Shown: positions 1 through 64,000 of the stretch, one piece after another
Numbering within the stretch: the stretch's first letter is position 1
Layout: the number at the start of each line of letters is the position of its first letter
Notes under the pieces: generated by a model
Database searches by the model: none
What the model was told of the DNA's origin: nothing
Seen by the model: only the letters and a program-made list of their open reading frames with translations
Made by a program: the position numbers and the translations under genes
From: Clostridia bacterium
Lineage (GTDB): Bacteria; Bacillota; Clostridia; Christensenellales; Borkfalkiaceae
Reading direction: 5' to 3'
Assembly: GCA_017621735.1 (NCBI GenBank)
Contig: JAGASM010000027.1
Span: 1-64,000 of the forward strand
Length of the DNA stretch: 64,000 nt

Positions 1-117
1 AATGAAATTGCGACAACCTTGTATATTAGCGAAAACACTGTTAAGAAAAATATTTCGAGCATTTACACGAAGCTTAACGTTTCGTCAAGGAACGAACTAT
101 TTGCTCTTTTCAAGTAA
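1..117 (+). CDS. LuxR/NarL-type HTH regulator, C-terminal end only
   Basis: The window opens inside a gene. Frame 1 reads 38 residues to the TAA at 115-117. They contain the recognition-helix pattern of GerE/LuxR HTH domains (ATTLYISENTVKKNISSIY, then KLNVSSRNEL). The N-terminal part, which would show whether it is a response regulator or a membrane sensor, is outside the window. It is followed by a terminator and then by the phased boxes and promoter of the zinc-ribbon gene set, so it may regulate that set. The family is clear; the target is inference. Confidence 0.8.
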   Translation, partial: NEIATTLYISENTVKKNISSIYTKLNVSSRNELFALFK

Positions 118-140
118 AACTGAATAACTAAAAGCGAGAA

Positions 141-170
141 AAGTCCGATTTTATCAATCGGGCTTTTTTT
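141..170 (+). terminator. Intrinsic terminator of the LuxR-type gene
   Basis: A 10-bp stem AAGTCCGATT / AATCGGGCTT (one G-T pair) with a 5-nt loop runs into a T tract, 24 bp after the stop codon. Confidence 0.85.
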
Positions 171-223
171 GCGCGTAAAATTGTTAAAAAACTGCGTGTA
201 TACTCGTTTGGGTAGGGCGTTTC

Positions 224-298
224 GGGCAAAAAGTACCCGTTTTTACCCGAAAAGTACCCGAGCGGGTAATATACTTTCGATAGATTCTCGTGTATAAT
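224..298 (+). promoter_or_regulatory. Phased TACCCG boxes and promoter
   Basis: TACCCG occurs at 234, 244 and 255, that is at 10- and 11-bp spacing on one face of the helix. An inverted CGGGTA at 263-268 makes a perfect TACCCG-AG-CGGGTA palindrome with the third copy. A TATAAT -10 lies at 293-298 with no good -35 (the expected position reads TATACT), as in activator-dependent promoters. The boxes abut the missing -35. Confidence 0.6.
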
Positions 299-363
299 TT
301 GGGCAAAATATAGGTGTGCAAAACAAGAAGACGGCAGACCGAATCTTGAAAGGAGGGGAAACG

Positions 364-693
364 ATGCTAAAAACAATAACTAAAAGAATCATAGATAGGT
401 CTACGGATGCGTTTTTCAAATTCGAGTTTCATTGCGATAGATGCGGAGCAGGATGGGAGAGTGAAACGTATTGTTTCGAGCACGGATTTCCCGACAAACT
501 TACCGAAGGTGAACAAAGAGCAAAAAATATTATGTGGAAAGTAGAGCACGATGCGGCACTTGAACGGGCGAATTTAGAAGCAAGACTGAAGTTCAATCAA
601 TGCAATTCCTGCGGAAGAATAATTTGCGACGAATGTTTTGCGATGGATGAAGACGAAGACTTATGTATTGATTGTGCAAGAAAAAACGGTTAA
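364..693 (+). CDS. Small zinc-ribbon/treble-clef protein
   Basis: A 109-residue soluble protein. The start at ATG 364 is chosen because GGAGGGG lies 6 bp upstream; an in-frame ATG at 316 has no ribosome binding site. One CxxC (HCDRCG) sits near residue 24, and a dense C-terminal cluster (CNSCGRIICDEC, then CIDC) sits from about residue 80 to the end, enough to bind one or two zinc ions. There is no signal peptide or membrane segment. It is the first gene of a five-gene co-directional run whose members share zinc-ribbon modules. I do not recognise the family. Nucleic-acid or protein binding is possible, but nothing shows which. Confidence 0.75.
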   Translation: MLKTITKRIIDRSTDAFFKFEFHCDRCGAGWESETYCFEHGFPDKLTEGEQRAKNIMWKVEHDAALERANLEARLKFNQCNSCGRIICDECFAMDEDEDLCIDCARKNG

Positions 694-724
694 AAACAAA
701 AGAGTTTAATATGGAGGAGTTTTT

Positions 725-1567
725 ATGGGATTATTTGATAAGATCACGCGAGGGATATCTCGGGGCATAGGAAATGCAATCGGCAACGCAACGCAAAAAG
801 CGGTGGAGAAAAAGGCAACGGAAGTTTTAACCCCTAAAATCAATCAGGCGGCGGATACGATCGCGGGCGGCTCCAAGCCGAGCGGAACGACGAATTCAAG
901 TTCTCTCGACGGCGCGCTCGGTAATTTTACGAATGCGGTTAACGGATACGTGACGCAAGCGGCACAAAACATGAAGGTTTGCCCTAATTGCAATAAACCT
1001 ACCTCATCGGATAAAAAGTTTTGCCCCGAATGCGGTACGGCGCTCCCCGATAAAACGGTTGCGCAAGCAGCAGTTTGTCCTAGTTGCGGAAAACAAAACA
1101 GTCTTTCCGAAAAATACTGTTCGGAGTGCGGAACAAAACTTCCAATCACGGTAGAAGCGGAGGAAAATCAAAGGAACTTAGACGAGCAAGTGATGAACGA
1201 ATGGCAAGAAAAATTATCTAATTACCCAAGATGGCGGCTTGGTGGTACGGACTATAATTTGGAGTATTATGATGAAGGGTATTATATCTTTACAGCAAAA
1301 TATCTTTCGCACGAAGAAGCGTATAGCGCCGTCATTTCCTATCGGGGGTTCTTAAAACAGAACGGTTTTAAGGAAGCAGGACAATATCCAAGTGTAGAAC
1401 ATTTATACAAAAAAGAAAACGGTGTGTGTTATCACGTAGATACCGAACATTGCTTTGAGGGTGATGCCGACCGTTTGACGATCGGGTTTGATAAGAGTGA
1501 GCCGCGCGGCGGGTTCGATTATGAAAAACCCGCACCGAAGAAGAAAGGATTTTTTGGATTATTTTAA
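725..1567 (+). CDS. Double zinc-ribbon protein
   Basis: 280 residues with an AGGAG site upstream. The N-terminus (about 1-50) is glycine-rich and amphipathic (GLFDKITRGISRGIGNAIGN), like membrane-surface helices, but has no signal peptide. Two zinc ribbons of the CPxCx(n)FCPECG type lie at about residues 85-103 and 118-136. About 130 residues of a compact C-terminal domain follow (WRLGGTDYNLEYYDEGYYIF...). The tail is lysine-rich (APKKKGFFGLF). Zinc ribbons of this kind occur in many Gram-positive proteins as adaptors. The C-terminal domain is not recognised. It is probably co-transcribed with its neighbours (31 bp after the previous gene). Confidence 0.75.
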   Translation: MGLFDKITRGISRGIGNAIGNATQKAVEKKATEVLTPKINQAADTIAGGSKPSGTTNSSSLDGALGNFTNAVNGYVTQAAQNMKVCPNCNKPTSSDKKFCPECGTALPDKTVAQAAVCPSCGKQNSLSEKYCSECGTKLPITVEAEENQRNLDEQVMNEWQEKLSNYPRWRLGGTDYNLEYYDEGYYIFTAKYLSHEEAYSAVISYRGFLKQNGFKEAGQYPSVEHLYKKENGVCYHVDTEHCFEGDADRLTIGFDKSEPRGGFDYEKPAPKKKGFFGLF

Positions 1568-1585
1568 TAAAGGAGAAAAGCGACA

Positions 1586-2986
1586 ATGAAAAAGAAAATA
1601 ACGTTATTGATTTCGACGGTCATGGCGGTAGTGGTTTTCGGTTTGGCGGCGTGCGACGAAAATCCGCTCGGCGGGGTGCCTCTTACGTTTGAGCAAGTCG
1701 AAGGCAAGGTGCAGGAGATGCCGACTTCAACGGATGACGGGGAAATCGAAAATGCAATCGACGAGGTGTTTGGCGTAGACCTTAACCTTCCCGAAGGATC
1801 ATATTCCGCGCAGACGTATACGATGGACGATGTGAGCATGTACGTGGTAACCGTATCGGGAGCAAACACAACCGCATCCGATTATTACAACAGCATCAAA
1901 TCGGAAATGATTGAAAAAGGCTATACGGCAGAAGATGCCGACCTTGCATTTTATAAGGTTTCGGGTGCCGTGGTTTATTCGGCGTCGGTAGACGCGGACG
2001 GATCGGACGTGACGATCGCATTCGGAGCGACTTCGTTTACCCAACTTCCCGAAGGGGAAAATCCGGGTGGGACGGTTCCGGGCGGTACGACTCCGGGCGG
2101 TACGATACCGGGTGGGACGGTTCCGGGGGGATTGCCCGAAGGCAATCTGAATGCATTTCCCGCAGCGACCATCAACGGGATGTTCTCGGAGTTGGGTGTT
2201 ACCATTCCAAACTGTACGTTGGGGAGCAGTTACAGCATTGATGAACAGTATACAAACGTAGAAAACGGGTTTGTATCCATTACCGTTACCTGCTACGGCA
2301 TGACGGCGGAAGACAGAGAGGCTTATAAACAAGCGTTGAGGGACGCGGGGTTCCAAAGTCAATACTACCTCGTGTACAGTCACAGTAATCGGTTCTATTC
2401 CGATTTGGTAGCGAGCAGCACCTATCACGACGGCAATCAAACGTATACCGTTACGTTTTCGGCAACTTATGAGGAGCCCGCGTACACCCTTCCCGAAAAC
2501 GTCCGCATTGATTACACGACGGACGGTTACTATTATTACACGGCGATCAAAATCGGGAACGATTACTACGTAAAAGAGGAAATGAGTTACGACGGCACGA
2601 CGATGAACTTCGAAGAGGAACTGTACTATCGGTGGACGAACGAAGGTTGGGAGTTGTGGGAAAATTACGGCGACGGTTGGGAACAGAGCACTTACGGAAA
2701 CGAAACGGAAATTGAATACGTAGAAGGCGATATTTTCGGTTTTATCGTAGAAGAGGCGGATATTCCCGATGAGGCCGTGCGAGGAGAAGATGCGACGCTG
2801 CTCGAAAAAACCGTGGAAGTGTGGGACTATGAGAGTTGGGGAACCACCACAAAATATTATAAAGACGCGGAAACGGGAATTCTTTTGAAGTACGAAGAAG
2901 GAATGTACGGCTATACGGCAGTGTATTCGGTAACCTCCATAGACACGACCGTAACCTCGTTCGGCGACGTTGAATTGCCGCAATAA
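1586..2986 (+). CDS. Lipoprotein with Pro-Gly-Thr repeat linker, function unknown
   Basis: 466 residues. The signal peptide ends in a lipobox (GLAAC, Cys23), so it is probably anchored to the outer face of the membrane. Two related regions flank a low-complexity linker (about 158-186) built from PGGT units. Each half has the theme 'amphipathic Tyr-rich segment, then ITVTCYGM / VVTVSGA'. The C-terminal 200 residues are rich in Tyr, Glu and Gly and resemble beta-rich lipoprotein domains (ENVRIDYTTDGYYYYTAIKI). No catalytic motif is visible. It starts 18 bp after the previous gene and is probably in the same operon. Confidence 0.75.
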   Translation: MKKKITLLISTVMAVVVFGLAACDENPLGGVPLTFEQVEGKVQEMPTSTDDGEIENAIDEVFGVDLNLPEGSYSAQTYTMDDVSMYVVTVSGANTTASDYYNSIKSEMIEKGYTAEDADLAFYKVSGAVVYSASVDADGSDVTIAFGATSFTQLPEGENPGGTVPGGTTPGGTIPGGTVPGGLPEGNLNAFPAATINGMFSELGVTIPNCTLGSSYSIDEQYTNVENGFVSITVTCYGMTAEDREAYKQALRDAGFQSQYYLVYSHSNRFYSDLVASSTYHDGNQTYTVTFSATYEEPAYTLPENVRIDYTTDGYYYYTAIKIGNDYYVKEEMSYDGTTMNFEEELYYRWTNEGWELWENYGDGWEQSTYGNETEIEYVEGDIFGFIVEEADIPDEAVRGEDATLLEKTVEVWDYESWGTTTKYYKDAETGILLKYEEGMYGYTAVYSVTSIDTTVTSFGDVELPQ

Positions 2987-3027
2987 AAAAGAAAAAAGAA
3001 AAAATAAATAAAACGGAGAAAACGACT

Positions 3028-3825
3028 ATGATGAACAAACTTAAAAATAATTTGACTTATGTGTTTTGTGCAGGATTGGGGCTTTTGAACTTTATATTCT
3101 TGGCGTTTAATTACATAGCGTCGTTTGCGGAATACAGTTATGGAGGATACGGCAATTATTCGCAATCCTACGGCGTGAGCGGATATAAAGTTATGGATTT
3201 GTGGGAACTCAAATTCAGTGGTGTGATGAGTTCTATTATGCAACTTTTCATTCTGTTGCTTGGTATTGCTTTGCTTGCTTGGGGCGTGCTGGGGCTTTTG
3301 AAAGCGTTCGGCGTATTTGAAAAATTCCCCGACAGTCTTGGAAACGTTTCTTGCAAAAAGATCGGCGAATTTGGACTTTTCGGTTTAGCAGGTCTTAACG
3401 TATTGCTCCTTATTTTCCTTATTATCTTAACGGCAAGCAACACCGAAAAGAGTGAATACGGCTCGGCAGGTATCAAACTTTCGGCAGGGATCTTCATCGC
3501 ACTCATCTTTACCGTAGGCGCAGTGGTTGCACTCAAAGTTTTAGAAAAGAAACTTCCTGCAACCGACGAAGGCGGAGAAACCGTAACCTATGTTTGCGGG
3601 AAATGTGGCAAGAAAGCGAAAGCAAAAGATAAATTCTGCAACGCTTGCGGCGGCGAAATTGAAAAGAAAGTTGTGGTAAAAGAAGAATACGCCTGTGAAA
3701 AGTGTGGCAAAAAAGCAACGGCAAAGGATAAGTTCTGTAACGGATGCGGCGGAGCTGTCGTAGTAAAGAAAGAAGAACCAAAAGAAGAAACGGCAACGAT
3801 TGATGACGTTGTTCCACAAGGATAA
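3028..3825 (+). CDS. Four-TM membrane protein with two C-terminal zinc ribbons
   Basis: 265 residues. Four hydrophobic segments lie at about 8-30, 70-95, 112-136 and 150-172. A cytoplasmic tail follows with two near-identical zinc ribbons at about 188-210 and 220-243 (CGKCGKKAKAKDKFCNACGG, and the same with T for the second A). Two ATGs are adjacent (3028 and 3031); either fits the CGGAG site. The tandem ribbons are so similar that they probably arose by recent duplication. The architecture (TM bundle plus double zinc ribbon) recurs in uncharacterised Firmicutes membrane proteins. Its job is unknown. Confidence 0.75.
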   Translation: MMNKLKNNLTYVFCAGLGLLNFIFLAFNYIASFAEYSYGGYGNYSQSYGVSGYKVMDLWELKFSGVMSSIMQLFILLLGIALLAWGVLGLLKAFGVFEKFPDSLGNVSCKKIGEFGLFGLAGLNVLLLIFLIILTASNTEKSEYGSAGIKLSAGIFIALIFTVGAVVALKVLEKKLPATDEGGETVTYVCGKCGKKAKAKDKFCNACGGEIEKKVVVKEEYACEKCGKKATAKDKFCNGCGGAVVVKKEEPKEETATIDDVVPQG

Positions 3826-3833
3826 CTAAAATC

Positions 3834-3857
3834 GGGGGATAGGAAACTTTATCCCCC
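3834..3857 (+). terminator. Hairpin after the TM/zinc-ribbon gene
   Basis: A perfect 8-bp stem GGGGGATA / TATCCCCC with an 8-nt loop, directly after the stop codon. There is no T run, so it may be an mRNA-stabilising or partial terminator hairpin. Confidence 0.5.
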
Positions 3858-3933
3858 TAACGCATAGGAAAGCAAAGGATAACAAAAAGAATAAAAAGGA
3901 AAAACAAAAAAATAAAAAATGGAGGTAAACAAA

Positions 3934-6900
3934 ATGAAAAAGTTTTTCTCAATAATCTTTTCATTGCTGATGATGTGTTCGTTTACGTTGACAGCGTGTA
4001 AGAACAACGATACGCCGCACACGTGTTCAAGCAAGTGTAGCGTATGTCAACATTGCACGGACGAAGATTGCACGGATTCGGCTTGTAGCAACAAGTGTCA
4101 AGGACACGGCGCAGAACATACTTGCGAAAGCGTGTGCCCGACGTGTGGCAGGTGCACGGATAGCTCGTGTACCGAAACGGCGTGCGTGAATAAGTGCCAA
4201 GGTCATACACCTGCACCCGGCACGCATACTTGTGAAAGCGTATGTCCTATTTGTGGAAACTGTATGGACGAAACGTGTACGGAAGACGAATGCGAAGAAA
4301 AGTGCGCAGGGCACGAGCAATCGGAAATGGCGGCGGCACAGTTCGTTGCAAACACGTCTAACTATTTGACGGACGCAAACGAAGGGATTTCGGCGGCAGC
4401 AGCGGCTCTCGGTAGCAGCGTTGAACTTTCTTATGCGGAGCCTTTCTTCCCGATTTCCCCGATGTCGGCAAGAACGACCACCCGTTCAAGCGGTGTAAAA
4501 TTGCTGTCGGCAAGAACGTATAACGCGGGCAATTCCATCGTTCTTCTTTCGGATACGAAGGATGAAATGATGATGTGCGGAAAATGCGGAGAAGTGGAAG
4601 TTACCGTTGAGCAAAAGTATTGCGACGCTTGCAAAGAAGCAATGAGTGGACAAACGAATCCCAAGAATTATTCGACGGGAGAAGCGTTGGAACAATACAT
4701 AATCTTCAATTCGGTAGCGAGAAAGATTCAACTTATCGTCGGTGCGACCGAATATTATACGGAACACGATTTCCCGTTCGCGACGGAAGACGAGCTTGCT
4801 CTGATCGGAACGGTTAAATTCGAGGGCGAATTGACCAAGCTTCTCAAAGAAATCGAAGATTACGAATTGAGCGCAAACGCAGACGGTTTCTACGTTATCG
4901 AAGAACCTACCTATGCAGACGGCACGTTTAATCCAGATACGGGCGAATTTGATAAAGATTTAGGCGGTCAAACGCTTATCTACAAAACCGTGCGCGGATA
5001 TAAACTTGATGGCAACACCCTAATAACTTCGACGTATACGATTTCTTATGATTTTATGAACAACAACGAAGAAACGATAAGCGAAGAAATTTACAAAGAA
5101 TATACGATGGACGGCAACAACTTCTATTATGAAAAGTATAAAGTGGTAGAAGGTCAAAAAGTCGTTGTCGATATGTTCGATATCATTAAAGAAGAAGCGG
5201 GCGATTATCTTGGCGACGTGTACTACGTACAAATGATATTGAACGGCGAAGAAGAAATTACGGGCATGCCTGCCGTTTACTTTGAAGAAGCGGTGGATCT
5301 CGCTGACCAATGGCAAACATACGTAAACGAAAAGATGGGTACGGGTTTACATACAGAAGTTCCCACCAAGGTTTACTTGAACGGCAGAATTCAAAAGGTC
5401 GATCGGGACGTAGAATACGACTTGTACTACTTCCGCGACTACGACTATGCGGTGGCGGGCTATGAAAGCACTTGCGAATTGCATCCTTGGACGGAGGAGT
5501 ATTGGGAGGAATTATATCATTATACCTATACTCGTGGGGATTCCGCGCCGTTGCCCGAAAGCTGGAAAAACGGCTTCGATACCAGCTTGGGCGCAAACCT
5601 TGAAGGTATGATTGAAGATTCGTTATACGGTAAGTATGCTGAAACGCTCGTATTCAGAGCAAGCGGATATACGATGCTTCCTGAGGAAAATGCAAAATAT
5701 TCGCCGTTTGAGCTTAAGGAATATAGCGTAACCTTGGACGTCAACGAAACTTATGATATCTTAGCTAGCTATGCGGACGGAGCGATTTATAATTACAGCT
5801 CGTCGAACGAGGACGTGGCGAGCGTAAGCGGTAACCAAGTGCAAGCGGGCGAAACGGAAGGCGAGGCGATTATTACCGTGCAACGGAATAATCTCGTGAG
5901 ATATTTCTACGTAACCGTTCGCAACCGACTTGTTGCGGACAATCCCGAAGAAATGGTAATCCGTTTGAGCACGAGCGAGTTTGCGACGTTTAACGCTTAT
6001 AGCAATCAAGACGACGAGATCGTATTCTCGTCCGATAACGCGGAAATCGTTACCATCGACGAAACGGGGCTGATTACCGCGCATAAGGAAGGTGCGACGG
6101 CGGTTTGGGCGGCTACGCAAGACGGTGAAAGATTTGAAAAGATGTTCGTTCGCGTGGTCGGCAGTACGGATATCGTATCGTTTTATCAACCGAACGAAGG
6201 CGGCGAGAGCGTAATTGCAACGACGCACCTTTTGGGGCTGGGTAAGATTTCCGTTACCTACGAAACGGTTTTGAGCTTGGATACCGAATATTATATGCTT
6301 TTCGAGGGCTTGGACGAGGGCGGCTCGTCTTATCAAGGCACTCCGATTAACGGGCTTCCGATTTATAATCTCCTCATCAACGGACGGAGTGCGGTGGATC
6401 ATCCCGACGTGACGGTTGCGAGCGTTTACGAGGAGTACCAAAACGATACGGGCGGCACCAATTCGCATTTCCTCAATAATTACCGTAGCGTAACCTTCCA
6501 TACGGCGGGAACGTACAAGTTTGAATTTTGGTATCAACACCAAGGCGGTGAATTTGTCGAAAGAGATACGAATCGACCCTCTTATTCGAATAACGTTCCC
6601 GTGAAGAACGTCGTGATTTTGGAAATCAATGTGACGGTTGGTACTCCGTATCCTTACAGATACGACAAAACCACGCACACCTACTACGTTTCAGATTACG
6701 CGGGCTTGCTTGCGTGGTACGACGCGCAACAGCTTAACAAAAGCACAAATCTCGTGCTTGAAGCGGACGTCAATATGCCGACCGACGCGGCGGAATTCTT
6801 GTTTGACCTTGACGGGGACGGCGTAAACGAAAGTAACTGGGGGCTTGAAACGAAGCTTTATACGGGCACGATTGACGGCAACGGTAAATATATTCGAGGC

Positions 6901-7650
6901 TTAACGATGAATATCGACGTGAGCGCGGATAAAGGTACGTACGTTGCTTTTGTGTCGCAGATGTTACACGGTGGCGTTATAAAGAACATTAATTTTGCGG
7001 ACGGTCAAATAACGAGCGGTTATGTCAGCGGCGTCGTCGGTAGACTTGCCGGCGGCGAGGTTCTCAACTGTACCAATGCGAATACCCTTTTCGCTCGGAA
7101 TAAGGCGGCGGGAATCGTACAAGATATTTGGTTCGGCGGACGGATTTTTGCTTGCGTGAATTACGGCTCGATCACTTGCGAAAACGGTGACGCGTCCGGA
7201 ATCGTTTGCGGATATTCGGTAACCGTTGGCACTTACGCGACGGTTGTCGGTTGTATAAACTACGGTAGCGTACAGGGGAATATTGCAGGTGGTATCGTAC
7301 CCCGCGGTGCGAATTGGAAGTTGTACGGCTGCGCCGATTTCGGAACGGTGACAGGAGAAACGTCGGGGAACGTGATTGCAAAACAGTCTCGGGGCGTAGG
7401 CTTGTACGGATGCGTCTATTCGTTAGACGAAGGCTTGAAGGTGTTAGAGCGATTGACAAATGAAAAAAAGGCAACCGTTTCTAATATAGGCATATTAGAA
7501 GACGCGATTGTAGAATTAAACGCGGCGATCGAGCAATACAACGCAACGGGTAGCGTAAAATGCAAGTACCGCTACGTTCTCAACACCAATCCCACGACCT
7601 CCGAGGCGTATCCTATTATTCTTCAAGAAGTGACGGACGCACAAGAATAA
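3934..7650 (+). CDS. Large lipoprotein with Cys-rich repeats, Ig-like and beta-helix regions
   Basis: About 1,238 residues. Start at ATG 3934, with GGAGG 9 bp upstream; the ATG at 3919 overlaps that site. The signal peptide ends at a lipobox (LTAC). Residues about 28-127 hold three copies of a roughly 33-residue repeat, HTCxSxCPxCGxCxDxxCTxxxCxxKCxGH, with about ten cysteines or histidines each. A lone zinc-ribbon motif follows (CGKCGEVEVTVEQKYCDAC, about 210-230). Residues about 597-742 contain two Big_2/Ig-like folds (YSSSNEDVASVSGNQV; FSSDNAEIVTIDETGLITAHKEG). Residues about 975-1155 look like a GLUG/right-handed beta-helix (GTIDGNGKYIRGL, then GxIxNxxFxxG turns). This is probably a surface adhesin or binding protein; the ligand is unknown. 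Confidence 0.8.
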   Translation: MKKFFSIIFSLLMMCSFTLTACKNNDTPHTCSSKCSVCQHCTDEDCTDSACSNKCQGHGAEHTCESVCPTCGRCTDSSCTETACVNKCQGHTPAPGTHTCESVCPICGNCMDETCTEDECEEKCAGHEQSEMAAAQFVANTSNYLTDANEGISAAAAALGSSVELSYAEPFFPISPMSARTTTRSSGVKLLSARTYNAGNSIVLLSDTKDEMMMCGKCGEVEVTVEQKYCDACKEAMSGQTNPKNYSTGEALEQYIIFNSVARKIQLIVGATEYYTEHDFPFATEDELALIGTVKFEGELTKLLKEIEDYELSANADGFYVIEEPTYADGTFNPDTGEFDKDLGGQTLIYKTVRGYKLDGNTLITSTYTISYDFMNNNEETISEEIYKEYTMDGNNFYYEKYKVVEGQKVVVDMFDIIKEEAGDYLGDVYYVQMILNGEEEITGMPAVYFEEAVDLADQWQTYVNEKMGTGLHTEVPTKVYLNGRIQKVDRDVEYDLYYFRDYDYAVAGYESTCELHPWTEEYWEELYHYTYTRGDSAPLPESWKNGFDTSLGANLEGMIEDSLYGKYAETLVFRASGYTMLPEENAKYSPFELKEYSVTLDVNETYDILASYADGAIYNYSSSNEDVASVSGNQVQAGETEGEAIITVQRNNLVRYFYVTVRNRLVADNPEEMVIRLSTSEFATFNAYSNQDDEIVFSSDNAEIVTIDETGLITAHKEGATAVWAATQDGERFEKMFVRVVGSTDIVSFYQPNEGGESVIATTHLLGLGKISVTYETVLSLDTEYYMLFEGLDEGGSSYQGTPINGLPIYNLLINGRSAVDHPDVTVASVYEEYQNDTGGTNSHFLNNYRSVTFHTAGTYKFEFWYQHQGGEFVERDTNRPSYSNNVPVKNVVILEINVTVGTPYPYRYDKTTHTYYVSDYAGLLAWYDAQQLNKSTNLVLEADVNMPTDAAEFLFDLDGDGVNESNWGLETKLYTGTIDGNGKYIRGLTMNIDVSADKGTYVAFVSQMLHGGVIKNINFADGQITSGYVSGVVGRLAGGEVLNCTNANTLFARNKAAGIVQDIWFGGRIFACVNYGSITCENGDASGIVCGYSVTVGTYATVVGCINYGSVQGNIAGGIVPRGANWKLYGCADFGTVTGETSGNVIAKQSRGVGLYGCVYSLDEGLKVLERLTNEKKATVSNIGILEDAIVELNAAIEQYNATGSVKCKYRYVLNTNPTTSEAYPIILQEVTDAQE

Positions 7651-7712
7651 ATCTATGCAACAACAAAAAGAGCATGCGAATTAACGTAGACGCTTTGAAC
7701 TAACAAAGAACG

Positions 7713-7742
7713 GCGGTGGGCTTCGGCTCACCGCTCGTTATG
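7713..7742 (+). terminator. Terminator after the large lipoprotein
   Basis: A 9-bp stem GCGGTGGGC / GCTCACCGC closed by a TTCG tetraloop, followed by a short T-rich stretch (TCGTTATGTTT), 62 bp after the stop. Confidence 0.7.
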
Positions 7743-7763
7743 TTTAATTTAAAAAAAGTAAAA

Positions 7764-7960
7764 CGAAAGATGTGGAAATTGATGGCACTGGCTTGATAAA
7801 AATTTAAACTCTCAAAATGAAAGTTATCTTTCTTTTCCACTAGTTCGCCGACCATTTCAGGAATATACATTATAGCGTGAAAATGTAGCCTGTTTGTATC
7901 TGCGCCACGTTCCCATACGCCTATGTATTTCCATTGTAAACTCTGGTTGGGGTTTACAAT
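7764..7960 (-). pseudogene. Remnant of a rolling-circle replication initiator (HUH Rep)
   Basis: The minus strand read from 7960 gives an open stretch: INPN-like start, then LQWKYIGVWERGADTNRLHF, then HAIMYIPEMVGELVEKK. The RLHFH element followed by a YIP motif is the metal-binding HUH core of Rep proteins from small plasmids and plasmid-like integrated elements. Upstream and downstream parts are absent and there is no start codon with a ribosome site, so only about 65 codons survive. It lies about 290 bp from the 3' end of tRNA-Ser, a usual landing place for such elements. The family call rests on motif recall and was not searched. Confidence 0.55.
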
Positions 7961-8161
7961 CTTTTTTTATATAAGTCCTTGAAATTCCTAGGACTTTGAA
8001 GACAAAAGAGTCAAGATTGTAAGGCTGCAATGTGTCTACGCGCGCGTACGCTACTTTTCGTGCAAAGATTGTAAAAATTACTTATCGTTCGATGGTTGGG
8101 CAATTCTTGGGTAAGATAATAGAGTAAGAGAAAGCGACAGCCGTATTGTATTAAAAAGAAA
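7961..8161. other. Intergenic, no gene seen
   Basis: About 200 bp between the Rep remnant and the tRNA terminators. Several short AT-rich stretches, no convincing ORF with a ribosome site, no structured RNA that I recognise. Confidence 0.5.
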
Positions 8162-8181
8162 AAGGGGTATAAAAACCCCTT
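8150..8181 (-). terminator. Second terminator downstream of tRNA-Ser
   Basis: On the minus strand AAGGGG / CCCCTT forms a 6-bp stem followed by TTTCTTTTT. It backs up the hairpin at 8205-8249. Confidence 0.6.
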
Positions 8182-8199
8182 AAAACGAATAAAAGACAA

Positions 8200-8249
8200 A
8201 GAAAAAGACACACACGGTAGAATTTTAACATTCCTTTCGTGTGTGTCTT
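8200..8249 (-). terminator. Long hairpin directly 3' of tRNA-Ser
   Basis: A perfect 12-bp inverted repeat, AAGACACACACG / CGTGTGTGTCTT (8205-8216 and 8238-8249), with a 21-nt loop. On the minus strand it is followed by TTTTTC, so it acts as the intrinsic terminator of the tRNA transcript. The distance from the encoded CCA end is only 2 nt. Confidence 0.75.
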
Positions 8250-8251
8250 GA

Positions 8252-8342
8252 TGGCGCAGAGAAGAGGATTCGAACCTCCGGATGAGTTCTCCCCATCACA
8301 CGATTTCCAATCGTGCTCCTTAAACCACTCAGACATCTCTGC
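8252..8342 (-). tRNA. tRNA-Ser (anticodon GGA)
   Basis: The minus strand folds as a class II tRNA. The 7-bp acceptor stem is GCAGAGA / TCTCTGC, the D-arm contains TGAGTGG, and the anticodon loop is ATTGGAAAT with GGA. A long variable arm (GATGGGGAGAACTCATC) and a TTCGAAT T-loop follow. The CCA end is encoded (8252-8254). GGA reads UCC and UCU serine codons. Confidence 0.95.
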
Positions 8343-8429
8343 AAAGCCTATTTATTATAAAATATCATTTGAAAAAAAGCAAGCGTTTTTCAATCAAACA
8401 TAAAAAATTTTCTTTCTTTTCTAAAACCG

Positions 8430-8458
8430 TTGCGGGAAAGAAAATTTTATGATACAAT
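8430..8458 (+). promoter_or_regulatory. Promoter of the GH51 gene
   Basis: TTGCGG (8430-8435), 17-bp spacer, TACAAT (8453-8458). The start codon is 28 bp further on. This rules out a start at 8430. Confidence 0.7.
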
Positions 8459-8486
8459 ATTTTTATCAAAATATAGGGGTAATGAT

Positions 8487-10682
8487 ATGAAGAAAATGAT
8501 GGGAAGTTGTCTTGCGGGTGTTTTGCTCGCAAGCGCGTGCAGTTGTCTTGTCGGTTGCGGTGGGGAGATTCCTCCGCTCGACGGAAAATTAAAAGAGTTT
8601 GAAAATCCTGCGGTAACCTTGCGGGCGAACGCGGACGAGGGGAAAGAGATTTCCGATTCCCTTTACGGGCTCTTTTTAGAGGATATCAACTACGCGACGT
8701 ACGCGATGGACGATAACCTTATTTTGAACAGCACGGGAAAATTCGAGCAAACGCGTTGGAGCGCGGTTGGGAGTGCGGAACTCAACTGGGAGGAAACAGG
8801 GAGCATTTCCGCCGTCAATCCCGGTTATTTGGAATTGTCCGTATACGACGCGGGGACGGGAATCAAATACAATGGGGACGGCTATTATCCGCTTGCCGTC
8901 GTCAAAGACACGAAGTATCGCTTCTCCACCTTCCTCCGCACGGACGGCTTTACGGGAAACATGAAAATTGCCGTGAAAAATGCAAGCGGAAAGGTGTTTG
9001 CGGAAAAGACGGTAGAAATTGCCGAGCAAGAAGAATGGGTAAAATATTCCACCGAACTTACGGCGCTGGATTCTGCGGATAAAAACATCTATTTAGAAAT
9101 TACGTTTGACGAGGTTGGCGTCGTGCACCTCGACGGCATGGCGTTTGAAACGCTCGACAGCACGGTCGGCATCAAAAACTACTTTTACAACGCGATCAAC
9201 GACTTAAATCCTTCTTTCATCCGTTTCCCCGGTGGGTGCGTCATTGAAGGAAAGAACATGGACGGCGCGTACGACTGGAAAAATTCCATCGGCGTAGACG
9301 GGAGCGGAAAACCCGAAAAACTGACTTATAACCTTATCAAAGACGGGGAAACGACTCAAGTAACCACAACGGGCGAGCCGATTACCCGCACCGCAAACAT
9401 GAATATTTGGGTAGGCGTTTCGTACGATATGAGTTATCAACTCGGATTTTACGATTATTTCTTGCTTTGCGAATCGGTTGGAGCAAGCGCGATTCCGATC
9501 GTCAACTGCGGCATGGCTTGTATGATTCAAAGCAACGGCGCGGACTTTGCAGGGCGTAACGGAAACGGCGTAGACGACTACATTCAAGACGCACTCGATC
9601 TCGTTGCGTTTGCCAAGGGGAGTGTGGATTCCGCGGACGCGAACGAAGCGGCATGGGCGCAAGTGCGCGCGGACATGGGGCACCCCGAGCCTTTTGAAAT
9701 GGACTATCTCGGCATCGGAAACGAGCAATGGGGGAATAAGTACTTTGGGTACTATCAACGCTTTGTAGAGGCGTTTAAGGCGGCGAGAGGGACAAATCCC
9801 GAACTGTATAACGGCGTAGAACTTATCGTCGGAAACGGGCCTTCGATTACGGACGTCGAGAGAAACGGTACGGGCGGTACGGCAAAGCGCGCGGCGGAAG
9901 TCTATAAAAACGCAGGGCGTATTTCCTCCCTTTCCGAATACGGCGTGCACGACCACCACTATTATATGAACTATTCGGAATTTTTCCAGTATGCAAACCT
10001 CTACGACGGTTATACGCGCGGTGGGGATATGGGGTACGACGTATTCGTCGGAGAGTATTCCGCAAATCAAATTTCCAACCCTTACTTCCCTTCGGCGAAG
10101 AATGCATGGATTACCGCGCTTGCGGAAGCGGCGTACATGACGGGACTTGAACGCAACGGGGACGTCGTAAAACTTGCGGCGTATGCGCCGATGTTCGGCA
10201 ATGCGACCGATTCTTTCAATCAGTGGCAAGTAGACATGATGTACTACACGAATACGGAGTTGGTGCTTTCTGCAAACTACTACGTACAACAGTTGTTTGC
10301 GCAAAACGCGGGGGATTTTGCCCTCACGACGGAACGGGAAAATGCGACGTGGTTTGATTCTCAATTCAAGCTCGTCTACAATTCTCAACAAACGGCGGAT
10401 AAACTTTATTACGTTATGAGTAAAGACAGCGCGACGGGGGACGTCATCATCAAACTCGTCAACGCGAGCGGAGAAAACGTCGACGTCAACATCTCCATTG
10501 ACGCAATGAAGATGAAGGGGTACGCAGAAGTCGTCAAATTGCAAAACGGCGATACGACGGCGTTTAACTCGTTGACGGAGAAAAAGATCACGCCGCAATA
10601 CCTCAATCTTGGCGTAGACGGAGTGATCGGTTACACGGCGGAAGCGGGCAGCGTAACTTCTATTCGCGTCAAAGCAAAATAA
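8487..10682 (+). CDS. GH51 alpha-L-arabinofuranosidase-like lipoprotein
   Basis: 731 residues. Start at ATG 8487, 7 bp after AGGGG and downstream of the promoter. The signal peptide ends at a lipobox (LVGC, Cys24). A GH51-type entry sequence (SDSLYGLFLEDINYA) is followed by a carbohydrate-binding-like beta domain (about 85-220). The TIM barrel then shows FIRFPGGCVIEG, the acid/base region YLGIGNEQWG (Glu413) and the nucleophile region VGEYS (Glu523). A C-terminal beta-sandwich closes it. GH51 enzymes release terminal arabinofuranose from arabinan or arabinoxylan. The lipid anchor puts it outside the cell. It is monocistronic, with its own promoter and terminator, and lies outside the sugar island. 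The exact linkage specificity is not readable. Confidence 0.88.
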   Translation: MKKMMGSCLAGVLLASACSCLVGCGGEIPPLDGKLKEFENPAVTLRANADEGKEISDSLYGLFLEDINYATYAMDDNLILNSTGKFEQTRWSAVGSAELNWEETGSISAVNPGYLELSVYDAGTGIKYNGDGYYPLAVVKDTKYRFSTFLRTDGFTGNMKIAVKNASGKVFAEKTVEIAEQEEWVKYSTELTALDSADKNIYLEITFDEVGVVHLDGMAFETLDSTVGIKNYFYNAINDLNPSFIRFPGGCVIEGKNMDGAYDWKNSIGVDGSGKPEKLTYNLIKDGETTQVTTTGEPITRTANMNIWVGVSYDMSYQLGFYDYFLLCESVGASAIPIVNCGMACMIQSNGADFAGRNGNGVDDYIQDALDLVAFAKGSVDSADANEAAWAQVRADMGHPEPFEMDYLGIGNEQWGNKYFGYYQRFVEAFKAARGTNPELYNGVELIVGNGPSITDVERNGTGGTAKRAAEVYKNAGRISSLSEYGVHDHHYYMNYSEFFQYANLYDGYTRGGDMGYDVFVGEYSANQISNPYFPSAKNAWITALAEAAYMTGLERNGDVVKLAAYAPMFGNATDSFNQWQVDMMYYTNTELVLSANYYVQQLFAQNAGDFALTTERENATWFDSQFKLVYNSQQTADKLYYVMSKDSATGDVIIKLVNASGENVDVNISIDAMKMKGYAEVVKLQNGDTTAFNSLTEKKITPQYLNLGVDGVIGYTAEAGSVTSIRVKAK

Positions 10683-10688
10683 TAAAAA

Positions 10689-10712
10689 AACGGGCGTATG
10701 CCCGTTTTTTTC
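10689..10712 (+). terminator. Terminator of the GH51 gene
   Basis: AACGGGC / GCCCGTT stem with a GTAT loop, then T6, 6 bp after the stop. Confidence 0.9.
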
Positions 10713-10743
10713 GCTTTCTCTTCCGAAAAAACCGCGCGTGAGG

Positions 10744-10772
10744 TTGACGGGGCGAGGAGAATGGGGTATAAT
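10744..10772 (+). promoter_or_regulatory. Promoter of the malic enzyme gene
   Basis: TTGACG (10744-10749), 17-bp spacer, TATAAT (10767-10772), 29 bp before the start codon. Confidence 0.85.
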
Positions 10773-10801
10773 AAGCGAGGAAAAACTGTGAGGAAAAAAA
10801 G

Positions 10802-11974
10802 ATGAATTACAGAGAAGAATCGTTAAAAAAACACGGCGAATGGAAGGGGAAAATCGAGGTTGTTTCCCGCGTGGAGGTGGATTCGAGGGAGAAACTTTCC
10901 CTTGCCTACACTCCGGGCGTTGCGGAGCCTTGCTTTGCCATTCACCAAGATATTACAAAGAGTTTTGAACTGACTCGCCGTTGGAATACCGTTCCCGTCA
11001 TTACGGACGGCACGGCGATCTTGGGGCTTGGGGACATCGGCCCCGAGGCGGGAATGCCCGTTATGGAGGGCAAATGCGCTCTCTTTAAGGCGTACGGCGA
11101 CGTGGACGCCATTCCGCTTTGTATTCGTTCAAAAGACGTGGACGAAATCGTTCGCACGGTAAAGTTGCTTGCGGGTTCGTTCGGCGGAATCAATTTGGAA
11201 GATATTTCCGCGCCCCGCTGTTTTGAAATTGAACGTCGGCTCAAAGAGGAGTTGGAGATCCCCGTATTCCACGACGATCAGCACGGGACGGCAATCGTCT
11301 TGACGGCGGCGCTTCAAAACGCCTTGCGCCTCGTCGGAAAAAAAGCGGAAGAGGTTTCCGTCGTCATCAACGGCGCGGGGGCGGCGGGAATTGCCATTGC
11401 AAAGTTCCTTCTCCGTTTCGGCGTGAAAGATATCGTTATGTGCGATAAAGAGGGGCTTCTTTGCGAAGGGGAACAAACGAATAACGCGGCGCATGCGGAA
11501 ATCGCAACGCTCACAAACCGCCGTTTCTTAAAGGGAAAACTTGCCGACGCAATGAAGGGGGCGGACGTATTTATCGGGGTTTCCGTTGCCAACTGCGTTA
11601 CCAAAGAAATGGTGCGCTCGATGGCGGATCGTGCAATCGTCTTTACCATGGCAAATCCCGTACCCGAAATTTCCCGCGAGGACGCGCTTGAGGCGGGTGC
11701 GGCAATCGTCGGAACGGGGTCTTCCGAAAAACCCAACCAAATCAACAACGTGCTCGTATTCCCGGGGCTTTTCCGCGGAGCGCTCGACGTGCGCGCAAAG
11801 CAAATTAACTGGGAAATGATGTTTGCGGCGTCCAAAGCGATTGCCGATTGCGTTTTGGAAGGAGAACTTTCGCCCGACTACATTCTTCCGTATGCGTACG
11901 ATAAGCGCGCGCACAACGCGGTTGCAAATGCTGTTTCAGAAGCGGCAAACAAAACGGGCGTCAATCAAATTTGA
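10802..11974 (+). CDS. NAD(P)-dependent malic enzyme, short bacterial type
   Basis: 390 residues, the usual length of the small bacterial family. The N-terminal catalytic domain has SLAYTPGVAEPC (Tyr general acid region), ITDGTAILGLGDIGPEAGMP and FHDDQHGTAI (metal-binding Asp pair). The Rossmann domain shows VVINGAGAAGIAIAKFL, and the C-terminal part has FTMANPVPEI and GTGSSEKPNQINNVLVFPG. It decarboxylates L-malate to pyruvate with reduction of NAD(P)+ in the cytoplasm. Cofactor preference cannot be told from sequence alone. Its stop overlaps the next start (TGATG), so the HNH-like gene is translationally coupled to it. Confidence 0.95.
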   Translation: MNYREESLKKHGEWKGKIEVVSRVEVDSREKLSLAYTPGVAEPCFAIHQDITKSFELTRRWNTVPVITDGTAILGLGDIGPEAGMPVMEGKCALFKAYGDVDAIPLCIRSKDVDEIVRTVKLLAGSFGGINLEDISAPRCFEIERRLKEELEIPVFHDDQHGTAIVLTAALQNALRLVGKKAEEVSVVINGAGAAGIAIAKFLLRFGVKDIVMCDKEGLLCEGEQTNNAAHAEIATLTNRRFLKGKLADAMKGADVFIGVSVANCVTKEMVRSMADRAIVFTMANPVPEISREDALEAGAAIVGTGSSEKPNQINNVLVFPGLFRGALDVRAKQINWEMMFAASKAIADCVLEGELSPDYILPYAYDKRAHNAVANAVSEAANKTGVNQI

Positions 11975-12432
11975 TGAAACTTGAGTTTGAACTCGTTCCC
12001 GACGGGTGCTGGTACAGTAATTTACGTTCGCTGCTTTCGCAAAGGCAATGGGATGCCGTTCGCAAAGACGCTTATGCGCGTTCGGGCGGAGCGTGCACGG
12101 TTTGCGGGGTAAAGACAAGGTATTTGGACGCACACGAGCGTTGGGGCTACGACGAGGAAAAGGGGATTCAAAAACTGTTGGACGTCGTCGCTTTGTGCAA
12201 AGACTGTCATGCCGTCGTTCATATCGGACGCACGCAACTTTTGGGGGACGAAAAGCGGGCGTGTGAGCATTTTATGAAGGTGAACGGAGTGAGTTATGCG
12301 GAATACCGCGCGGCGCTCGGAAGGGCGAACGAGGTGCACCGCAGGCGAAATCGGGTGAGCGAATGGGCGCTTGATTTAACTTGGCTCAATCGCTTTTGCG
12401 AAAAGAATTTTTTAGACGGAAAAGACCGCTGA
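11974..12432 (+). CDS. HNH-type zinc-binding protein
   Basis: 152 residues. Start at ATG 11974, overlapping the malic enzyme stop by one base; it has no ribosome site of its own, so coupling is likely. The core is CTVCGVKTRYLDAHERW, then about 20 residues, then ALCKDCHAVVHIGR. This is CxxC ... (D)AHE ... LCxxCHxxxH, the beta-beta-alpha-metal arrangement of HNH proteins with a structural zinc. No toxin, integrase or restriction partner lies next to it. It could be a housekeeping nuclease or only an HNH-fold binding protein. The pairing with malic enzyme is unexplained. Confidence 0.75.
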   Translation: MKLEFELVPDGCWYSNLRSLLSQRQWDAVRKDAYARSGGACTVCGVKTRYLDAHERWGYDEEKGIQKLLDVVALCKDCHAVVHIGRTQLLGDEKRACEHFMKVNGVSYAEYRAALGRANEVHRRRNRVSEWALDLTWLNRFCEKNFLDGKDR

Positions 12433-12437
12433 AACGG

Positions 12438-12466
12438 TTGACTTAAACGGGAAAAGAGTTTACAAT
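12438..12466 (+). promoter_or_regulatory. Promoter of prs
   Basis: TTGACT (12438-12443), 17-bp spacer, TACAAT (12461-12466). Confidence 0.85.
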
Positions 12467-12534
12467 ATTAGCGAACGGAAAATGACGTTTGCGGGAATGA
12501 AGACGAAAGAAAAAAATCAGGAAGGAATCGCAGC

Positions 12535-13482
12535 ATGATCACACACGGAAACGAAATTAAACTGTTTGCAGGCAACTCGAACCGTCCTTTGGCGGAAGCA
12601 ATCGCCAAAAAACTGAACACGACGCTCGGCGATATCGAAGTAAGTAAGTTTTCCGACGGGGAAACGAGCGTACATATCGGCGAAACCGTTCGCGGAAAAG
12701 ACCTTTTCATCATTCAATCGACTTCTTATCCCGTCAACGATAATTTGATGGAACTTCTCATCATGATCGACGCGGCGAAGCGTGCGTCCGCAGGGCGTAT
12801 TACGGCGGTAATTCCCTATTTTGGGTATGCCCGTCAAGACAGAAAGGCTCGTTCGCGCGATCCGATTACCGCAAAACTCGTAGCGGATTTGATTACTTCT
12901 GCGGGCGCGGACCGCGTTCTCACGATGGATTTGCACGCGGCGCAAATTCAAGGATTTTTCAATATCCCGCTCGACAACTTGCTCGGCGGACCGACGCTTT
13001 ACAATTACTTTGCGGATAAAATGGACGAAAACTATATCGTCGTATCTCCCGACGTTGGGAGCGTAAACCGTGCAAGAAAGGTTGCGGAACGCCTCAACTG
13101 TCAAATGGCAATTATTGACAAACGCCGTCCGAAGGCAAACGTCATGGAAGTTATGAACATCATCGGAAACGTCAAGGGCAAAAAATGCTTGATGGTTGAC
13201 GATATGATCGATACGGCGGGGACGATCGTTCAAGGCGCGCAAGCGCTTGCCGATCAAGGCGCGGAGGAAATTTACGCTTGCTGTACGCACGCCGTCCTTT
13301 CCGGACCTGCGATCGAGCGGTTGAAGAATTCGCCGATCAAAGAACTCGTCATGCTCGACACCGTACAACTTCCCGAAGAGAAGAAACTCGACAACATTAA
13401 AATTTTGTCGGTTGCGGATAAGTTCGCGGCGGCAATCGAGAACGTATATCTCGATAAGCCGATGAGTAAAATTTACGACTGA
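12535..13482 (+). CDS. prs: Ribose-phosphate pyrophosphokinase (PRPP synthetase)
   Basis: 315 residues, the normal length for class I enzymes. It transfers pyrophosphate from ATP to ribose 5-phosphate to make PRPP for purines, pyrimidines, NAD, histidine and tryptophan. Visible signatures: the early KFSDGE motif, [20 protein letters not shown] (flexible loop), [12 protein letters not shown] at about 131, and the PRPP-binding loop [10 protein letters not shown] at about 219. AGGA precedes ATG 12535. It has its own promoter and is followed by a strong terminator, with pth-mfd starting after it, a common Firmicutes order. Confidence 0.97.
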
Positions 13483-13494
13483 TTACGGAATCAC

Positions 13495-13526
13495 AAATCC
13501 GCCGCTCGTTTAGGCGGCGGATTTTT
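13495..13526 (+). terminator. Terminator between prs and pth
   Basis: An 11-bp stem AAATCCGCCGC / GCGGCGGATTT with an 8-nt loop and a T tract. It ends 13 bp before the pth start, so pth-mfd must either read through or use a promoter inside or before prs. Confidence 0.85.
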
Positions 13527-13539
13527 CATAAGGAGCGCT

Positions 13540-14103
13540 ATGTATTTAATTGTCGGACTCGGAAATCCGGACGCAAAGTATCAAACGACCTTTCATAATA
13601 TGGGATATCTTGCGGTAGGGGACGTTGCGGAAAAACTTGGGGTAAAATTCAAGAAGAAAGAATGCGAAGCGATGACTGCGGAAGCAAACGTAAGGGGCGA
13701 AAAGGTCATTCTTGCCCGTCCGCTTACTTACATGAATGCCTCGGGGCGCGCAGTCAAACAACTCATGGCGCGGTACAAACTTTCACCCGACCAAATCGTC
13801 GTCATATACGACGATTACGACCTTCCCAAGGGGCACGTTCGCATTCGTCCGTCGGGAAGCGCGGGAACGCATAACGGAATGCGCTCGATCATTGCGGAAA
13901 CAGGGATTTCGGCGTTTGCGCGGATTCGCATAGGGATTCGCGACGAAGAGGTAAAAATCCCCATTATAAATTATGTGTTAGCCAACGTGAAGAAGGAGGA
14001 TTATGACCTTTTCACATCTGCTTGCAACCGTGCGGCGGATGCGGCAATCGCGCTTGCCGAGGGGGCGAGCGTGGAAAACGTCATGACCAAATATAACGGA
14101 TGA
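13540..14103 (+). CDS. pth: Peptidyl-tRNA hydrolase
   Basis: 187 residues, the standard size. It cleaves peptidyl-tRNA released from stalled ribosomes and recycles tRNA. The family start LIVGLGNPDAKYQTTFHNMG carries the catalytic His19 and the substrate Asn9. RPLTYMNASG, VIYDDYDLP and RPSGSAGTHNGMRSI are further signatures. AAGGAG lies 7 bp before the ATG. Its last bases overlap the mfd start (ATGA), so the two are coupled. Confidence 0.97.
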   Translation: MYLIVGLGNPDAKYQTTFHNMGYLAVGDVAEKLGVKFKKKECEAMTAEANVRGEKVILARPLTYMNASGRAVKQLMARYKLSPDQIVVIYDDYDLPKGHVRIRPSGSAGTHNGMRSIIAETGISAFARIRIGIRDEEVKIPIINYVLANVKKEDYDLFTSACNRAADAAIALAEGASVENVMTKYNG

Positions 14104-17100
14104 ACGGCTTTCTTACCTTTGACAAAATAGGCGGAGAATATGCTCTGCTCGGCGAAACGATCCGTCGCGGTGTTCCCGCGGCGGTTTTCGGCGTTTCGGA
14201 CGAGCAAAAGTACTTGATCGCCTCTTTGGTGGAAAAACGCGCCGTTTACGTTGCGGCGGATGCGCTTACTGCAAAGCGCGCATTTGCATCGATTTCCGCG
14301 CTTTCGAGTAAAAAATGCGCGCTTCTTATGGCGAAAGACGAGGTGCTCATCTATCGCAAAGCACTCTCCAAAGATGCGCTTTACCGCCGTTTGACCGCGC
14401 TTTACGAATGGCAAGAGGGGGCGGATATTCTCATATGCGACGTGGAGGCTGCAATTCAGTTGTTGCCGAGAAAACTGCCCGTTTTTCGCTTAAAAGTCGG
14501 TGGGGAAACGGTGCTTTCCGACCTCGTGCGTTCGCTCGTTCAATGTGGGTATACGCGCGAATACGCCGTGGAAGGGAAGGGTTCGTTTGCCGTGCGCGGG
14601 GACATTCTCGATATTTGGGCAATCAATGAAGAGCATCCTGTAAGAGTTGACTTTTTCGGCGATGAGGTAGAGGCGATAAAACCGTACGACGAAGGGACGG
14701 GCGAGCGTTTAGAACAGGTATTTTCGCTTGATATCGTATCGGCAACGGACGTCGTTTTATCTGATGGGGACGAAGAGGAGATTCGCTCTGCCCTTGCGCA
14801 AGAGTTAAAAAACGCGCCTTCTTCTGCAGCGTATGCGCGCATGAAGAGCATTACGGACGACGTGTTATCCGCGGAAATTACGTCGGAATACGTTCTTCCG
14901 CTCCTCCGTTCTTCATGCGATTTATTTTCCCTTTTAGGAGAAGAAACGCTTTTGATTTTCGACGAGTGCAAACTCGTTCACGATAAACTCGACGGGCTTT
15001 ATAAGGAGCATTTCGAGCGGTTTTCCCTCCTGCACGATGGGGGAGAAGCGATGGGCTTTACCGTTCGTCAATACGTCGATCGGGACGATTTTTTCTCTAA
15101 CGTAATCTCTTTTTCGGTACTTTCCCTTGCGACGTTTATGGGAAACACCTACTTTTTCAATCCGCTTTCCATTCAAAATTTTACGTCGTCGCCCGTTCCG
15201 CGCTACTTAAATTCTCTTCCCGATTTAACGGTAGATTTGAAAGCGTGGATGAAAACGGGATATCGCGTCGTTTTGTGGTGCGGTACGGAATTGCGCGCGG
15301 AAAAAATGCGCGAAGAGTTGGGGGAAAATTATCTTCCTTTATCCGCACTCCCGACGGACGTTGCGTCCTTCAAAGGAATTTACGTGACGGAAGAAGAACT
15401 TGATCACGGTTTGATTCTCCACGAGTGCAAGTTGGTGTTTGTCGGCACGGGGGATATGTTTACGAAAGCTACCCCCAAGCGCCGTATTAAAAAGAAACGC
15501 GGGGATATTTTTCTTGCGCCCGAAGTGGGCGATTTTGCCGTGCACGAAACGCACGGGATCGGCAAAATTACGGGAACAAAGCGCATTGAAACGACGGACG
15601 GAATCAAAGAATACGTCGCCCTTGAATATAAGGACGGCGACGCATTGTACGTTCCCGTCGAACAAATGGACGTTTTGTCCAAGTACATGGGCGGAGATAA
15701 TCCCACTCTATCCAAAATCGGTGGGGGAGAGTTTGAACGGGTAAAGGCACGCGTTCGCGCTTCCCTCAAAAAAATGGCGTTCGACTTAAAGCAACTGTAT
15801 TCCGAGCGTCAAGAACAAAAAGGATATTCCTATCCTGCCTATCCCGAATTGATGGAGGAATTTGAATCGGCGTTCCCCCATGAGGATACGCCCGATCAAC
15901 GTTCTTCGGTGGAAGAAATTAAGGCGGATATGTGTTCAGAAAAGGTGATGGATCGCCTTCTTTGCGGGGACGTCGGGTTTGGAAAGACGGAAGTCGCCCT
16001 TCGCGCCGCTTACTTGTGCATTCTTGCGGGACGGCAAGTTGCGCTCATGTGCCCGAGCACCGTTTTGAGTGAGCAACATTATCAAACGGCGGTAGAGCGC
16101 ATGCAAGAATTTGGCGTTCGCGTCGCGTGCTTAAACCGTTTCCGCACGCCAAAAGAGCAGGAACGGATTTTGGAAGGATTGCAAAAAGGGGAAATCGACC
16201 TTGTCGTCGGGACGCATAGGCTTCTTTCTAAAGACGTCAAATTCCACGACTTGGGGTTGCTTCTCCTTGACGAAGAACAACGGTTCGGCGTAGAACACAA
16301 GGAAAAAATTAAGACGTACAAAAAGGACGTCGATTGTTTGACGATGACGGCGACGCCCATTCCGCGCACGTTGCATATGTCCCTTTCCGGAATTCGCGAT
16401 ATTTCCACCATTCAAACGCCGCCGCACGCACGGTTGCCCGTTCAAACGTACGTTGCGGAGGAAACGGAAACGCTTATTCGCGACGCTTGCGTCAGAGAAC
16501 TTTCTCGCGGTGGGCAGGTGTTCGTACTTTACAATAAAGTAGAGAGCATTCACACGTTTGCGCACCGCTTAACGCAAATCGTACCCGAGGCGCGGGTATG
16601 CGTTGCGCACGGGCGTATGGAAAAGAATGCGTTGGAGGCAAACGTTTTCGGGTTTTACCGCGGGGAATACGACGTGCTTGTAACCACGACGATCATCGAA
16701 AACGGAATCGACCTTCCGAATGCAAATACTCTCGTCGTAATCGACGCGGATCGGCTTGGGATTTCTCAACTTTATCAACTGCGCGGGCGCGTTGGGCGCA
16801 GCAATCGCCTTGCCCACGCCTATTTTACCTACAAGCCGGAACGGGTTATGACGCAAAACGCCTCCGAGCGGTTAAAAGCGATTATGCAATTTACCGAACT
16901 CGGATCCGGGTTCAAAATCGCTATGCGCGATTTGGAAATTCGCGGCGCGGGGAACGTGCTCGGCGCCGAACAGCACGGACATATGGATAAGGTCGGATAT
17001 GAACTGTATGCCAAGATCCTCAAAGAGGAATTGACGGGACAAACGCAATCGGCGTGCGATCTCGACATCAAGGCGACGGCGTATATTCCCGAATCTTACG

Positions 17101-17495
17101 TCGAATCGAACGCGGGGAGAATGGATTGCTATAAGCAAATTGCGGAAATTCGCACGCCGGAAGATTACAAACGCGTATGTACGTCGATGGAAGAACAGTA
17201 CGGACCGCTTCCGCCCGAAACGGTAAACCTTCTCGTAATCGCCGTAATGAAGAGTTACGCACACGCCTTCCACGTGGTAAAAATTACCGTCAACGCAAAG
17301 GGCGGTGCGCTTGAATTCGACTCGATTTCCGCGCTTGCCGACAACCGTTTGGCGCAGGCGATGGAAAAATTCCGCTCCGTCGTCAGTTTGGATATGACGA
17401 GCGCGCCCGTTTTGCGTTTCCGTCCCGTCGATTCGGGGAGTAAGACGATGGTGCAAATGACAAAATTTCTAAAATTTGCTTCAACTTTTGCTTGA
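14100..17495 (+). CDS. mfd: Transcription-repair coupling factor
   Basis: 1,131 residues, a full-length Mfd. Order: UvrB-like N-terminal modules (about 1-400), then the RNA-polymerase-interacting CarD-like domain (VHETHGIGKITG at about 478). The SF2 translocase has Walker A GDVGFGKTE (about 623) and Walker B LLLDEEQRFG (about 722). TATPIPRTLHMSLSGIRD, the second helicase lobe (QLRGRVGRSNR) and the C-terminal TRCF domain (about 990-1090) follow. It removes RNA polymerase stalled at lesions and recruits UvrA. It starts inside the pth stop codon. The same operon order (pth-mfd-foldase) is common in Firmicutes. Confidence 0.97.
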   Translation: MNGFLTFDKIGGEYALLGETIRRGVPAAVFGVSDEQKYLIASLVEKRAVYVAADALTAKRAFASISALSSKKCALLMAKDEVLIYRKALSKDALYRRLTALYEWQEGADILICDVEAAIQLLPRKLPVFRLKVGGETVLSDLVRSLVQCGYTREYAVEGKGSFAVRGDILDIWAINEEHPVRVDFFGDEVEAIKPYDEGTGERLEQVFSLDIVSATDVVLSDGDEEEIRSALAQELKNAPSSAAYARMKSITDDVLSAEITSEYVLPLLRSSCDLFSLLGEETLLIFDECKLVHDKLDGLYKEHFERFSLLHDGGEAMGFTVRQYVDRDDFFSNVISFSVLSLATFMGNTYFFNPLSIQNFTSSPVPRYLNSLPDLTVDLKAWMKTGYRVVLWCGTELRAEKMREELGENYLPLSALPTDVASFKGIYVTEEELDHGLILHECKLVFVGTGDMFTKATPKRRIKKKRGDIFLAPEVGDFAVHETHGIGKITGTKRIETTDGIKEYVALEYKDGDALYVPVEQMDVLSKYMGGDNPTLSKIGGGEFERVKARVRASLKKMAFDLKQLYSERQEQKGYSYPAYPELMEEFESAFPHEDTPDQRSSVEEIKADMCSEKVMDRLLCGDVGFGKTEVALRAAYLCILAGRQVALMCPSTVLSEQHYQTAVERMQEFGVRVACLNRFRTPKEQERILEGLQKGEIDLVVGTHRLLSKDVKFHDLGLLLLDEEQRFGVEHKEKIKTYKKDVDCLTMTATPIPRTLHMSLSGIRDISTIQTPPHARLPVQTYVAEETETLIRDACVRELSRGGQVFVLYNKVESIHTFAHRLTQIVPEARVCVAHGRMEKNALEANVFGFYRGEYDVLVTTTIIENGIDLPNANTLVVIDADRLGISQLYQLRGRVGRSNRLAHAYFTYKPERVMTQNASERLKAIMQFTELGSGFKIAMRDLEIRGAGNVLGAEQHGHMDKVGYELYAKILKEELTGQTQSACDLDIKATAYIPESYVESNAGRMDCYKQIAEIRTPEDYKRVCTSMEEQYGPLPPETVNLLVIAVMKSYAHAFHVVKITVNAKGGALEFDSISALADNRLAQAMEKFRSVVSLDMTSAPVLRFRPVDSGSKTMVQMTKFLKFASTFA

Positions 17496-17511
17496 TTTTC
17501 ACGAAAAAAGA

Positions 17512-17540
17512 TTGCACTTATTTTGAAAATAAGTTATAAT
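17512..17540 (+). promoter_or_regulatory. Promoter of the PrsA-like gene, spacer made of a palindrome
   Basis: TTGCAC (17512-17517), 17-bp spacer, TATAAT (17535-17540). The region 17516-17534 is a perfect palindrome, ACTTATTTT-G-AAAATAAGT, filling the spacer and touching both promoter boxes. This is where a dimeric repressor would sit. Confidence 0.75.
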
Positions 17541-17607
17541 AGATAAAGTACGTGATATTCGGGGGATTTTCCTTCGAGTTCCAGATAACAGTTCGGAGAA
17601 TTGATTT

Positions 17608-19629
17608 ATGAAAATGAACAAAAAAGCATTTGCGTTATCCCTTGCGGCGGTCGTCGCTTGCGGAACGCTCGCGGGATGCGATCTCATTACCACGGATTCC
17701 GAAAAGGATATGTTGCAGGTCGTAGCGGAAGTTGATATCAGCAAGGGTGCCGATTTCGCGGAAGGAAAGCAGTACGCCGAATATGCGGACATCATTCAAC
17801 CCTCCTCCGTCTTAAAGCGCGAAATGGTTGCAAACTTCCTCAGTACCGGCTATCAGTACGTTCAAAACGGAACGTCTTATGCGGAAACTTTCGATCTCAT
17901 CAAAGAGAGTCTTGTCAACCGCAAGATGCTCATTCAATACGCGAAAGTATACTTGTTTGAAAACGCGGAATACACGGCGCAAGGGTACGAAAACGCCGTT
18001 GCGGAAGCAGAAAACAAAGAACTTGCGGGCTTGCGCTATTTCCTTACGGAAGAAGAACAGGCGCTTGCGGAATATCAACTGAAAGTGATGGTCAACAACA
18101 CCATCGACTCGCAAGAAAAGAGCATTATCACCGCGGAAGAGGACGTCAACGACGTTAGCGTGCGTACGACGCCTACGGGAATCGACACGAAGAACGAGGA
18201 CTACTACGACGCCGCTTATAAAATCTACACGGGTAAGAATTCCGCGTCCGATTGCGGAAGTTACGAAACGGTAGACGGCAGCACGCCTACGACGAGAAAG
18301 AAGGCATATAACTCCTTCCTCTCCAACTTGCTTGCAAACAACCTTCTTGCGGAAGGGGAAGACGTCAGCAAGTTTGAAAACCTCAACTATTACGAAATTG
18401 AATTGCAAACGGCATTTGAAGACGCGCTTCTTCAAAAATTAGCGGAAGCGTACGAGGAAAAGGCGGAAAGCACGTTGACGGAAGCGTACGTTCAGGGCAA
18501 ATATGCGCAAACGCTCGCAACGCAAAAAGAAACGTTTGCAAACAAATCCACGTTTGAAACGGCGCTCGACGGTATTTCGGATACGTCGTTCGTATTGACG
18601 GCTCCTCATACGGAATACGGTTTTGTCATCAACATTCTTCTTCCTTTCTCCAAGACGCAATCCAACTATCTTGCAATGGATAACGGAAACGAATGGCAAA
18701 AGTTTGAAACGCGCGCAAGCGTTTTGAAGAACGTCAAGGCAACCGACCAACGGGAATCGTGGTTTACGGGCAGCGTTGACTATTCGTATGAAGCGGCGGA
18801 AAACGAAGCGTACGAAGGCCGTAGCCACCTCTTCTTTGAAGACAGTATAAAGGCAACGGAAAACAGCGCTTACGAAGCGGTGAAGAACTACTACGGTAAG
18901 TATGCGTACAACGGAACCGTTTCTTACGACGAAGAGGAAAAGGAATACACCTTGACGCCCAACAAAATCGACATCGACGGATTTATCGGGGAAATGGAAG
19001 GCTATCTCCGCAGTGCAGGTCTTACCGTAGCGAGCGGAACTCCCACCGTAGGTTATTACGACGAGCACGACGAAGATTACTATTACACGACGGATGCAAA
19101 CGGCAACAAGGTCGTTGACTATTCTAAATTCCTCTATTATCAAGGAAATGTAGTTTTCGATACGTTCAATGCAAACGAAGTATTCGTTGCGGGAACGGAC
19201 GTCAATAAGGCAATGTCGGTTGTAAACGAACTCTCGTTTGCATATAATACGGATACGGCGGGCTTGAATACGTATCTCGGCTATGCGGTTTCCGCTTACG
19301 ATACGTCGTTTGTCAGTGAATTTGAATACGCGGCAAAAGCAGCGGTGCTTGGCGGCGTGGGTACGTATACGGTTGCGCCTTCCACTTACGGTTGGCACAT
19401 CATGTACTGTACGTTCACTTACGAAAACGCAGATCCTTATACGTTCGATTATAGCGATATCGACCGCGAAGGTTCTTTCTCCAACCTCTATTACGAGGCG
19501 TTGAAGGCGTCCACCGTCGAAGGTTACTCGAGTGCAATGCAAACGCAAATCGTAAACAACTACGTATCTTGCGTTACCGTTTACGAAGAAGCGTATGCGG
19601 ACTTGAAAGATTTGGACAATCGAGTTTAA
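17608..19629 (+). CDS. PrsA/SurA-like peptidyl-prolyl isomerase lipoprotein
   Basis: 673 residues with a lipoprotein signal (LAGC), so on the outer membrane face. An N-terminal SurA-like helical chaperone region (about 45-200) is followed by a long insertion rich in acidic and Tyr residues. The C-terminal parvulin-like segment contains APSTYGWHIMYCTF, close to the family's YGWHII signature. PrsA-type proteins fold secreted proteins between membrane and wall. At 673 residues it is about twice the length of Bacillus PrsA, and much of the middle is not recognisable. It has its own promoter despite its position right after mfd. Confidence 0.75.
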   Translation: MKMNKKAFALSLAAVVACGTLAGCDLITTDSEKDMLQVVAEVDISKGADFAEGKQYAEYADIIQPSSVLKREMVANFLSTGYQYVQNGTSYAETFDLIKESLVNRKMLIQYAKVYLFENAEYTAQGYENAVAEAENKELAGLRYFLTEEEQALAEYQLKVMVNNTIDSQEKSIITAEEDVNDVSVRTTPTGIDTKNEDYYDAAYKIYTGKNSASDCGSYETVDGSTPTTRKKAYNSFLSNLLANNLLAEGEDVSKFENLNYYEIELQTAFEDALLQKLAEAYEEKAESTLTEAYVQGKYAQTLATQKETFANKSTFETALDGISDTSFVLTAPHTEYGFVINILLPFSKTQSNYLAMDNGNEWQKFETRASVLKNVKATDQRESWFTGSVDYSYEAAENEAYEGRSHLFFEDSIKATENSAYEAVKNYYGKYAYNGTVSYDEEEKEYTLTPNKIDIDGFIGEMEGYLRSAGLTVASGTPTVGYYDEHDEDYYYTTDANGNKVVDYSKFLYYQGNVVFDTFNANEVFVAGTDVNKAMSVVNELSFAYNTDTAGLNTYLGYAVSAYDTSFVSEFEYAAKAAVLGGVGTYTVAPSTYGWHIMYCTFTYENADPYTFDYSDIDREGSFSNLYYEALKASTVEGYSSAMQTQIVNNYVSCVTVYEEAYADLKDLDNRV

Positions 19630-19653
19630 TAAAAAATTGAAAGGACAGATTGC

Positions 19654-20487
19654 ATGGAACTTTGGGAAGCAATTTGGAAATCAATCGCATTAGGTACGGT
19701 GCAGGGGCTCACGGAGTTCCTGCCCGTTTCTTCGAGCGGGCATTTAACGTTACTGCAAAGAATGTTAGGGTACGATCTTGGCGGCGGAAGTATGACGTTC
19801 GTCAATATCATGCTCCATTTCGGCACGTTGCTTGCCGTTGTCGTCGTATTTTGGAAGGATATTCTCGCTCTTTTCAAAAAGCCGTTTAAGATGTTGGGAT
19901 TTCTCGTTTTAGCGACCATTCCCGCCGGCGTCGTCGGACTTCTTTTTAACGACAAGATCGACGAGATTTTTTCGGGAAGCAGCGGGCTTTTCTATTTGGC
20001 GATTTGCTTTGCGACGACGGCGCTTATTTTGCTCATCACCGAACTTGTAGCGAAAAACCGCAAAAAGACGTCGGGGCTGAATATAAAGAGTTCCCTTTGC
20101 ATGGGGGTTGTGCAAGCCATTGCGCTCTTCCCCGGAATTTCCCGCAGCGGTTCTACGATTGCGGCGGGTACGATCAGCGGAGCAAAGACGGAAGACGTTG
20201 CAAAGTTCTCCTTCCTCATGAGCATTCCCGTTATATTAGGGAGTGTAGCGGTCAGTTTGAAGGGGGTAATTTTTGATGAGCCGGAGGTGATAACTGCAAT
20301 GGGAACGAACGGCATCATCGGAATTGTCGTCGGCATCGTCTTTTCCGCCGTTTCCGGATTCTTTGCAATTAAAATTATGTTGAAAGTAATCGGAAAGGGG
20401 AATTATAAATGGTTCTCTTTGTACCTTGTTCTTTTGAGCCTTACCTGTATTTGGTTTGACGTGCAAAATCTTCTTCCGCTTATTTGA
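19654..20487 (+). CDS. uppP: Undecaprenyl-diphosphate phosphatase (BacA family)
   Basis: 277 residues with about eight hydrophobic segments. It dephosphorylates undecaprenyl diphosphate at the outer face of the membrane, recycling the lipid carrier for wall synthesis, and gives bacitracin tolerance. The two family signatures are present: GLTEFLPVSSSGH (about 18-30) and QAIALFPGISRSGST (about 152-166), which form the active site from two inverted repeats. AGGA precedes the ATG, 24 bp after the foldase gene, so it is probably in that operon. Confidence 0.96.
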   Translation: MELWEAIWKSIALGTVQGLTEFLPVSSSGHLTLLQRMLGYDLGGGSMTFVNIMLHFGTLLAVVVVFWKDILALFKKPFKMLGFLVLATIPAGVVGLLFNDKIDEIFSGSSGLFYLAICFATTALILLITELVAKNRKKTSGLNIKSSLCMGVVQAIALFPGISRSGSTIAAGTISGAKTEDVAKFSFLMSIPVILGSVAVSLKGVIFDEPEVITAMGTNGIIGIVVGIVFSAVSGFFAIKIMLKVIGKGNYKWFSLYLVLLSLTCIWFDVQNLLPLI

Positions 20488-20503
20488 GTATAAAAGAAGA
20501 AAA

Positions 20504-20530
20504 ACCTCTCATACTGACGGTATCGGAGGT
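20504..20530 (+). promoter_or_regulatory. Hairpin that masks the ribosome site of the YjzC-like gene
   Basis: ACCTC (20504-20508) pairs with GAGGT (20526-20530), the Shine-Dalgarno itself. ATAC / GTAT extends the stem after a 2x2 internal loop, with TGACG as the loop. When folded the site would be closed. Confidence 0.5.
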
Positions 20531-20535
20531 GAATT

Positions 20536-20688
20536 ATGAAGTTAAATTGTGGCGACATCTGTCCCAAGACGGGTGCTTACAAAGTGGTCAATCGCGAAGG
20601 CAAGACGATTAATACCGTCTACGTTGGTGCAGGCGAAAAGATGCCTCCCACGCAAATTTCCGACTGCCATTACGAATCGGAAAACTAA
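20536..20688 (+). CDS. YjzC-like small protein
   Basis: 50 residues, with GGAGGT 5 bp upstream. The pattern GDICPKTGAYKVVNREG ... YVGAGEKMPPT matches the YjzC-type family of Bacillus and Clostridia (a GxxCPxSGxYxV start and a GExFPPT motif). Four cysteines are scattered (5, 9, 44 and nearby His). The function is unknown in the family. A strong terminator follows. It could be read from the uppP transcript or separately. Confidence 0.75.
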   Translation: MKLNCGDICPKTGAYKVVNREGKTINTVYVGAGEKMPPTQISDCHYESEN

Positions 20689-20692
20689 ATGG

Positions 20693-20723
20693 AAATCCCG
20701 TACGTTTTCGTACGGGATTTTTT
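20693..20723 (+). terminator. Terminator after the YjzC-like gene
   Basis: A perfect 12-bp stem AAATCCCGTACG / CGTACGGGATTT with a TTTT loop and trailing T run. Confidence 0.92.
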
Positions 20724-20770
20724 CACGCATTTTTTCTCTCCGTCATACTATGAAGAAAACGGAGGGGCTT

Positions 20771-21268
20771 ATGGAGAATCGTAGAAAAAGGGAATATCCG
20801 TCGCTCGACGGGGTGGGAGAAGACCACCGATCTTTGCGGATTATCTCTCCTGCTTATGCGGGGCGGGAGGGGGAAATGACGGCAATTTTGCAATACGTAT
20901 ATCAAAGTATTGTACTTGGGGCGCGGTGTGAGGAAGAAGTGGCGCGTGCGTTGCATCAAATTTCCGTCGACGAAATGATGCATTTGCAACTTTTAGGCAC
21001 GCTGATTTGCAAGCTCGGTGCGCCGCCGACGTTTACAAGTTGTCCGCCTTATCCCGTCGGATATTATTCGGCGTCTAACGTCGATTATACGCGTTCGCCG
21101 CAAAAGATGATCTTATCCGACATTGCCGCCGAGCGCGCCGCCATCGCCGCATACGAGAAGATGTTATTACAACTGACGAACGAACGGGTGCGTGCGGTGA
21201 TTTCCGCTATTTGCGAGGAGGAACGGGAGCATCTTTGCCGCTTGGAAACGTTGCTTTTGCAAGTTTGA
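20771..21268 (+). CDS. Ferritin-like di-metal protein (Mn-catalase/CotJC fold type)
   Basis: 165 residues. Start at ATG 20771, directly after GGAGGGG; an upstream in-frame ATG at 20750 has no site. The four-helix pattern is visible: GREGEMTAILQYVYQ, then SVDEMMHLQLLGTLICKLG (ExxxH), then AERAAIAAYEKML and ICEEEREHLCRLE (ExxxxH). These Glu/His residues are the ligands of a two-metal centre in the ferritin-like/Mn-catalase superfamily. The length fits short spore-coat or stress ferritin-like proteins. The reaction (catalase, oxidase or none) cannot be assigned. It is convergent with the DNA-metabolism gene, 2 bp away. Confidence 0.75.
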   Translation: MENRRKREYPSLDGVGEDHRSLRIISPAYAGREGEMTAILQYVYQSIVLGARCEEEVARALHQISVDEMMHLQLLGTLICKLGAPPTFTSCPPYPVGYYSASNVDYTRSPQKMILSDIAAERAAIAAYEKMLLQLTNERVRAVISAICEEEREHLCRLETLLLQV

Positions 21269-21270
21269 GT

Positions 21271-21993
21271 TTAGGGGAATTTTTCGGGTAAAAATTTCCA
21301 GTATCGGACGGGGAGATATCCCCGCATTTGTTTGAGTCGTTCCCGCGAGGGAATGTTTACGCTCTGGTAATATTTTCGCCAAAGAGATTGCCACGCCCTT
21401 TCGTCGGCGGAAAGAAGGACGTCCGCACGGTCGAGCGGGGCAAGGAAACTGTTTTTTCCGTCGTAAACGGCGGCTTTTTTGCGCGAAACGTCGTGCAAAA
21501 CGAATGGAAATTCGGGCAACCGCGCGCGAAAGTGCGGAAGAAGTAAATCGCAAATATCGTGATCGGGAGAGAGCGGCGCATAAAGCGCGCCGCTTGCGCT
21601 TTCCATAAATCGGACGAACCCTTTTAAGCGATGAAGTTCCCACGTTACCCGTTGCATACATTCGGTTGCGGCGACGACGTCCCCGTTTGCAAGCATATTG
21701 CGGACGGGCTTTTTTTCCTTTGCGACAAGTTGCAAATAGCGAAAGGCGATTTGCGCGTTGTTGGGATCGCTGCTTCGGAGTAGGGTGGTAAGGTCGGACA
21801 TGCTCTGTTTATCCGCTTGTAACAAGCGGGCTTCCGCTTTTTTCGCCTTTTGTGCGTCGGCGGAAATAAACATGCAATCCTCCCCGAGGGTGAGTTGTTT
21901 TTGCTTGCTTGTGAGAAAGGCGTTTTCATCGCAAAACGCCACGACGAGCGCCGTCAAAAACCCTTCTTTTGTACCGTCGAAAAAATAAATCAT
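21271..21993 (-). CDS. DUF4130 / TIGR03915-type DNA-metabolism protein
   Basis: 240 residues. The start is the ATG overlapping the stop of the upstream radical-SAM gene (ATGA at 21990-21993). The start MIYFFDGTKEGFLTALVVAF and the segment HRLKGFVRFMESASGALYAP are typical of the family that is always found beside a radical-SAM protein and in some bacteria is fused to a uracil-DNA-glycosylase domain. The C-terminal DUF4130 region includes SADERAWQSLWRKYYQSVNI and RQRMPVRYWKFLPE-like residues. Biochemical function is not established. It is co-transcribed with the next gene. Confidence 0.85.
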   Translation of the reverse strand: MIYFFDGTKEGFLTALVVAFCDENAFLTSKQKQLTLGEDCMFISADAQKAKKAEARLLQADKQSMSDLTTLLRSSDPNNAQIAFRYLQLVAKEKKPVRNMLANGDVVAATECMQRVTWELHRLKGFVRFMESASGALYAPLSPDHDICDLLLPHFRARLPEFPFVLHDVSRKKAAVYDGKNSFLAPLDRADVLLSADERAWQSLWRKYYQSVNIPSRERLKQMRGYLPVRYWKFLPEKFP

Positions 21994-23240
21994 AATTGAC
22001 CCGTAAGCGCTTTTTGCGCGTTGTTTCCATCGGAAAAAAGACTCAGTTGCACGGCGGAGTTTGATTGTTCTTCCGCGGCGAGAAAGCCTTTGATTGCCGA
22101 TTGCTGTTTTGCTCCGTAAAATTTTCCGTTGCAAGTGATAAAATGTTTGGCGCGTTTTAATACGACGCGCATTTTTTTCAAGTGTTCAAATTCAAGTTTG
22201 CAATATTTTCGCGCTTCGGTGATCTTATACGCGCTTTTCGTGCCGATTCCCGGGGTGCGCAATAAAACTTCGAGCGGCGCGCGGTTGATTTCAATGGGGA
22301 AAAGGTGCATATTGCGCAACGCCCATGCGCATTTGGGATCGTATTCAAGGGGAAGGTTTTCTTCCGTCGGCGCAATCTCTTCGGCGGAAAATCCGTAAAA
22401 CCGCATAAGCCAGTCCGCCTGATACAATCGGTGTTCTCGTAATTGTCCGACGGGGAGATCGGGCAATAGAGAATCGTGTACGACGGGGACGTAAGAGGAA
22501 TAGTAAACGCGTTTCAACCCCGTTTTGCGGTAAAGGGACTGCGAGAGGCGTAAAATTCGTCCGTCCGTTTCGGGGCTTGCGCCGACGATCATTTGCGTCG
22601 TTTGTCCGGCGGGAAGAAACAACCCCTTTCGTTTTTCCGCGCGGAAAATTTGCGCGTCCCGTGCGAGCGTTTGCATCGGGAGAAGGAGGCTCTCTTTGCT
22701 TTTTTGCGGGGCAAGCAAGCGCAAACTCGCCTCGGAGGGGAGTTCGACGTTATAACTCATTCTATCTACGTACGAGGCTGCTTCCCGCGAGAGCGCCATG
22801 TCTGCGCGCGGAATCCCTTTTAAGTGAATATAGCCGTGAAAGCGGTATTCCGTTCGCAATTTTTTGACGGTGAGAAGAAGCCGTTCCATGGTGTAATCGG
22901 GGCTTTTTGTAACGGCGGAAGAGAGGAAAAGTCCTTCGATGTAATTTCGCTTGTAAAAGTCGAAGGTGAGCGACGCAATTTCATCGGGCGTTGCCTCCGC
23001 ACGCGTGACGTCTGCCTTTGCGCGGTTGGGGCAGTATTTGCAGTCGTAAATACAGTCGTTGCTCAAAAGGATTTTCAATAAGGAAATACACCGCCCGTCC
23101 GGGGTGAACGAGTGGCAACAGCCTGCGGCGTATCCGTTTCCCATTCCGCCGACGTTTTTCCGTCCGCTTCCCGAGGAAGAGCAAGATACGTCGTACTTTG
23201 CGCCTTCCGTCAAAATTTTTAACTTCTCTTCGGATATCAT
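21990..23240 (-). CDS. Radical-SAM protein, putative DNA modification/repair (TIGR03916 type)
   Basis: 416 residues. Start at ATG 23240, giving the family start MISEEKLKILTEGAKYDVSC. The [4Fe-4S]/SAM triad is CIYDCKYC at about 74-81. A C-terminal helix-hairpin-helix, LRTPGIGTKSAYKI (about 330-345), indicates DNA binding. Family members pair with the DUF4130 protein, as here with a 4-bp overlap. Substrate and product are unknown; a DNA lesion or base modification is the usual suggestion. Perfect -35/-10 boxes lie so close to the start that the mRNA should be nearly leaderless. Confidence 0.88.
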   Translation of the reverse strand: MISEEKLKILTEGAKYDVSCSSSGSGRKNVGGMGNGYAAGCCHSFTPDGRCISLLKILLSNDCIYDCKYCPNRAKADVTRAEATPDEIASLTFDFYKRNYIEGLFLSSAVTKSPDYTMERLLLTVKKLRTEYRFHGYIHLKGIPRADMALSREAASYVDRMSYNVELPSEASLRLLAPQKSKESLLLPMQTLARDAQIFRAEKRKGLFLPAGQTTQMIVGASPETDGRILRLSQSLYRKTGLKRVYYSSYVPVVHDSLLPDLPVGQLREHRLYQADWLMRFYGFSAEEIAPTEENLPLEYDPKCAWALRNMHLFPIEINRAPLEVLLRTPGIGTKSAYKITEARKYCKLEFEHLKKMRVVLKRAKHFITCNGKFYGAKQQSAIKGFLAAEEQSNSAVQLSLFSDGNNAQKALTGQL

Positions 23241-23246
23241 GCGTAT

Positions 23247-23275
23247 ATTATAGCGCAATGAAAAACAAAAGTCAA
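23247..23275 (-). promoter_or_regulatory. Promoter of the radical-SAM operon
   Basis: On the minus strand TTGACT (23270-23275), 17-bp spacer, TATAAT (23247-23252). Only 6 bp separate the -10 box from the ATG, so transcription should begin at or next to the start codon. Confidence 0.85.
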
Positions 23276-23316
23276 ACATTTGTTCGCATTATCACAAAAA
23301 TTTCAAACTTTGTCTA

Positions 23317-23345
23317 TTGCAGGCGGAAAAGAAATGTGATATAAT
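23317..23345 (+). promoter_or_regulatory. Promoter of the two-component operon
   Basis: TTGCAG (23317-23322), 17-bp spacer, TATAAT (23340-23345). It is divergent from the radical-SAM promoter; the two -35 boxes are about 41 bp apart. Confidence 0.8.
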
Positions 23346-23408
23346 AGAGAAAAAGAAAAAATGTTTTTTCTCCGCCCTTTTGCGGTATATAAAGATAAGG
23401 AGTTTGTC

Positions 23409-24080
23409 ATGAAAGTTTTAATAGTCGACGACGAAGAGATGATCCGCGCCGTTTTGCGGGAATACGTTGAGTTTGAAGGCGGTACGGCGGATGAGGCGCA
23501 AGACGGCATGGAGGCGGTAAAAAAATGCCGTACGGAAGATTACGACATCGTCCTTATGGACGTGATGATGCCTCGGTTGGACGGTTTTTCGGCGGTAAAG
23601 GAAATTAAAAAAATCAAAGACGTGCCTATTATCATGCTTTCCGCCCGCGGAGAAGAATACGACAAACTGTTTGGGTTTGAGTTGGGGGTCGACGATTACG
23701 TAACCAAGCCGTTTTCTCCCAAAGAGGTGATGGCGCGGATTCACGCGGTTACAAATCGCCATGTGAGCGGAAAGGGACGTCCTATCGGCGAGTTGGTAGA
23801 GATTGAGGGGTTGAAAATCGATATGCTCGGTCGGGACGTATACGTCGACGGACAAAAGGCGGAATTGACGCCGAAAGAGTATGAACTTCTCTTTTATTTC
23901 GTCAGAAACGAGGGGATTGCACTCACGCGGGAAAAATTACTCGCGGACGTTTGGGGTTACGATTTTTACGGCGACGACCGCACGGTTGACACGCACGTAA
24001 AAATGTTGCGCGGGAACTTAAAAGAGTACCGCAAATTTATCGTTACATTACGGGGGCTTGGCTATAAGTTCGAGCGTTAA
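23409..24080 (+). CDS. OmpR-family response regulator
   Basis: 223 residues. Start at ATG 23409 after AAGGAG. The receiver domain has the acidic pair in VLIVDDEEM (Asp7/8), phosphoacceptor Asp51 in VLMDVMMPRLDG and the conserved Lys in YVTKPF. The C-terminal winged helix shows LTPKEYELLFYF and RTVDTHVKMLRGNL. It binds direct-repeat DNA as a dimer in the family. The kinase gene follows after 2 bp, so they form a pair. The nearest genes to act on are the membrane-anchored protein downstream and itself; this is inference. Confidence 0.95.
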   Translation: MKVLIVDDEEMIRAVLREYVEFEGGTADEAQDGMEAVKKCRTEDYDIVLMDVMMPRLDGFSAVKEIKKIKDVPIIMLSARGEEYDKLFGFELGVDDYVTKPFSPKEVMARIHAVTNRHVSGKGRPIGELVEIEGLKIDMLGRDVYVDGQKAELTPKEYELLFYFVRNEGIALTREKLLADVWGYDFYGDDRTVDTHVKMLRGNLKEYRKFIVTLRGLGYKFER

Positions 24081-24082
24081 AT

Positions 24083-25513
24083 ATGAGGACGAAAAACACG
24101 GCAAAAAAGAGAAAAGGAATGAGCCTGAGCACAATGTTGTGGTTGGGTTTTTCCCTTTTCGCAGTTGCCGTCGTTTTTATTTTTAGCGCGGTGCAAGGCG
24201 TGATGTTGTACAGACAGTACAAAACGCGTACCGTTTCCGACTTGCGCGCGGCGGGAAACTACGTGATGCAAGAACTTGTATCCGACGGGGAGTGGAAAGA
24301 AGAACGCCTCAACTACGTTTTTTACGACGTTTTACATCGTTATTCCGTCAACGTCTTTCTTTTGAAAGAGGACGGAACTTGCCGCTATCCGTACATTTCC
24401 GTTGATTTCAACGAGGAGGTTTCCGTCATTCAAGAAAAACTGCGGGAAAGCGGCGGGATTAGTATCGTTTACCAGCAGGAAGCGGACGTCTACTCTTATG
24501 CGTCTTCGTTGGTGCGCAAAGGGGAGGTTTATTATGTGTATGCAACGCGCTCTCCCCAGTCGGTCGGCATGTTTTTTGGGGAAATTCAAGGGCGTTCGCT
24601 TACGGTTAGTATCCTTGCAATCGTCCTTGCGTTCGTCGTGAGCGGGTTTATTTCTATGCTCTTGACAAAGTCGTTGACGGAAGTTACGCAAAAGGCAAAA
24701 GGGCTTGCCAGCGGCGATTACGACCAGCGTTTTTACGACGGATATCATTTTACGGAGATCAACGAACTTTCCGAAACGCTCGATTTTGCCCGTGAGGAAA
24801 TTTCCAAAGCGGACAACATGCAAAAGGAACTCATCGCCAACGTTTCGCATGATTTCAAGACGCCGCTCACCATGATCAAGGCGTACGCCTCGATGATCCA
24901 AGAGATTTCGGGGGAAGATCCCCAAAAGCGCAAAGCGCATACGCAGGTCATCATCGACGAGAGCGATCGATTGACGGCGCTTGTAAACGATATTTTGGAT
25001 ATTTCCAAAATCCGTTCGGGGGTGGACGAACTCAAAAAAGGGGTGTTCAACCTCTCCGAGTATCTGTTTGGCGTAGTGGCGAAATTCGATTATTTGGCGG
25101 AAACGAAGGGGTACCGTTTAGAAACGGAGATCGACGACGAACTGTACACGCTTGCGGACAAGGAAAAAATCGGACAAGTTCTTTACAATTTAATCGGGAA
25201 CGCCGTCAACTATACGGGCGACGACAAACGGGTAACCGTTCGACTGAAACGGAGCGGAAGAGTTTCTCGATTAGAGGTCGTCGACACGGGAAAAGGGATT
25301 GCCGACGAAGAACTTGCAGGCATATGGGATCGCTATTACCGCTCGTCCGAAACACATAAACGTCCCGTAAAGGGAACGGGATTAGGACTTTCTATTGTCA
25401 AAACGGTGCTTGATCGGCATAAATTCCGTTTCGGCGTCCTTTCGCAAGTCGGCAAAGGAAGTTGTTTTTGGGTGGAATTCCCCCTTCCAAAGGACGATTT
25501 TGAAGTAAATTAA
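24083..25513 (+). CDS. HAMP sensor histidine kinase
   Basis: 476 residues. TM1 lies at about 14-38 and TM2 at about 170-192, enclosing about 130 extracellular residues; a HAMP domain follows (KSLTEVTQKAKGLASGDYDQ). The DHp has ANVSHDFKTPLTMIKAYASM (His256). The ATPase has LYNLIGNAVNYTG (N box), VVDTGKGI (G1), RYYRSSETHKRPVKGTGLGLSIV (F/G2). The extracytoplasmic part looks like a small alpha/beta sensor of the PAS-like kind; the ligand is unknown. It partners with the upstream regulator. Confidence 0.95.
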   Translation: MRTKNTAKKRKGMSLSTMLWLGFSLFAVAVVFIFSAVQGVMLYRQYKTRTVSDLRAAGNYVMQELVSDGEWKEERLNYVFYDVLHRYSVNVFLLKEDGTCRYPYISVDFNEEVSVIQEKLRESGGISIVYQQEADVYSYASSLVRKGEVYYVYATRSPQSVGMFFGEIQGRSLTVSILAIVLAFVVSGFISMLLTKSLTEVTQKAKGLASGDYDQRFYDGYHFTEINELSETLDFAREEISKADNMQKELIANVSHDFKTPLTMIKAYASMIQEISGEDPQKRKAHTQVIIDESDRLTALVNDILDISKIRSGVDELKKGVFNLSEYLFGVVAKFDYLAETKGYRLETEIDDELYTLADKEKIGQVLYNLIGNAVNYTGDDKRVTVRLKRSGRVSRLEVVDTGKGIADEELAGIWDRYYRSSETHKRPVKGTGLGLSIVKTVLDRHKFRFGVLSQVGKGSCFWVEFPLPKDDFEVN

Positions 25514-25540
25514 AAAAATTTTGACAACTTACCCCCCCCC

Positions 25541-25569
25541 TTGACAAAGTGAAACCCGTTTGCTACAAT
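25541..25569 (+). promoter_or_regulatory. Promoter of the membrane-anchored protein gene, next to a C9 tract
   Basis: TTGACA (25541-25546), 17-bp spacer, TACAAT (25564-25569). Nine cytosines (25532-25540) abut the -35 box. A second TTGACA lies at 25521-25526. Confidence 0.8.
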
Positions 25570-25591
25570 AAAGTTGGCAAGCGGGTTTTTT
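25552..25591 (+). terminator. Terminator of the two-component operon, with a promoter inside its loop
   Basis: AAACCCGTTTGC (25552-25563) pairs with GCAAGCGGGTTT (25577-25588) except for one G-T pair, and a T run follows. The loop contains the TACAAT -10 of the next gene, so ending one transcript and starting the next share the same bases. Confidence 0.75.
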
Positions 25592-25604
25592 AGGAGGATG
25601 AAAG

Positions 25605-27056
25605 ATGAAAGGAAAAAAATTTTATGCGCTTCCGTTAATCATTTTCTTATTTCCGATGACGGGTATTGCTGCAGACGCGAACGCGGGGCCTCCCCGTTGG
25701 GAAGGGGCGATGGGTTCGGGCGTCCTTTTGCAGGGGGACGAATGTCCGATTGAAGTGGAACGGGAAGAAGTCATCTTTCAAGCGTCGGAGTTTCCCACCA
25801 ACTATTACGAAAGCGAAGAGTCGGCAAAGGCGTACGACGGTACCGTTACTGCGAAATACACCTTTTACAATGGGACGGAAGGGGACGTTACCGCAACGCT
25901 GTTGTTTCCCTTTGGCGAAGAGCCTTCTTACACCTATTCGGTATATGACGAGGAAACGGGGGGACTTGTGCCTTTCGACGACTCGCATTTACGGGAAATT
26001 ACGGTGAACGGGGAAGAGGTGGAATACACGCTTCGGCACAGTTATTACACGGATCTTTCCGACTTCGACGCGAAATCGCAATTTGCCGTCCTCTCCGACA
26101 CCTATTTTGAGGATGAATTTTTTACTCCCGATTTGCCCGTTACCGTCTATCATATGGACTTTGCAAATATTTCGACGAGCCGTTTTTATGCGACGGGACT
26201 GTTTTCCGTCGATGAGGAGAAAACGCGCTACGTCGTCGACGGGTTCAACGGTTTTTCCGTCGGCGAAGACGGGGATTTTTTGCGCGGTAATTTCTACGAA
26301 GGAAAAAGTTTTGCCATCATTGCTTTCGGGGAACAAATTGCGGAAGAGGATCTTCCCACGTTTGATTTGTATGTAGATCATAATATGGAACAACGGGTTA
26401 CGGGGAATGCAAAACTCAAATACCGCGAGCATACGAATTTCAAAGATTTCGTATTGAAAAATTACTACAGCGTATCATCGGACGTCAGCGAAGTGGACTA
26501 CTACAACGCCGTGTTAACGAGTGTAAAAAATATGAGCAAATCGTACGGCGGCGCGTACATGGGGTGGCCGGATATCTTTAACGTATCGAACGTGTTGATG
26601 CGTTGGTACGAATACGAGATCACCGTTCCCGCACACGGAAGGGTGGAAAACGCCGTCAAAGCACCGCTTTATCCGGATATCAACCTGATGACTTCACCGA
26701 ATACGTACGAGTACGAATACCTGCTTTCTCCCGCGCAATTTTGGGCATCGTTCGGAGAGCTGCAAATTACCGTCTTGACCGATTCTTATCTTCTTTCGTC
26801 CTCGTTAGAAGGGTTTGAAAAGACGGACGAAGGCTATGCGCTCACTCTTTCTACGCTTCCGGACGGGGAACTTTCTTTCTCCCTCTGCGCGTCGGAAAAT
26901 CCCGAAAAAATTACCTATCGAGGCGGAATTACCTTTTGGGAACAGTACGGTTGGTGGTTTCTTACTTTGGGGGCGGGCGGGCTTCTTATCGTCGGAGGGA
27001 TCGTTTTTCTCGCCGTTTGGTTGAAAAAACGCAAAGGAAGAAAAAGCGACCGTTAA
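25605..27056 (+). CDS. Secreted, C-terminally membrane-anchored protein, function unknown
   Basis: 483 residues, start 7 bp after AGGAGG. The signal peptide is about 1-30 (IAADANAGPPRWEG around the cleavage site). There is a large beta-rich ectodomain in which VTAKYTFYNGTEGDVTATLLFPFG resembles surface proteins that contain a charged-strand/'LFPF' core. A single TM (about 447-470, WWFLTLGAGGLLIVGGIVFL) and a short cytoplasmic tail of Lys/Arg follow. No enzyme motif is seen. It sits directly after the kinase gene, which suggests it is a target of that system, for instance an envelope-stress protein. Similarity to DUF4424-like proteins is possible but uncertain. Confidence 0.7.
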   Translation: MKGKKFYALPLIIFLFPMTGIAADANAGPPRWEGAMGSGVLLQGDECPIEVEREEVIFQASEFPTNYYESEESAKAYDGTVTAKYTFYNGTEGDVTATLLFPFGEEPSYTYSVYDEETGGLVPFDDSHLREITVNGEEVEYTLRHSYYTDLSDFDAKSQFAVLSDTYFEDEFFTPDLPVTVYHMDFANISTSRFYATGLFSVDEEKTRYVVDGFNGFSVGEDGDFLRGNFYEGKSFAIIAFGEQIAEEDLPTFDLYVDHNMEQRVTGNAKLKYREHTNFKDFVLKNYYSVSSDVSEVDYYNAVLTSVKNMSKSYGGAYMGWPDIFNVSNVLMRWYEYEITVPAHGRVENAVKAPLYPDINLMTSPNTYEYEYLLSPAQFWASFGELQITVLTDSYLLSSSLEGFEKTDEGYALTLSTLPDGELSFSLCASENPEKITYRGGITFWEQYGWWFLTLGAGGLLIVGGIVFLAVWLKKRKGRKSDR

Positions 27057-27081
27057 AATACTGTACTTTTCGTGGCGGACG

Positions 27082-27090
27082 TGGTATAAT
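27082..27090 (+). promoter_or_regulatory. Extended -10 promoter of sufC
   Basis: TGGTATAAT (extended TGn plus TATAAT) with no good -35, 25 bp before the ATG. Confidence 0.65.
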
Positions 27091-27114
27091 GTCAAAGTTC
27101 ACGAAGGAGTTTTT

Positions 27115-27840
27115 ATGCTGGAACTGAAACATATTTGCTTTTCCGCGGAAAACGGCGGAAAGCGGAAAGAAATTTTAAGCGACGTATCGTTAACGCTCGA
27201 CGAGCGTTTCGTCGCCATTACGGGCCCGAACGGGAGCGGAAAGAGCACGCTTGCAAAAATCGTCGCTGGGATCTTAACGCCCACGTCGGGTAAAATTTAT
27301 TTGGACGGGGAAGATATTACAAATCTTTCGGTAACCGATCGCGCAAAACGCGGAATATCGTTTGCATTTCAACAGCCCGTCCGTTTTAAGGGAATCACGG
27401 TAAAAGACCTCGTTTCTTTGGCTGCGGGAAAGAAGATCGGAATCAACGAAGCATGTTCGTATCTTTCGGAAGTCGGACTTTGCGCGCGTGATTATATCGA
27501 TCGCGAAGTAGACGCTTCTCTTTCGGGCGGGGAACTTAAGCGCATTGAGATTGCAACCATTTTGGCGCGCGGGACGAAACTCTCCGTCTTTGACGAGCCG
27601 GAAGCGGGAATCGATTTGTGGAGTTTTAGCAACCTTATTTCCGTCTTTGAAAAGATGTACGAAAAGGTGAAGGGGAGTATCCTCATTATTTCGCACCAAG
27701 AACGCATCTTAAATATTGCGGATAAGATCATCGTCGTTGCAAACGGAAAGGTGGAACAAACGGGAACGCGAGAAGAGATACTTCCGCACTTACTCGGAAC
27801 GTCCGCTTGCCGTGCGCTTACGGATAAAATGGAGGGCTGA
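27115..27840 (+). CDS. sufC: SufC-type ABC ATPase for Fe-S cluster assembly
   Basis: 241 residues. Walker A is GPNGSGKST (about 37-45), the Q-loop is SFAFQQP, the signature is LSGGELKRIEI (about 139-149), and Walker B is LSVFDEPEAGIDLWS. The D-E-P-E-A-G-I-D string is diagnostic of SufC against ordinary importers. It powers the SufB scaffold in the cytoplasm. It is followed by one SufB/SufD-like gene only; sufD, sufS, sufU and sufE are absent nearby, so this is the minimal two-gene arrangement. Confidence 0.93.
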   Translation: MLELKHICFSAENGGKRKEILSDVSLTLDERFVAITGPNGSGKSTLAKIVAGILTPTSGKIYLDGEDITNLSVTDRAKRGISFAFQQPVRFKGITVKDLVSLAAGKKIGINEACSYLSEVGLCARDYIDREVDASLSGGELKRIEIATILARGTKLSVFDEPEAGIDLWSFSNLISVFEKMYEKVKGSILIISHQERILNIADKIIVVANGKVEQTGTREEILPHLLGTSACRALTDKMEG

Positions 27841-27841
27841 C

Positions 27842-28762
27842 ATGGACGAGTTGGAAAAAATGCTCCTCATGCAGGTAGCCGATCTTCATAAAATTCCCGA
27901 AGGGGCGTACAACATTCGAAAGGATGGCGGTACGGGCGGAAGAAACAGTACGGAAAACGTGCAAATTGTTTCTAAAACGGACGGAAAGTCGGGGATTGAT
28001 ATTATCATCAAACCGAATACGAAAAACGAGAGCGTTCACATTCCCGTTATTATTACGCAAACGGGCTTAAAAGAAGTCGTGTACAACGATTTCTATATCG
28101 GAGAAAACGCGGACGTGCTCATTATCGCGGGGTGCGGAATTCACAACTGCGGACAACAAGAATCGGAACATAGCGGAATCCATACCTTCCACGTCGGAAA
28201 GGGCGCACGTGTGCGCTACGTAGAAAAACATTACGGCGGCGGGGACGGAAACGGCGAAAACGTCATGAACCCGACGACGGAAATTTTCCTCGATGAAGGC
28301 GCGCATATGGAAATGGAAACGACGCAAATTAAGGGGATCGATTCCACCGTCCGCGTTACCAACGCAACGCTCGAAAAGAAGGCAAACCTCGTCATTCGCG
28401 AAAAAATTTATACGCACGGGAAACAGTTTGCAAAGACGGATTTCTCCGTCGATTTGAACGGGGAAGATTCGGGGGCGGACGTCGTATCCCGTTCGGTTGC
28501 GGCGGAACATTCCGTGCAGGAGTTTATTTCCCGCATCAACGGAAACGGGAAGTGCCACGGGCATACCGAATGCGACGCTATTATTATGGACAGCGCGCGC
28601 GTTACGGCAGTACCCGAACTGACTGCAAACAACGTGGATGCCGAACTCATTCACGAGGCGGCAATCGGAAAGATCGCGGGGGAACAACTCATAAAACTTA
28701 TGACGCTCGGACTTACCGAACAGGAAGCGGAAGAGCAAATTATCAAAGGATTTTTAAGTTAA
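27842..28762 (+). CDS. sufB: SufB/SufD-like Fe-S scaffold protein (short form)
   Basis: 306 residues, start at ATG 27842, 1 bp after the sufC stop. The beta-helix core of the SufBD family is clear (HSGIHTFHVGKGARVRYVEK; GADVVSRSVAAEHS; CHGHTECDAIIMDSARVTAVPEL). The C-terminal helical SufC-docking part is also clear (AELIHEAAIGKIAGEQLIKLM, then EQEAEEQIIKGFL). It is much shorter than E. coli SufB (495 residues) because the N-terminal region is missing, as in the archaeal-like minimal systems. Cys and His residues in the CHGHTEC stretch may serve cluster building. It likely forms a homodimer, since only one paralog is present. Confidence 0.9.
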   Translation: MDELEKMLLMQVADLHKIPEGAYNIRKDGGTGGRNSTENVQIVSKTDGKSGIDIIIKPNTKNESVHIPVIITQTGLKEVVYNDFYIGENADVLIIAGCGIHNCGQQESEHSGIHTFHVGKGARVRYVEKHYGGGDGNGENVMNPTTEIFLDEGAHMEMETTQIKGIDSTVRVTNATLEKKANLVIREKIYTHGKQFAKTDFSVDLNGEDSGADVVSRSVAAEHSVQEFISRINGNGKCHGHTECDAIIMDSARVTAVPELTANNVDAELIHEAAIGKIAGEQLIKLMTLGLTEQEAEEQIIKGFLS

Positions 28763-28764
28763 AA

Positions 28765-28790
28765 AACGGCGGGACTCCGCCGTTTTTTTT
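28765..28790 (+). terminator. Terminator of sufCB
   Basis: AACGGCGG / CCGCCGTT stem with a GACT loop and T6-8, 2 bp after the stop. Confidence 0.93.
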
Positions 28791-28792
28791 CA

Positions 28793-28821
28793 TTGACACG
28801 CGTGTGCGTGTGTGTTATAAT
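28793..28821 (+). promoter_or_regulatory. Promoter of the CotH-like gene with an alternating purine-pyrimidine spacer
   Basis: TTGACA (28793-28798), 17-bp spacer, TATAAT (28816-28821). From 28796 to 28815 every base alternates purine and pyrimidine (ACACGCGTGTGCGTGTGTGT). The -35 lies immediately after the sufB terminator T run. Confidence 0.85.
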
Positions 28822-28844
28822 AAAAATAAGAATAAGGGGGAATT

Positions 28845-30920
28845 ATGAAAGGAAAATTACGTATTTTAGCATTGTTACTTGGTACGCTTGTTTTTTCTTG
28901 CGGCGCATTGTCGGCTTGTACGGAAACGCCGCCTACGCCGAGTGGAGATCAAGGCGGAACGCAAACGCCGGGCGACGAAACGCTGGGCGACGAAACGCCG
29001 GGCGACGAAACGCCGGGCGACGAAACGCCGGGCGATGAAACGCCGGGCGACGAAACGCCGGGCGACGAAACACCGGGTGGCGAAACACCGGGCGGTGAAA
29101 CGCCTGATCCTCTTCCGCCCGCGCCCGAAGCATTGGTGCTTTCGCATGAAAGCGGAGTTTATACGAACGCGTTTACGCTTGCCGTTTCCGCGGAAGATTC
29201 CGACCATGCCATCTATTACACGACGGACGGATCCATTCCAACGACGCAATCTACGCGCTATACTTCAAGCGGGATTTCCATCGTTGATGATTCTCAAACG
29301 AGAGAGTATCCGTTGACGGCGGGCGTTGCGTACGGAAATCCACACGATTACGGTAATTATACGTACGGCACGGGAAACTCGTGCACCGTATTGCATTTTT
29401 TGGAAGTGGACGGCGAGGGAAACACCGTTGCAACCAAATCTGCGTCTTACTTTATCAGAAGCGAAGGACGGAGCGAATTCCCGCTTCCCGTCATCAGTAT
29501 CAGTCTTCCTTTGGAAGACGCGTTATCTTTCTATAACGACATTCAAAACGAAAGCAAAGAACGTGCGGAAATGGAATATTTCGACTTTGTTTCGGGGGAA
29601 CGGTTTGCGCTCAATACCCAAATCAAGTTGGGCGGCAACTGGACGAAAGGATTTCCTTACCGCACGATGAACGTCAACTTCAACAAGGACGAAAACGGGG
29701 ATAAAAATACGCCCGTAACCGTCGATTTGTTTGAAGGGCGCACGGCGCGCGACGGCGGTGAATTGACCGATTTCAAGCGTTTCCGTTTGCATTCGGGCGG
29801 AAATTCGCAAGTAATCAGTTGGTTTGGCGATGCGTTTACGCAACGGGTTGCTGCGGAAGTCAAAACGGTTTCTAATCGATCTCTTGACGTTGCTACGGCG
29901 GGATATCGTCCCGTGGAAGTGTATTTGAACGGCGAATACTGGGGAATGTACGCCATTCGCGAACATTACTCCGACGTGTACATCGAACAAAACTACGGAG
30001 TTGACAAAGACGACGTTATTATGCTCGATAAATCGCCGAATATTTGGTACGGGAACCCCGGGTATTACGAGGACGAAAAGGTATTTAATACCGACTTCCA
30101 TTTTGAAGTGGCGGAGGACGACGAAGACGAGCAAGGTATGGCGCTCGGAACGCAGTTGTTTGAATTTTTGTATCAAAACGATCTTTCCAACCTCAACAAT
30201 TACGAAACGTTCCTTTCTATGGTAGATGCGGAAAGTTTGGCGGATCTCATTCTCGTACACTTGTACGGTGGGAATTGGGACTTCATGTACAACAATATCA
30301 AAATGTGGCGTTCGTCCAAGGTAGATCCTTCCAACCCGTACGCAGACGGGAAGTGGCGTTTTTGCTTGCACGATTTAGATTTCTCGTTTGAGTCGCAATG
30401 GGGCGATATCGGAGTGAACGGCGCAAACGGCTACCTGTCTTTGAACGGACAGCAGGCGCCTGCGGAAGAATATTTGAAACCCAACACGCAATACCTTACG
30501 GGGAATAACTACCTCGATTATTATTTGGGGCTTGTCGGTCGGGACGGCGGAAATCCTTTGAGTTATCACGACGCTTGCTTAATTGCTTCTCCGATGAGAA
30601 GTTTGACCTTCCAAGACCTTTTCAAACAGCGTGCGGAAATCGTCAACGAGATTTACAACGCGGACGAGGCGTTAGAGATTTTGCTTGAAATGGAGGCGGA
30701 GATCGAAGACGTACAACCCCGCCACCAAGCGCGTTGGAATAGGGAAGGCTATGGCGTAACCGAATGGCGCAATGCGGTAGAAAATACCAAGAACGTGCTT
30801 TCGACGCGTGCGTATTTGATCGATTATTTTAACGACTACGACGGCGGCGCAATGTATGAAGGTGGGGATTATTTGATGCATCAAATCCGTTCCGCGCTCC
30901 ATCGCTTTAATAACGTATAA
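28845..30920 (+). CDS. CotH-like lipoprotein with chitobiase-type beta domain
   Basis: 691 residues. The lipobox is LSAC at Cys25. Nine PGDET-type pentapeptides form a linker (about 43-87). A beta domain follows with YYTTDGSIPTTQSTRYT (CHB_HEX_C/Fn3-like turn). From about 220 the CotH domain shows FALNTQIKLGGNWTKG, FKRFRLHSGGN, PVEVYLNGEYWGMYAIREHY and the metal-binding tail KWRFCLHDLDFSFE. CotH proteins are atypical protein kinases of spore coats; the extracellular family members are less well understood. Whether this one is active outside the cell is not known. Promoter and start are clear. Confidence 0.85.
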   Translation: MKGKLRILALLLGTLVFSCGALSACTETPPTPSGDQGGTQTPGDETLGDETPGDETPGDETPGDETPGDETPGDETPGGETPGGETPDPLPPAPEALVLSHESGVYTNAFTLAVSAEDSDHAIYYTTDGSIPTTQSTRYTSSGISIVDDSQTREYPLTAGVAYGNPHDYGNYTYGTGNSCTVLHFLEVDGEGNTVATKSASYFIRSEGRSEFPLPVISISLPLEDALSFYNDIQNESKERAEMEYFDFVSGERFALNTQIKLGGNWTKGFPYRTMNVNFNKDENGDKNTPVTVDLFEGRTARDGGELTDFKRFRLHSGGNSQVISWFGDAFTQRVAAEVKTVSNRSLDVATAGYRPVEVYLNGEYWGMYAIREHYSDVYIEQNYGVDKDDVIMLDKSPNIWYGNPGYYEDEKVFNTDFHFEVAEDDEDEQGMALGTQLFEFLYQNDLSNLNNYETFLSMVDAESLADLILVHLYGGNWDFMYNNIKMWRSSKVDPSNPYADGKWRFCLHDLDFSFESQWGDIGVNGANGYLSLNGQQAPAEEYLKPNTQYLTGNNYLDYYLGLVGRDGGNPLSYHDACLIASPMRSLTFQDLFKQRAEIVNEIYNADEALEILLEMEAEIEDVQPRHQARWNREGYGVTEWRNAVENTKNVLSTRAYLIDYFNDYDGGAMYEGGDYLMHQIRSALHRFNNV
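28971..29105 (+). repeat. Nine 15-bp tandem repeats in the CotH-like gene
   Basis: Nine units of GGCGACGAAACGCCG or close variants, encoding P/L-G-D/G-E-T. The period is a multiple of three, so copy-number change would keep the frame and only lengthen the linker. Confidence 0.9.
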
Positions 30921-30931
30921 TCAAACAAAAA

Positions 30932-31021
30932 ACCTAAACGGAAAGAGGATTCTAACCGCAAAGGGAGAATAAAAAACAAGACGCACAAAGTGCGCCCATT
31001 CTCCTTTTGCCGTTTTTAGGT
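30932..31021 (+). promoter_or_regulatory. Nested hairpin leader before the ACT regulator
   Basis: Three stems nest: ACCTAAACGG (30932) with CCGTTTTTAGGT (31010-31021); CAAAGGGAGAAT (30959) with ATTCTCCTTTTG (30998-31009); CGCAC / GTGCG (30982-30994). A 17-nt bulge on the 5' side contains GGAAAGAGGAT, which could pair instead with the same 3' arm. It may be a switch, or only the terminator of the CotH-like gene. No known riboswitch class matches. Confidence 0.5.
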
Positions 31022-31037
31022 GAAAGGAGATTTTTTT

Positions 31038-31298
31038 ATGAATGGATTGAAGGAAGAAAAGCGGCTTGCCGTTCTCTCCGTTATCGTGGAGGATCGGTCG
31101 GTTACAGACAAACTCAACGGCTATTTGACGGAATATGCCGACTGCGTTGTTGGGAGAATGGGAATTCCGTACCGCGAGAAGGGAGTTTCCGTTTTAAGCG
31201 TCGTGCTCGACGCACCGCCCTCCGTGCTCAATGCGTTGACGGGGAAGATCGGAATGTTAAAAGGCGTTACCGCAAAGACGTTATTTAGTAAATATTGA
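31038..31298 (+). CDS. TM1266-type ACT-domain regulator (iron-only hydrogenase system type)
   Basis: 86 residues, start at ATG 31038 after AGGAG. One ACT-like fold: AVLSVIVEDRSVTDKLNGYLTEYADCVVGRMGIPYREKG, then VLSVVLDAPPSVLNALTGKIGML. This matches the small family often found beside [FeFe]-hydrogenase maturation genes. No hydrogenase gene is visible here. It is instead the first gene before an ABC importer (9 bp apart), so in this genome it may sense that importer's ligand. Function is inferred. Confidence 0.8.
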   Translation: MNGLKEEKRLAVLSVIVEDRSVTDKLNGYLTEYADCVVGRMGIPYREKGVSVLSVVLDAPPSVLNALTGKIGMLKGVTAKTLFSKY

Positions 31299-31306
31299 GG
31301 TGTTTT

Positions 31307-32308
31307 ATGAAAAAATCGACGGTTCTTTTATCGGTTCTTTTGGGTTGTTCGTTGCTCCTTTCTTCCGCCTGCGGTGAGGAGGCAAAAGAGGGGGAATATT
31401 CCGTTTACGCGCCCGACGGCGCGCCGGCGCTCGCCCTTTGCAAAGGGATTGCAGAAGCGGACGCGGACGAATGGAATTTTTCTTATCGCGTTGTGGACGC
31501 GTCTACCATTCAAACGTACGTAACGGGGGAAGAGCAAAAAGCGGATTTTTGCATTTTGCCTTTGAACCTTGCAAGTAAACTTCTCGGCACGGGAGAGGTG
31601 TATCAAATGCTCGGTACGGTAACCAACGGAAACATGTACTTTCTCACAAAGGCAGGGGAGAGCCTTTCGCTTGAAAATCTTTCTTCGCTCGTTGGAAAGA
31701 CGGTCGGCGTCGTGCAACTTCCAAACGTGCCCGGGCTTACGCTGCGCGCGGTGCTCGACACAAACGACGTCCCTTATTCCATGCTCGGCAACGACGTGCA
31801 AGCGCGCCCCGATGCGGTCAATTTGAAGGCGGTATCGCCGACCGACGTAACGCCTGCGGGCGGGTGCGATTACTATCTTTGCCCAGAGCCTGCCGCAAGT
31901 ACCAAGGTGGAAAAGACGAATGGAGCGTTAAAATTCGCGGGGGACTTGCAGGAGTTGTACGGGGAGGGCGGATATCCGCAAGCCGTACTCGTTGCAAAGA
32001 CGTCTATAATAGAAGAGGCGGAAAGCGCCGTTGAACAGTTGATTTCTTACGTAGAAGGGGCGGAAACGTTTCTTGCGCAAACGGACGGGGCGGAGATATC
32101 CTCCCTTCTTGACGGCGTGCGCACGGAGGGGTTGTCGCCGTCGTTTACCGCGGAAAATCTTACGTCGGCAGTCATTGCAAATTCGTCCGTTCATTTTACG
32201 GCTGCGACGGAGGCAAAAGGGGCTGTCAATGCGTTTTTGACGGCGCTCATTACCGTCAATTCCGATTCCGCAACGGCAGTTTCGGAGGTTTTTTTCTACG
32301 GGGGTTAA
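31307..32308 (+). CDS. NMT1/SsuA-type substrate-binding lipoprotein
   Basis: 333 residues, start at ATG 31307 after GAGGTG. The lipobox is SSAC. The fold is the two-lobe type II binding protein of the NMT1/THI5 and nitrate/taurine importers: YSVYAPDGAPALALCKGIAEA at the first strand, ADFCILPLNLASKLL, then VGKTVGVVQLPNVPG. Ligands in this family include thiamine precursors, sulfonates and nitrate. The lining residues cannot be mapped by eye, so the substrate is open. Confidence 0.85.
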   Translation: MKKSTVLLSVLLGCSLLLSSACGEEAKEGEYSVYAPDGAPALALCKGIAEADADEWNFSYRVVDASTIQTYVTGEEQKADFCILPLNLASKLLGTGEVYQMLGTVTNGNMYFLTKAGESLSLENLSSLVGKTVGVVQLPNVPGLTLRAVLDTNDVPYSMLGNDVQARPDAVNLKAVSPTDVTPAGGCDYYLCPEPAASTKVEKTNGALKFAGDLQELYGEGGYPQAVLVAKTSIIEEAESAVEQLISYVEGAETFLAQTDGAEISSLLDGVRTEGLSPSFTAENLTSAVIANSSVHFTAATEAKGAVNAFLTALITVNSDSATAVSEVFFYGG

Positions 32309-32309
32309 A

Positions 32310-33050
32310 GTGAAAAAAACGGTTATACCGTCGCTTTTCGCGCTCGTTGCGCTTTGGGCGGGGTGGACAATTGCATATTTCGCCGTGGAAAACGAATACA
32401 TTGTCCCTTCGTTTTTTGCTACGATAAAGGAGTTTGGGCGATTGTTTGCAAACGGCGCGTTTTACGCTTCTCTCGGAAGGACGCTCCTCCGCTTGGGAAT
32501 CGCGTTTTTGATATCGCTTTTGCTTGGCATTTCGCTTGCGCTTCTTTCCTATTGCGTTAAAGGAGTGCGCGCGTTTTTGGCGCCGATCGTATCCGTTTTA
32601 AGAACGGTGCCGACGATGGCGGTCATTCTCATTTTGTTGATATGGACGACGCCCGCCTTTGCGCCCGTCGTCGTTACGGTGCTCGTGCTTTTTCCTGCGT
32701 TATACTCCGCGGCGCTCTCCGCGCTCGACGGAGTAGGGGAATACGAACTCCTTGCAAAGGTTTACCGCGTACCTCTGAAAAAACGAATTGTAAAAATGTA
32801 TCTTCCCATCTCTGCGCCCGCGCTGTTCGGGCAAGTTGGGGCGATTTTGTCCATGGGGTTAAAGATCACCGTATCGGCGGAAGTGCTTTGCAAAACGTAT
32901 CATTCCCTCGGTGGAATGATGAGTGAAGCGCAATCGTTTGTAGAAATGCCGGAACTTATGGCGTTGACGCTCGCGTTCGTTCTCGTCGGTTTTTTATTAG
33001 AGGGGGCGTGTGCTCTTGTCATGAAATTTTGCGTGAGGTGGCGTCAATGA
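32310..33050 (+). CDS. ABC transporter permease (SsuC/TauC type)
   Basis: 246 residues with about six TM segments. It starts with GTG, 1 bp after the upstream stop; no better start with a site is visible. The cytoplasmic coupling loop is ELLAKVYRVPLKKRIVKMYLPISAPALFGQV, the EAA motif of binding-protein-dependent permeases. Together with the binding protein and the ATPase it makes a complete importer. Confidence 0.92.
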   Translation: MKKTVIPSLFALVALWAGWTIAYFAVENEYIVPSFFATIKEFGRLFANGAFYASLGRTLLRLGIAFLISLLLGISLALLSYCVKGVRAFLAPIVSVLRTVPTMAVILILLIWTTPAFAPVVVTVLVLFPALYSAALSALDGVGEYELLAKVYRVPLKKRIVKMYLPISAPALFGQVGAILSMGLKITVSAEVLCKTYHSLGGMMSEAQSFVEMPELMALTLAFVLVGFLLEGACALVMKFCVRWRQ

Positions 33051-33718
33051 TTTTGCAAAACGTATCGAAAAAATTTGGTCAAAATAGCATCATTGACGAC
33101 GTTTCGTGCGAAATCGAAACGGGGAAAATTACCGCGATATTAGGGGAAAGCGGTGCGGGAAAGAGTACGCTTTTGAATGTTTTGAGCGGGGTTTCATCCT
33201 TTGAAGGAAAAATTGAGGGGGCGGGAAGAATTTCCTATCTTTTTCAGTCGTCCATGCTCCTTCCAAACCTTACGGTGGAGGGGAATTTGCAGTTTGTTCT
33301 CGACGAGGCGGAATGGGATAAAATCGACGAAATGCTCGATTGCGTCGGAATGTTGTCCAAAAAAACACGCTATCCCAACCGTCTTTCGGGCGGGGAACGG
33401 CGACGTGTTGCCATTGCCCGCGCGTTTTTGTTTCCGCACGATACGCTTCTTATGGACGAACCGTTTTCTTCGCTTGATTTAAGTTTGAAACGTTCGCTTA
33501 TCTCCTTGGTGGCTACGCTTTGGCGGACGAAACAAAATACCGTCGTGTTCGTTACGCACGATCCACATGAGGCGGCAATTCTTGCGCATACGGGAATGGT
33601 GCTCAAAGAGGGGAAATTATCCGAGCCCGTTCCGCTTGGCGACGAGCCGCCGCGCGATTTTCTCGTACAAAGCAACGGGGAGCGGACACTCGTCCGCGTG
33701 CTGCTCGGTGAGAAATGA
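33047..33718 (+). CDS. ABC transporter ATPase (SsuB/TauB type)
   Basis: 223 residues, start at ATG 33047 overlapping the permease stop (ATGA), after GAGGTGG. Walker A is GESGAGKST, the signature is LSGGERRRVAIARAFL, Walker B is TLLMDEPFSSLD and the H-loop is VTHDPHEA. It energises the importer. Its last 126 bp are repeated downstream in another frame. The C-terminal tail (VLKEGKLSEPV...) has no extra regulatory domain. Confidence 0.93.
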   Translation: MILQNVSKKFGQNSIIDDVSCEIETGKITAILGESGAGKSTLLNVLSGVSSFEGKIEGAGRISYLFQSSMLLPNLTVEGNLQFVLDEAEWDKIDEMLDCVGMLSKKTRYPNRLSGGERRRVAIARAFLFPHDTLLMDEPFSSLDLSLKRSLISLVATLWRTKQNTVVFVTHDPHEAAILAHTGMVLKEGKLSEPVPLGDEPPRDFLVQSNGERTLVRVLLGEK

Positions 33719-33726
33719 TTCCCCTA

Positions 33727-33858
33727 ACGGGAATGGTGCTCAAAGAGGGGAAATTATCCGAGCCCGTTCTGCTTGGCGACGAGCCGCCGCGCGATTTTCT
33801 CGTGCAAAGCGACGGGGAGCGGACACTCGTCCGCGTGCTGCTCGGTGAGAAAAACTAA
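33727..33858 (+). pseudogene. Tandem duplicate of the 3' end of the ATPase gene
   Basis: Bases 33727-33852 repeat 33590-33715 with three substitutions (offset 137 bp). The copy is in another frame from the parent, so it reads as a short coding end with no start (GMVLKEGKLSEPVLLGDEPP ...). It ends in TAA at 33856-33858. It lies between the gene and its terminator and cannot give a full product. Confidence 0.9.
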
Positions 33859-33895
33859 AAATTCGCCCGACGCAAAACTACGTCGGGCGAATTTT
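33858..33895 (+). terminator. Strong terminator after the ABC importer
   Basis: A perfect 15-bp stem AAAATTCGCCCGACG / CGTCGGGCGAATTTT with an 8-nt loop; the T run is part of the stem, so it can work in both directions. Confidence 0.9.
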
Positions 33896-33902
33896 ACAAA
33901 AA

Positions 33903-33930
33903 AAAACCCTTCGCATAAGCGAAGGGTTTT
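33903..33930 (-). terminator. Bidirectional hairpin at the tRNA-Thr 3' end
   Basis: A 12-bp stem AAAACCCTTCGC / GCGAAGGGTTTT with an ATAA loop. On the minus strand it follows the CCA end of the tRNA fragment, so it was the terminator of the original tRNA-Thr gene. Confidence 0.85.
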
Positions 33931-33976
33931 GGAGCTGCTGAGCGGACTTGAACCGCTGACCTCGTCCTTACCAAGG
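33930..33976 (-). other. 3' half of a tRNA-Thr(GGT) gene: attachment site of the island
   Basis: On the minus strand the sequence begins in the anticodon loop (CCTTGGTAAGG), then has the variable region, a complete T-arm (AGCGG-TTCAAGT-CCGCT), the 3' acceptor strand CAGCAGC, discriminator T and encoded CCA. The 5' half is missing: the anticodon stem's 5' side is replaced by unrelated sequence at 33977. This is the half-tRNA scar left by a tyrosine integrase. The intact tRNA copy is expected past the right end of the island. Confidence 0.85.
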
Positions 33977-33996
33977 TTTAAGGCATTTACTTTCAA

Positions 33997-34083
33997 AACA
34001 CAATATATTGCGGTTTTTGTGAATAATGGTTCTGTATATAGCGTTTTTGTTTGTGACGAGTGCCATAGTGTGTGCCACTAAAA
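33997..34083 (+). repeat. Left inverted end motifs of the island
   Basis: Two motifs: AACACAATATATTG (33997-34010) and GTGTGCCACTAAAA (34070-34083). Both occur inverted at the right end in mirror order. The second extends to about 20 of 24 matches with an adjoining GTGCCA copy (34060-34065). Confidence 0.75.
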
Positions 34084-34358
34084 CAGACTTAGGGCGTTGC
34101 AAATAAAATTTTTACTATTTGTGTAAAAGACTTAAGTCGAATTTTATACCCCTAATACAGTCTTAGCAGAATATATCAATAACAAAGAGAAATAGGGTAT
34201 TGGTAGTCGATTGGATATGTATCAGATTTGTATATTCAAAACGGGGCAATGCTCCGTTTTTTGCTATAAAATCATGACCGAAAATCGGCTGAAAAAGTGC
34301 GGTTTCTGGTGAGTCGGGGGGGGGAAGGTGGATTATATCGACATATTTTCAGAACGTA
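34084..34358. other. Intergenic, no gene seen
   Basis: AT-rich, no ORF with a ribosome site. A terminator-like hairpin lies at 34238-34262 (AAAACGGGGC / GCTCCGTTTT plus T run), and a run of nine G bases at 34316-34324. Confidence 0.6.
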
Positions 34359-34388
34359 TTGACAGACGACAAAAATATATTATAGAAT
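34359..34388 (+). promoter_or_regulatory. Likely promoter of the AraC gene
   Basis: TTGACA (34359-34364) with TAGAAT (34383-34388) at 18 bp, or TATAGA at 16 bp. The start codon lies 110 bp further on, so there is a long leader. Confidence 0.5.
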
Positions 34389-34436
34389 TATGACAGTAAA
34401 AAATAAAGTTCGCAGAGGATTAGCGAAAATTTTGAC

Positions 34437-34473
34437 GGGGCGCGCCCCGTATCTGTTACATCCGTAACAGATA
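34437..34473 (+). promoter_or_regulatory. Two palindromes in the AraC leader
   Basis: GGGGCGCGCCCC (34437-34448) is followed at once by TATCTGTTAC-ATCC-GTAACAGATA (34450-34473), both perfect. They lie 25 bp before the start, in the leader RNA of the proposed promoter. They can be operators or RNA hairpins. Confidence 0.55.
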
Positions 34474-34498
34474 TAAAACTTTAATAGGAAGAAAAAAA

Positions 34499-35362
34499 TT
34501 GGAATTTGAATACGGCGGAAAAACATACGGAATCGAGATCAAAAAGGTAGGTCAGGAGCATTGCTTGCCGAGAAAAAAGAGCGAACTGCGTCGGAAACGG
34601 TATCATTCGCTGCATTTCGTTTTACACGGTTTCGGAACATTGCACAGCGGTGAAAACAAAATATCATTGGGAAGAGTAAACGCTTTTTTACTGTATGCGA
34701 ACGAGGAATATACATATTATCCCAATGCCGTAGATCCGTGGTCGTATATTTGGGTGGATTTTTACGGGGAGGAGTTGGACGGGCTGTTCGAAGCCTGCGG
34801 CTTTACAAGGGAAAAGCCGTATGTGCGAATGACGGATTCGGCGGAGCTGATAGACCTGCTCAAACAGTTGGTGGAAAAATATAACGGAAGCGACGTACAG
34901 TCTATGGTATGTTCCGCCTATACGCTGTTGTTATTCGGTCGGTTGATCGAGTATAAAAACCGCTATCTGAAAGTCAGCGAACGCGGGTCGGTGTTTTTCA
35001 AACAGTTCAGGGATATCATCGACTATATAAACAATAATTACCGTATGAATCTGACGCTCGAACAGATAGCGGAAGATATGTGCGTATCGGAACGGCAACT
35101 TATTTATATGTTCCGCAGCAATATAGAGATGACGCCGATCAATTATATTAATAAGTTCCGCATCTCAAACGCCTGTGAATTGTTAAAACGAGACGATCTG
35201 AAAGTCGAGGAGATCGCGGAAATGGTAGGAATCGAGGACGAAAAGTATTTTACGCGGATGTTTACGAAATGGAAAGGGGTAAGTCCGCGGGAATATAGAA
35301 AGGTTTGTAAAGACGACGATCCGTTCGACTGGCTGAAAGAGAAGAATATCGATTTCAGATAA
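34499..35362 (+). CDS. AraC-family transcriptional regulator
   Basis: 287 residues with a TTG start, AGGA 9 bp upstream; no ATG gives a better fit. The N-terminal cupin sensor (about 1-150, FVLHGFGTLHSGENKI, FLLYANEEYTYYPN) binds a sugar in related proteins. The C-terminal double HTH (about 180-280) shows LTLEQIAEDMCVSERQLIYMF and KVEEIAEMVGIEDEKYFTRMF. It precedes the importer genes in the same direction, so it likely activates the sugar locus. The inducer is unknown. Confidence 0.92.
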   Translation: MEFEYGGKTYGIEIKKVGQEHCLPRKKSELRRKRYHSLHFVLHGFGTLHSGENKISLGRVNAFLLYANEEYTYYPNAVDPWSYIWVDFYGEELDGLFEACGFTREKPYVRMTDSAELIDLLKQLVEKYNGSDVQSMVCSAYTLLLFGRLIEYKNRYLKVSERGSVFFKQFRDIIDYINNNYRMNLTLEQIAEDMCVSERQLIYMFRSNIEMTPINYINKFRISNACELLKRDDLKVEEIAEMVGIEDEKYFTRMFTKWKGVSPREYRKVCKDDDPFDWLKEKNIDFR

Positions 35363-35412
35363 AAAATAATGGTGTAAGCCTAAAAAATAAAATTAAGATA
35401 AAGGAGTAAAGG

Positions 35413-37215
35413 ATGAGCAAATTAACAAAAGTGTTCTCTATGGTAATGGGGGTTGCGATGTGCTTTGCAACTGTTACGCTCGCGACCGGTTGTGGCGAGA
35501 AAATTCCCGAGGGCACAACGCGGGTGCGGTTTACCTATGAAGCTGACATGAATATCAACCCTACGTTTTACGAGATGATACGAAGGTATAACGATACGCA
35601 GGGAAAAACCGATAACGTATATGTGTCCGCGGACATGGTGCAAGGCGCAGGAAATATGCGCGCTACTTATGAGGGGCAGTGCGAATCTTCGGTGGTTATG
35701 CTGAGCGATGAGGTGTTTAAGGATATTGCCATCGACGGATTGTTCCTTGATTTGACGGAGTATGCAGAAAGAGATCAATTCGATTTCAGCGGGATGCCGA
35801 CGGGGCTTTTGAACAGCGCGCGCATGACGATCGGTAAGAAAGGAGAAAAGACGTATACGGGCGAAGGGCAGAATTTGCAGGCGATGCCTTTCGGAATCGA
35901 TCCGTTTGTGCTCTATATCAATAGACAGAATTTCGAAAACTGGGGAATAAATTTTATTTCTGTTGCGGAGAACGAACTCGATGCATACAACGAAGAACAC
36001 GGCACGCATTATATGCCGCACGGCTATGCGGAATATGCGGAAGGCAATGCGCCCGCGACAGGATTGACGCTTTCCGAAAATCTTGCAGGAGAGCAAGTTT
36101 ATAAAGTATTCAACAATCGTATTTCTACGAATTGGGAAGAATTTCGTTATCTTGCAAAATGCTTCACGAGAAGTTACAGGGCGGATTCGCCCACGCCGAA
36201 CGGCTTTGTAACGGGATGGTGGTTTCCGTTCGGGTGGTCAGTAGGCGGAGATTGTATCGGTTGGGATGGTGAAAAATATAACTTCACGCTTATGGACGAA
36301 ACACCCAATTACTTAGCCACAAAGGAAGTTACCGTAAACGGAAAAACGTATAGCGCAGGCGATTTGATTACATATGAAGATAAGGTAAACGCCGACGGGA
36401 TTGCGGGTATTGACGGACTTTTCGAGCTTCCTTCTCAGCGTGAGGCAGTAACTGAATTTTTACGTTATAGTCTTAATCGGGATTATGCAGTAGACGGCAG
36501 CGGTACGGAAGGCTATCAAATCATGCCCTCAAATTTTGCTCTTCGACTTGGGAATTTTACGAATAATACCGTTTCGATGGTTTGCGAACAGTATTCGGAA
36601 CAATATTACGATATGACAAGCAGCAATATAAGAGATAAATATGATTATGCTCCCGTATGGCAATATCGTCAATATCAAGGGGGCAGCACATATCAGAAAA
36701 ACGGCAGCAGCGGATTTGAAAACGAATATTTGAAAGTAATCGGAAATGAATACGCGGACAGAAAGTTTACCGGCGCACTTGAATACGAGAATGGTACGCC
36801 TATCGTCGGTGCAAGCGCTGTTCAGGGAAAAGGAATGTATCTTGTCATTCCCAAAAACTCTGATCCCGCAAAATATGAGGCAGCATGGAAATTTATTTCG
36901 TGGGCGACGGGAGAGGAAGTGCAGAAAATCATGACGAAAGCATTCGTGCCTGTCCGTCAGACTGTTGCAGAGAACGAGTTTTTGGAGTTTGATTCAAAGT
37001 ACAATCTTTGGGCGGTTGCACATACAGCAATGAACTTCGATATCGGAGATTGGTCTTACTTCCAAAACGGCGAGTGGGTTACGGATTGGTCTGGCGATTT
37101 TAACGATCAACTTCGCAAAGGAAATCAGACAATCGGTGATTTTCTGCGTTACAATGAATCAAAGGCTTCGTCAGCATGCGCGAATACAAATATCGTGATC
37201 AAGGGGAGAAGATAA
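35413..37215 (+). CDS. Extracellular sugar-binding lipoprotein of an ABC importer
   Basis: 600 residues, start at ATG 35413 after AAGGAG. The lipobox is LATGC. This is a long family-1-type binding protein: VRFTYEADMNINPTFYEMIRRYND at the first strand, FGIDPFVLYINRQNFENWG, GWWFPFGWSVGGDCIGWDG, and the C-terminal KYEAAWKFISWATGEEVQ typical of MalE/UgpB relatives. Large binding proteins like this bind oligosaccharides. Two permeases follow with overlaps. The ligand is probably the oligomer product of the island's secreted enzymes (inference). Confidence 0.92.
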   Translation: MSKLTKVFSMVMGVAMCFATVTLATGCGEKIPEGTTRVRFTYEADMNINPTFYEMIRRYNDTQGKTDNVYVSADMVQGAGNMRATYEGQCESSVVMLSDEVFKDIAIDGLFLDLTEYAERDQFDFSGMPTGLLNSARMTIGKKGEKTYTGEGQNLQAMPFGIDPFVLYINRQNFENWGINFISVAENELDAYNEEHGTHYMPHGYAEYAEGNAPATGLTLSENLAGEQVYKVFNNRISTNWEEFRYLAKCFTRSYRADSPTPNGFVTGWWFPFGWSVGGDCIGWDGEKYNFTLMDETPNYLATKEVTVNGKTYSAGDLITYEDKVNADGIAGIDGLFELPSQREAVTEFLRYSLNRDYAVDGSGTEGYQIMPSNFALRLGNFTNNTVSMVCEQYSEQYYDMTSSNIRDKYDYAPVWQYRQYQGGSTYQKNGSSGFENEYLKVIGNEYADRKFTGALEYENGTPIVGASAVQGKGMYLVIPKNSDPAKYEAAWKFISWATGEEVQKIMTKAFVPVRQTVAENEFLEFDSKYNLWAVAHTAMNFDIGDWSYFQNGEWVTDWSGDFNDQLRKGNQTIGDFLRYNESKASSACANTNIVIKGRR

Positions 37216-38174
37216 TGGACGCGTTGAGAGAAGAAGTCTTTTCTGATAAAACGCAAAGATCTGAGGTGAGAAAAGCGCCTCAAAACAAGAAAAAATTCCG
37301 TAAAGAATGGCTTTGCTGCTGGATCGTCGTCGCATTGCCGTTTATCGGATATATCATCTTTAATGCTTTTCCCATCGGTATTTCGATTGTTTCGATGTTC
37401 ACGGATATCGAGCACAATCAGATTTCGACGATGACGTGGAATAACTTTGCGCATTTTAAAGCGTTTTTCCATGATGCAAAATTTTTACACTCGCTCGGTA
37501 TTACGTTTTGGCTGACGACGGCGCAGTTTGTCTGTCTCGGAATCGCGCTCTTGATTGCAACGCTTTTAAATTCCAATTTGCCGGGCACGAAACTCATGCG
37601 GACGCTTTACTTTATTCCCTATATCTGTTCTACCGTTGCCGTTTCCATTATGTGGGGGTGGATATTCGGTTCGGGTAAGGCAGGCGTTCTCAATTCGTTT
37701 TTCGGTACGGAAATCGAATGGACGCAGGAAGCGAAATATATCACTTGGTGTGTCTATTTCGTCATTCTGTGGCAAGCACCGAGCTACGGCATCGTCATGC
37801 TGACGGCAGCGCTTCGAGGTGTTGATTCCACGCTCTACGAGGCGGCGAAAATCGACGGGGCTAATACATGGAAAATGTACACGAAAATCACGCTTCCGCA
37901 AATTGCCCCCATGATTCTCTTTCTGGCACTTGCGGGATGGCAGGGCGGACTGGCTACTTTCGATGCCGTGAAGGTACTTGCGCCGCTTACTTGGTCCGGT
38001 ACGGCAGGACCGGAAAATATGGGACTTACAACTTCCTATTATATTTATATTCAAGGGGTAAATTTTTCACATATGGATTATGCGTCGGTAATGCAATGGG
38101 CGATGTGTATTATCACGTTTATCGGTTCTTATATTTTTCTACGCTTGAGAAAAAGAACGGAGGAAAATTTATGA
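37215..38174 (+). CDS. Sugar ABC permease 1 (MalF/UgpA type)
   Basis: 319 residues. Start at ATG 37215, overlapping the previous stop (TAATG), after GGGGAG. A basic cytoplasmic tail, then about six TM segments. The EAA loop EAAKIDGANTWKMYTKITLPQIAP is diagnostic. It is the first of two permeases forming the channel. There is no ATPase gene in the island, so a shared MsmK/UgpC-type ATPase encoded elsewhere must energise it. Confidence 0.94.
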   Translation: MDALREEVFSDKTQRSEVRKAPQNKKKFRKEWLCCWIVVALPFIGYIIFNAFPIGISIVSMFTDIEHNQISTMTWNNFAHFKAFFHDAKFLHSLGITFWLTTAQFVCLGIALLIATLLNSNLPGTKLMRTLYFIPYICSTVAVSIMWGWIFGSGKAGVLNSFFGTEIEWTQEAKYITWCVYFVILWQAPSYGIVMLTAALRGVDSTLYEAAKIDGANTWKMYTKITLPQIAPMILFLALAGWQGGLATFDAVKVLAPLTWSGTAGPENMGLTTSYYIYIQGVNFSHMDYASVMQWAMCIITFIGSYIFLRLRKRTEENL

Positions 38175-39091
38175 GGGCGCAGATTGCAAATTATACTCTT
38201 TCAAAAAACGATGCTGCACAGAAAGAATTTCGGCGAAAGATTTTGAGAAATATCATCGTTTATCTGTCTCTTGCGCTGTATACGGTATTTCTGTTTTTCC
38301 CGTTCCTCATTGTAATCATCACTTCGTTTACAACGAGACAGGAGTTGGCGGACGCTACGGGATTCGTATGGATCCCGCAAGGCTCGTTGGAAGGTTACCG
38401 CATTTTATTTACGAACGATCCAAACGCGGTGAACGGGATACCGTCTCTATTGATCGGTTTTTTCAATACGATGTGGCAGGCGATTCTTCCTACCGTTTGC
38501 GGGCTTGCGGTTTCCGGATTGGCGGCTTACGCTTATGCCAAATACGATTTCCCCGGGAAAAACAAATTTTTTGCCGGCAATCTGCTTTTAATGACCATTC
38601 CGCTCTCGGCAGGTATGGCGAGTTATCTCTTTTATGCGGGAATCGGTTGGACAATGGGAACGGCATCCGTTTTACCGCTTATTATTCCCGGATTATTCGG
38701 TAGCGCGGGCACGATTTTCTTCATCTATCCGTATATAAAGGCGCTGCCCGACGGTGTGGTCGAGGCGGCGAAGATAGACGGTATGGGTTTTTTCGGGATT
38801 TTCTTTCACATTATCCTTCCGCTTGCCAAACCTGTATTTTTGGCTCAATTCCTGTTCGGATTCGTGGGGTGCTATAATAATTATTCGGGCGCGCTTTTAT
38901 ATTTGATGTCACAAAAACAGCTTTGGCCGTTGCAGCTTGCTTTACAACAGATCACGGAATTTATCGGTACGCGTTATACCAATGCGCAATGCGCGGCGGC
39001 GCTTATTTCAATGCTTCCGCTCCTCATCTTGTATGCTTTCGTTCAGAAGTTTTTTATCGAGGGGATTACATCGGGAAGCGTAAAAGGATAA
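38171..39091 (+). CDS. Sugar ABC permease 2 (MalG/UgpE type)
   Basis: 306 residues. Start at ATG 38171, overlapping the previous stop (ATGA). TM segments begin at about 26; the EAA loop is VEAAKIDGMGFFGIFFHIILPLAKP. It pairs with the preceding permease. Longer open frames that start at 37868 run out of frame through permease 1 and are not real. Confidence 0.94.
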   Translation: MRAQIANYTLSKNDAAQKEFRRKILRNIIVYLSLALYTVFLFFPFLIVIITSFTTRQELADATGFVWIPQGSLEGYRILFTNDPNAVNGIPSLLIGFFNTMWQAILPTVCGLAVSGLAAYAYAKYDFPGKNKFFAGNLLLMTIPLSAGMASYLFYAGIGWTMGTASVLPLIIPGLFGSAGTIFFIYPYIKALPDGVVEAAKIDGMGFFGIFFHIILPLAKPVFLAQFLFGFVGCYNNYSGALLYLMSQKQLWPLQLALQQITEFIGTRYTNAQCAAALISMLPLLILYAFVQKFFIEGITSGSVKG

Positions 39092-39103
39092 AGGTTAAAA
39101 TTT

Positions 39104-40978
39104 ATGAAAATAACAAGAAAAATATTTTGTTTAGTATCAGCGGTGTTTATGTGCGTATCGCTTGCCGCATGCAGTGGAGCGGAGCTGAAAACGGTGTACG
39201 AATTGCCTTATTACGACGGTTCGGAATACGATGACGTGACGAATAAGCCGATTTATTCCACCGATTTGTGGAGGCGGAACGAGGATTTTCCCGACGTGGG
39301 TGACCCGATGATTTTGGATAACCGCGAGCGCGACGGATTTTATTATTTGTATAAGACGCAGGGGTTCGGAAACTATTTCGAGGCGATGCGTTCGACCGAT
39401 TTACTGAATTGGTACGAGGCGGGCTGGTGTTGCGTCATGCCCGAGGGTTGGAGTTGCGCCTGGGCGCCCGAAGTCGTGTATGACGAAGAAACAGAGCTTT
39501 ATTACTTTTTCTTCTCCGCGATGGCGGCAAATGCGCAGAATTTGGGGGCTTATGCTTACAGCAACGGAATGTCGCTCTACGTCGGCACGGCGAAAAATGC
39601 CTACGGACCGTTCGAAATAGTAGATTTTACGAGCGCGAAACAGGTCGGCTCAGAGAACGTGCGCAATATCGCGCGTTACGACGAAAGTTGGGCGCCGTTC
39701 GTAAAACACGTGCTGTTCGATCCGATTGAAACGAATGAAAAACTTGCCGAGATTCGTCCCGAAATCGAGAATTACGTAACGGGCGATAATGCGAAGAAAC
39801 TTGTTTGTAATATTGATCCGAGCCCGTTTGTCGATCCCGTTACCAAGAAAAAATATCTCGTGTTCAGCGGCGACAAACAGCCTTCGCCCATTTTAGGAAT
39901 CGAAATGGAGAATTGGCTCACGCCGAAATTAGATACGCTTACCGTTTTAACGCAATGCGGGTACTATACCACGGCTGACTTCGAGAAGGAACAAAACGGC
40001 GAAGACGTGGAAACGATCTGGTACGAAAAACTTACGAACAAAGTGAACGAAGGACCGTTTCTGTATTACCGCAACGGTACGTATTATTTAACTACATCGG
40101 TAAACGGCTATACCGATGCGGCGTATTCGGTGGTGCAGGCGGTTTCCGACAGTCCGATGGGCCCCTTCCGTAAATTGACGGAAAGCGAAAACGGCGTGAT
40201 TCTGTCGGGGGACTTTAACGGTAATAAAGCCGTGTCTGGGACGGGGCACCATTCCTTTGTGGAAATCGGTGAAAAACTTTATATCGCTTATCACAGACAT
40301 GTGCAGGCGGGGTCTATTTCAAAAGGACGCTGTCTCGCCATGGACGAAGTAAAGTTTATGACAATCGACGATATCAACGGAGAAAAACTCGACGTGATGT
40401 ATGTAAACGGTCCGACGATTACCGTGCAACCCGGCATCGTAGAAACGCTCGAGTACGAGGATATCAGCAACCGCGGAACACTCTCGCTTGTGAAAGGGGC
40501 TTTGGAAAAAAATTATGACTTGAAATGGTTCAACGACGGGTTGCTTTCGTATAACGTCAATTTCAACCAAGAGTTCCTTGACAAATATGTGCGCGAAACG
40601 GTGATCACGAATGATACGACGTTCGAGTTTTCGTTCGAGGATTACGAAGGCGTTCGCGGACTTATGATTTATAATTCCAAGTATAAAGAAAAGATATTCA
40701 AGAAGGTCAAGAATATTGAATTTATTTCGGAAGAGAACGGCGCGGAAAAAGTATGGTATATCAAAGAATTGAACCTCGATACGAAAACGAATTGTTTTTA
40801 TAATCAATTCGACCTTGAAAACGGTATCGAAACGTTGGAGGCGGTAACTTACGGCGGAGGCGTTTGGGCGGAGTTCAAAGAGATCAACGTAAAGAAAATC
40901 CGCTTTACCGTCGAGGTCCCCGAAGGACAGGAAAGCGTAGGGCTTTCGGAAATCGCCGTGATGGGCAGAAAGAGGTAA
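39104..40978 (+). CDS. GH43-type glycosidase lipoprotein
   Basis: 624 residues. The lipobox is LAAC. The five-bladed beta-propeller signatures of GH43 are visible: VGDPMILDNRERDGFYYLY (catalytic-base Asp region), MRSTDLLNWYEAGWCC, CAWAPEVVYDEETELYYFFFS and the Glu in EGPFLYYRNGTYYLTTSVNG, with HHSFVEIGEKLYIAYHRH. About 200 residues of beta-sandwich follow. GH43 enzymes act on arabinan, arabinoxylan or galactan side chains. Lipid anchoring places it outside. It is the first secreted enzyme of the locus, 13 bp after the permease gene. Confidence 0.85.
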   Translation: MKITRKIFCLVSAVFMCVSLAACSGAELKTVYELPYYDGSEYDDVTNKPIYSTDLWRRNEDFPDVGDPMILDNRERDGFYYLYKTQGFGNYFEAMRSTDLLNWYEAGWCCVMPEGWSCAWAPEVVYDEETELYYFFFSAMAANAQNLGAYAYSNGMSLYVGTAKNAYGPFEIVDFTSAKQVGSENVRNIARYDESWAPFVKHVLFDPIETNEKLAEIRPEIENYVTGDNAKKLVCNIDPSPFVDPVTKKKYLVFSGDKQPSPILGIEMENWLTPKLDTLTVLTQCGYYTTADFEKEQNGEDVETIWYEKLTNKVNEGPFLYYRNGTYYLTTSVNGYTDAAYSVVQAVSDSPMGPFRKLTESENGVILSGDFNGNKAVSGTGHHSFVEIGEKLYIAYHRHVQAGSISKGRCLAMDEVKFMTIDDINGEKLDVMYVNGPTITVQPGIVETLEYEDISNRGTLSLVKGALEKNYDLKWFNDGLLSYNVNFNQEFLDKYVRETVITNDTTFEFSFEDYEGVRGLMIYNSKYKEKIFKKVKNIEFISEENGAEKVWYIKELNLDTKTNCFYNQFDLENGIETLEAVTYGGGVWAEFKEINVKKIRFTVEVPEGQESVGLSEIAVMGRKR

Positions 40979-40991
40979 GGAGGGGAGAACC

Positions 40992-42023
40992 ATGAAAAAG
41001 ATGAGGAAAAAATTTCTATCGATTGCGCTTGCATGTGCGTTTGCTCTTCCCGTTTTTTCGCTTGCGGCATGCGGAGAGAAGACAACAAATTACCGCGTGG
41101 TGGGAGCGGACGAAACGTATGAATATACTGTCTTGCCTAAATCAACGGTTAAAGTGGACGACGGAATCGCGATCGACGGAAAGTTTGAAGAAGCGTTCTA
41201 TACCCGTACTGTGCAAAATTGGTATCGTGCGAGCAAAACGGATAGCGACGTTTGTCCCGAGGGCGGTTTTGCGAATATTGATATTGCGGTAACGACGTAT
41301 TTCACAAGTAACGCGGTCTTAATCGCGGTTGACGTAACGGGCGATTGGATGGTGAGCTATCAGCCTACACGTATTACCACGCAGAACAGCGGTATCGAAT
41401 TATACGTTACGGCAAATACGCCGTCGTCATCCGAGGGAACGCTGTTCGAAATGGATTTATGCGCGGGCGGAGATCAGAGCATTAAAATTTTGAGATCGGG
41501 GCGATTTCATAAGGCGCTTATGTCCGCTGATTTAGAGCCGCTGTACGGCATTCAGTTAAAGGGCGGGAAGATCAATACGACCGAATGCACAGGCTACACT
41601 ATGGAGTGGTACATTCCGTTCGCTATGTTTGGACTAACGGAAGCTCCCGAGCGGATCGATATAAATCCCTACGTTATGTCACCAAGAAATTCCACCGATA
41701 CCGATCGGGAATGGTACGGATTCGGCGCGCAGAGTCCTGCGCTTTGCGGTTGGGTAACGCCAACGGCGTATCCCTTTAATTCGCGCGGTTTCTCGTGCAA
41801 TAAAATTACGATCGAAGCGACGGGCGGGGAAGTAGAGCAGGAACGCGGTTATGATTGGTGCGTCAAGGGCGACAATGTGATTTTCTACGTAGAGCCGGAT
41901 GATCCGTCAACGAAGTGTACCTCGTTTTTGGTGAACGGAGTGGAAATGAAGGATAAAGTAAGAAACGGCGTAATCACGGTGAAATGCGAGGGCGATATCG
42001 ACATCGTTGCGCAGTTTGCCTGA
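40992..42023 (+). CDS. Lipoprotein with CBM9/DOMON-like domain
   Basis: 343 residues, lipobox LAAC. From about 45 to 260 a CBM9-like domain: VDDGIAIDGKFEEAFYTR (the family's IDG-x-x-DEAxW entry), NIDIAVTTYFTSNAVLIAVDVTGDW, GIELYVTANTP, YTMEWYIPFAMFGL and INPYVMSPRN. The C-terminal 60 residues resemble a small beta domain (VIFYVEPDDP ... VNGVEM). CBM9-like domains bind reducing ends of glycans. It lies between two secreted proteins of the locus, so a surface glycan-capture role is plausible. Confidence 0.75.
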   Translation: MKKMRKKFLSIALACAFALPVFSLAACGEKTTNYRVVGADETYEYTVLPKSTVKVDDGIAIDGKFEEAFYTRTVQNWYRASKTDSDVCPEGGFANIDIAVTTYFTSNAVLIAVDVTGDWMVSYQPTRITTQNSGIELYVTANTPSSSEGTLFEMDLCAGGDQSIKILRSGRFHKALMSADLEPLYGIQLKGGKINTTECTGYTMEWYIPFAMFGLTEAPERIDINPYVMSPRNSTDTDREWYGFGAQSPALCGWVTPTAYPFNSRGFSCNKITIEATGGEVEQERGYDWCVKGDNVIFYVEPDDPSTKCTSFLVNGVEMKDKVRNGVITVKCEGDIDIVAQFA

Positions 42024-42050
42024 AATTAAAAAAATTTTGGAGGAAAAGTT

Positions 42051-45000
42051 ATGAACAAAAAGAAAAAGGTTACTGTACTGGCCGGATTATCGCTTTGTAT
42101 CCTTTCTACCTGTCTTGCCTTTACGGCGTGCGGCGGCGGAAAAGAGCACAACATAAAAGAAATCCAAGCCAAAACCGCAACCTGTACGGAAGCGGGAAAC
42201 GAACATTATTACATGTGCACGGACGAGGGGTGTGGCAAGATATTCTCGGATGCGGAATGTAAGAACGAAATCAAACTCGAAGACGTTGTAAAACCCGCGC
42301 TTGGTCATGATCCTCAAAAAGTGGAAGCTGAGAGCGCAACCTGCACGACGGACGGGCATGAAACATACTACGACTGCTCGCGTTGCGATTTGAATTTTGC
42401 GGACGCAGCGGGCACGCAGATTCTTGCCGACGAGGATATTTTTATCGCGGAGTACGATCACGATCAGCTCAGGGAAGTGCAAAAAACGGCGCCTACGTTG
42501 CAAGAGGACGGCAACGTGTATCATTGGCACTGCGACCGTTGCGATAAGGACTTCACCAACGCCAACGCCAATAAAGAGATCGAGGATGTGGTCATCCCTA
42601 AGCTCGTAAAGGAAACGGGGCTTACGATCAACGTAACGACCTACGACAATGCCACCGCAGAGGGAACGGCTCCTACGGATACATTCGCCTTAAAGGGCAC
42701 CGAATACCCCGATTCGGATACGGCAGGCGTTTCGATTGCAAACGGGAAGCTCTCCGTCACCGAGCTCGTTGCTGACAGCTACAAGTTCGAGATCGAGGGC
42801 TACTATCCCGTATACTTCACGGTGGAAAAGGGCATAAAGGAATACAACCTCGACCTCTACAAATATTTCCATACGCATACGGTCAATAACGATAGCGGCA
42901 GAATGTCGTATGACTATCTCGACGGGGATTTAAAAATCCATTATAATAACGTGGGTTATGACGGCAATATTGCTACCGTACATTTGAAAGACGATAAGAT
43001 TTCCGGCACAAATTATATGGCGGAATTCACAGTAAAATACGAAAATCTTGCCGCATGGACTTGGACAGAGCGTTTTGCAATTCGATTGGGCACATCTTCC
43101 GACAAAGAGAAATTTATCGGAGTGCAACTTTTTTCGGACGGAAATGAAATTCACGGGAATGATTTTTGTGCGGCTGATCCGATGATGGGCGAGGGAACCG
43201 ATTATGGACGTGCTCCTTTTGCGATTAAGGGAACGCAGGCTACCGCATTTGATACAGCGCTTAAAGGCGAAGGATTGCAAATAAGAGCTATGCGCAGCGG
43301 GAATCAACTTGTCGTTCGTGTTCTGCTTGGCGGCGAATGGGTAAAAGTCTGGGAAAAGACAGTAGAAGGGCTCGAAACGGATTTTGCGATCCACGCAAGC
43401 TGTCCAAACAGCACATTTACCGTTTCAGACATCCGATATTTCAATTATGAAGGAATTTCGCAAACCCATTTCGGTTACTTCTACGAAGGATTGGGCGACA
43501 ATAAAACGATTTATTCGCCTTTCGACGCAAACGAAACCACGCTCGATGCTCTGAAAATTAAAAAGCAGACGGTTACGGTAAACGTAGAGGTTTACGACGG
43601 AATGCGCAATGAAATTGACGTTCCGGAAGGACTGCAACTCACGTTGACGGACAGTTATGACCGCGACACGATCGAGAATGCGACGATCACGGACGGCGTG
43701 CTTTCGGCAACGCAGTTCCTGCCCGGCAGATATAATGTTTCGGCAATAGACGGATATTATGCGGTTGATTCGGTCTATATCGACGTGGATACGACGACCT
43801 ATACGCTCAAACTCTATCAGATAGACGGCCGTTTCAAGATTTCGAATAATGACAACAGAGTGAATCTTTCGGAAGCACAGAGCGATGTTGCGTTTGGTTT
43901 TAATCACGTGGATTTCGGTGCATATAATCCGCCTGTGGTAACGCTGAAAGACGATACGATCTCCGGTGCGAATTATATGACGGAATTCGTGGTAAAATAT
44001 CAATTCGATGCGGGGAAAGGTTGGGGGTGGACGCAACGTTTCGGCGTCAGACTCGGTACGACTTCCGAAAACGGAAAGATAATCGGATTTTCTTTCTTTG
44101 CGGCAGGCGACGCCGAATTACACGTTTCCGTGTTAAAGTCCGGTGATAACGGATTCGCCGAAGAGGCGACCCAACAGCCGCTTGCAAAAAATTCCGACGA
44201 AGTAAAAGCGTTTATTGCGGCGCTCAAAGGCGACGGCGTTACGCTCAGAGCGATCAGAAACGGAGATAAGCTTTATTTGAGAGCTTATGTCGGTAATGAA
44301 TGGGTGCTCTTATACGAAACGCAGGTTCAGGGGCTCGGCACGGGGATTGCTGTTTCCGCAAGCAGCAACGACAGCGTTTGCGTTGTTTCGGGCATTGCTT
44401 ATGCGGACAGTTACGTTGCCGAAACCAATGAAAAATATGCATACTTCGTAATGGACGGAAAATATTATACGGTTGACGGAGCAGAAACTGCGCTCGAAGG
44501 GCTTGACATCAAGAAGTTTGAAAACTTGACGATCAGCGTGACCGTTTATGACAAAGAGGGCGACGATAAGCAGGCAGTTAGCGCTCCGACAGGAACATTT
44601 AATCTCTATCACGAAGTTGCGAGATTTACCGAAGAGGGCGTTACGATTGAAGACGGAAAGCTTTCGGCAGACGCGCTCTATCCCGGAAAGTATATCATCA
44701 TGATTGACGGTTATCTTCCCGCGTACTTGACGGTTGACAAAGATACGACCGAATACAATCTCGAACTGTATTGCAATGACAGAGCAAGTAAGGTTTCGGT
44801 GAACGATGAAACGGGCGATATTACGATGAATAACCCTTGGAACGGCGGCGTTCTGACGACGCTCAAAGACGATATTACGGGCGAAAATTACATGACGGAA
44901 TTTACGCTCAAATATCAGTTTGAGGAAGGCAAGAATTGGGGCTGGACGGAGCGTTTCTCGATCATTCTCGGCATGTCGCCCGTGGACGAAAAGCCTATCG

Positions 45001-45452
45001 GATTCATGTTCTTTATGGCGGGCGATGATGAGATTAAGGGGGCGAACTGCGTTTCCAACGACATCAGATGGTTCGGTGATGGGCACGAAGGTTTCCAACC
45101 TTTCGCAAAGGGCAGTGCAGACGTTGCGGCAATCAACACGGCAATCAAGGGCGAAGGCTTAAAGGTGCGCGGCGTGCGTAACGGCGATACGCTTACCGTG
45201 TATTTCCTGATCGGAACGGAATGGAAACAGGCATGGACGAAGACGGTAGAGGGATTATCCTCTTATATCGGCGTTACAGCGGCGCATAGTAACAGCACGC
45301 TTACCGTTACGGGCATTGCCTTCGGCGAATACGTTGCGGCAACCGATACGGTTGCGGCCCACCTCGTGGTGGGTGAAGGTGTGGACGCAAAGGTTTACAC
45401 GCTCGACGGCGTAGAGACCACACTCGAAGATTTGGCGATCACGCAGGAATAA
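42051..45452 (+). CDS. Large lipoprotein with Cys-rich head and three copies of a 270-300-residue module
   Basis: 1,133 residues, lipobox FTAC. The head (about 40-185) has three Cys/His repeats of the CTEAGNEHYYMCTDEGCGKIF kind seen in clostridial surface proteins. Then three modules lie at about 189-465, 506-785 and 824-1095. Each has a beta start (NVTTYDN/NVEVYDG/SVTVYDK), a line ending LYPGKYIIMIDGYLPAYLTV or similar, and a jelly-roll-like second half: LKDDxISGxNYMxEFxxKY, WxWTxRFxIRLGTS, LKGEGLxxRAxRxGDxLxV, W...TVEGL. This second half looks like a LamG/ConA-type glycan-binding domain. Probably a multivalent glycan binder; I do not recognise the module as named. Confidence 0.8.
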   Translation: MNKKKKVTVLAGLSLCILSTCLAFTACGGGKEHNIKEIQAKTATCTEAGNEHYYMCTDEGCGKIFSDAECKNEIKLEDVVKPALGHDPQKVEAESATCTTDGHETYYDCSRCDLNFADAAGTQILADEDIFIAEYDHDQLREVQKTAPTLQEDGNVYHWHCDRCDKDFTNANANKEIEDVVIPKLVKETGLTINVTTYDNATAEGTAPTDTFALKGTEYPDSDTAGVSIANGKLSVTELVADSYKFEIEGYYPVYFTVEKGIKEYNLDLYKYFHTHTVNNDSGRMSYDYLDGDLKIHYNNVGYDGNIATVHLKDDKISGTNYMAEFTVKYENLAAWTWTERFAIRLGTSSDKEKFIGVQLFSDGNEIHGNDFCAADPMMGEGTDYGRAPFAIKGTQATAFDTALKGEGLQIRAMRSGNQLVVRVLLGGEWVKVWEKTVEGLETDFAIHASCPNSTFTVSDIRYFNYEGISQTHFGYFYEGLGDNKTIYSPFDANETTLDALKIKKQTVTVNVEVYDGMRNEIDVPEGLQLTLTDSYDRDTIENATITDGVLSATQFLPGRYNVSAIDGYYAVDSVYIDVDTTTYTLKLYQIDGRFKISNNDNRVNLSEAQSDVAFGFNHVDFGAYNPPVVTLKDDTISGANYMTEFVVKYQFDAGKGWGWTQRFGVRLGTTSENGKIIGFSFFAAGDAELHVSVLKSGDNGFAEEATQQPLAKNSDEVKAFIAALKGDGVTLRAIRNGDKLYLRAYVGNEWVLLYETQVQGLGTGIAVSASSNDSVCVVSGIAYADSYVAETNEKYAYFVMDGKYYTVDGAETALEGLDIKKFENLTISVTVYDKEGDDKQAVSAPTGTFNLYHEVARFTEEGVTIEDGKLSADALYPGKYIIMIDGYLPAYLTVDKDTTEYNLELYCNDRASKVSVNDETGDITMNNPWNGGVLTTLKDDITGENYMTEFTLKYQFEEGKNWGWTERFSIILGMSPVDEKPIGFMFFMAGDDEIKGANCVSNDIRWFGDGHEGFQPFAKGSADVAAINTAIKGEGLKVRGVRNGDTLTVYFLIGTEWKQAWTKTVEGLSSYIGVTAAHSNSTLTVTGIAFGEYVAATDTVAAHLVVGEGVDAKVYTLDGVETTLEDLAITQE

Positions 45453-45472
45453 CTATCGCTTACGGTAAAACT

Positions 45473-45494
45473 CTCTCTCCCTTCGGGGAGAGGG
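45473..45494 (+). terminator. Hairpin between the large lipoprotein and the esterase gene
   Basis: CTCTCCC-TTCG-GGGAGAG stem, 7 bp or more with a stable UUCG tetraloop, no T run. It may trim expression of downstream genes. Confidence 0.55.
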
Positions 45495-45515
45495 ATATAC
45501 CGAAAGGAGTAAAGC

Positions 45516-47069
45516 ATGAACTTCAAAAAACGGTTATGCAAAACATTCGCCGTGTTGGGGGCGTGTATGTTGCTTGCAGGGGTTGTCGTATCGTTTCCTG
45601 CGACAAACGTTTCGGCACAAGCTGTTACGAGCGAGGAAAAGACGATCGATATGTACCTGATCGCGGGGCAGAGCAATGCGGCGGGGTATTCTTCCAAGGG
45701 GAGAAAGCTGGACGGCGTGTTCGAGAACGTGAGCTACGCGGGCGAGGTGGACAGATACCGTTCAAACGGCAACGCTTCGCAGAGTTATCTCGAATATCCC
45801 TTTCAGTCCGCGGTCAAAGAGGGGTTGGGCAGAGCATCGGGTTTTGTCGGTCCCGAATACGGAATCGCCGAAAAACTCAATGAAAAATATAAAGGCGGTC
45901 ACAAAGCGCTCGCGTTCAAGTCGGCCGCTGGCGGCACGAGTATAAGAGGAAACCAAATCGCAGGACAGAACGGCGATTTCGGAAACTGGTGTTCGCGTTC
46001 CCAATGGGGCGGCGGTTCTGTGAGTGTGTCTTCGCCTATGGGCGTGCAGTATCAGCGTTTCGTGGATAATTTTACGAGCGTGTATACCCAGCTCACCGAG
46101 CACGGCTACACCGTAAAGGTGCAAGGCATGGCGTGGATGCAGGGTGAAGCCGATCTGGACGCGCTGCAGGAATACGGCACGCTGTTGGAGGCGTTTATCA
46201 CCGATATAAGAGCCGACCTTATTGCGGTTACGGGTGACGACACGCTTTCTTCCATGCCTTTCGTGATCGGCGAAATCGCGACCTCGTTTGCCAACGCAAA
46301 CAATCCTCAGGTACCGCCGTTTATCGAAGTACAGCGTTCGGTTGCCCAAAAGATGGATAACGTTTATACGGTGGCGACGGACGATCTTATCATCGTCGAT
46401 ACGGACGGTACGGTGGTGGGGAGCGATGAGTATCACTTTACCAAACAGGACCAACGAATTTTAGGCAACCGCTTCGGCGACGTGCTGTTGCAAAACGCCC
46501 GTTGGGACGATGCTTACGTAAGCACGAGTGCGGGCGGAACGATCGAACAGGAGTTCAATGACGACAAGACCGAACTCACGATTACGGTGCAGGCGGACGA
46601 GGGCTACGTTTTGAAATCGCTTACGTTCGACGGCAGAAACGTAACGGCGCAGGTGCAAAACGGCAAATACGTGGCGCAAAATCCCCGCAAGGGCGTAACG
46701 GCGGAAGCGGTGTTCGAGCGCGCGAAAGCGTCGTTTGAAATTGCATACGAATACGATGCGGCGCAGGGCAGCGTGCAGGGCGCAACTTCTGCGGAAGAGG
46801 GGAGCGCGCTCACCGTAACGGTAACGCCCGCCGAGGGATACGAGGTCGAAAGCGTGAAGTTCGGCGAAACGGCATTAACGTTTGCAGACGGAAAATATAC
46901 GCTCGAAAGCGTAACGGCATCGGGAACGGTAAAGGTAGTATTCAGTAAACAGAAAACTTCGGACGGCTGCGGTTCATTGATCGGCGGCGCGGCGGTAGGA
47001 ACAGTATTCGGCATAGCGGCAATTTCGGTTGCGGCTGGACTTATTGTCAGAAAGAAAAGAATTAAATAG
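45516..47069 (+). CDS. Secreted SASA-type carbohydrate acetylesterase
   Basis: 517 residues, signal peptide to about residue 31 (NVSAQA). The SGNH-like SASA domain shows YLIAGQSNAAGYS (nucleophile Ser), SAAGGTSIRG, VKVQGMAWMQGEADLDALQ and the C-terminal catalytic DEYHFT (Asp/His). Two repeats of a beta module follow (EGYEVESVKFGETAL and similar). A C-terminal TM (about 488-510) with a KKRIK tail keeps it on the surface. SASA enzymes remove O-acetyl groups from sialic acid, xylan or rhamnogalacturonan. In this locus rhamnogalacturonan deacetylation is the likely role (inference). Confidence 0.85.
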   Translation: MNFKKRLCKTFAVLGACMLLAGVVVSFPATNVSAQAVTSEEKTIDMYLIAGQSNAAGYSSKGRKLDGVFENVSYAGEVDRYRSNGNASQSYLEYPFQSAVKEGLGRASGFVGPEYGIAEKLNEKYKGGHKALAFKSAAGGTSIRGNQIAGQNGDFGNWCSRSQWGGGSVSVSSPMGVQYQRFVDNFTSVYTQLTEHGYTVKVQGMAWMQGEADLDALQEYGTLLEAFITDIRADLIAVTGDDTLSSMPFVIGEIATSFANANNPQVPPFIEVQRSVAQKMDNVYTVATDDLIIVDTDGTVVGSDEYHFTKQDQRILGNRFGDVLLQNARWDDAYVSTSAGGTIEQEFNDDKTELTITVQADEGYVLKSLTFDGRNVTAQVQNGKYVAQNPRKGVTAEAVFERAKASFEIAYEYDAAQGSVQGATSAEEGSALTVTVTPAEGYEVESVKFGETALTFADGKYTLESVTASGTVKVVFSKQKTSDGCGSLIGGAAVGTVFGIAAISVAAGLIVRKKRIK

Positions 47070-47090
47070 CGAGAAAAATTCAGGCGAAGG

Positions 47091-47118
47091 CAGGGCGGCT
47101 TAGTTGCCGCCCTGTTTT
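47091..47118 (+). terminator. Terminator after the esterase gene
   Basis: A 9-bp stem CAGGGCGGC / GCCGCCCTG with loop TTAGTT and T4. It may end the secreted-gene transcript or leak into the cytoplasmic enzyme genes. Confidence 0.7.
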
Positions 47119-47134
47119 CAAAAAGGAAAGGAAT

Positions 47135-49075
47135 ATGGATAAAATCTATTTGGGCGCGGCGTACTATCCCGAACTGTGGGACGAAGAGGAACTCGAAAAG
47201 GATATTGCGCGCTGCAAAGAAGTCGGCGTGAACTGCTTGCGAATAGGCGAATTCGCTTGGGAAAAAATGGAACCCGAAGAAGGTGTTTTCGATTTGGAGT
47301 GGCTCATGCGAGTAGTGGATAAGTTATACGAAAACGGAATTTCGACCGTTTTGTGCACGCCCACGGCGACTCCGCCGCGATGGATGCTCAATAAATACCC
47401 CGAAATGCGCATGGTTATGCACGATTTGGTGCGTGCGGACGTTTCTTCGCGCTGTCACGTGTGCAAGACCTCGCCCGTTGCGCGCGAAAAGAACCGCCTT
47501 ATCGTTGCTGAGCTTGCAAAGACGTTCGCGGGGCACAAGGGCGTCATCGGTTGGCAGATAGATAACGAATTGTTTCCGTATTCCGAGGGGTGCTATTGCG
47601 AAAACTGCAAGCGCGCGTTCAGTACATATCTGCAAGATAAATTCGGCACGACGGAAAAACTCAACAAGGCGTGGGGTATGGCGCGCTGGTCTTTAAGCTA
47701 TTCTTCGTTTGAAGAAATCGAGCCGCCGTATCCGAAACAGTGGCGGCATCCGTCTCTCAGGAAAGCATGGCGGGATTTTCAGTGCGCGCAAATTAAAAGC
47801 TACGCGGAAGAACAGGCGGAAATTTTACATAACTACGGCTGTGAAAACGTGGGCACGAATATGATGCAGCACAATTCGCTCTCCTATTATCATCTCAATG
47901 AAAAGTTGGACGTTGTGCAGTATAACCATTACGACACTGCCGAGCGGTTGCCGGATACGGCGTTTGCCTACGATTTCGTGCGGAGCATCAAAAACAAACC
48001 GTTCTGGATCATGGAAACGCAGGTGGGCTGGAACGGCAGCGAATACGCGGAAAGCGGCTATCGCCCCGTGGGGAATTGCTACGCAAATACTTGGCTTCCC
48101 GTTGCAAAGGGGGCTCAGATGAATTTATATTGGCTGTTTCGCGCGCATCCCAACGGGCATGAGATAGGGCACGGCGCGCTGTATTCTTCGGCGGGAAGAA
48201 GCTACCGCGTAAGCGAAGAGGTAAAACAGGCGGCAGAAGATTTCAAAAATTGCGAAGAATTTTTAACGAAAACATGCGTTAAAAGTAAAATCGCATTACA
48301 CTATTCGAGTACGGCATATAACGATTTGGAATGCGCGCCGCTTCTCAAAAATTTTAACTATCGTGAAACGCTGATTAAGAGATACTACGCGGCATTCCGC
48401 CATTATAATTTGGACGTTATCGACACGCAGCATGATTTGAAAGACTATGAGGTGATCGTATCTCCCTTTCTTGCGACCGCAGACGAAAACGGTTTTAAGG
48501 GACGCATAACGGAGTGGGTGAAAGAGGGCGGAACATGGATCGTGGGACCGATGAGCGATATCATGGACGAGAATGTGAAGAAGTTCACACACGCGCCGTA
48601 TAGCTTTTTGGAAGAACTTGCGGGCGTGTATACGAAATACCAAAAGCCGCTCGATAACGACATGTTCAAGGCGCAGTGGACGAACGGCGAATGTGCCGTG
48701 AGTATGTGCTACGACGCGTACGAGTGTAACGAGGGCACAAAGAGCCTTGCGCATTACGTGGCGGGAGAATTCGCGCCGCTTTCGGTAATTACCGAACGGA
48801 AGGTAGGCAAGGGCAGTGTCATCCTGGTCGGGAGCGTCCTTTCGCAAGGGGATATTTTGCGGCTTGTGGACCGCGCGCCCATTTCCGAAGCGAGCGGAAA
48901 CATAATTCTTACCGAGCGCACGGGCGAACAAAACGGGATTATCGCCGTGGAGACAGAAAATAAGAGCGGTTACGTAATCCTTAAAGGCGAATATATCGAC
49001 CTAATCACGGGCAAGACTTTTTCGGAAAAAATCGAATTTCAGCCATATCAAGTAAGGGTAATGAAAAAAATATGA
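47135..49075 (+). CDS. GH42 beta-galactosidase
   Basis: 646 residues, no signal peptide, so cytoplasmic. TIM barrel with LGAAYYPELWDEEELEKDI, LRIGEFAWEKMEP, acid/base Glu145 in WQIDNELFPYSEGCYCENC (with a Cys cluster that binds zinc in GH42 trimers) and nucleophile Glu294 in WIMETQVGW. The trimerisation and C-terminal beta domains follow. GH42 enzymes release galactose from galactan or galacto-oligosaccharides. It overlaps the GH3 gene by 4 bp. Confidence 0.93.
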   Translation: MDKIYLGAAYYPELWDEEELEKDIARCKEVGVNCLRIGEFAWEKMEPEEGVFDLEWLMRVVDKLYENGISTVLCTPTATPPRWMLNKYPEMRMVMHDLVRADVSSRCHVCKTSPVAREKNRLIVAELAKTFAGHKGVIGWQIDNELFPYSEGCYCENCKRAFSTYLQDKFGTTEKLNKAWGMARWSLSYSSFEEIEPPYPKQWRHPSLRKAWRDFQCAQIKSYAEEQAEILHNYGCENVGTNMMQHNSLSYYHLNEKLDVVQYNHYDTAERLPDTAFAYDFVRSIKNKPFWIMETQVGWNGSEYAESGYRPVGNCYANTWLPVAKGAQMNLYWLFRAHPNGHEIGHGALYSSAGRSYRVSEEVKQAAEDFKNCEEFLTKTCVKSKIALHYSSTAYNDLECAPLLKNFNYRETLIKRYYAAFRHYNLDVIDTQHDLKDYEVIVSPFLATADENGFKGRITEWVKEGGTWIVGPMSDIMDENVKKFTHAPYSFLEELAGVYTKYQKPLDNDMFKAQWTNGECAVSMCYDAYECNEGTKSLAHYVAGEFAPLSVITERKVGKGSVILVGSVLSQGDILRLVDRAPISEASGNIILTERTGEQNGIIAVETENKSGYVILKGEYIDLITGKTFSEKIEFQPYQVRVMKKI

Positions 49076-51225
49076 ACATAAAAGAATTGAAAAAGTTAGT
49101 ATCCGATATGAGTTTGGAAGAAAAAGCGTTGCAATTAACGCAGTATCCCGTATATGAATTGGACGAGAAAACGGAGGCTGTAGTAACAGGCTTGTGCGAT
49201 TTGGGCGGAATAGACCGCGAGGTACTATGGCGCACGGGCACGATTTTGAATGCGCCTAACGGTGAAACGGCGCAGTCGATCCGCAAGACGCGTCGGGGAA
49301 AAGGGATCGCCGACCCGTTCCCGTTCATGCTCGACGTGATTCACGGTTACAGAACGATTTATCCCGTGCCTCTTGCTATGGCGTGTACGTTTAACACGGC
49401 ACTCATAGAGGACTGCGCGGAGCTTGCCGCAACCGAGGCGAGCTGCGACGGCGTGGACGTTACCTTTTCGCCCATGGTCGATTTGGGTCGGGACGCGCGC
49501 TGGGGCAGAGTGATGGAAGGCGCGGGCGAAGACCCTTATTGGAGCGGTGAAGTCGGCAAGGCGATGATCCGCGGCTATCATAGGGGCGGGATCGCCTGCT
49601 GCGTAAAACATTTTGCGGGTTACGGCGCCGCCGAGGCGGGCAGAGAGTACAACACGACGGATATTTCCGAGCGGAATTTGCGCGAGTATTATCTGCGGGC
49701 GTACCGTGCGTGCCTCAAAGAACAGCCCGAGATGTTCATGAGTTCGTTTAACCTCTTGAACGGCAAGCCGATTTTGGGGCATAAAGAAATCATGCTCGAT
49801 CTGTTGCGCAAGGAGTGGGGATTTAACGGCGTTGTTATTTCCGACTTCGGCGCGGTGGAGGAACTGTACGAACACGGTTATTGCGAAACGGGCAGGGACT
49901 GCGCGCGCGTTGCGATCGAGAGCGGGCTCGATATCGAAATGGGTTCGTCGGTTTATGCAAGCTATCTTCCCGAACTTGTCCGCACGGGCGTTGTATCGGA
50001 AGAACGGCTCGACGAAGCGGTATTGCGGGTATTGGAACTCAAAAACAAGCTGGGTATGTACGAAAATCCCGACCGTTTTACCGATATTCAAAAACGAGAC
50101 GAAGTGACGCTTTCGGAAAGCGGGCGTGCTCTTTCGCGCAGAGCCGTGGAAGAGGGGAGCGTACTGTTAAAAAATGACGGTGTGTTGCCACTCAAAGAAA
50201 GTGCAAAGATTGCGCTCGTCGGACCGTTTGCAGACGAGCATGAAATTATCGGCAACTGGGCGGGAAAAGGGCGCATCGAAGAGAGCGTTACCGTAAAAGA
50301 GGGCGTCGAAAGTTTGTTGCAAAAAAACGTGCCGTATGAGCGCGGTTGTTCGTGGAAATTGTTCGAAACGGACGAAAGCGGATTCGAAGAGGCAGAACAT
50401 ATCTGCGCGCAAGCCGATATGATCGTGGCGTGCGTGGGCGAACACATGATGAACTCGGGCGAGGCGCATTCCCGCGCCGACATCCGTATTCCCGAAATAC
50501 AGCGTAAATTCATCATGCGGCTGCATGAACTCGAAAAACCTCTTGTGCTCGTCGTATTCGGCGGCAGACCGCTTGGATTGAGCGAAATCGAAGAGTTTGC
50601 CGACGCGATTTTATACGTTTGGCAGCCGGGGACGGAAGGCGGTAACGGGATCGCAAACTTGCTCTACGGTAAAGCAACTCCCTGCGGAAAGACGGTGATG
50701 AGTTTTCCGCGCTCATCGGGGCAGTGTCCGATCTACTATAACTGCTTTACGACGGGCAGACCCAAAAAACAGGATATGCCTTCGGCATTGAGCGGCGAAG
50801 AATGGCGCACGGGTTACGACGACGAATATAATTCTCCGCTCTATCCTTTCGGCTACGGGTTGTCGTATACCGAATTCGAGTATTCGGATTTTAAGCTGTC
50901 TGCTGCGAAGATGAAGCGCGGCGAAAAAATCGTAGCGAGCGTAAAGTTGAAAAACGTCGGAAAACGTGACGGATACGAAACGGCGCAGTGGTATATACAC
51001 GACTTATTCGCTTCGATCGTGCGTCCCGTGAAAGAACTGAAAGGATATGAAAAAATCTTTTTGAAAGCTGGGGAAGAAAAACGCGTATATTTTGAAATTA
51101 CAGAAGAAATGCTAAAATTTTATACGGACGGCGGGAAATATGCGGCTGAAACGGGCGCGTTCGAGCTGTACGTCGGCGGCAATTCCCGCGACTGTCTGAA
51201 AACAAACTTTGAACTTGTTGATTGA
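49072..51225 (+). CDS. GH3 beta-glycosidase
   Basis: 717 residues, start overlapping the GH42 stop (ATGA). The TIM barrel has PVPLAMACTFNTALIEDCAEL, FSPMVDLGRDARWGRVMEGAGEDP, CVKHFAGYGAAEAGREYN and nucleophile Asp258 in VVISDFGAVEEL. An alpha/beta sandwich (VLLKNDGVLPLKESAKIALVGPFAD) with the usual acid/base loop and a fibronectin-III-like C-terminal domain follow (VKLKNVGKRDGYETAQWYI). No signal peptide, so cytoplasmic. Specificity among beta-glucoside, xyloside and arabinoside cannot be read. Confidence 0.93.
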   Translation: MNIKELKKLVSDMSLEEKALQLTQYPVYELDEKTEAVVTGLCDLGGIDREVLWRTGTILNAPNGETAQSIRKTRRGKGIADPFPFMLDVIHGYRTIYPVPLAMACTFNTALIEDCAELAATEASCDGVDVTFSPMVDLGRDARWGRVMEGAGEDPYWSGEVGKAMIRGYHRGGIACCVKHFAGYGAAEAGREYNTTDISERNLREYYLRAYRACLKEQPEMFMSSFNLLNGKPILGHKEIMLDLLRKEWGFNGVVISDFGAVEELYEHGYCETGRDCARVAIESGLDIEMGSSVYASYLPELVRTGVVSEERLDEAVLRVLELKNKLGMYENPDRFTDIQKRDEVTLSESGRALSRRAVEEGSVLLKNDGVLPLKESAKIALVGPFADEHEIIGNWAGKGRIEESVTVKEGVESLLQKNVPYERGCSWKLFETDESGFEEAEHICAQADMIVACVGEHMMNSGEAHSRADIRIPEIQRKFIMRLHELEKPLVLVVFGGRPLGLSEIEEFADAILYVWQPGTEGGNGIANLLYGKATPCGKTVMSFPRSSGQCPIYYNCFTTGRPKKQDMPSALSGEEWRTGYDDEYNSPLYPFGYGLSYTEFEYSDFKLSAAKMKRGEKIVASVKLKNVGKRDGYETAQWYIHDLFASIVRPVKELKGYEKIFLKAGEEKRVYFEITEEMLKFYTDGGKYAAETGAFELYVGGNSRDCLKTNFELVD

Positions 51226-51233
51226 GGTGAAGA

Positions 51234-53261
51234 ATGAGCAATGAAAGAAAACTGCCCGCATATCCGTTATTCGTAAAAGACCCGAATTTTTCGATTTGGA
51301 GCGTCACGGAAGAGTTGAACAAAAGCAATCCCCAAACGTGGTGGGGCGAAGAAAAGCGGATTTACGGTTTTTTGAAAACGCACGGCAAGACGTATTGTTT
51401 TTTCGGGAACGGCGCAGATTTTTTCGCGTGCGGAGTTCTGAACGCCGAGCAGACGGGATTGGAGATTACGGCGTTTACGACCGATTACATGTTTCGCGCA
51501 GGGGAAACGGCGTTGCGCATAAAATTCGTTTCGCCTCTGCCGCCTGACGACTTAACGCTTACGGCGATGCCCGTTTGTTATATGGAGTATGAAATCGAGG
51601 GCGACAAAGACGCCGAGCTTTCTTTATTCGTAAGCCGCGACGTAGCGAGCAACGCATGCAACCAAGAGCGCGGCGTGCGCGGTGGCGTTATAAAATGCGA
51701 GGGCTTCGAGAGTGCCTTTTTCGGCTTGAGAAAGCAACAGCCGCTTTCCAACAACGGTGATCTTATCGGCGCGGATTGGGGATATTGGTATTTGTCCGGC
51801 GAAGAGAGTTTTGTTCTCGACGAAACCGATCTTGCCGCTTATCTCGCGTGCGGAAGCAAGCAATTTACGAATGCAAAAGAAGAACGGTATCTCGGTACTT
51901 TCAATTACGCGCAAAAGGGAGTTGTTTTGCTGGGTTACGACGAGGGCGTTTCCATCGACTATTTCGGCGATTATCGCAAAGGTTATTACTTGCAGGATCA
52001 TACGATTTTGGAAGCGTTGCAAACGGTATGGCTCGAATACAAAAAAATAGGCGGACGGCTTACCGCCTTCGACGAGGATCTGACAGAGCGGGCAAAATCT
52101 TTCGGAAAAGATTATTACGCTATTCTCTGCGCCGCATTACGGCAAACCATGTCTGCGCATAAGCTTGTAAAAGACGGAGAGGGAAATCTTTTATTTTTAT
52201 CCAAAGAATGCGGTTCTAACGGCTGTATCGCCACGGTAGACGTAAGTTATCCGTCCGTACCGCTGTTCTTGCTTTATAACACCGAGCTTGTAAAGGGCAT
52301 GATGCGCCCGATTGTGAAGTTTGCGCGAATGCCCGTCTGGAAGTACGATTTCGCTCCGCACGACGCAGGCACGTATCCGCATTGTTGCGGACACGTGTAT
52401 GGGTTCAACCATGCTGAGAATAAGTTTTTGGGCAACCTCATTCAAAAGAACAACAAAGAGACTTGGTTTCCGTTTTACCTTTTGCCTGCCGATTATGACG
52501 TTTACGATTTGAAAGACCAAATGCCCGTAGAGGAGTGTGCCAACCTTCTGATTATGCAATATGCTTGCTTCTCCCGCGACGGGGATATATCTTTCTTTGC
52601 GGAGAATTTCGATTTGGCGGAAAAGTGGGTGGAATATCTTATAAAATACGGTTTGAAACCCGAAGAACAACTTTGCACCGACGACTTTGCGGGGCATTTG
52701 AAAAACAATCTTAACTTGGCAATCAAGGCGACGGCGGGCATTGCGTGCTATGCCGAGCTCGCCGGGGCGGCGGGAAAGGCAAATCTTGCAGAACAATACC
52801 GTAAAGAGGCGGAAGCGTTTGCAAAAGAAATTACCGACTTTGCAAAAAAATTCTCGCATATGCCGATTTCGTGGGATTCGGACGAGAGTACGTTCTCGTT
52901 GAAGTATAATTTTGCGTTCGATAAACTGCTGGGGTTAAACTTGTTTCCGCAGGAAGTATTCGAGAAGGAAATCGACTGCTATTTGAAAAAGATAAACAAA
53001 TTCGGCGCACCGCTTGACAATCGGGAGACGTACACAAAAAGCGATTGGCTGTGTTGGGTTGCTTCTCTTACGGACGATCGGGAAAAGCGCGATAAACTGT
53101 TGGCATCAATTGCAAAATTTTTGAAAGAATCGCCTGATCGTGTGCCGTTTTCCGATTGGTATCAGACGGATGCGGGCTCATACATTCATTTTCGTGCTCG
53201 CAGCGTACAGGGCGGATGCTTTATTTTATTGTTAAAAAGTGATGAATATGTTGAAAGGTAA
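51234..53261 (+). CDS. GtaA-like protein (DUF5127/DUF4965), putative glycosidase
   Basis: 675 residues, no signal peptide, GAGGTG before the ATG. An N-terminal beta domain (KDPNFSIWSVTEELNKS, FFGNGADFFACGVLNAEQTG) precedes an (alpha/alpha)6 barrel-type C-terminal half: SNGCIATVDVSYPSVPLF, WKYDFAPHDAGTYPHCCG, AGIACYAELAGAAG, FSDWYQTDAGSYIHFRARSVQGG. This matches the glutaminase-A-like family that fungi and Bacteroides use; in glycan loci its members are thought to be glycosidases. Known enzymatic detail is sparse. It is placed between GH3 and GH78 in the same operon. Confidence 0.75.
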   Translation: MSNERKLPAYPLFVKDPNFSIWSVTEELNKSNPQTWWGEEKRIYGFLKTHGKTYCFFGNGADFFACGVLNAEQTGLEITAFTTDYMFRAGETALRIKFVSPLPPDDLTLTAMPVCYMEYEIEGDKDAELSLFVSRDVASNACNQERGVRGGVIKCEGFESAFFGLRKQQPLSNNGDLIGADWGYWYLSGEESFVLDETDLAAYLACGSKQFTNAKEERYLGTFNYAQKGVVLLGYDEGVSIDYFGDYRKGYYLQDHTILEALQTVWLEYKKIGGRLTAFDEDLTERAKSFGKDYYAILCAALRQTMSAHKLVKDGEGNLLFLSKECGSNGCIATVDVSYPSVPLFLLYNTELVKGMMRPIVKFARMPVWKYDFAPHDAGTYPHCCGHVYGFNHAENKFLGNLIQKNNKETWFPFYLLPADYDVYDLKDQMPVEECANLLIMQYACFSRDGDISFFAENFDLAEKWVEYLIKYGLKPEEQLCTDDFAGHLKNNLNLAIKATAGIACYAELAGAAGKANLAEQYRKEAEAFAKEITDFAKKFSHMPISWDSDESTFSLKYNFAFDKLLGLNLFPQEVFEKEIDCYLKKINKFGAPLDNRETYTKSDWLCWVASLTDDREKRDKLLASIAKFLKESPDRVPFSDWYQTDAGSYIHFRARSVQGGCFILLLKSDEYVER

Positions 53262-55641
53262 ATTTATCGGAGTGGCAGAAACAACGAACGTGTTCGTCGT
53301 TGAAAAGAGGTTTGTTGTAAAATCGGATGAGCATGCGGTCTTGCGCGCCACGGCATTGGGGCTTTATTTTGCGGAACTCAACGGAATGCGTGTCGGTGAG
53401 TCTTATTTAACGCCCGGGTGGAGCTCATACAATAAAATGCTTCAAGTGCAAGAATACGATGTTTCCGCGTTTTTGAAAGACGGTGAAAACATATTGTCGC
53501 TCACCCTTGGCGAGGGTTGGTTTTGCGGCGGCTTGACCTGGGAAAAGAAACGGAATATTTACGGGGAACAATGCGCCGTCTGTGCCGATTTGGTGTTTTC
53601 GGATAAAATAATTTCTACGGACGAGAGCTGGACGGCGAGAGAGAGCGTGATCCGCGAAAGCGGCATTTACGACGGCGAGAAACAGGATTTTACGGCGAAA
53701 TTAAAGCCGCTCGCCGTGTGCGAAGTTGCGTTCGATAAAAGTGTGCTTGTGCCGCAGATTTCCGAACCCGTGCGAAACATCGGAAGATTATCCGTGAAAG
53801 AGCTGATACATACGCCCGCGGGCGAACTCGTCTACGATTTCGGGCAGAACATGGCGGGCGTGGTGGAAATAAAGACGCCCGAGGATTTTGAGGGAACTCT
53901 CACGTTGCAGTTCGCCGAAATCTTAGTGAACGGGAATTTTTACACCGATAACCTGCGTTCTGCCAAAGCGACGGATATGTTTACGGCAAAAGGCTCAAAA
54001 ACGCTTTGCCCCGAATTTACCTTCCACGGTTTCCGTTATATGAAACTAACGGGTGCGGAACTTCCCAAAGAAAATATAACGGCAATCGTGCGGCATACAG
54101 ACATGAAACGGACGGGACATATACATACGAGCAATGTACGGTTCAACCGTTTAATGGAAAATGTGGTGTGGGGACAAAAGAGCAATTTTGTAGACGTTCC
54201 TACAGACTGTCCGCAACGGGACGAACGTTTGGGCTGGACGGGGGACATCAATGCCTTCTGTACGACGGCGGCGTATAACTACGATATCCGTTTGTTTATG
54301 AAAAAATGGCTTGCCGACCTTCGGAACGAACAAGCGGAAAACGGTGAAATTCCACATGTTTGTCCGGACGTTTTAGGGGAAAATAATTACGGAACCGCCG
54401 CGCTGTGGTGCGATGTTATCGTGATGGCGCCATGGAAACTGTATCGTATGTACGGCGATATTTCTTTTCTCTCGGATAATTATGCCGCTATGCAAAAATA
54501 CATGCATGCATATGAGAAGAATGTGGAAAACGGTCTTGTCGTACACGGATTCAATTACGGCGACTGGCTTGCATTAGACGGGGAAATATTAAAAAACAGT
54601 ATTCACGGCAGAACAGACTCCGTATTTCTTGCGAGCGCGTTTTATCTAGAATGTCTGCGGCTGGTTGCGGAAACGGCAAAGGCACTCGGCGATCAATCGG
54701 AAAGGGAATACCGCGACAAATACGAAAAAACCTTGGCTGCGATCCGCTATGAATACATTACACCGAGCGGACGGCTTGCAAGCGACACGATGACGGCGCA
54801 GGCGTTGGCACTTTGTTTTCATATCGTTCCCGAGGAGCAGAGAACGACGGTAGCGGAACAGCTCAACAAAAACGCCTATTCGTATAACCACCGAGTGACG
54901 ACGGGGTTCGCGGGTACGCCTTATTTGTTGTTTGCTCTTTCGGACAATGGCTATTTTGATACGGCTTGCCGCATTTTAATGAATAACGGCTACCCCGGCT
55001 GGCTGTACGAGGTAGATATGGACGCGACGACGGTGTGGGAACGCTGGAACAGCTTAATGCCCGACGGCACGCCCAATCCAGACGGCATGAACAGCTATAA
55101 TCATTATGCTTACGGTAGCGTGATGGAGTTCGTTTACCGCAGGATCGCGGGGATAGAAACGGCGGAGGCAGGATTCAAAACGATTAGAATTGCGCCTAAT
55201 CCCTGCAAAGGACTTGCCTGTGTTAAAGCGGAGTATGAGAGCGTACGAGGCAAAATTATTTCGGGATACGAACAAAGGGACGGCAAGATTAAATTTATGG
55301 CGGAAATTCCGAACGGCGCGCAAGCAGAAATCGTACTGCCGAACGAACAGCCGATAATGGTTGCGGGCGGCAAATACGAATACGAACGCACATGGGAGAA
55401 CCTCGACGGCGATCCGTTTACGCCCGAAAGCTATGTGACGGAAGTGTTTGATAACCCTAAAGCGGTAAAGGCGTTCAACGAGGTGTTCGGGGACATCTTC
55501 ACGGGGAGCGAAATCGCTTGGATGAAAAACGAACCGAAAACGCTCGGCTTTATGGCATGGTTCCGTGATTCTGAAAAGAAGATGAGACTTGCCGACTTTC
55601 CTGAAATGCTGAAACGCGCGAATAAATTATTTTTACAGTGA
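53242..55641 (+). CDS. GH78 alpha-L-rhamnosidase
   Basis: 799 residues. Starts GTG 53239, ATG 53242 and ATG 53248 are all possible; none has a clear ribosome site, and it overlaps the previous gene, so coupling is likely. The family's N-terminal beta domain (ATALGLYFAELNGMRVGESYLTPGWSSYNKM) precedes the catalytic barrel, with the general acid in CPQRDERLGWTGD (about 324-336) and FNYGDWLALDG. It cleaves terminal alpha-L-rhamnose, feeding rhaA/B/D in the same island. It has no signal peptide, so oligomers must be imported first. The C-terminal extension (DGDPFTPESYVTEVFDNP) is about 80 residues longer than the basic fold. Confidence 0.92.
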   Translation: MNMLKGKFIGVAETTNVFVVEKRFVVKSDEHAVLRATALGLYFAELNGMRVGESYLTPGWSSYNKMLQVQEYDVSAFLKDGENILSLTLGEGWFCGGLTWEKKRNIYGEQCAVCADLVFSDKIISTDESWTARESVIRESGIYDGEKQDFTAKLKPLAVCEVAFDKSVLVPQISEPVRNIGRLSVKELIHTPAGELVYDFGQNMAGVVEIKTPEDFEGTLTLQFAEILVNGNFYTDNLRSAKATDMFTAKGSKTLCPEFTFHGFRYMKLTGAELPKENITAIVRHTDMKRTGHIHTSNVRFNRLMENVVWGQKSNFVDVPTDCPQRDERLGWTGDINAFCTTAAYNYDIRLFMKKWLADLRNEQAENGEIPHVCPDVLGENNYGTAALWCDVIVMAPWKLYRMYGDISFLSDNYAAMQKYMHAYEKNVENGLVVHGFNYGDWLALDGEILKNSIHGRTDSVFLASAFYLECLRLVAETAKALGDQSEREYRDKYEKTLAAIRYEYITPSGRLASDTMTAQALALCFHIVPEEQRTTVAEQLNKNAYSYNHRVTTGFAGTPYLLFALSDNGYFDTACRILMNNGYPGWLYEVDMDATTVWERWNSLMPDGTPNPDGMNSYNHYAYGSVMEFVYRRIAGIETAEAGFKTIRIAPNPCKGLACVKAEYESVRGKIISGYEQRDGKIKFMAEIPNGAQAEIVLPNEQPIMVAGGKYEYERTWENLDGDPFTPESYVTEVFDNPKAVKAFNEVFGDIFTGSEIAWMKNEPKTLGFMAWFRDSEKKMRLADFPEMLKRANKLFLQ

Positions 55642-55706
55642 GAAAAGTATGTTGTTGTTTTACATTTACTACGGCGAACCGATATCCGATCCCTACTACA
55701 CAGTTT

Positions 55707-55769
55707 TACGCTGACCGCACTCTCAAAGCAGACCTTGAAAAATTGAAAAGAATATTTGAAAGGAGATAG
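55707..55769 (+). pseudogene. GH2 C-terminal fragment 1
   Basis: Bases 55707-55769 encode YADRTLKADLEKLKRIFERR-stop. The same tail occurs at 56371-56454 and at the end of 59845-60243, where more of a GH2 enzyme survives. The rest of the gene is gone; 55642-55706 is unrelated sequence. Confidence 0.75.
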
Positions 55770-55810
55770 AAATTAGATAATGAAAGAGACTGACTACTTT
55801 ACAATTGATA

Positions 55811-56350
55811 ATGAAGTATTTATTAACAGTAAATCTAATGAGAATACGGATGAATCAGAAGGCAACAAACGAGCTTGTGTTAAGGTCTGAAGAATTTAAA
55901 AGAAAGTGCCAGACAAAAGAGTTCATAGATATAAAGGGAAATGTAATTGCCGCTATATGTATGTTTATATTTATGTCTGGTTTGCTGTTTGCCGGAATAT
56001 TGCTTACAATTTTACTTGATTGGGCTTGTTTCATGGTTATTATTGTTGCTGCAATATTTATAATTATTTGGGTTGTCGTGTATATGTGCAATATCAAAAA
56101 GTTACGTTCGTTAGAGCGCATAATTGATCGCTCGGAAATTTGTGTCGGTAAAGTTACCAGAACTAAAATCCAATTCTTTGGTAGTAGTTTAGAGTATAAG
56201 TTTTTTAGTGCTGGAAAAGAATTTAACCGTTCAGCTAAGGTAAGCAACAAAATATTTCGCAGGTGTATTCGAAATCCGTATGTATTCATTTTATTTGATG
56301 AAACGACGATGAAGTCTTTCCCTGTAAGATTGTTTATCAAAAAAGTTTAA
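55811..56350 (+). CDS. Small two-TM membrane protein, function unknown
   Basis: 179 residues from ATG 55811 (in-frame alternatives: 55805 TTG, 55838 and 55850). Two strong TM helices lie at about 50-72 and 78-98 (VIAAICMFIFMSGLLFAGIL; WACFMVIIVAAIFIIIWVVV); then a soluble part (about 80 residues) with no known motif. A second start at 55780 in another frame gives a natural-looking 36-residue N-terminus (MKETDYFTIDNEVF ...). A single frameshift could therefore split a longer original gene. It is more AT-rich than its neighbours and is flanked on both sides by GH2 tails, so it looks like an insertion. Confidence 0.55.
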   Translation: MKYLLTVNLMRIRMNQKATNELVLRSEEFKRKCQTKEFIDIKGNVIAAICMFIFMSGLLFAGILLTILLDWACFMVIIVAAIFIIIWVVVYMCNIKKLRSLERIIDRSEICVGKVTRTKIQFFGSSLEYKFFSAGKEFNRSAKVSNKIFRRCIRNPYVFILFDETTMKSFPVRLFIKKV

Positions 56351-56370
56351 ATTGAGAAACAAGGTGTCCG

Positions 56371-56454
56371 CAGGAAGTGAACGGACTTTTGTATTCAGAC
56401 CGCACGCCCAAAGCAGACCTTGAAAAACTCAAAAAGATTTATGAAAATAAATAA
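56371..56454 (+). pseudogene. GH2 C-terminal fragment 2
   Basis: Reads QEVNGLLYSDRTPKADLEKLKKIYENK-type tail to TAA at 56452. It aligns with the end of the larger remnant at 59845-60243 (QEVNGLLYADRTPKADLK...). rhaB starts 10 bp later, so it may hold the ribosome region of rhaB. Confidence 0.8.
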
Positions 56455-56463
56455 GACAACATT

Positions 56464-57774
56464 ATGAACCATTATTTAGCGATAGACATAGGGGCGTCGA
56501 GCGGGCGGCATATCGTCGGTTGGCGCGAAGGTAACGAAATAAAAACGGACGAGGTGTTTCGCTTTCCGAACGGGACGAAGAAACAAAATAACTGTCTTGT
56601 ATGGGATACAGACAGCCTTTTCGATAACATAAAGAAAGGGATAAAAGCGGCTATAAAAAAATACGGGCAAATCAAATCTCTTGCAATCGACACATGGGGA
56701 GTAGATTATACGCTCGTAAATAGAACGCGGACGCTGATACCTTGCTTTGCGTATAGGGACGGACGCACAAATGCGGTAATAGATGAAGTTCACGGCAAAG
56801 TACCGTTTGAAAAGCTGTATGAAAGAACGGGGATACAGTATCAGCCGTTTAATACGATTTATCAGCTGTACGAGGATTGGAAACGGGGCAGATTGGAAGC
56901 AGTAACGGACTTTCTTATGATTCCCGAATACTTAAACTATAAGCTCACGGACGTGAAGATGCACGAATTCACCAACGCCACAACAACGGGCTTGGTAAAC
57001 GCGCGTACAGGCAAATACGACAGGGAAATCATAAACGCGCTTGGCTTGCCCGTGCACTTATTTGGCAAACTGTATCAACCGGGAACGAGCGTCGGAATGT
57101 TAAAGCCCGAAATTGCCGCAGAGGTAGGCGGTCAGGCGGAAATTATCCTGTGCGCTTCTCACGATACGGCGAGCGCGGTAGAGGGTATTCCTATGACCGA
57201 GAACAGCCCGTATATTTCCTCGGGAACGTGGTCCCTTTTGGGCTTGAAAGTGCCGAAGGCAATCACGGACGAAAGCAGCCGCAAAGCCAACTATTCCAAC
57301 GAGGGCGGAGTGGGGTATGTCAGATACCAAAAGAACATTATGGGTATGTGGGTGGTCAACCGCTTGCGCGACGAGCTTTGCCCCGAAAAGCCTTTCCCGC
57401 AAATCGTAGAGGAGGCAAGGCAAAGCACGTTCAACGACTATGTTGATGTGAACGACAGCGCGTTTCTTGCCCCGAAGAGCATGAAAGCGGCGTTCGACGA
57501 TTATCTGAAAAATGAGACAATTAAACCTCAAAATGAAAGTGATTATTTCCGCTGTGCATTTATAAGTCTTGCAATCAGTTATATGAACGCCTTGGAAGAG
57601 CTGAAAGCAAACAGCGGCGCGGATTTCGATACGCTGTATATCGTGGGCGGCGGAGCGAAGAATGATTTGCTTAACGAACTGGCGGAGCAAATCTGCAAAA
57701 TCAAAGTAAAAGCGCTGCCGATAGAGGCGACGGCGCTCGGCAATCTCAAACAACAAATCATGCGAGGTGAATAG
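56464..57774 (+). CDS. rhaB: Rhamnulokinase
   Basis: 436 residues. It phosphorylates L-rhamnulose to rhamnulose 1-phosphate with ATP. FGGY-family signatures: YLAIDIGASSGRHIVGW at the N-terminus, SLAIDTWGVDYTLVN, LCASHDTASAVEGIP, YISSGTWSLLGLK and the ATP-site YIVGGGAKNDLLNELAEQI. It ends at IEATALGNLKQQIMRGE, about 30-50 residues earlier than the E. coli enzyme (489), so the C-terminal helix is short; it may still be complete for a Gram-positive form. Its stop is followed by the rhaA ribosome site (GAGGTG within its last codons). Confidence 0.92.
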   Translation: MNHYLAIDIGASSGRHIVGWREGNEIKTDEVFRFPNGTKKQNNCLVWDTDSLFDNIKKGIKAAIKKYGQIKSLAIDTWGVDYTLVNRTRTLIPCFAYRDGRTNAVIDEVHGKVPFEKLYERTGIQYQPFNTIYQLYEDWKRGRLEAVTDFLMIPEYLNYKLTDVKMHEFTNATTTGLVNARTGKYDREIINALGLPVHLFGKLYQPGTSVGMLKPEIAAEVGGQAEIILCASHDTASAVEGIPMTENSPYISSGTWSLLGLKVPKAITDESSRKANYSNEGGVGYVRYQKNIMGMWVVNRLRDELCPEKPFPQIVEEARQSTFNDYVDVNDSAFLAPKSMKAAFDDYLKNETIKPQNESDYFRCAFISLAISYMNALEELKANSGADFDTLYIVGGGAKNDLLNELAEQICKIKVKALPIEATALGNLKQQIMRGE

Positions 57775-57775
57775 A

Positions 57776-59014
57776 ATGTACGAATATGCAAAGAAGGCTT
57801 ATACCGAATACGGTGTTGACGCTGAAGCGGCAATAGAAAAACTTAAAGAGATTCCCGTGTCCATTCACTGCTGGCAGGGGGACGACGTTGTGGGGCTTGA
57901 CGGCGGGGGTGCGGCTTCGGGCGGCATTCAGACAACGGGCAATTACTTCGGCAGAGCGAGAAATTTCGAAGAACTGAAAGCGGATATTCAAAAGGCGTTT
58001 TCGCTCATCCCCGGCAAGAAACGACTGAATCTGCACGCAAGCTACGCAGTCGGCGCGGAAGTTGACAGAGATCGATACGAACCCAAACATTTCGCTCCTT
58101 GGGTGGAATTTGCAAAGGAAATCGGGCTGGACGGAATCGATTTCAACCCGACGATGTTCTCTCATAAGAACGTGAAAGATGGTTTAACCCTTTCTTCGCC
58201 CGACGAAGCGATCCGCAAATTTTGGGTAAGGCATTGTATTGCTTGTCTGCACATTTCGGAATACTTTGCGGACGAGTTCCAAAAGCCTTCGTTAATGAAT
58301 ATCTGGATACCCGACGGCTTGAAGGACGTACCCGCCGACAGATTGACGCCGAGATTGAGACTGAAAGAAAGCCTTGACGAAATTCTCGCCTGCGGTTATG
58401 ACAGGGAAAAAGCAATCGTCGCGGTAGAGAGCAAGGTGTTCGGAATAGGCGTGGAAAGCTATACCGTGGGCAGCAACGAGTTCTACCAAAACTATGCAGC
58501 GAAGAATAATATCTGCTGTCTTTTGGACAACGGACACTATCATCCGCAGGAATACGTTTCGGATAAGATTCCGTCGCTTTTGGCGTTCTACGATAAAGTC
58601 GCTCTGCATGTGACGAGGGGCGTTCGTTGGGATAGCGACCACGTGGTTTTATTCGAGGACGAACTCAAAGAGATTGCAAAGGAAGTCGTAAGAAACGACG
58701 CAACGGATAAGGTGCTGATAGGGCTTGATTACTTCGACGCTTCCATTAACCGCTTGGCGGCGTGGATCGTCGGCGCGAGGAATATGCAAAAGGCGCTCCT
58801 TTGGGCGTTGTTACAGCCTAACGCAAAGCTCAAAGCGTTGCAGAACGAAGGCAACTTTACCGAACTTATGGTCTTGCAGGAAGAACTGAAAACCTTGCCG
58901 TTCGATGCAGCGTGGGCAGAGTATCTGAAACGCCAGAAGGCTGCGGGCGCAGATTGGTTCAACCAAGTCAAAGAATATGAAAACAAAATCTTAAAGAACA
59001 GGAAGCGAGTATGA
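57776..59014 (+). CDS. rhaA: L-rhamnose isomerase
   Basis: 412 residues, the family length (E. coli 419). It interconverts L-rhamnose and L-rhamnulose with Mn2+ in a TIM barrel. Start at ATG 57776, 7 bp after GAGGTG; a GTG at 57767 is inside that site. Signatures: VSIHCWQGDDVVGLDGGGAA, GKKRLNLHASYA, GIDFNPTMFSHKN, AVESKVFGIGVESYTVGSNEFY, CCLLDNGHYHPQEYVSDKI (metal ligands), and VTRGVRWDSDHVV. Order rhaB-rhaA-rhaD, last bases overlapping rhaD. Confidence 0.97.
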   Translation: MYEYAKKAYTEYGVDAEAAIEKLKEIPVSIHCWQGDDVVGLDGGGAASGGIQTTGNYFGRARNFEELKADIQKAFSLIPGKKRLNLHASYAVGAEVDRDRYEPKHFAPWVEFAKEIGLDGIDFNPTMFSHKNVKDGLTLSSPDEAIRKFWVRHCIACLHISEYFADEFQKPSLMNIWIPDGLKDVPADRLTPRLRLKESLDEILACGYDREKAIVAVESKVFGIGVESYTVGSNEFYQNYAAKNNICCLLDNGHYHPQEYVSDKIPSLLAFYDKVALHVTRGVRWDSDHVVLFEDELKEIAKEVVRNDATDKVLIGLDYFDASINRLAAWIVGARNMQKALLWALLQPNAKLKALQNEGNFTELMVLQEELKTLPFDAAWAEYLKRQKAAGADWFNQVKEYENKILKNRKRV

Positions 59015-59841
59015 CAGAACTATTTACAAATATCCCTTTCGTGAAAGAATTAGCGGCAACGGCGGATAATATGTACCGTCTGGGTTGGGACGAGAGAAAC
59101 GGCGGAAACATCAGTTACCTTATTTCCGAAGAAGAAGTTGCGGAATACATGGATATAACGAATGTGCGGCGAGTTATTCCGCTCGGATTTAATGCAAAAG
59201 AACTGATCGGCAAATATTTCCTCGTAACGGGGACGGGCAAGTATTTCAAAAACGTGAACGGTGATCCCGAAACCAATCTCGGCTTATTCCGTATTGCACA
59301 GGACGGGAAGAACGCGGAACTTTTATGGGGCTATGCGGACGGCGGCAAGTTTACGAGCGAGCTTCCGGCACACCTGATGAGCCATATCGAACGCATAAAG
59401 GTCGATCCCGAAAACAGGGTAGTAATGCACTGTCACCCGACGAATTTAGTTGCGATGACTTACGTCCACGAACTCGAAACGAAGGGATTTACGCATACTC
59501 TTTGGCAGATGAGTACGGAGTGTATTGTCGTGTTTCCCGAAGGCGTGGAAGTGCTGCCGTGGATGCTTTGCGGAACGAACGAAATCGGCGTTGCAACGGC
59601 AGAAAAAATGAAATCTGCAAGGGTTGTCGTTTGGGCGATGCATGGTATTTATGGCGCGGGCAAGACTCTCGACGAAACTTTCGGACTCATCGAAACGGTG
59701 GAAAAGGCGGCGCAGATCTATATGCTGATAGGCGACCGTAAGAGAATCAACACGATAAAAGACGAAGATATGGTAAAGCTCGTAGAGTTGTTCGGCGTCA
59801 AATACAGAAAGGATTTCCTTGACTTAAAAAACGGGAGATAA
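59011..59841 (+). CDS. rhaD: Rhamnulose-1-phosphate aldolase
   Basis: 276 residues (E. coli 274). It splits rhamnulose 1-phosphate into dihydroxyacetone phosphate and L-lactaldehyde. Start overlaps rhaA (ATGA). Class II zinc aldolase signatures: RLGWDERNGGNISYL, FLVTGTGKYFKNV, VVMHCHPTNLVAMTYV (zinc His-x-His), the catalytic Glu in the STECIVVFPEGVEVLPW region and WAMHGIYGAGKTLDETFG. It completes the rhamnose route; a lactaldehyde reductase gene is not seen in the island. Confidence 0.97.
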   Translation: MTELFTNIPFVKELAATADNMYRLGWDERNGGNISYLISEEEVAEYMDITNVRRVIPLGFNAKELIGKYFLVTGTGKYFKNVNGDPETNLGLFRIAQDGKNAELLWGYADGGKFTSELPAHLMSHIERIKVDPENRVVMHCHPTNLVAMTYVHELETKGFTHTLWQMSTECIVVFPEGVEVLPWMLCGTNEIGVATAEKMKSARVVVWAMHGIYGAGKTLDETFGLIETVEKAAQIYMLIGDRKRINTIKDEDMVKLVELFGVKYRKDFLDLKNGR

Positions 59842-59844
59842 AAT

Positions 59845-60243
59845 TATGCTTCTCGGCGTGCACGACTACGATTCGGATAAAGCGGAGGACTTTACAAATA
59901 CGCGGACGAACAGTACGACGGGATGCACCCGCAGGGCTTTGCGCTGTTTGCGGACGGGGAGCGGTATGCGAGCGAGCCGGTGCTTTTAACGGAGTTCGGG
60001 GGCAGAGCAATGCAGGCGGACGCAAAAGGCGAGGCATGGGGATACAGCGGCGCTGCGGCGAACGAAGAAGCGTTCTTAAAACAGTTGCAAAGCATTATGC
60101 GCGGCGTATATTCCTGTAATTTTCAGGGGTGCTGCTATACGCAGCTCACCGACGTGCAACAGGAAGTAAACGGACTTTTGTACGCTGACCGGACACCGAA
60201 AGCCGATTTGAAAAGACTGAAAGATATTTTTGAAAATAAGTAA
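59845..60243 (+). pseudogene. GH2 glycosidase remnant, C-terminal 130 residues, frameshifted
   Basis: ATG 59845 opens a frame with LLGVHDYDSDKAED, which a one-base loss near 59895 knocks out of frame. In the next frame it continues YKYADEQYDGMHPQGFALFA, then GERYASEPVLLTEFGGRA (nucleophile-Glu region of GH2), GCCYTQLTDVQQEVNGLLYA and a stop at 60241. GH2 enzymes are about 600-1,000 residues; here the sugar-binding, sandwich and most of the barrel domains are missing. ATG 59845 may be fortuitous. It is the largest of three GH2 tails in the island. No working enzyme can come from it. Confidence 0.8.
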
Positions 60244-60300
60244 GAAAGCATAAAAATTTTTGAAGGCAAATACCAAAAGCTACGACATACAAGGGAGGAA

Positions 60301-60366
60301 ATGAAAAAAATGCGTTGGAGAAACGACCGCGTATCGCTGCTGATTAAAAGCAGCGACAGCAAATAA
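60301..60366 (+). CDS. Short ORF, possible leader peptide
   Basis: ATG 60301 (or ATG 60310) gives 21 (18) residues, MRWRNDRVSLLIKSSDSK at the end. GGGAGG lies directly before the first ATG and 9-10 bp before the second, which fits the second better. A terminator follows at 60411. It has the layout of a leader peptide before an attenuator, but no run of codons for one amino acid. It could be a chance ORF. Confidence 0.35.
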   Translation: MKKMRWRNDRVSLLIKSSDSK

Positions 60367-60410
60367 AGCAAAAAGCGGCGCAAGGAAAATAAAAGAATAG
60401 TAGTACATAA

Positions 60411-60457
60411 GGCACTTGTAAAGCGACGTAAGAGCTCGCTTGACAGGTGCCTTTTTT
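60411..60457 (+). terminator. Strong two-part terminator
   Basis: GGCACTTGT / ACAGGTGCC (one G-T pair) with inner AAGCGA / TCGCTT, then T6. It separates the rhamnose part from the mobility part. Confidence 0.88.
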
Positions 60458-60501
60458 CTTACGCTTGCGAAAAATGTAGATTAATGCCAATACGAGCGCC
60501 C

Positions 60502-60548
60502 CCTGTTCGGATTTTGAAAAACAAAAATTCAAAATTCGAAACAGGAGG
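60502..60548 (+). promoter_or_regulatory. Hairpin overlapping the ribosome site of the sigma-like gene
   Basis: CCTGTT-CGGATTTTGAA (60502-60518) pairs with TTCAAAATTCGAAACAGG (60528-60545), about 17 bp with one bulge. Its 3' arm ends in AGG, the first part of the AGGAGG site (60543-60548). Confidence 0.6.
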
Positions 60549-60558
60549 ACAGAGTAGA

Positions 60559-61008
60559 TGGCAACAATAGAATACAAATTTTCAGACGGTCACATAGAAG
60601 AAATCGAGGTGACGGAAGAGTTCAAAGAAGCATACGAATTTGAACTTGTATTGGAAAATTTATCGACAAAAGGAACGGGCGGGAATTCCTACGAGCCACG
60701 ATTGGTCATTGGATAAAATTATGGATGACGGGATCAATTACGCAGCGAAAAACAATCCTTTGGAATCGGTATTGGAAAAGGAGAAAAAGCGCGAACGATG
60801 GCAGAAGATGTTAGACTGTCTGACCAAAAAACAGCGGGCGGTATATGTTCTGCATAAAAAGGGCTATACCCAACGGCAGATATCAAAGAAATTACATATA
60901 GCGTTGGGCTCGGTGAACGAGCGGTTACAGAACGCCAGAAAAAATATTTTTAAGTTTTTTTTCGGAAAACCCGAACATTTAGCAGTTTTTTGTTCAACGG
61001 ATAAGTGA
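60559..61008 (+). pseudogene. Sigma-70 region-4-like regulator, frameshifted
   Basis: Frame 1 from ATG 60559 (site AGGAGG, start MATIEYKFSDGHIEEIEVTE) runs only to a stop at about 60715. The natural continuation YWKIYRQKERAG, HDWSLDKIMDDGINYAAK and the sigma region-4 helix-turn-helix (LTKKQRAVYVLHKKGYTQRQ, then ISKKLHIALGSVNERLQNARKN) lie in another frame from about 60640 to 61008. One inserted or lost base near 60640-60650 explains this. Such sigma-like genes are common in integrative elements, where they often regulate transfer. Confidence 0.7.
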
Positions 61009-61133
61009 AGGGGTACGGCGTGCCGTGGGAACGCAAAGTGTTTGGCGAACGTTATGAAACGCAGCGGCAGCTCTTGTATGAATTGCCGTTGTTTACCGAT
61101 CTGATTGAGGTGGATGATGAGCAAAGAACCTGA
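61005..61133 (+). CDS. Small helical protein, function unknown
   Basis: 42 residues from GTG 61005, overlapping the sigma-like stop (GTGA) and the start of the next gene. Sequence VKGYGVPWERKVFGERYETQ, then RQLLYELPLFTDLIEVDDEQRT. The base composition and overlaps with both neighbours support a real, translationally coupled gene. No known family recognised. Confidence 0.5.
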   Translation: MKGYGVPWERKVFGERYETQRQLLYELPLFTDLIEVDDEQRT

Positions 61134-61488
61134 AAATTTAATCTTGGAACAAGTTCCGGACAATGGCGTTCGGGAAATTTTATATCTTCTGCACGACAGA
61201 GACGTGCCGATATATTATTCCCGCAACCGCAAAATACCGGACAGAGATAATGTTTACCGATTCCCTGAAATCACGGTTTTGGTCACGCCGAATCGGGAAC
61301 AGGAACAGTATATCGAAGGGCGGGTACTGAATCTTTACGACGAACTGTCACCCAATCTGAAAGACTTTGCCGAAGAGGTTTTTGCCTGCAATTCTCTCGT
61401 CGGGGCTGTGCGCGTATTCAAAGAACTGCTTACGCAGCACGATCTGCCTGACGGGACGGGACAATCAGATGTGAGGAGTGAAACATGA
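61117..61488 (+). CDS. Small protein, function unknown
   Basis: 123 residues. Start at ATG 61117 (61114 also possible), after GAGGTGG. Acidic, mixed alpha/beta look: VREILYLLHDRDVPIYYSRN, VLVTPNREQEQYIEGRVL, LKDFAEEVFACNSLVGAVRVFKELL. No signal peptide. The C-terminus overlaps the next gene (ATGA). Typical of conserved small genes beside excisionase in clostridial integrative elements; job unknown. Confidence 0.6.
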   Translation: MSKEPENLILEQVPDNGVREILYLLHDRDVPIYYSRNRKIPDRDNVYRFPEITVLVTPNREQEQYIEGRVLNLYDELSPNLKDFAEEVFACNSLVGAVRVFKELLTQHDLPDGTGQSDVRSET

Positions 61489-61754
61489 CGAGAGGAAGAA
61501 TAGCAATTATATCACCGGACGGAAGACTGGTGACCAGCGTAGAGTTTAACGGCGATATGTATTACAAGGACGGACACGGAGAAGAGGTGTTCTCGGGACT
61601 GGACGACATCGAAAGCGAAGAAGAGTTTATTGATTTCGTCACGGAATTCAATCGCGAGCATTTCGGATATACGGACAGAGAACTCTGGTATTGCTGCGAG
61701 AATGAATGTTTTGATTTGCGGCACGACTATTACGACAACTGGTTTTCCGATTAG
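61485..61754 (+). CDS. Small acidic protein, function unknown (5' part of an interrupted frame)
   Basis: 89 residues, start overlapping the previous stop. Sequence RGRIAIISPDGRLVTSVEFN, GDMYYKDGHGEEVFSGLDDI, then DYYDNWFSD before TAG 61752. The frame after this TAG stays open for another 172 codons and reads on naturally (IYVKNLSDQAQTF). The TAG may therefore be a nonsense mutation in one longer gene. If it is a normal stop, this is a complete 89-residue protein. Confidence 0.55.
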   Translation: MTRGRIAIISPDGRLVTSVEFNGDMYYKDGHGEEVFSGLDDIESEEEFIDFVTEFNREHFGYTDRELWYCCENECFDLRHDYYDNWFSD

Positions 61755-62270
61755 ATTTATGTAAAAAATCTTTCCGATCAAGCGCAGACATTCATTGACT
61801 GCAGCGGAGAAAAAGTAATACTCGGAGAAGGAGAGCGTGCGGCGTTCTATTTCGGAGAATACATAGCGGGTTGCAAGGAAGATTTTCTGAAACGGATATT
61901 CCTTGAAGATTTACAGGAACTTAAAGAGAACCTGACGTACAACCACGACGATAATTATAGAAAAATGTATAACCGCTGTCGGGAATATGACGATGAAACG
62001 AGGGAAGACGTATGCGATATGATCGATCGGTATGATTTCGTGTACGACGAAACGCTGGAGTTTATAGTCCGCGAAAACGCAGACGATTTTGCAAGGTTGT
62101 TCTATTTCATGAAGGGCGTGGAGCATATCAACAACGATATTTATATTTTGGACGGATACGGAAATTTGAGAAACGTCGATAAAGGGGATTTTGAAAATCT
62201 GATCGACGACATTGCATACCGTATCGACAGGGAGTTGTCGCCCCCGAAACATAACTTTTCTATGGGGTAA
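61755..62270 (+). pseudogene. Downstream part of the interrupted frame
   Basis: In frame with 61485-61754 across TAG 61752-61754. No ATG, GTG or TTG exists in this frame until ATG 61965, so the first 70 codons (ILGEGERAAFYFGEYIAGCK and more) lack a start. From ATG 61965 a 101-residue protein could be made (MYNRCREYDDETREDVCDMIDRYDF...). A single nonsense mutation in a 261-codon gene explains this best. Confidence 0.6.
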
Positions 62271-62273
62271 AAA

Positions 62274-62510
62274 ATGAAAAAATATCAAAGCAATGTAAAT
62301 ATGGAACAGTTAATCGGGCTTGAAGTCAAAAGGCTGTCGGAATTATTCGGCAAATCGTTTCTTGATTGCGACGATATCGTAAAAATCACCGGGTTAGGAA
62401 GAGATAATGTTCGCGCTATGATGGACGGATATCATTTTTCCGTAACAAAAATCGGAAAACGGAAAGTGGTCAGCATTTTGGCTTTCGTTACTTGGCAAAT
62501 GGCACAGTAA
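62274..62510 (+). CDS. Excisionase-like HTH protein
   Basis: 78 residues, small and basic, placed 13 bp before the integrase. SFLDCDDIVKITGLGRDNVR-type start of a winged helix (sequence positions about 31-50), then FSVTKIGKRKVVSILAFV (beta wing). This matches excisionase/MerR-like proteins that bend DNA for excision. It could also serve as a regulator of int. It has no stop or frame damage. Confidence 0.7.
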   Translation: MKKYQSNVNMEQLIGLEVKRLSELFGKSFLDCDDIVKITGLGRDNVRAMMDGYHFSVTKIGKRKVVSILAFVTWQMAQ

Positions 62511-62523
62511 TCGGGAGAGAATA

Positions 62524-63577
62524 ATGGCACGAAAAAAGACGGTAAAAAAGAAGCGTTCCAACAACGAAGGAACTATTGTGCAATTAGCGAACGGCAAACG
62601 GCGGGCGCAAATCAGTTTAGGATATAAAGGAAACGGAACTCGAAACAGACCTTTGGAAGTATTCAATACGCAACAGGAAGCAATCGCCTGGAAAAATAAA
62701 ATGAAGGTCATGGCGGAAGAATACGGTGCAGAAAGCATTGTCGATACAAGCGGTATATTCGTTCCGAAATATCATCAATGGCTACTGAATGAAAAGAAAG
62801 GGGAAGTATACTCTCCGCAGTTCAAAACGATTATGCGCCATTATACAAACCATATCAAACCTTATTTTCGGAAATACAAAATCAAAGAAATGACGAAGAG
62901 CGTTATGCAGGAGTTTTTTCGGAAATTGGAAAGAGAGGAAGTCGGACGTGAAACGCGGAGGAAAATAAAAGGCGAATTGCGGCAACTCGCCTATGCGCAA
63001 TCCTGTGGACGGGGTTAAAATCGAAACGGTAAAAAAGGTCGAAGAGATCGATCCGCAAGCATTGCTTAATCAGGAAGAGTATAAAGCCGTGCCAAAGGAG
63101 TTGCGCAGTCGATTTTTAAAAGCGTTGGATGAAGAAAAAAACAGTCCCTTCTTGAAACCGTTGTGTTATCTGATGTATTTTGCAGGAAATAGAGTCGGGG
63201 AGGCGCTGGCTTACCAATGGAAAGATTTCAATTTTGAGCGAAGATTTTTCTTTGTTTATAAATCCCTTACGAAAGAGTACGAATTCGATGAACAGGGCGA
63301 AGTCATAGGAACGGGGAAAACAGTTCTCAAACCGCCGAAATCCAAGGAAGGAATTCGTCCACTTCCGTTGTTGGATATTTTGTACGAGGTTATGATGGAA
63401 TGGTATGATTATAGGAAAGCGCAGGAAAAGGTATCGGGATTATCCTTTACGGGACCAGACGATTATGTATTTTCGACAAATCAAGGTAAAATGCGTACGG
63501 AAGGGGGGACATATACAATATTCCGTAGATTTTTAGTTATAAAACCAAAAGGAGAAAATAATGATTTTAACATTTGA
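62524..63577 (+). pseudogene. Tyrosine integrase, frameshifted and cut off before the catalytic end
   Basis: Two frames: 62524-63018 (SAM-like N-terminal DNA-binding part: basic start, AQISLGYKGNGTRNRPLEVF, core-binding region HIKPYFRKYKIKEM) and 62993-63577 (catalytic domain: RNPVDGVKIETVKK, LMYFAGNRVGEALAYQWKDF with the first Arg, and PPKSKEGIRPLPLLD with the hairpin Lys). They join near 62990 with a shift and probably a small loss. After IFRRFLVIKPKG the frame stops at 63577; the H-x-x-R, H/W and Tyr nucleophile boxes are missing. This is a dead integrase. Its position beside the island end and Xis-like gene fits its former role at tRNA-Thr. Confidence 0.85.
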
Positions 63578-63650
63578 CGGAGCGGCGTTAAAAGCTAAAG
63601 ATTATCCGATAAAAAAGGGAAAATATGCGCCGGGCACGCGGGACGATTGA
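63561..63650 (+). CDS. Short ORF after the integrase remnant
   Basis: 29 residues (MILTFDGAALKAKDYPIKKG...) with a good site (AGGAG, 9 bp upstream). It overlaps the integrase end. It looks like the N-terminus of a longer protein cut by a deletion, or a small real gene. Family not recognised. Confidence 0.35.
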   Translation: MILTFDGAALKAKDYPIKKGKYAPGTRDD

Positions 63651-63896
63651 CGTAAATTGTACGCAGATTACGGTCCGTCGTACTTTTCTTTTGATTATGT
63701 TTTATCTATATGCTCTCTGATTCCGAAAGCCGTTTTTTAAACTTACACGTCTGCGACTTTCCGCAAAGGGAAGTAAAGAAAACTAAATAAAAAAAGAATT
63801 GTTAGCAGAGGCGTTTCTTATTGACGAACCGCAAAATAAAGTGGTTTAATATAGTAAAAGTAGAAAGAAAATACTGCCTAAATAGATTTAATTCTA
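63651..63896. other. Intergenic, no gene seen
   Basis: AT-rich, no ORF with a ribosome site; the right end motifs follow. No tRNA fragment is visible up to 64000. Confidence 0.55.
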
Positions 63897-63952
63897 TTTT
63901 AGTGGCACACGCATTGGTACACGGGATTGCTTCAAGTACAATATATTGTGTT
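63897..63952 (-). repeat. Right inverted end motifs of the island
   Basis: TTTTAGTGGCACAC (63897-63910) and CAATATATTGTGTT (63939-63952), the reverse complements of the left motifs in mirror order. A partial third copy of the ATATATTG motif lies near 63975. The window ends 48 bp past the last motif. Confidence 0.75.
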
Positions 63953-64000
63953 ATTCCTATAATATAAACACTATATATTGTTGTTTTTGGGATTGCCATC

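Follow-up and report, generated by a model that had tools for sequence, protein, structure and literature searches.

An island of sugar utilization genes in a gut bacterium of the Clostridia very probably recombined with the anticodon loop of the host tRNA-Thr(GGT) gene, split this gene, supplied a replacement for it and is now immobile without a helper. We analyzed a window of 64,000 nt, corresponding to bases 1-64000 of the 115,184-base contig C19 in an assembly of 1.78 Mb (43 contigs, 95.6% complete), and numbered the right end of the island, which lies beyond the window, on the same contig. The split tRNA-Thr target and the carried whole tRNA-Thr were absent from an earlier, sequence-only reading of the window because the right end falls outside it.

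The host tRNA-Thr gene, here called A, has left an orphan 3′ half at the left end of the island (33930..33976, minus strand; recognized by ARAGORN on the joined ends). This half ends in an anticodon-loop core at 33966-33976, reading CCTTACCAAGG on the plus strand, and the anticodon-region repeat of the carried tRNA spans 33958-33976. At the other end, the orphan 5′ half of A, with its core, lies on the minus strand at contig positions 64474-64513. A complete tRNA-Thr(GGT), here called B, was found by ARAGORN at contig positions 64336-64411, likewise on the minus strand and beyond the window; it sits 62 bp from the orphan 5′ half, inside the right end of the island. The island has a core-to-core length of 30,508 bp (30.5 kb), and the 14 bp common to both ends, CGTCCTTACCAAGG, form the anticodon arm. 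When the flanks were joined at the core, ARAGORN folded a tRNA-Thr, and either end alone gave nothing. These ends show a core in the anticodon arm, a host gene halved between them and a complete tRNA inside the right one.

A search of the window with the T-arm sequence of B gave no match, because the left half comes from another tRNA than B. Intact genes at 2-3 mismatches from the joined sequence occur in 4 of the 103 genomes of the genus. No empty site in the same neighborhood was found among the 24 loci listed with the gene right of the tRNA (own locus included), and among these only the own locus has a tRNA-Thr inside the available flanks. Immediately inside the left core, the left island end (33977..34100, plus strand) contains two GTGTGCCA-like sites (34058 and 34070), for which an arm-type role would be a guess. 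To the left of the island, the 3′ end of an ABC ATPase gene is followed by a tandem copy of itself, with 123 of 126 bases identical (33590-33853).

Cargo and mobility of the island

The cargo was annotated by a Pfam scan that left out a 1133-aa ORF at 42051 and very small ORFs. An AraC-type regulator and, for a sugar-type ABC transporter, a solute-binding protein and two ABC permeases (34499..39091, plus strand) are followed on the same strand, in the region 39104..60240, by GH43, SASA esterase, GH42, GH3, a GtaA-like protein, a GH78 alpha-L-rhamnosidase, an FGGY kinase, an L-rhamnose isomerase, a class II aldolase and unnamed ORFs. A small protein with sigma-70 region 4 is encoded at 60640..61008 (plus strand; PF08281, 7.8e-11). 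By its predicted gene content, the island is one of rhamnose and other sugar utilization. Phage structural genes were not found among the Pfam-scanned island ORFs (the 42051 ORF excluded), apart from one holin-like match below the cut-off. Relaxase or conjugation genes, as expected of an ICE or IME, were likewise absent from the scanned ORFs (the 42051 ORF and very small ORFs excluded).

A Xis-like gene and an integrase gene lie near the right end. An intact gene for a protein of 78 aa (62274..62510, plus strand) has no Pfam match and was named Xis-like by its size and position; a homologue adjoins the integrase in 20 of the 20 loci scanned, several of which are overlapping duplicates (E 1e-30 to 4e-21), and the statement of the sequence-only reading that this gene is intact was thus borne out. 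The integrase gene at 62524-63577 consists of two overlapping ORFs on the plus strand, 62524-63018 and 62993-63577, which together match the N-terminal SAM-like domain of tyrosine integrases (PF14659) and part of the catalytic domain. The PF00589 match of the second ORF is partial and just below the cut-off. These matches and one to phrog_1 place the gene, broken in the window copy, in the tyrosine family.

The search of the genome for a similar intact integrase, suggested by the sequence-only reading, was run. Three other PF00589 matches in the assembly scored 83, 24 and 17 bits against the integrase-family HMM, compared with 162 and 74 bits for the two window pieces. When the proteins of this genome were searched with the C-part, this gene alone was returned at E 0.001. 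A scan of genome contigs with the same part gave no relative; relatives were obtained by a search across genomes. With no other integrase of the family detected in the assembly, movement of the island would need a helper recombinase, probably from another element; the sequence-only reading had arrived at the same need. With the integrase frame and the catalytic C-terminus lost, exit would be possible only with such a helper, and a loss of the right end by anything but exact excision would probably deprive the cell of the one tRNA-Thr(GGT) it has. The island appears stuck in place.

It is possible, though we consider it unlikely, that the island is still mobile in trans through the integrase of a related tRNA-Thr element entering the cell. 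Open-frame relatives with 35-43% identity are present in the same family, three of them beside the same split-tRNA layout, and the Xis-like gene and the cores of the island are intact. Against this stand the lack of any such integrase in the assembly and the rearranged right end. Mobility in trans is compatible with the preferred explanation, in which the island depends on a helper.

Pairing of the tRNA halves

In the window genome (G000), the host tRNA is rebuilt at neither junction, and both halves are orphans. The acceptor strands of the host halves, GCTGCTG and CAGCAGC, match each other, and B has GCTGTTA and TAACAGC. A classical reconstruction of the tRNA, the first reading considered, was rejected because of this acceptor pairing.

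We looked for orphan 3′ halves in 18 genomes and 20 further genomes or records (G415 is apparently G135 again) and found them in 14 of these 38; none was detected in G004, G257 and G377, and G202 has an orphan 3′ half alone. Nine genomes are informative, because the acceptor stem of the 5′ half is not that of the whole tRNA. In eight of them (G000, G181, G323, G389, G400, G402, G412 and G413) the two orphan halves form a full stem with each other, and in none of the nine does the orphan 3′ half do so with the 5′ half of the whole tRNA. The sole orphan 3′ half found in G401 pairs with neither its 5′ half nor B. For G389, the alternative pairing with B would leave a wobble pair, and the half in G413 was counted as an orphan because the sequence upstream of it has no D-arm. 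G130, G414 and G416 are uninformative, since both stems are equal. G398 and G403 were left out of the count because they contain whole-looking tRNAs with mismatched acceptor strands. At L172 (G398:C8) and L193 (G403:C52), the mismatched 5′ and 3′ strands look as if different halves had recombined at the anticodon core.

A single acceptor match is weak evidence because acceptor variants are few. Most weight is carried by the rarer stems of G000, G400 and G402 and by the nested case of G191, where two successive 5′ halves on one contig match two 3′ halves on another in nested order; the whole tRNA of G191 falls beyond a contig end.

These pairings bear on the view that the locus arose by ordinary integration into the anticodon loop, such that the host 5′ half and the island 3′ half make up the whole tRNA, with the 3′ orphan as the displaced fragment and the additional 5′ half as an old scar. 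tRNA islands in general follow this scheme, according to passages in the Islander paper (PMC4383910) and in a review, and the present locus would be scored accordingly by a search that looks for a tRNA with a 3′ fragment downstream. We nevertheless regard it as very unlikely here, given that the orphan halves pair with each other as described, that G191 has two nested matching pairs on two contigs, and that a tRNA-like 5′ half precedes the spacer at 42 of the 47 distinct sites described below. If the preferred reading, a split host gene and a carried tRNA, is correct, mapping by a tRNA plus a displaced 3′ fragment would put the crossover in the wrong tRNA.

Broken integrase and rearranged right end

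The sequence-only reading had described the integrase at 62524-63577 as broken twice, by a frame shift near 62990 and by loss of the H-x-x-R and tyrosine boxes at the 3′ end. Our analysis confirmed both the coordinates and the two lesions. We aligned the gene with seven relatives from six other genomes, whose open frames comprise 418-491 aa from stop to stop. The first ORF holds the N-terminal part up to an out-of-frame deletion near 62985-62998. The distance from a Q residue to an N-P motif is 39 nt (13 codons) in all seven relatives and 13 nt in the window integrase, and the position aligned to this Q is Q in five relatives and D and E in two. The frame is shifted because about 26 nt were lost. 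The second ORF contains the first part of the catalytic domain and stops about two residues short of the H-x-L-R-H box, so that the arginine of box I is retained and the H-x-x-R motif and the tyrosine are gone. Up to contig position 64700, a six-frame search turned up nothing of this missing 3′ region: besides the ORFs themselves, it gave negative-scoring matches alone.

The comparison supports the view that the integrase is dead as annotated. The frame shift by itself could be an assembly error, which would not explain the absence of the whole C-terminus. That the integrase is functional and its frame break an error of sequencing or assembly, as a draft of 43 contigs might suggest, is therefore extremely improbable, since the gene ends before the H-x-L-R-H box regardless of the shift and has no 3′ remnant nearby.

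Between the broken integrase and the tRNA lies a diverged copy of the left island end in inverted orientation, which includes a core and GTGTGCCACTAAAA (63888..64000 and on to contig position 64016, minus strand). Its local alignment score is 71, and none of 200 shuffles exceeded 43. The stretches read of three intact relatives showed no core in inverted orientation. The loss of the 3′ end of the integrase may belong to a rearrangement of the right end, because the inverted copy is present here and no inverted core occurs in those relatives. The description of the end motifs as intact in the sequence-only reading thus holds for the cores, which are present at both ends, and fails for the right end, which is rearranged by the inverted copy. 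As for short repeated motifs, TGGCACACG occurs 15 times in the window against 9.8 expected, a count reached in 7 of 100 shuffles, and TGGCACAC occurs 15 times in L003 versus 7.1 expected, reached in 4 of 200 shuffles; the TGGCACAC-type motif is only mildly enriched.

Probable expression of and need for the carried tRNA

We scanned for promoters with a sigma-70-like consensus only, scored out of 12, and used the 80 bp before B. Promoter-like sites scoring at least 10 of 12 were found upstream of the 5′ half at 18 of the 47 sites and before B at none. The mean scores were 8.8 before the half (7.7 when shuffled) and 7.1 before B (7.3 when shuffled). In the window genome (G000), the 5′ half is preceded by the promoter-like site TTGACT-17-TATACT. 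Downstream of B, a TTTT stretch occurs within 50 nt at 30 of the 36 sites with enough sequence.

B is probably expressed through promoter capture, because promoter-like sites precede the 5′ half and not B. Transcription from the host tRNA promoter would run across the orphan 5′ half and the spacer and reach B, RNase P would trim B out of the read-through transcript, and B would take over the function of the lost host tRNA. As a whole gene, B would also offer a fresh target, so that islands could stack.

In the assembly of the window genome, the anticodon arm (at most one mismatch) was found only in B and in the 5′ half, and B is the only whole tRNA-Thr(GGT) matched by the pattern search of this draft; no spare tRNA-Thr(GGT) was seen with the patterns used. 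B is present as a whole gene in 15 of the 18 family genomes searched. In 14 of these it is the only whole match (at most two mismatches), and G377 has two whole copies, each of them after a half. In the second set, a further whole-looking tRNA-Thr(GGT) occurs in G398, G403 and G416, so the carried copy is not always the sole one. The cell that harbors the present island is probably unable to lose B.

Recurrence of the layout in Clostridia

The same order of half, spacer, whole tRNA and integrase is found beside the integrase relatives of G004, G257 and G377. It was not seen in the stretches read of G139, G191 and G202, and G191 has the layout on another contig. We turned the layout into a pattern in which two tRNA-Thr 5′ parts and their cores stand close together in tandem, and used the reversed pattern as a control. 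In the family, the tandem pattern was found in 17 of 398 genomes (19 sites, 8 of 18 genera), and the control gave no hit; at all 19 sites no 3′ half comes after the first core. A collection of 84,980 species, searched with a pattern that included the absence of a following 3′ half, yielded 39 stretches, the titles of which all name Firmicutes/Bacillota or Clostridia. The same pattern gave one stretch among viral contigs. An order-level scan with a wider distance range gave 17 sites in 15 of 396 genomes, again with no hit for the control. The scans overlap, and the distinct sites number 47, of which 42 have a tRNA-like first half and 39 lead directly into a whole tRNA. ARAGORN detected a whole tRNA-Thr(GGT) at 17 of the 19 family loci and at 36 of the 40 loci of the second and third sets, and the loci without one stop at a contig end. 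A same-family integrase follows B at 14 of the 22 loci with at least 2 kb beyond and is absent in 8, a count in which two places were counted twice and which includes one fragment at a locus end and one weak match.

Several of these loci showed further peculiarities. At L086, L094/L097, L122, L131 and L149, two consecutive 5′ halves precede the next tRNA or the contig end, which we read as stacked insertions. At L131 and L149 the first of the two halves is not tRNA-like. At L131, L141, L146, L149 and L203, what stands before the core as the first "half" bears little or no resemblance to a tRNA 5′ half, and the usual second half comes next. The distances between the core of the crossover and that of the carried tRNA cluster at 77-80, 88-92 and 97-102 bp, in steps of roughly one helical turn. 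Over the seven spacer clusters, helical phasing of this spacing does not reach significance (P about 0.1), which leaves it a hint only. Many spacers of the L079-L095 type have, judged by eye, two overlapping, mutually exclusive hairpins, GGGGT..ACCCC and GCCGAA..TTCGGC.

Two further loci indicate what the module can carry. G004, which by taxonomy belongs to the same genus as the window genome, has beside the integrase ORFs that, read by eye, resemble an AraC-type regulator, a glycosidase and a sugar ABC transporter; farther along the contig are GH36, GH94, GH35, alpha-amylase and PfkB proteins. The viral contig L161 (IMGVR_UViG_3300029268_002483) has the same integrase, the Xis-like gene and the tRNA layout, and on the element side of the tRNA it encodes a tape-measure protein and an Eco47II-type restriction-modification pair. 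By its tape-measure protein, this IMG/VR contig would represent a temperate phage, which the island does not. By its gene content, the predicted integration module also serves a prophage, because L161 shares the integrase and the Xis-like gene and has a tape-measure protein.

A wider generalization, which we hold to be about evenly balanced between right and wrong, would be a widespread clostridial module that is common to metabolic islands and one or more prophages and swaps the host tRNA-Thr for its own promoterless copy, positioned so as to capture the host promoter. Each island would then be the next target, allowing nesting with one working tRNA-Thr, and the tRNA would anchor the right end of dead islands. 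A route by which a dead island may persist is suggested here, since its tRNA would be needed.

Comparison with known systems

Tycheposons were considered as a parallel, and the passages available from a paper that cites them (PMC10872708) contain no tRNA replacement. In the literature, with most subscription papers outside the search, we found no non-phage island that brings a whole replacement tRNA.

In classical tDNA islands, as outlined in parts of the Islander paper (PMC4383910), the target is restored by a tRNA fragment in attP. The present island resembles them in its tyrosine integrase, the crossover in the anticodon loop and the displaced tRNA fragment at the far end. It differs in that both halves are orphaned and a whole tRNA gene is brought along; an attP fragment restoring the target was not found in G000 and seven more of the nine informative genomes.

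The closest counterpart is the tRNA-dependent lysogeny of actinobacteriophages (Guerrero-Bustamante and Hatfull 2024; PMC10865867), which, in the passages concerned, combines a short core, a host tRNA that is not rebuilt and an element tRNA of the same isotype. The island shares the tyrosine integrase, the short core and the unrestored host tRNA, and carries a tRNA-Thr(GGT). That system belongs to temperate phages, whereas here we describe a sugar island in Clostridia plus one prophage contig. Furthermore, the clostridial tRNA lies 37-62 bp inside the junction, has no promoter-like site of its own and takes part in nested stacking, unlike what is described for tRNA-dependent lysogeny. An own promoter has been shown for the tRNA of Fionnbharth (PMC10865867), and none was detected for the carried tRNA in our consensus scan. 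The host tRNA is also replaced by an element-borne one in prophage Lj965 of Lactobacillus johnsonii (PMC10865867), and tRNA substitution is described in passages on Sinorhizobium meliloti prophages (PMC11476347, PMC12429752); these share the replacement of the host tRNA and differ in being prophages of other hosts.

The authors of the 2024 study noted that the prevalence of tRNA replacement outside actinophages calls for more work (PMC10865867), and the layout at 47 distinct Clostridia sites, found with a cargo island and with a prophage contig, speaks to this point. Judged against these systems, what would be new here is the metabolic island as a vehicle, the occurrence in Clostridia, a tRNA at the junction without a promoter-like site and the nesting, while the underlying logic is known from tRNA-dependent lysogeny.
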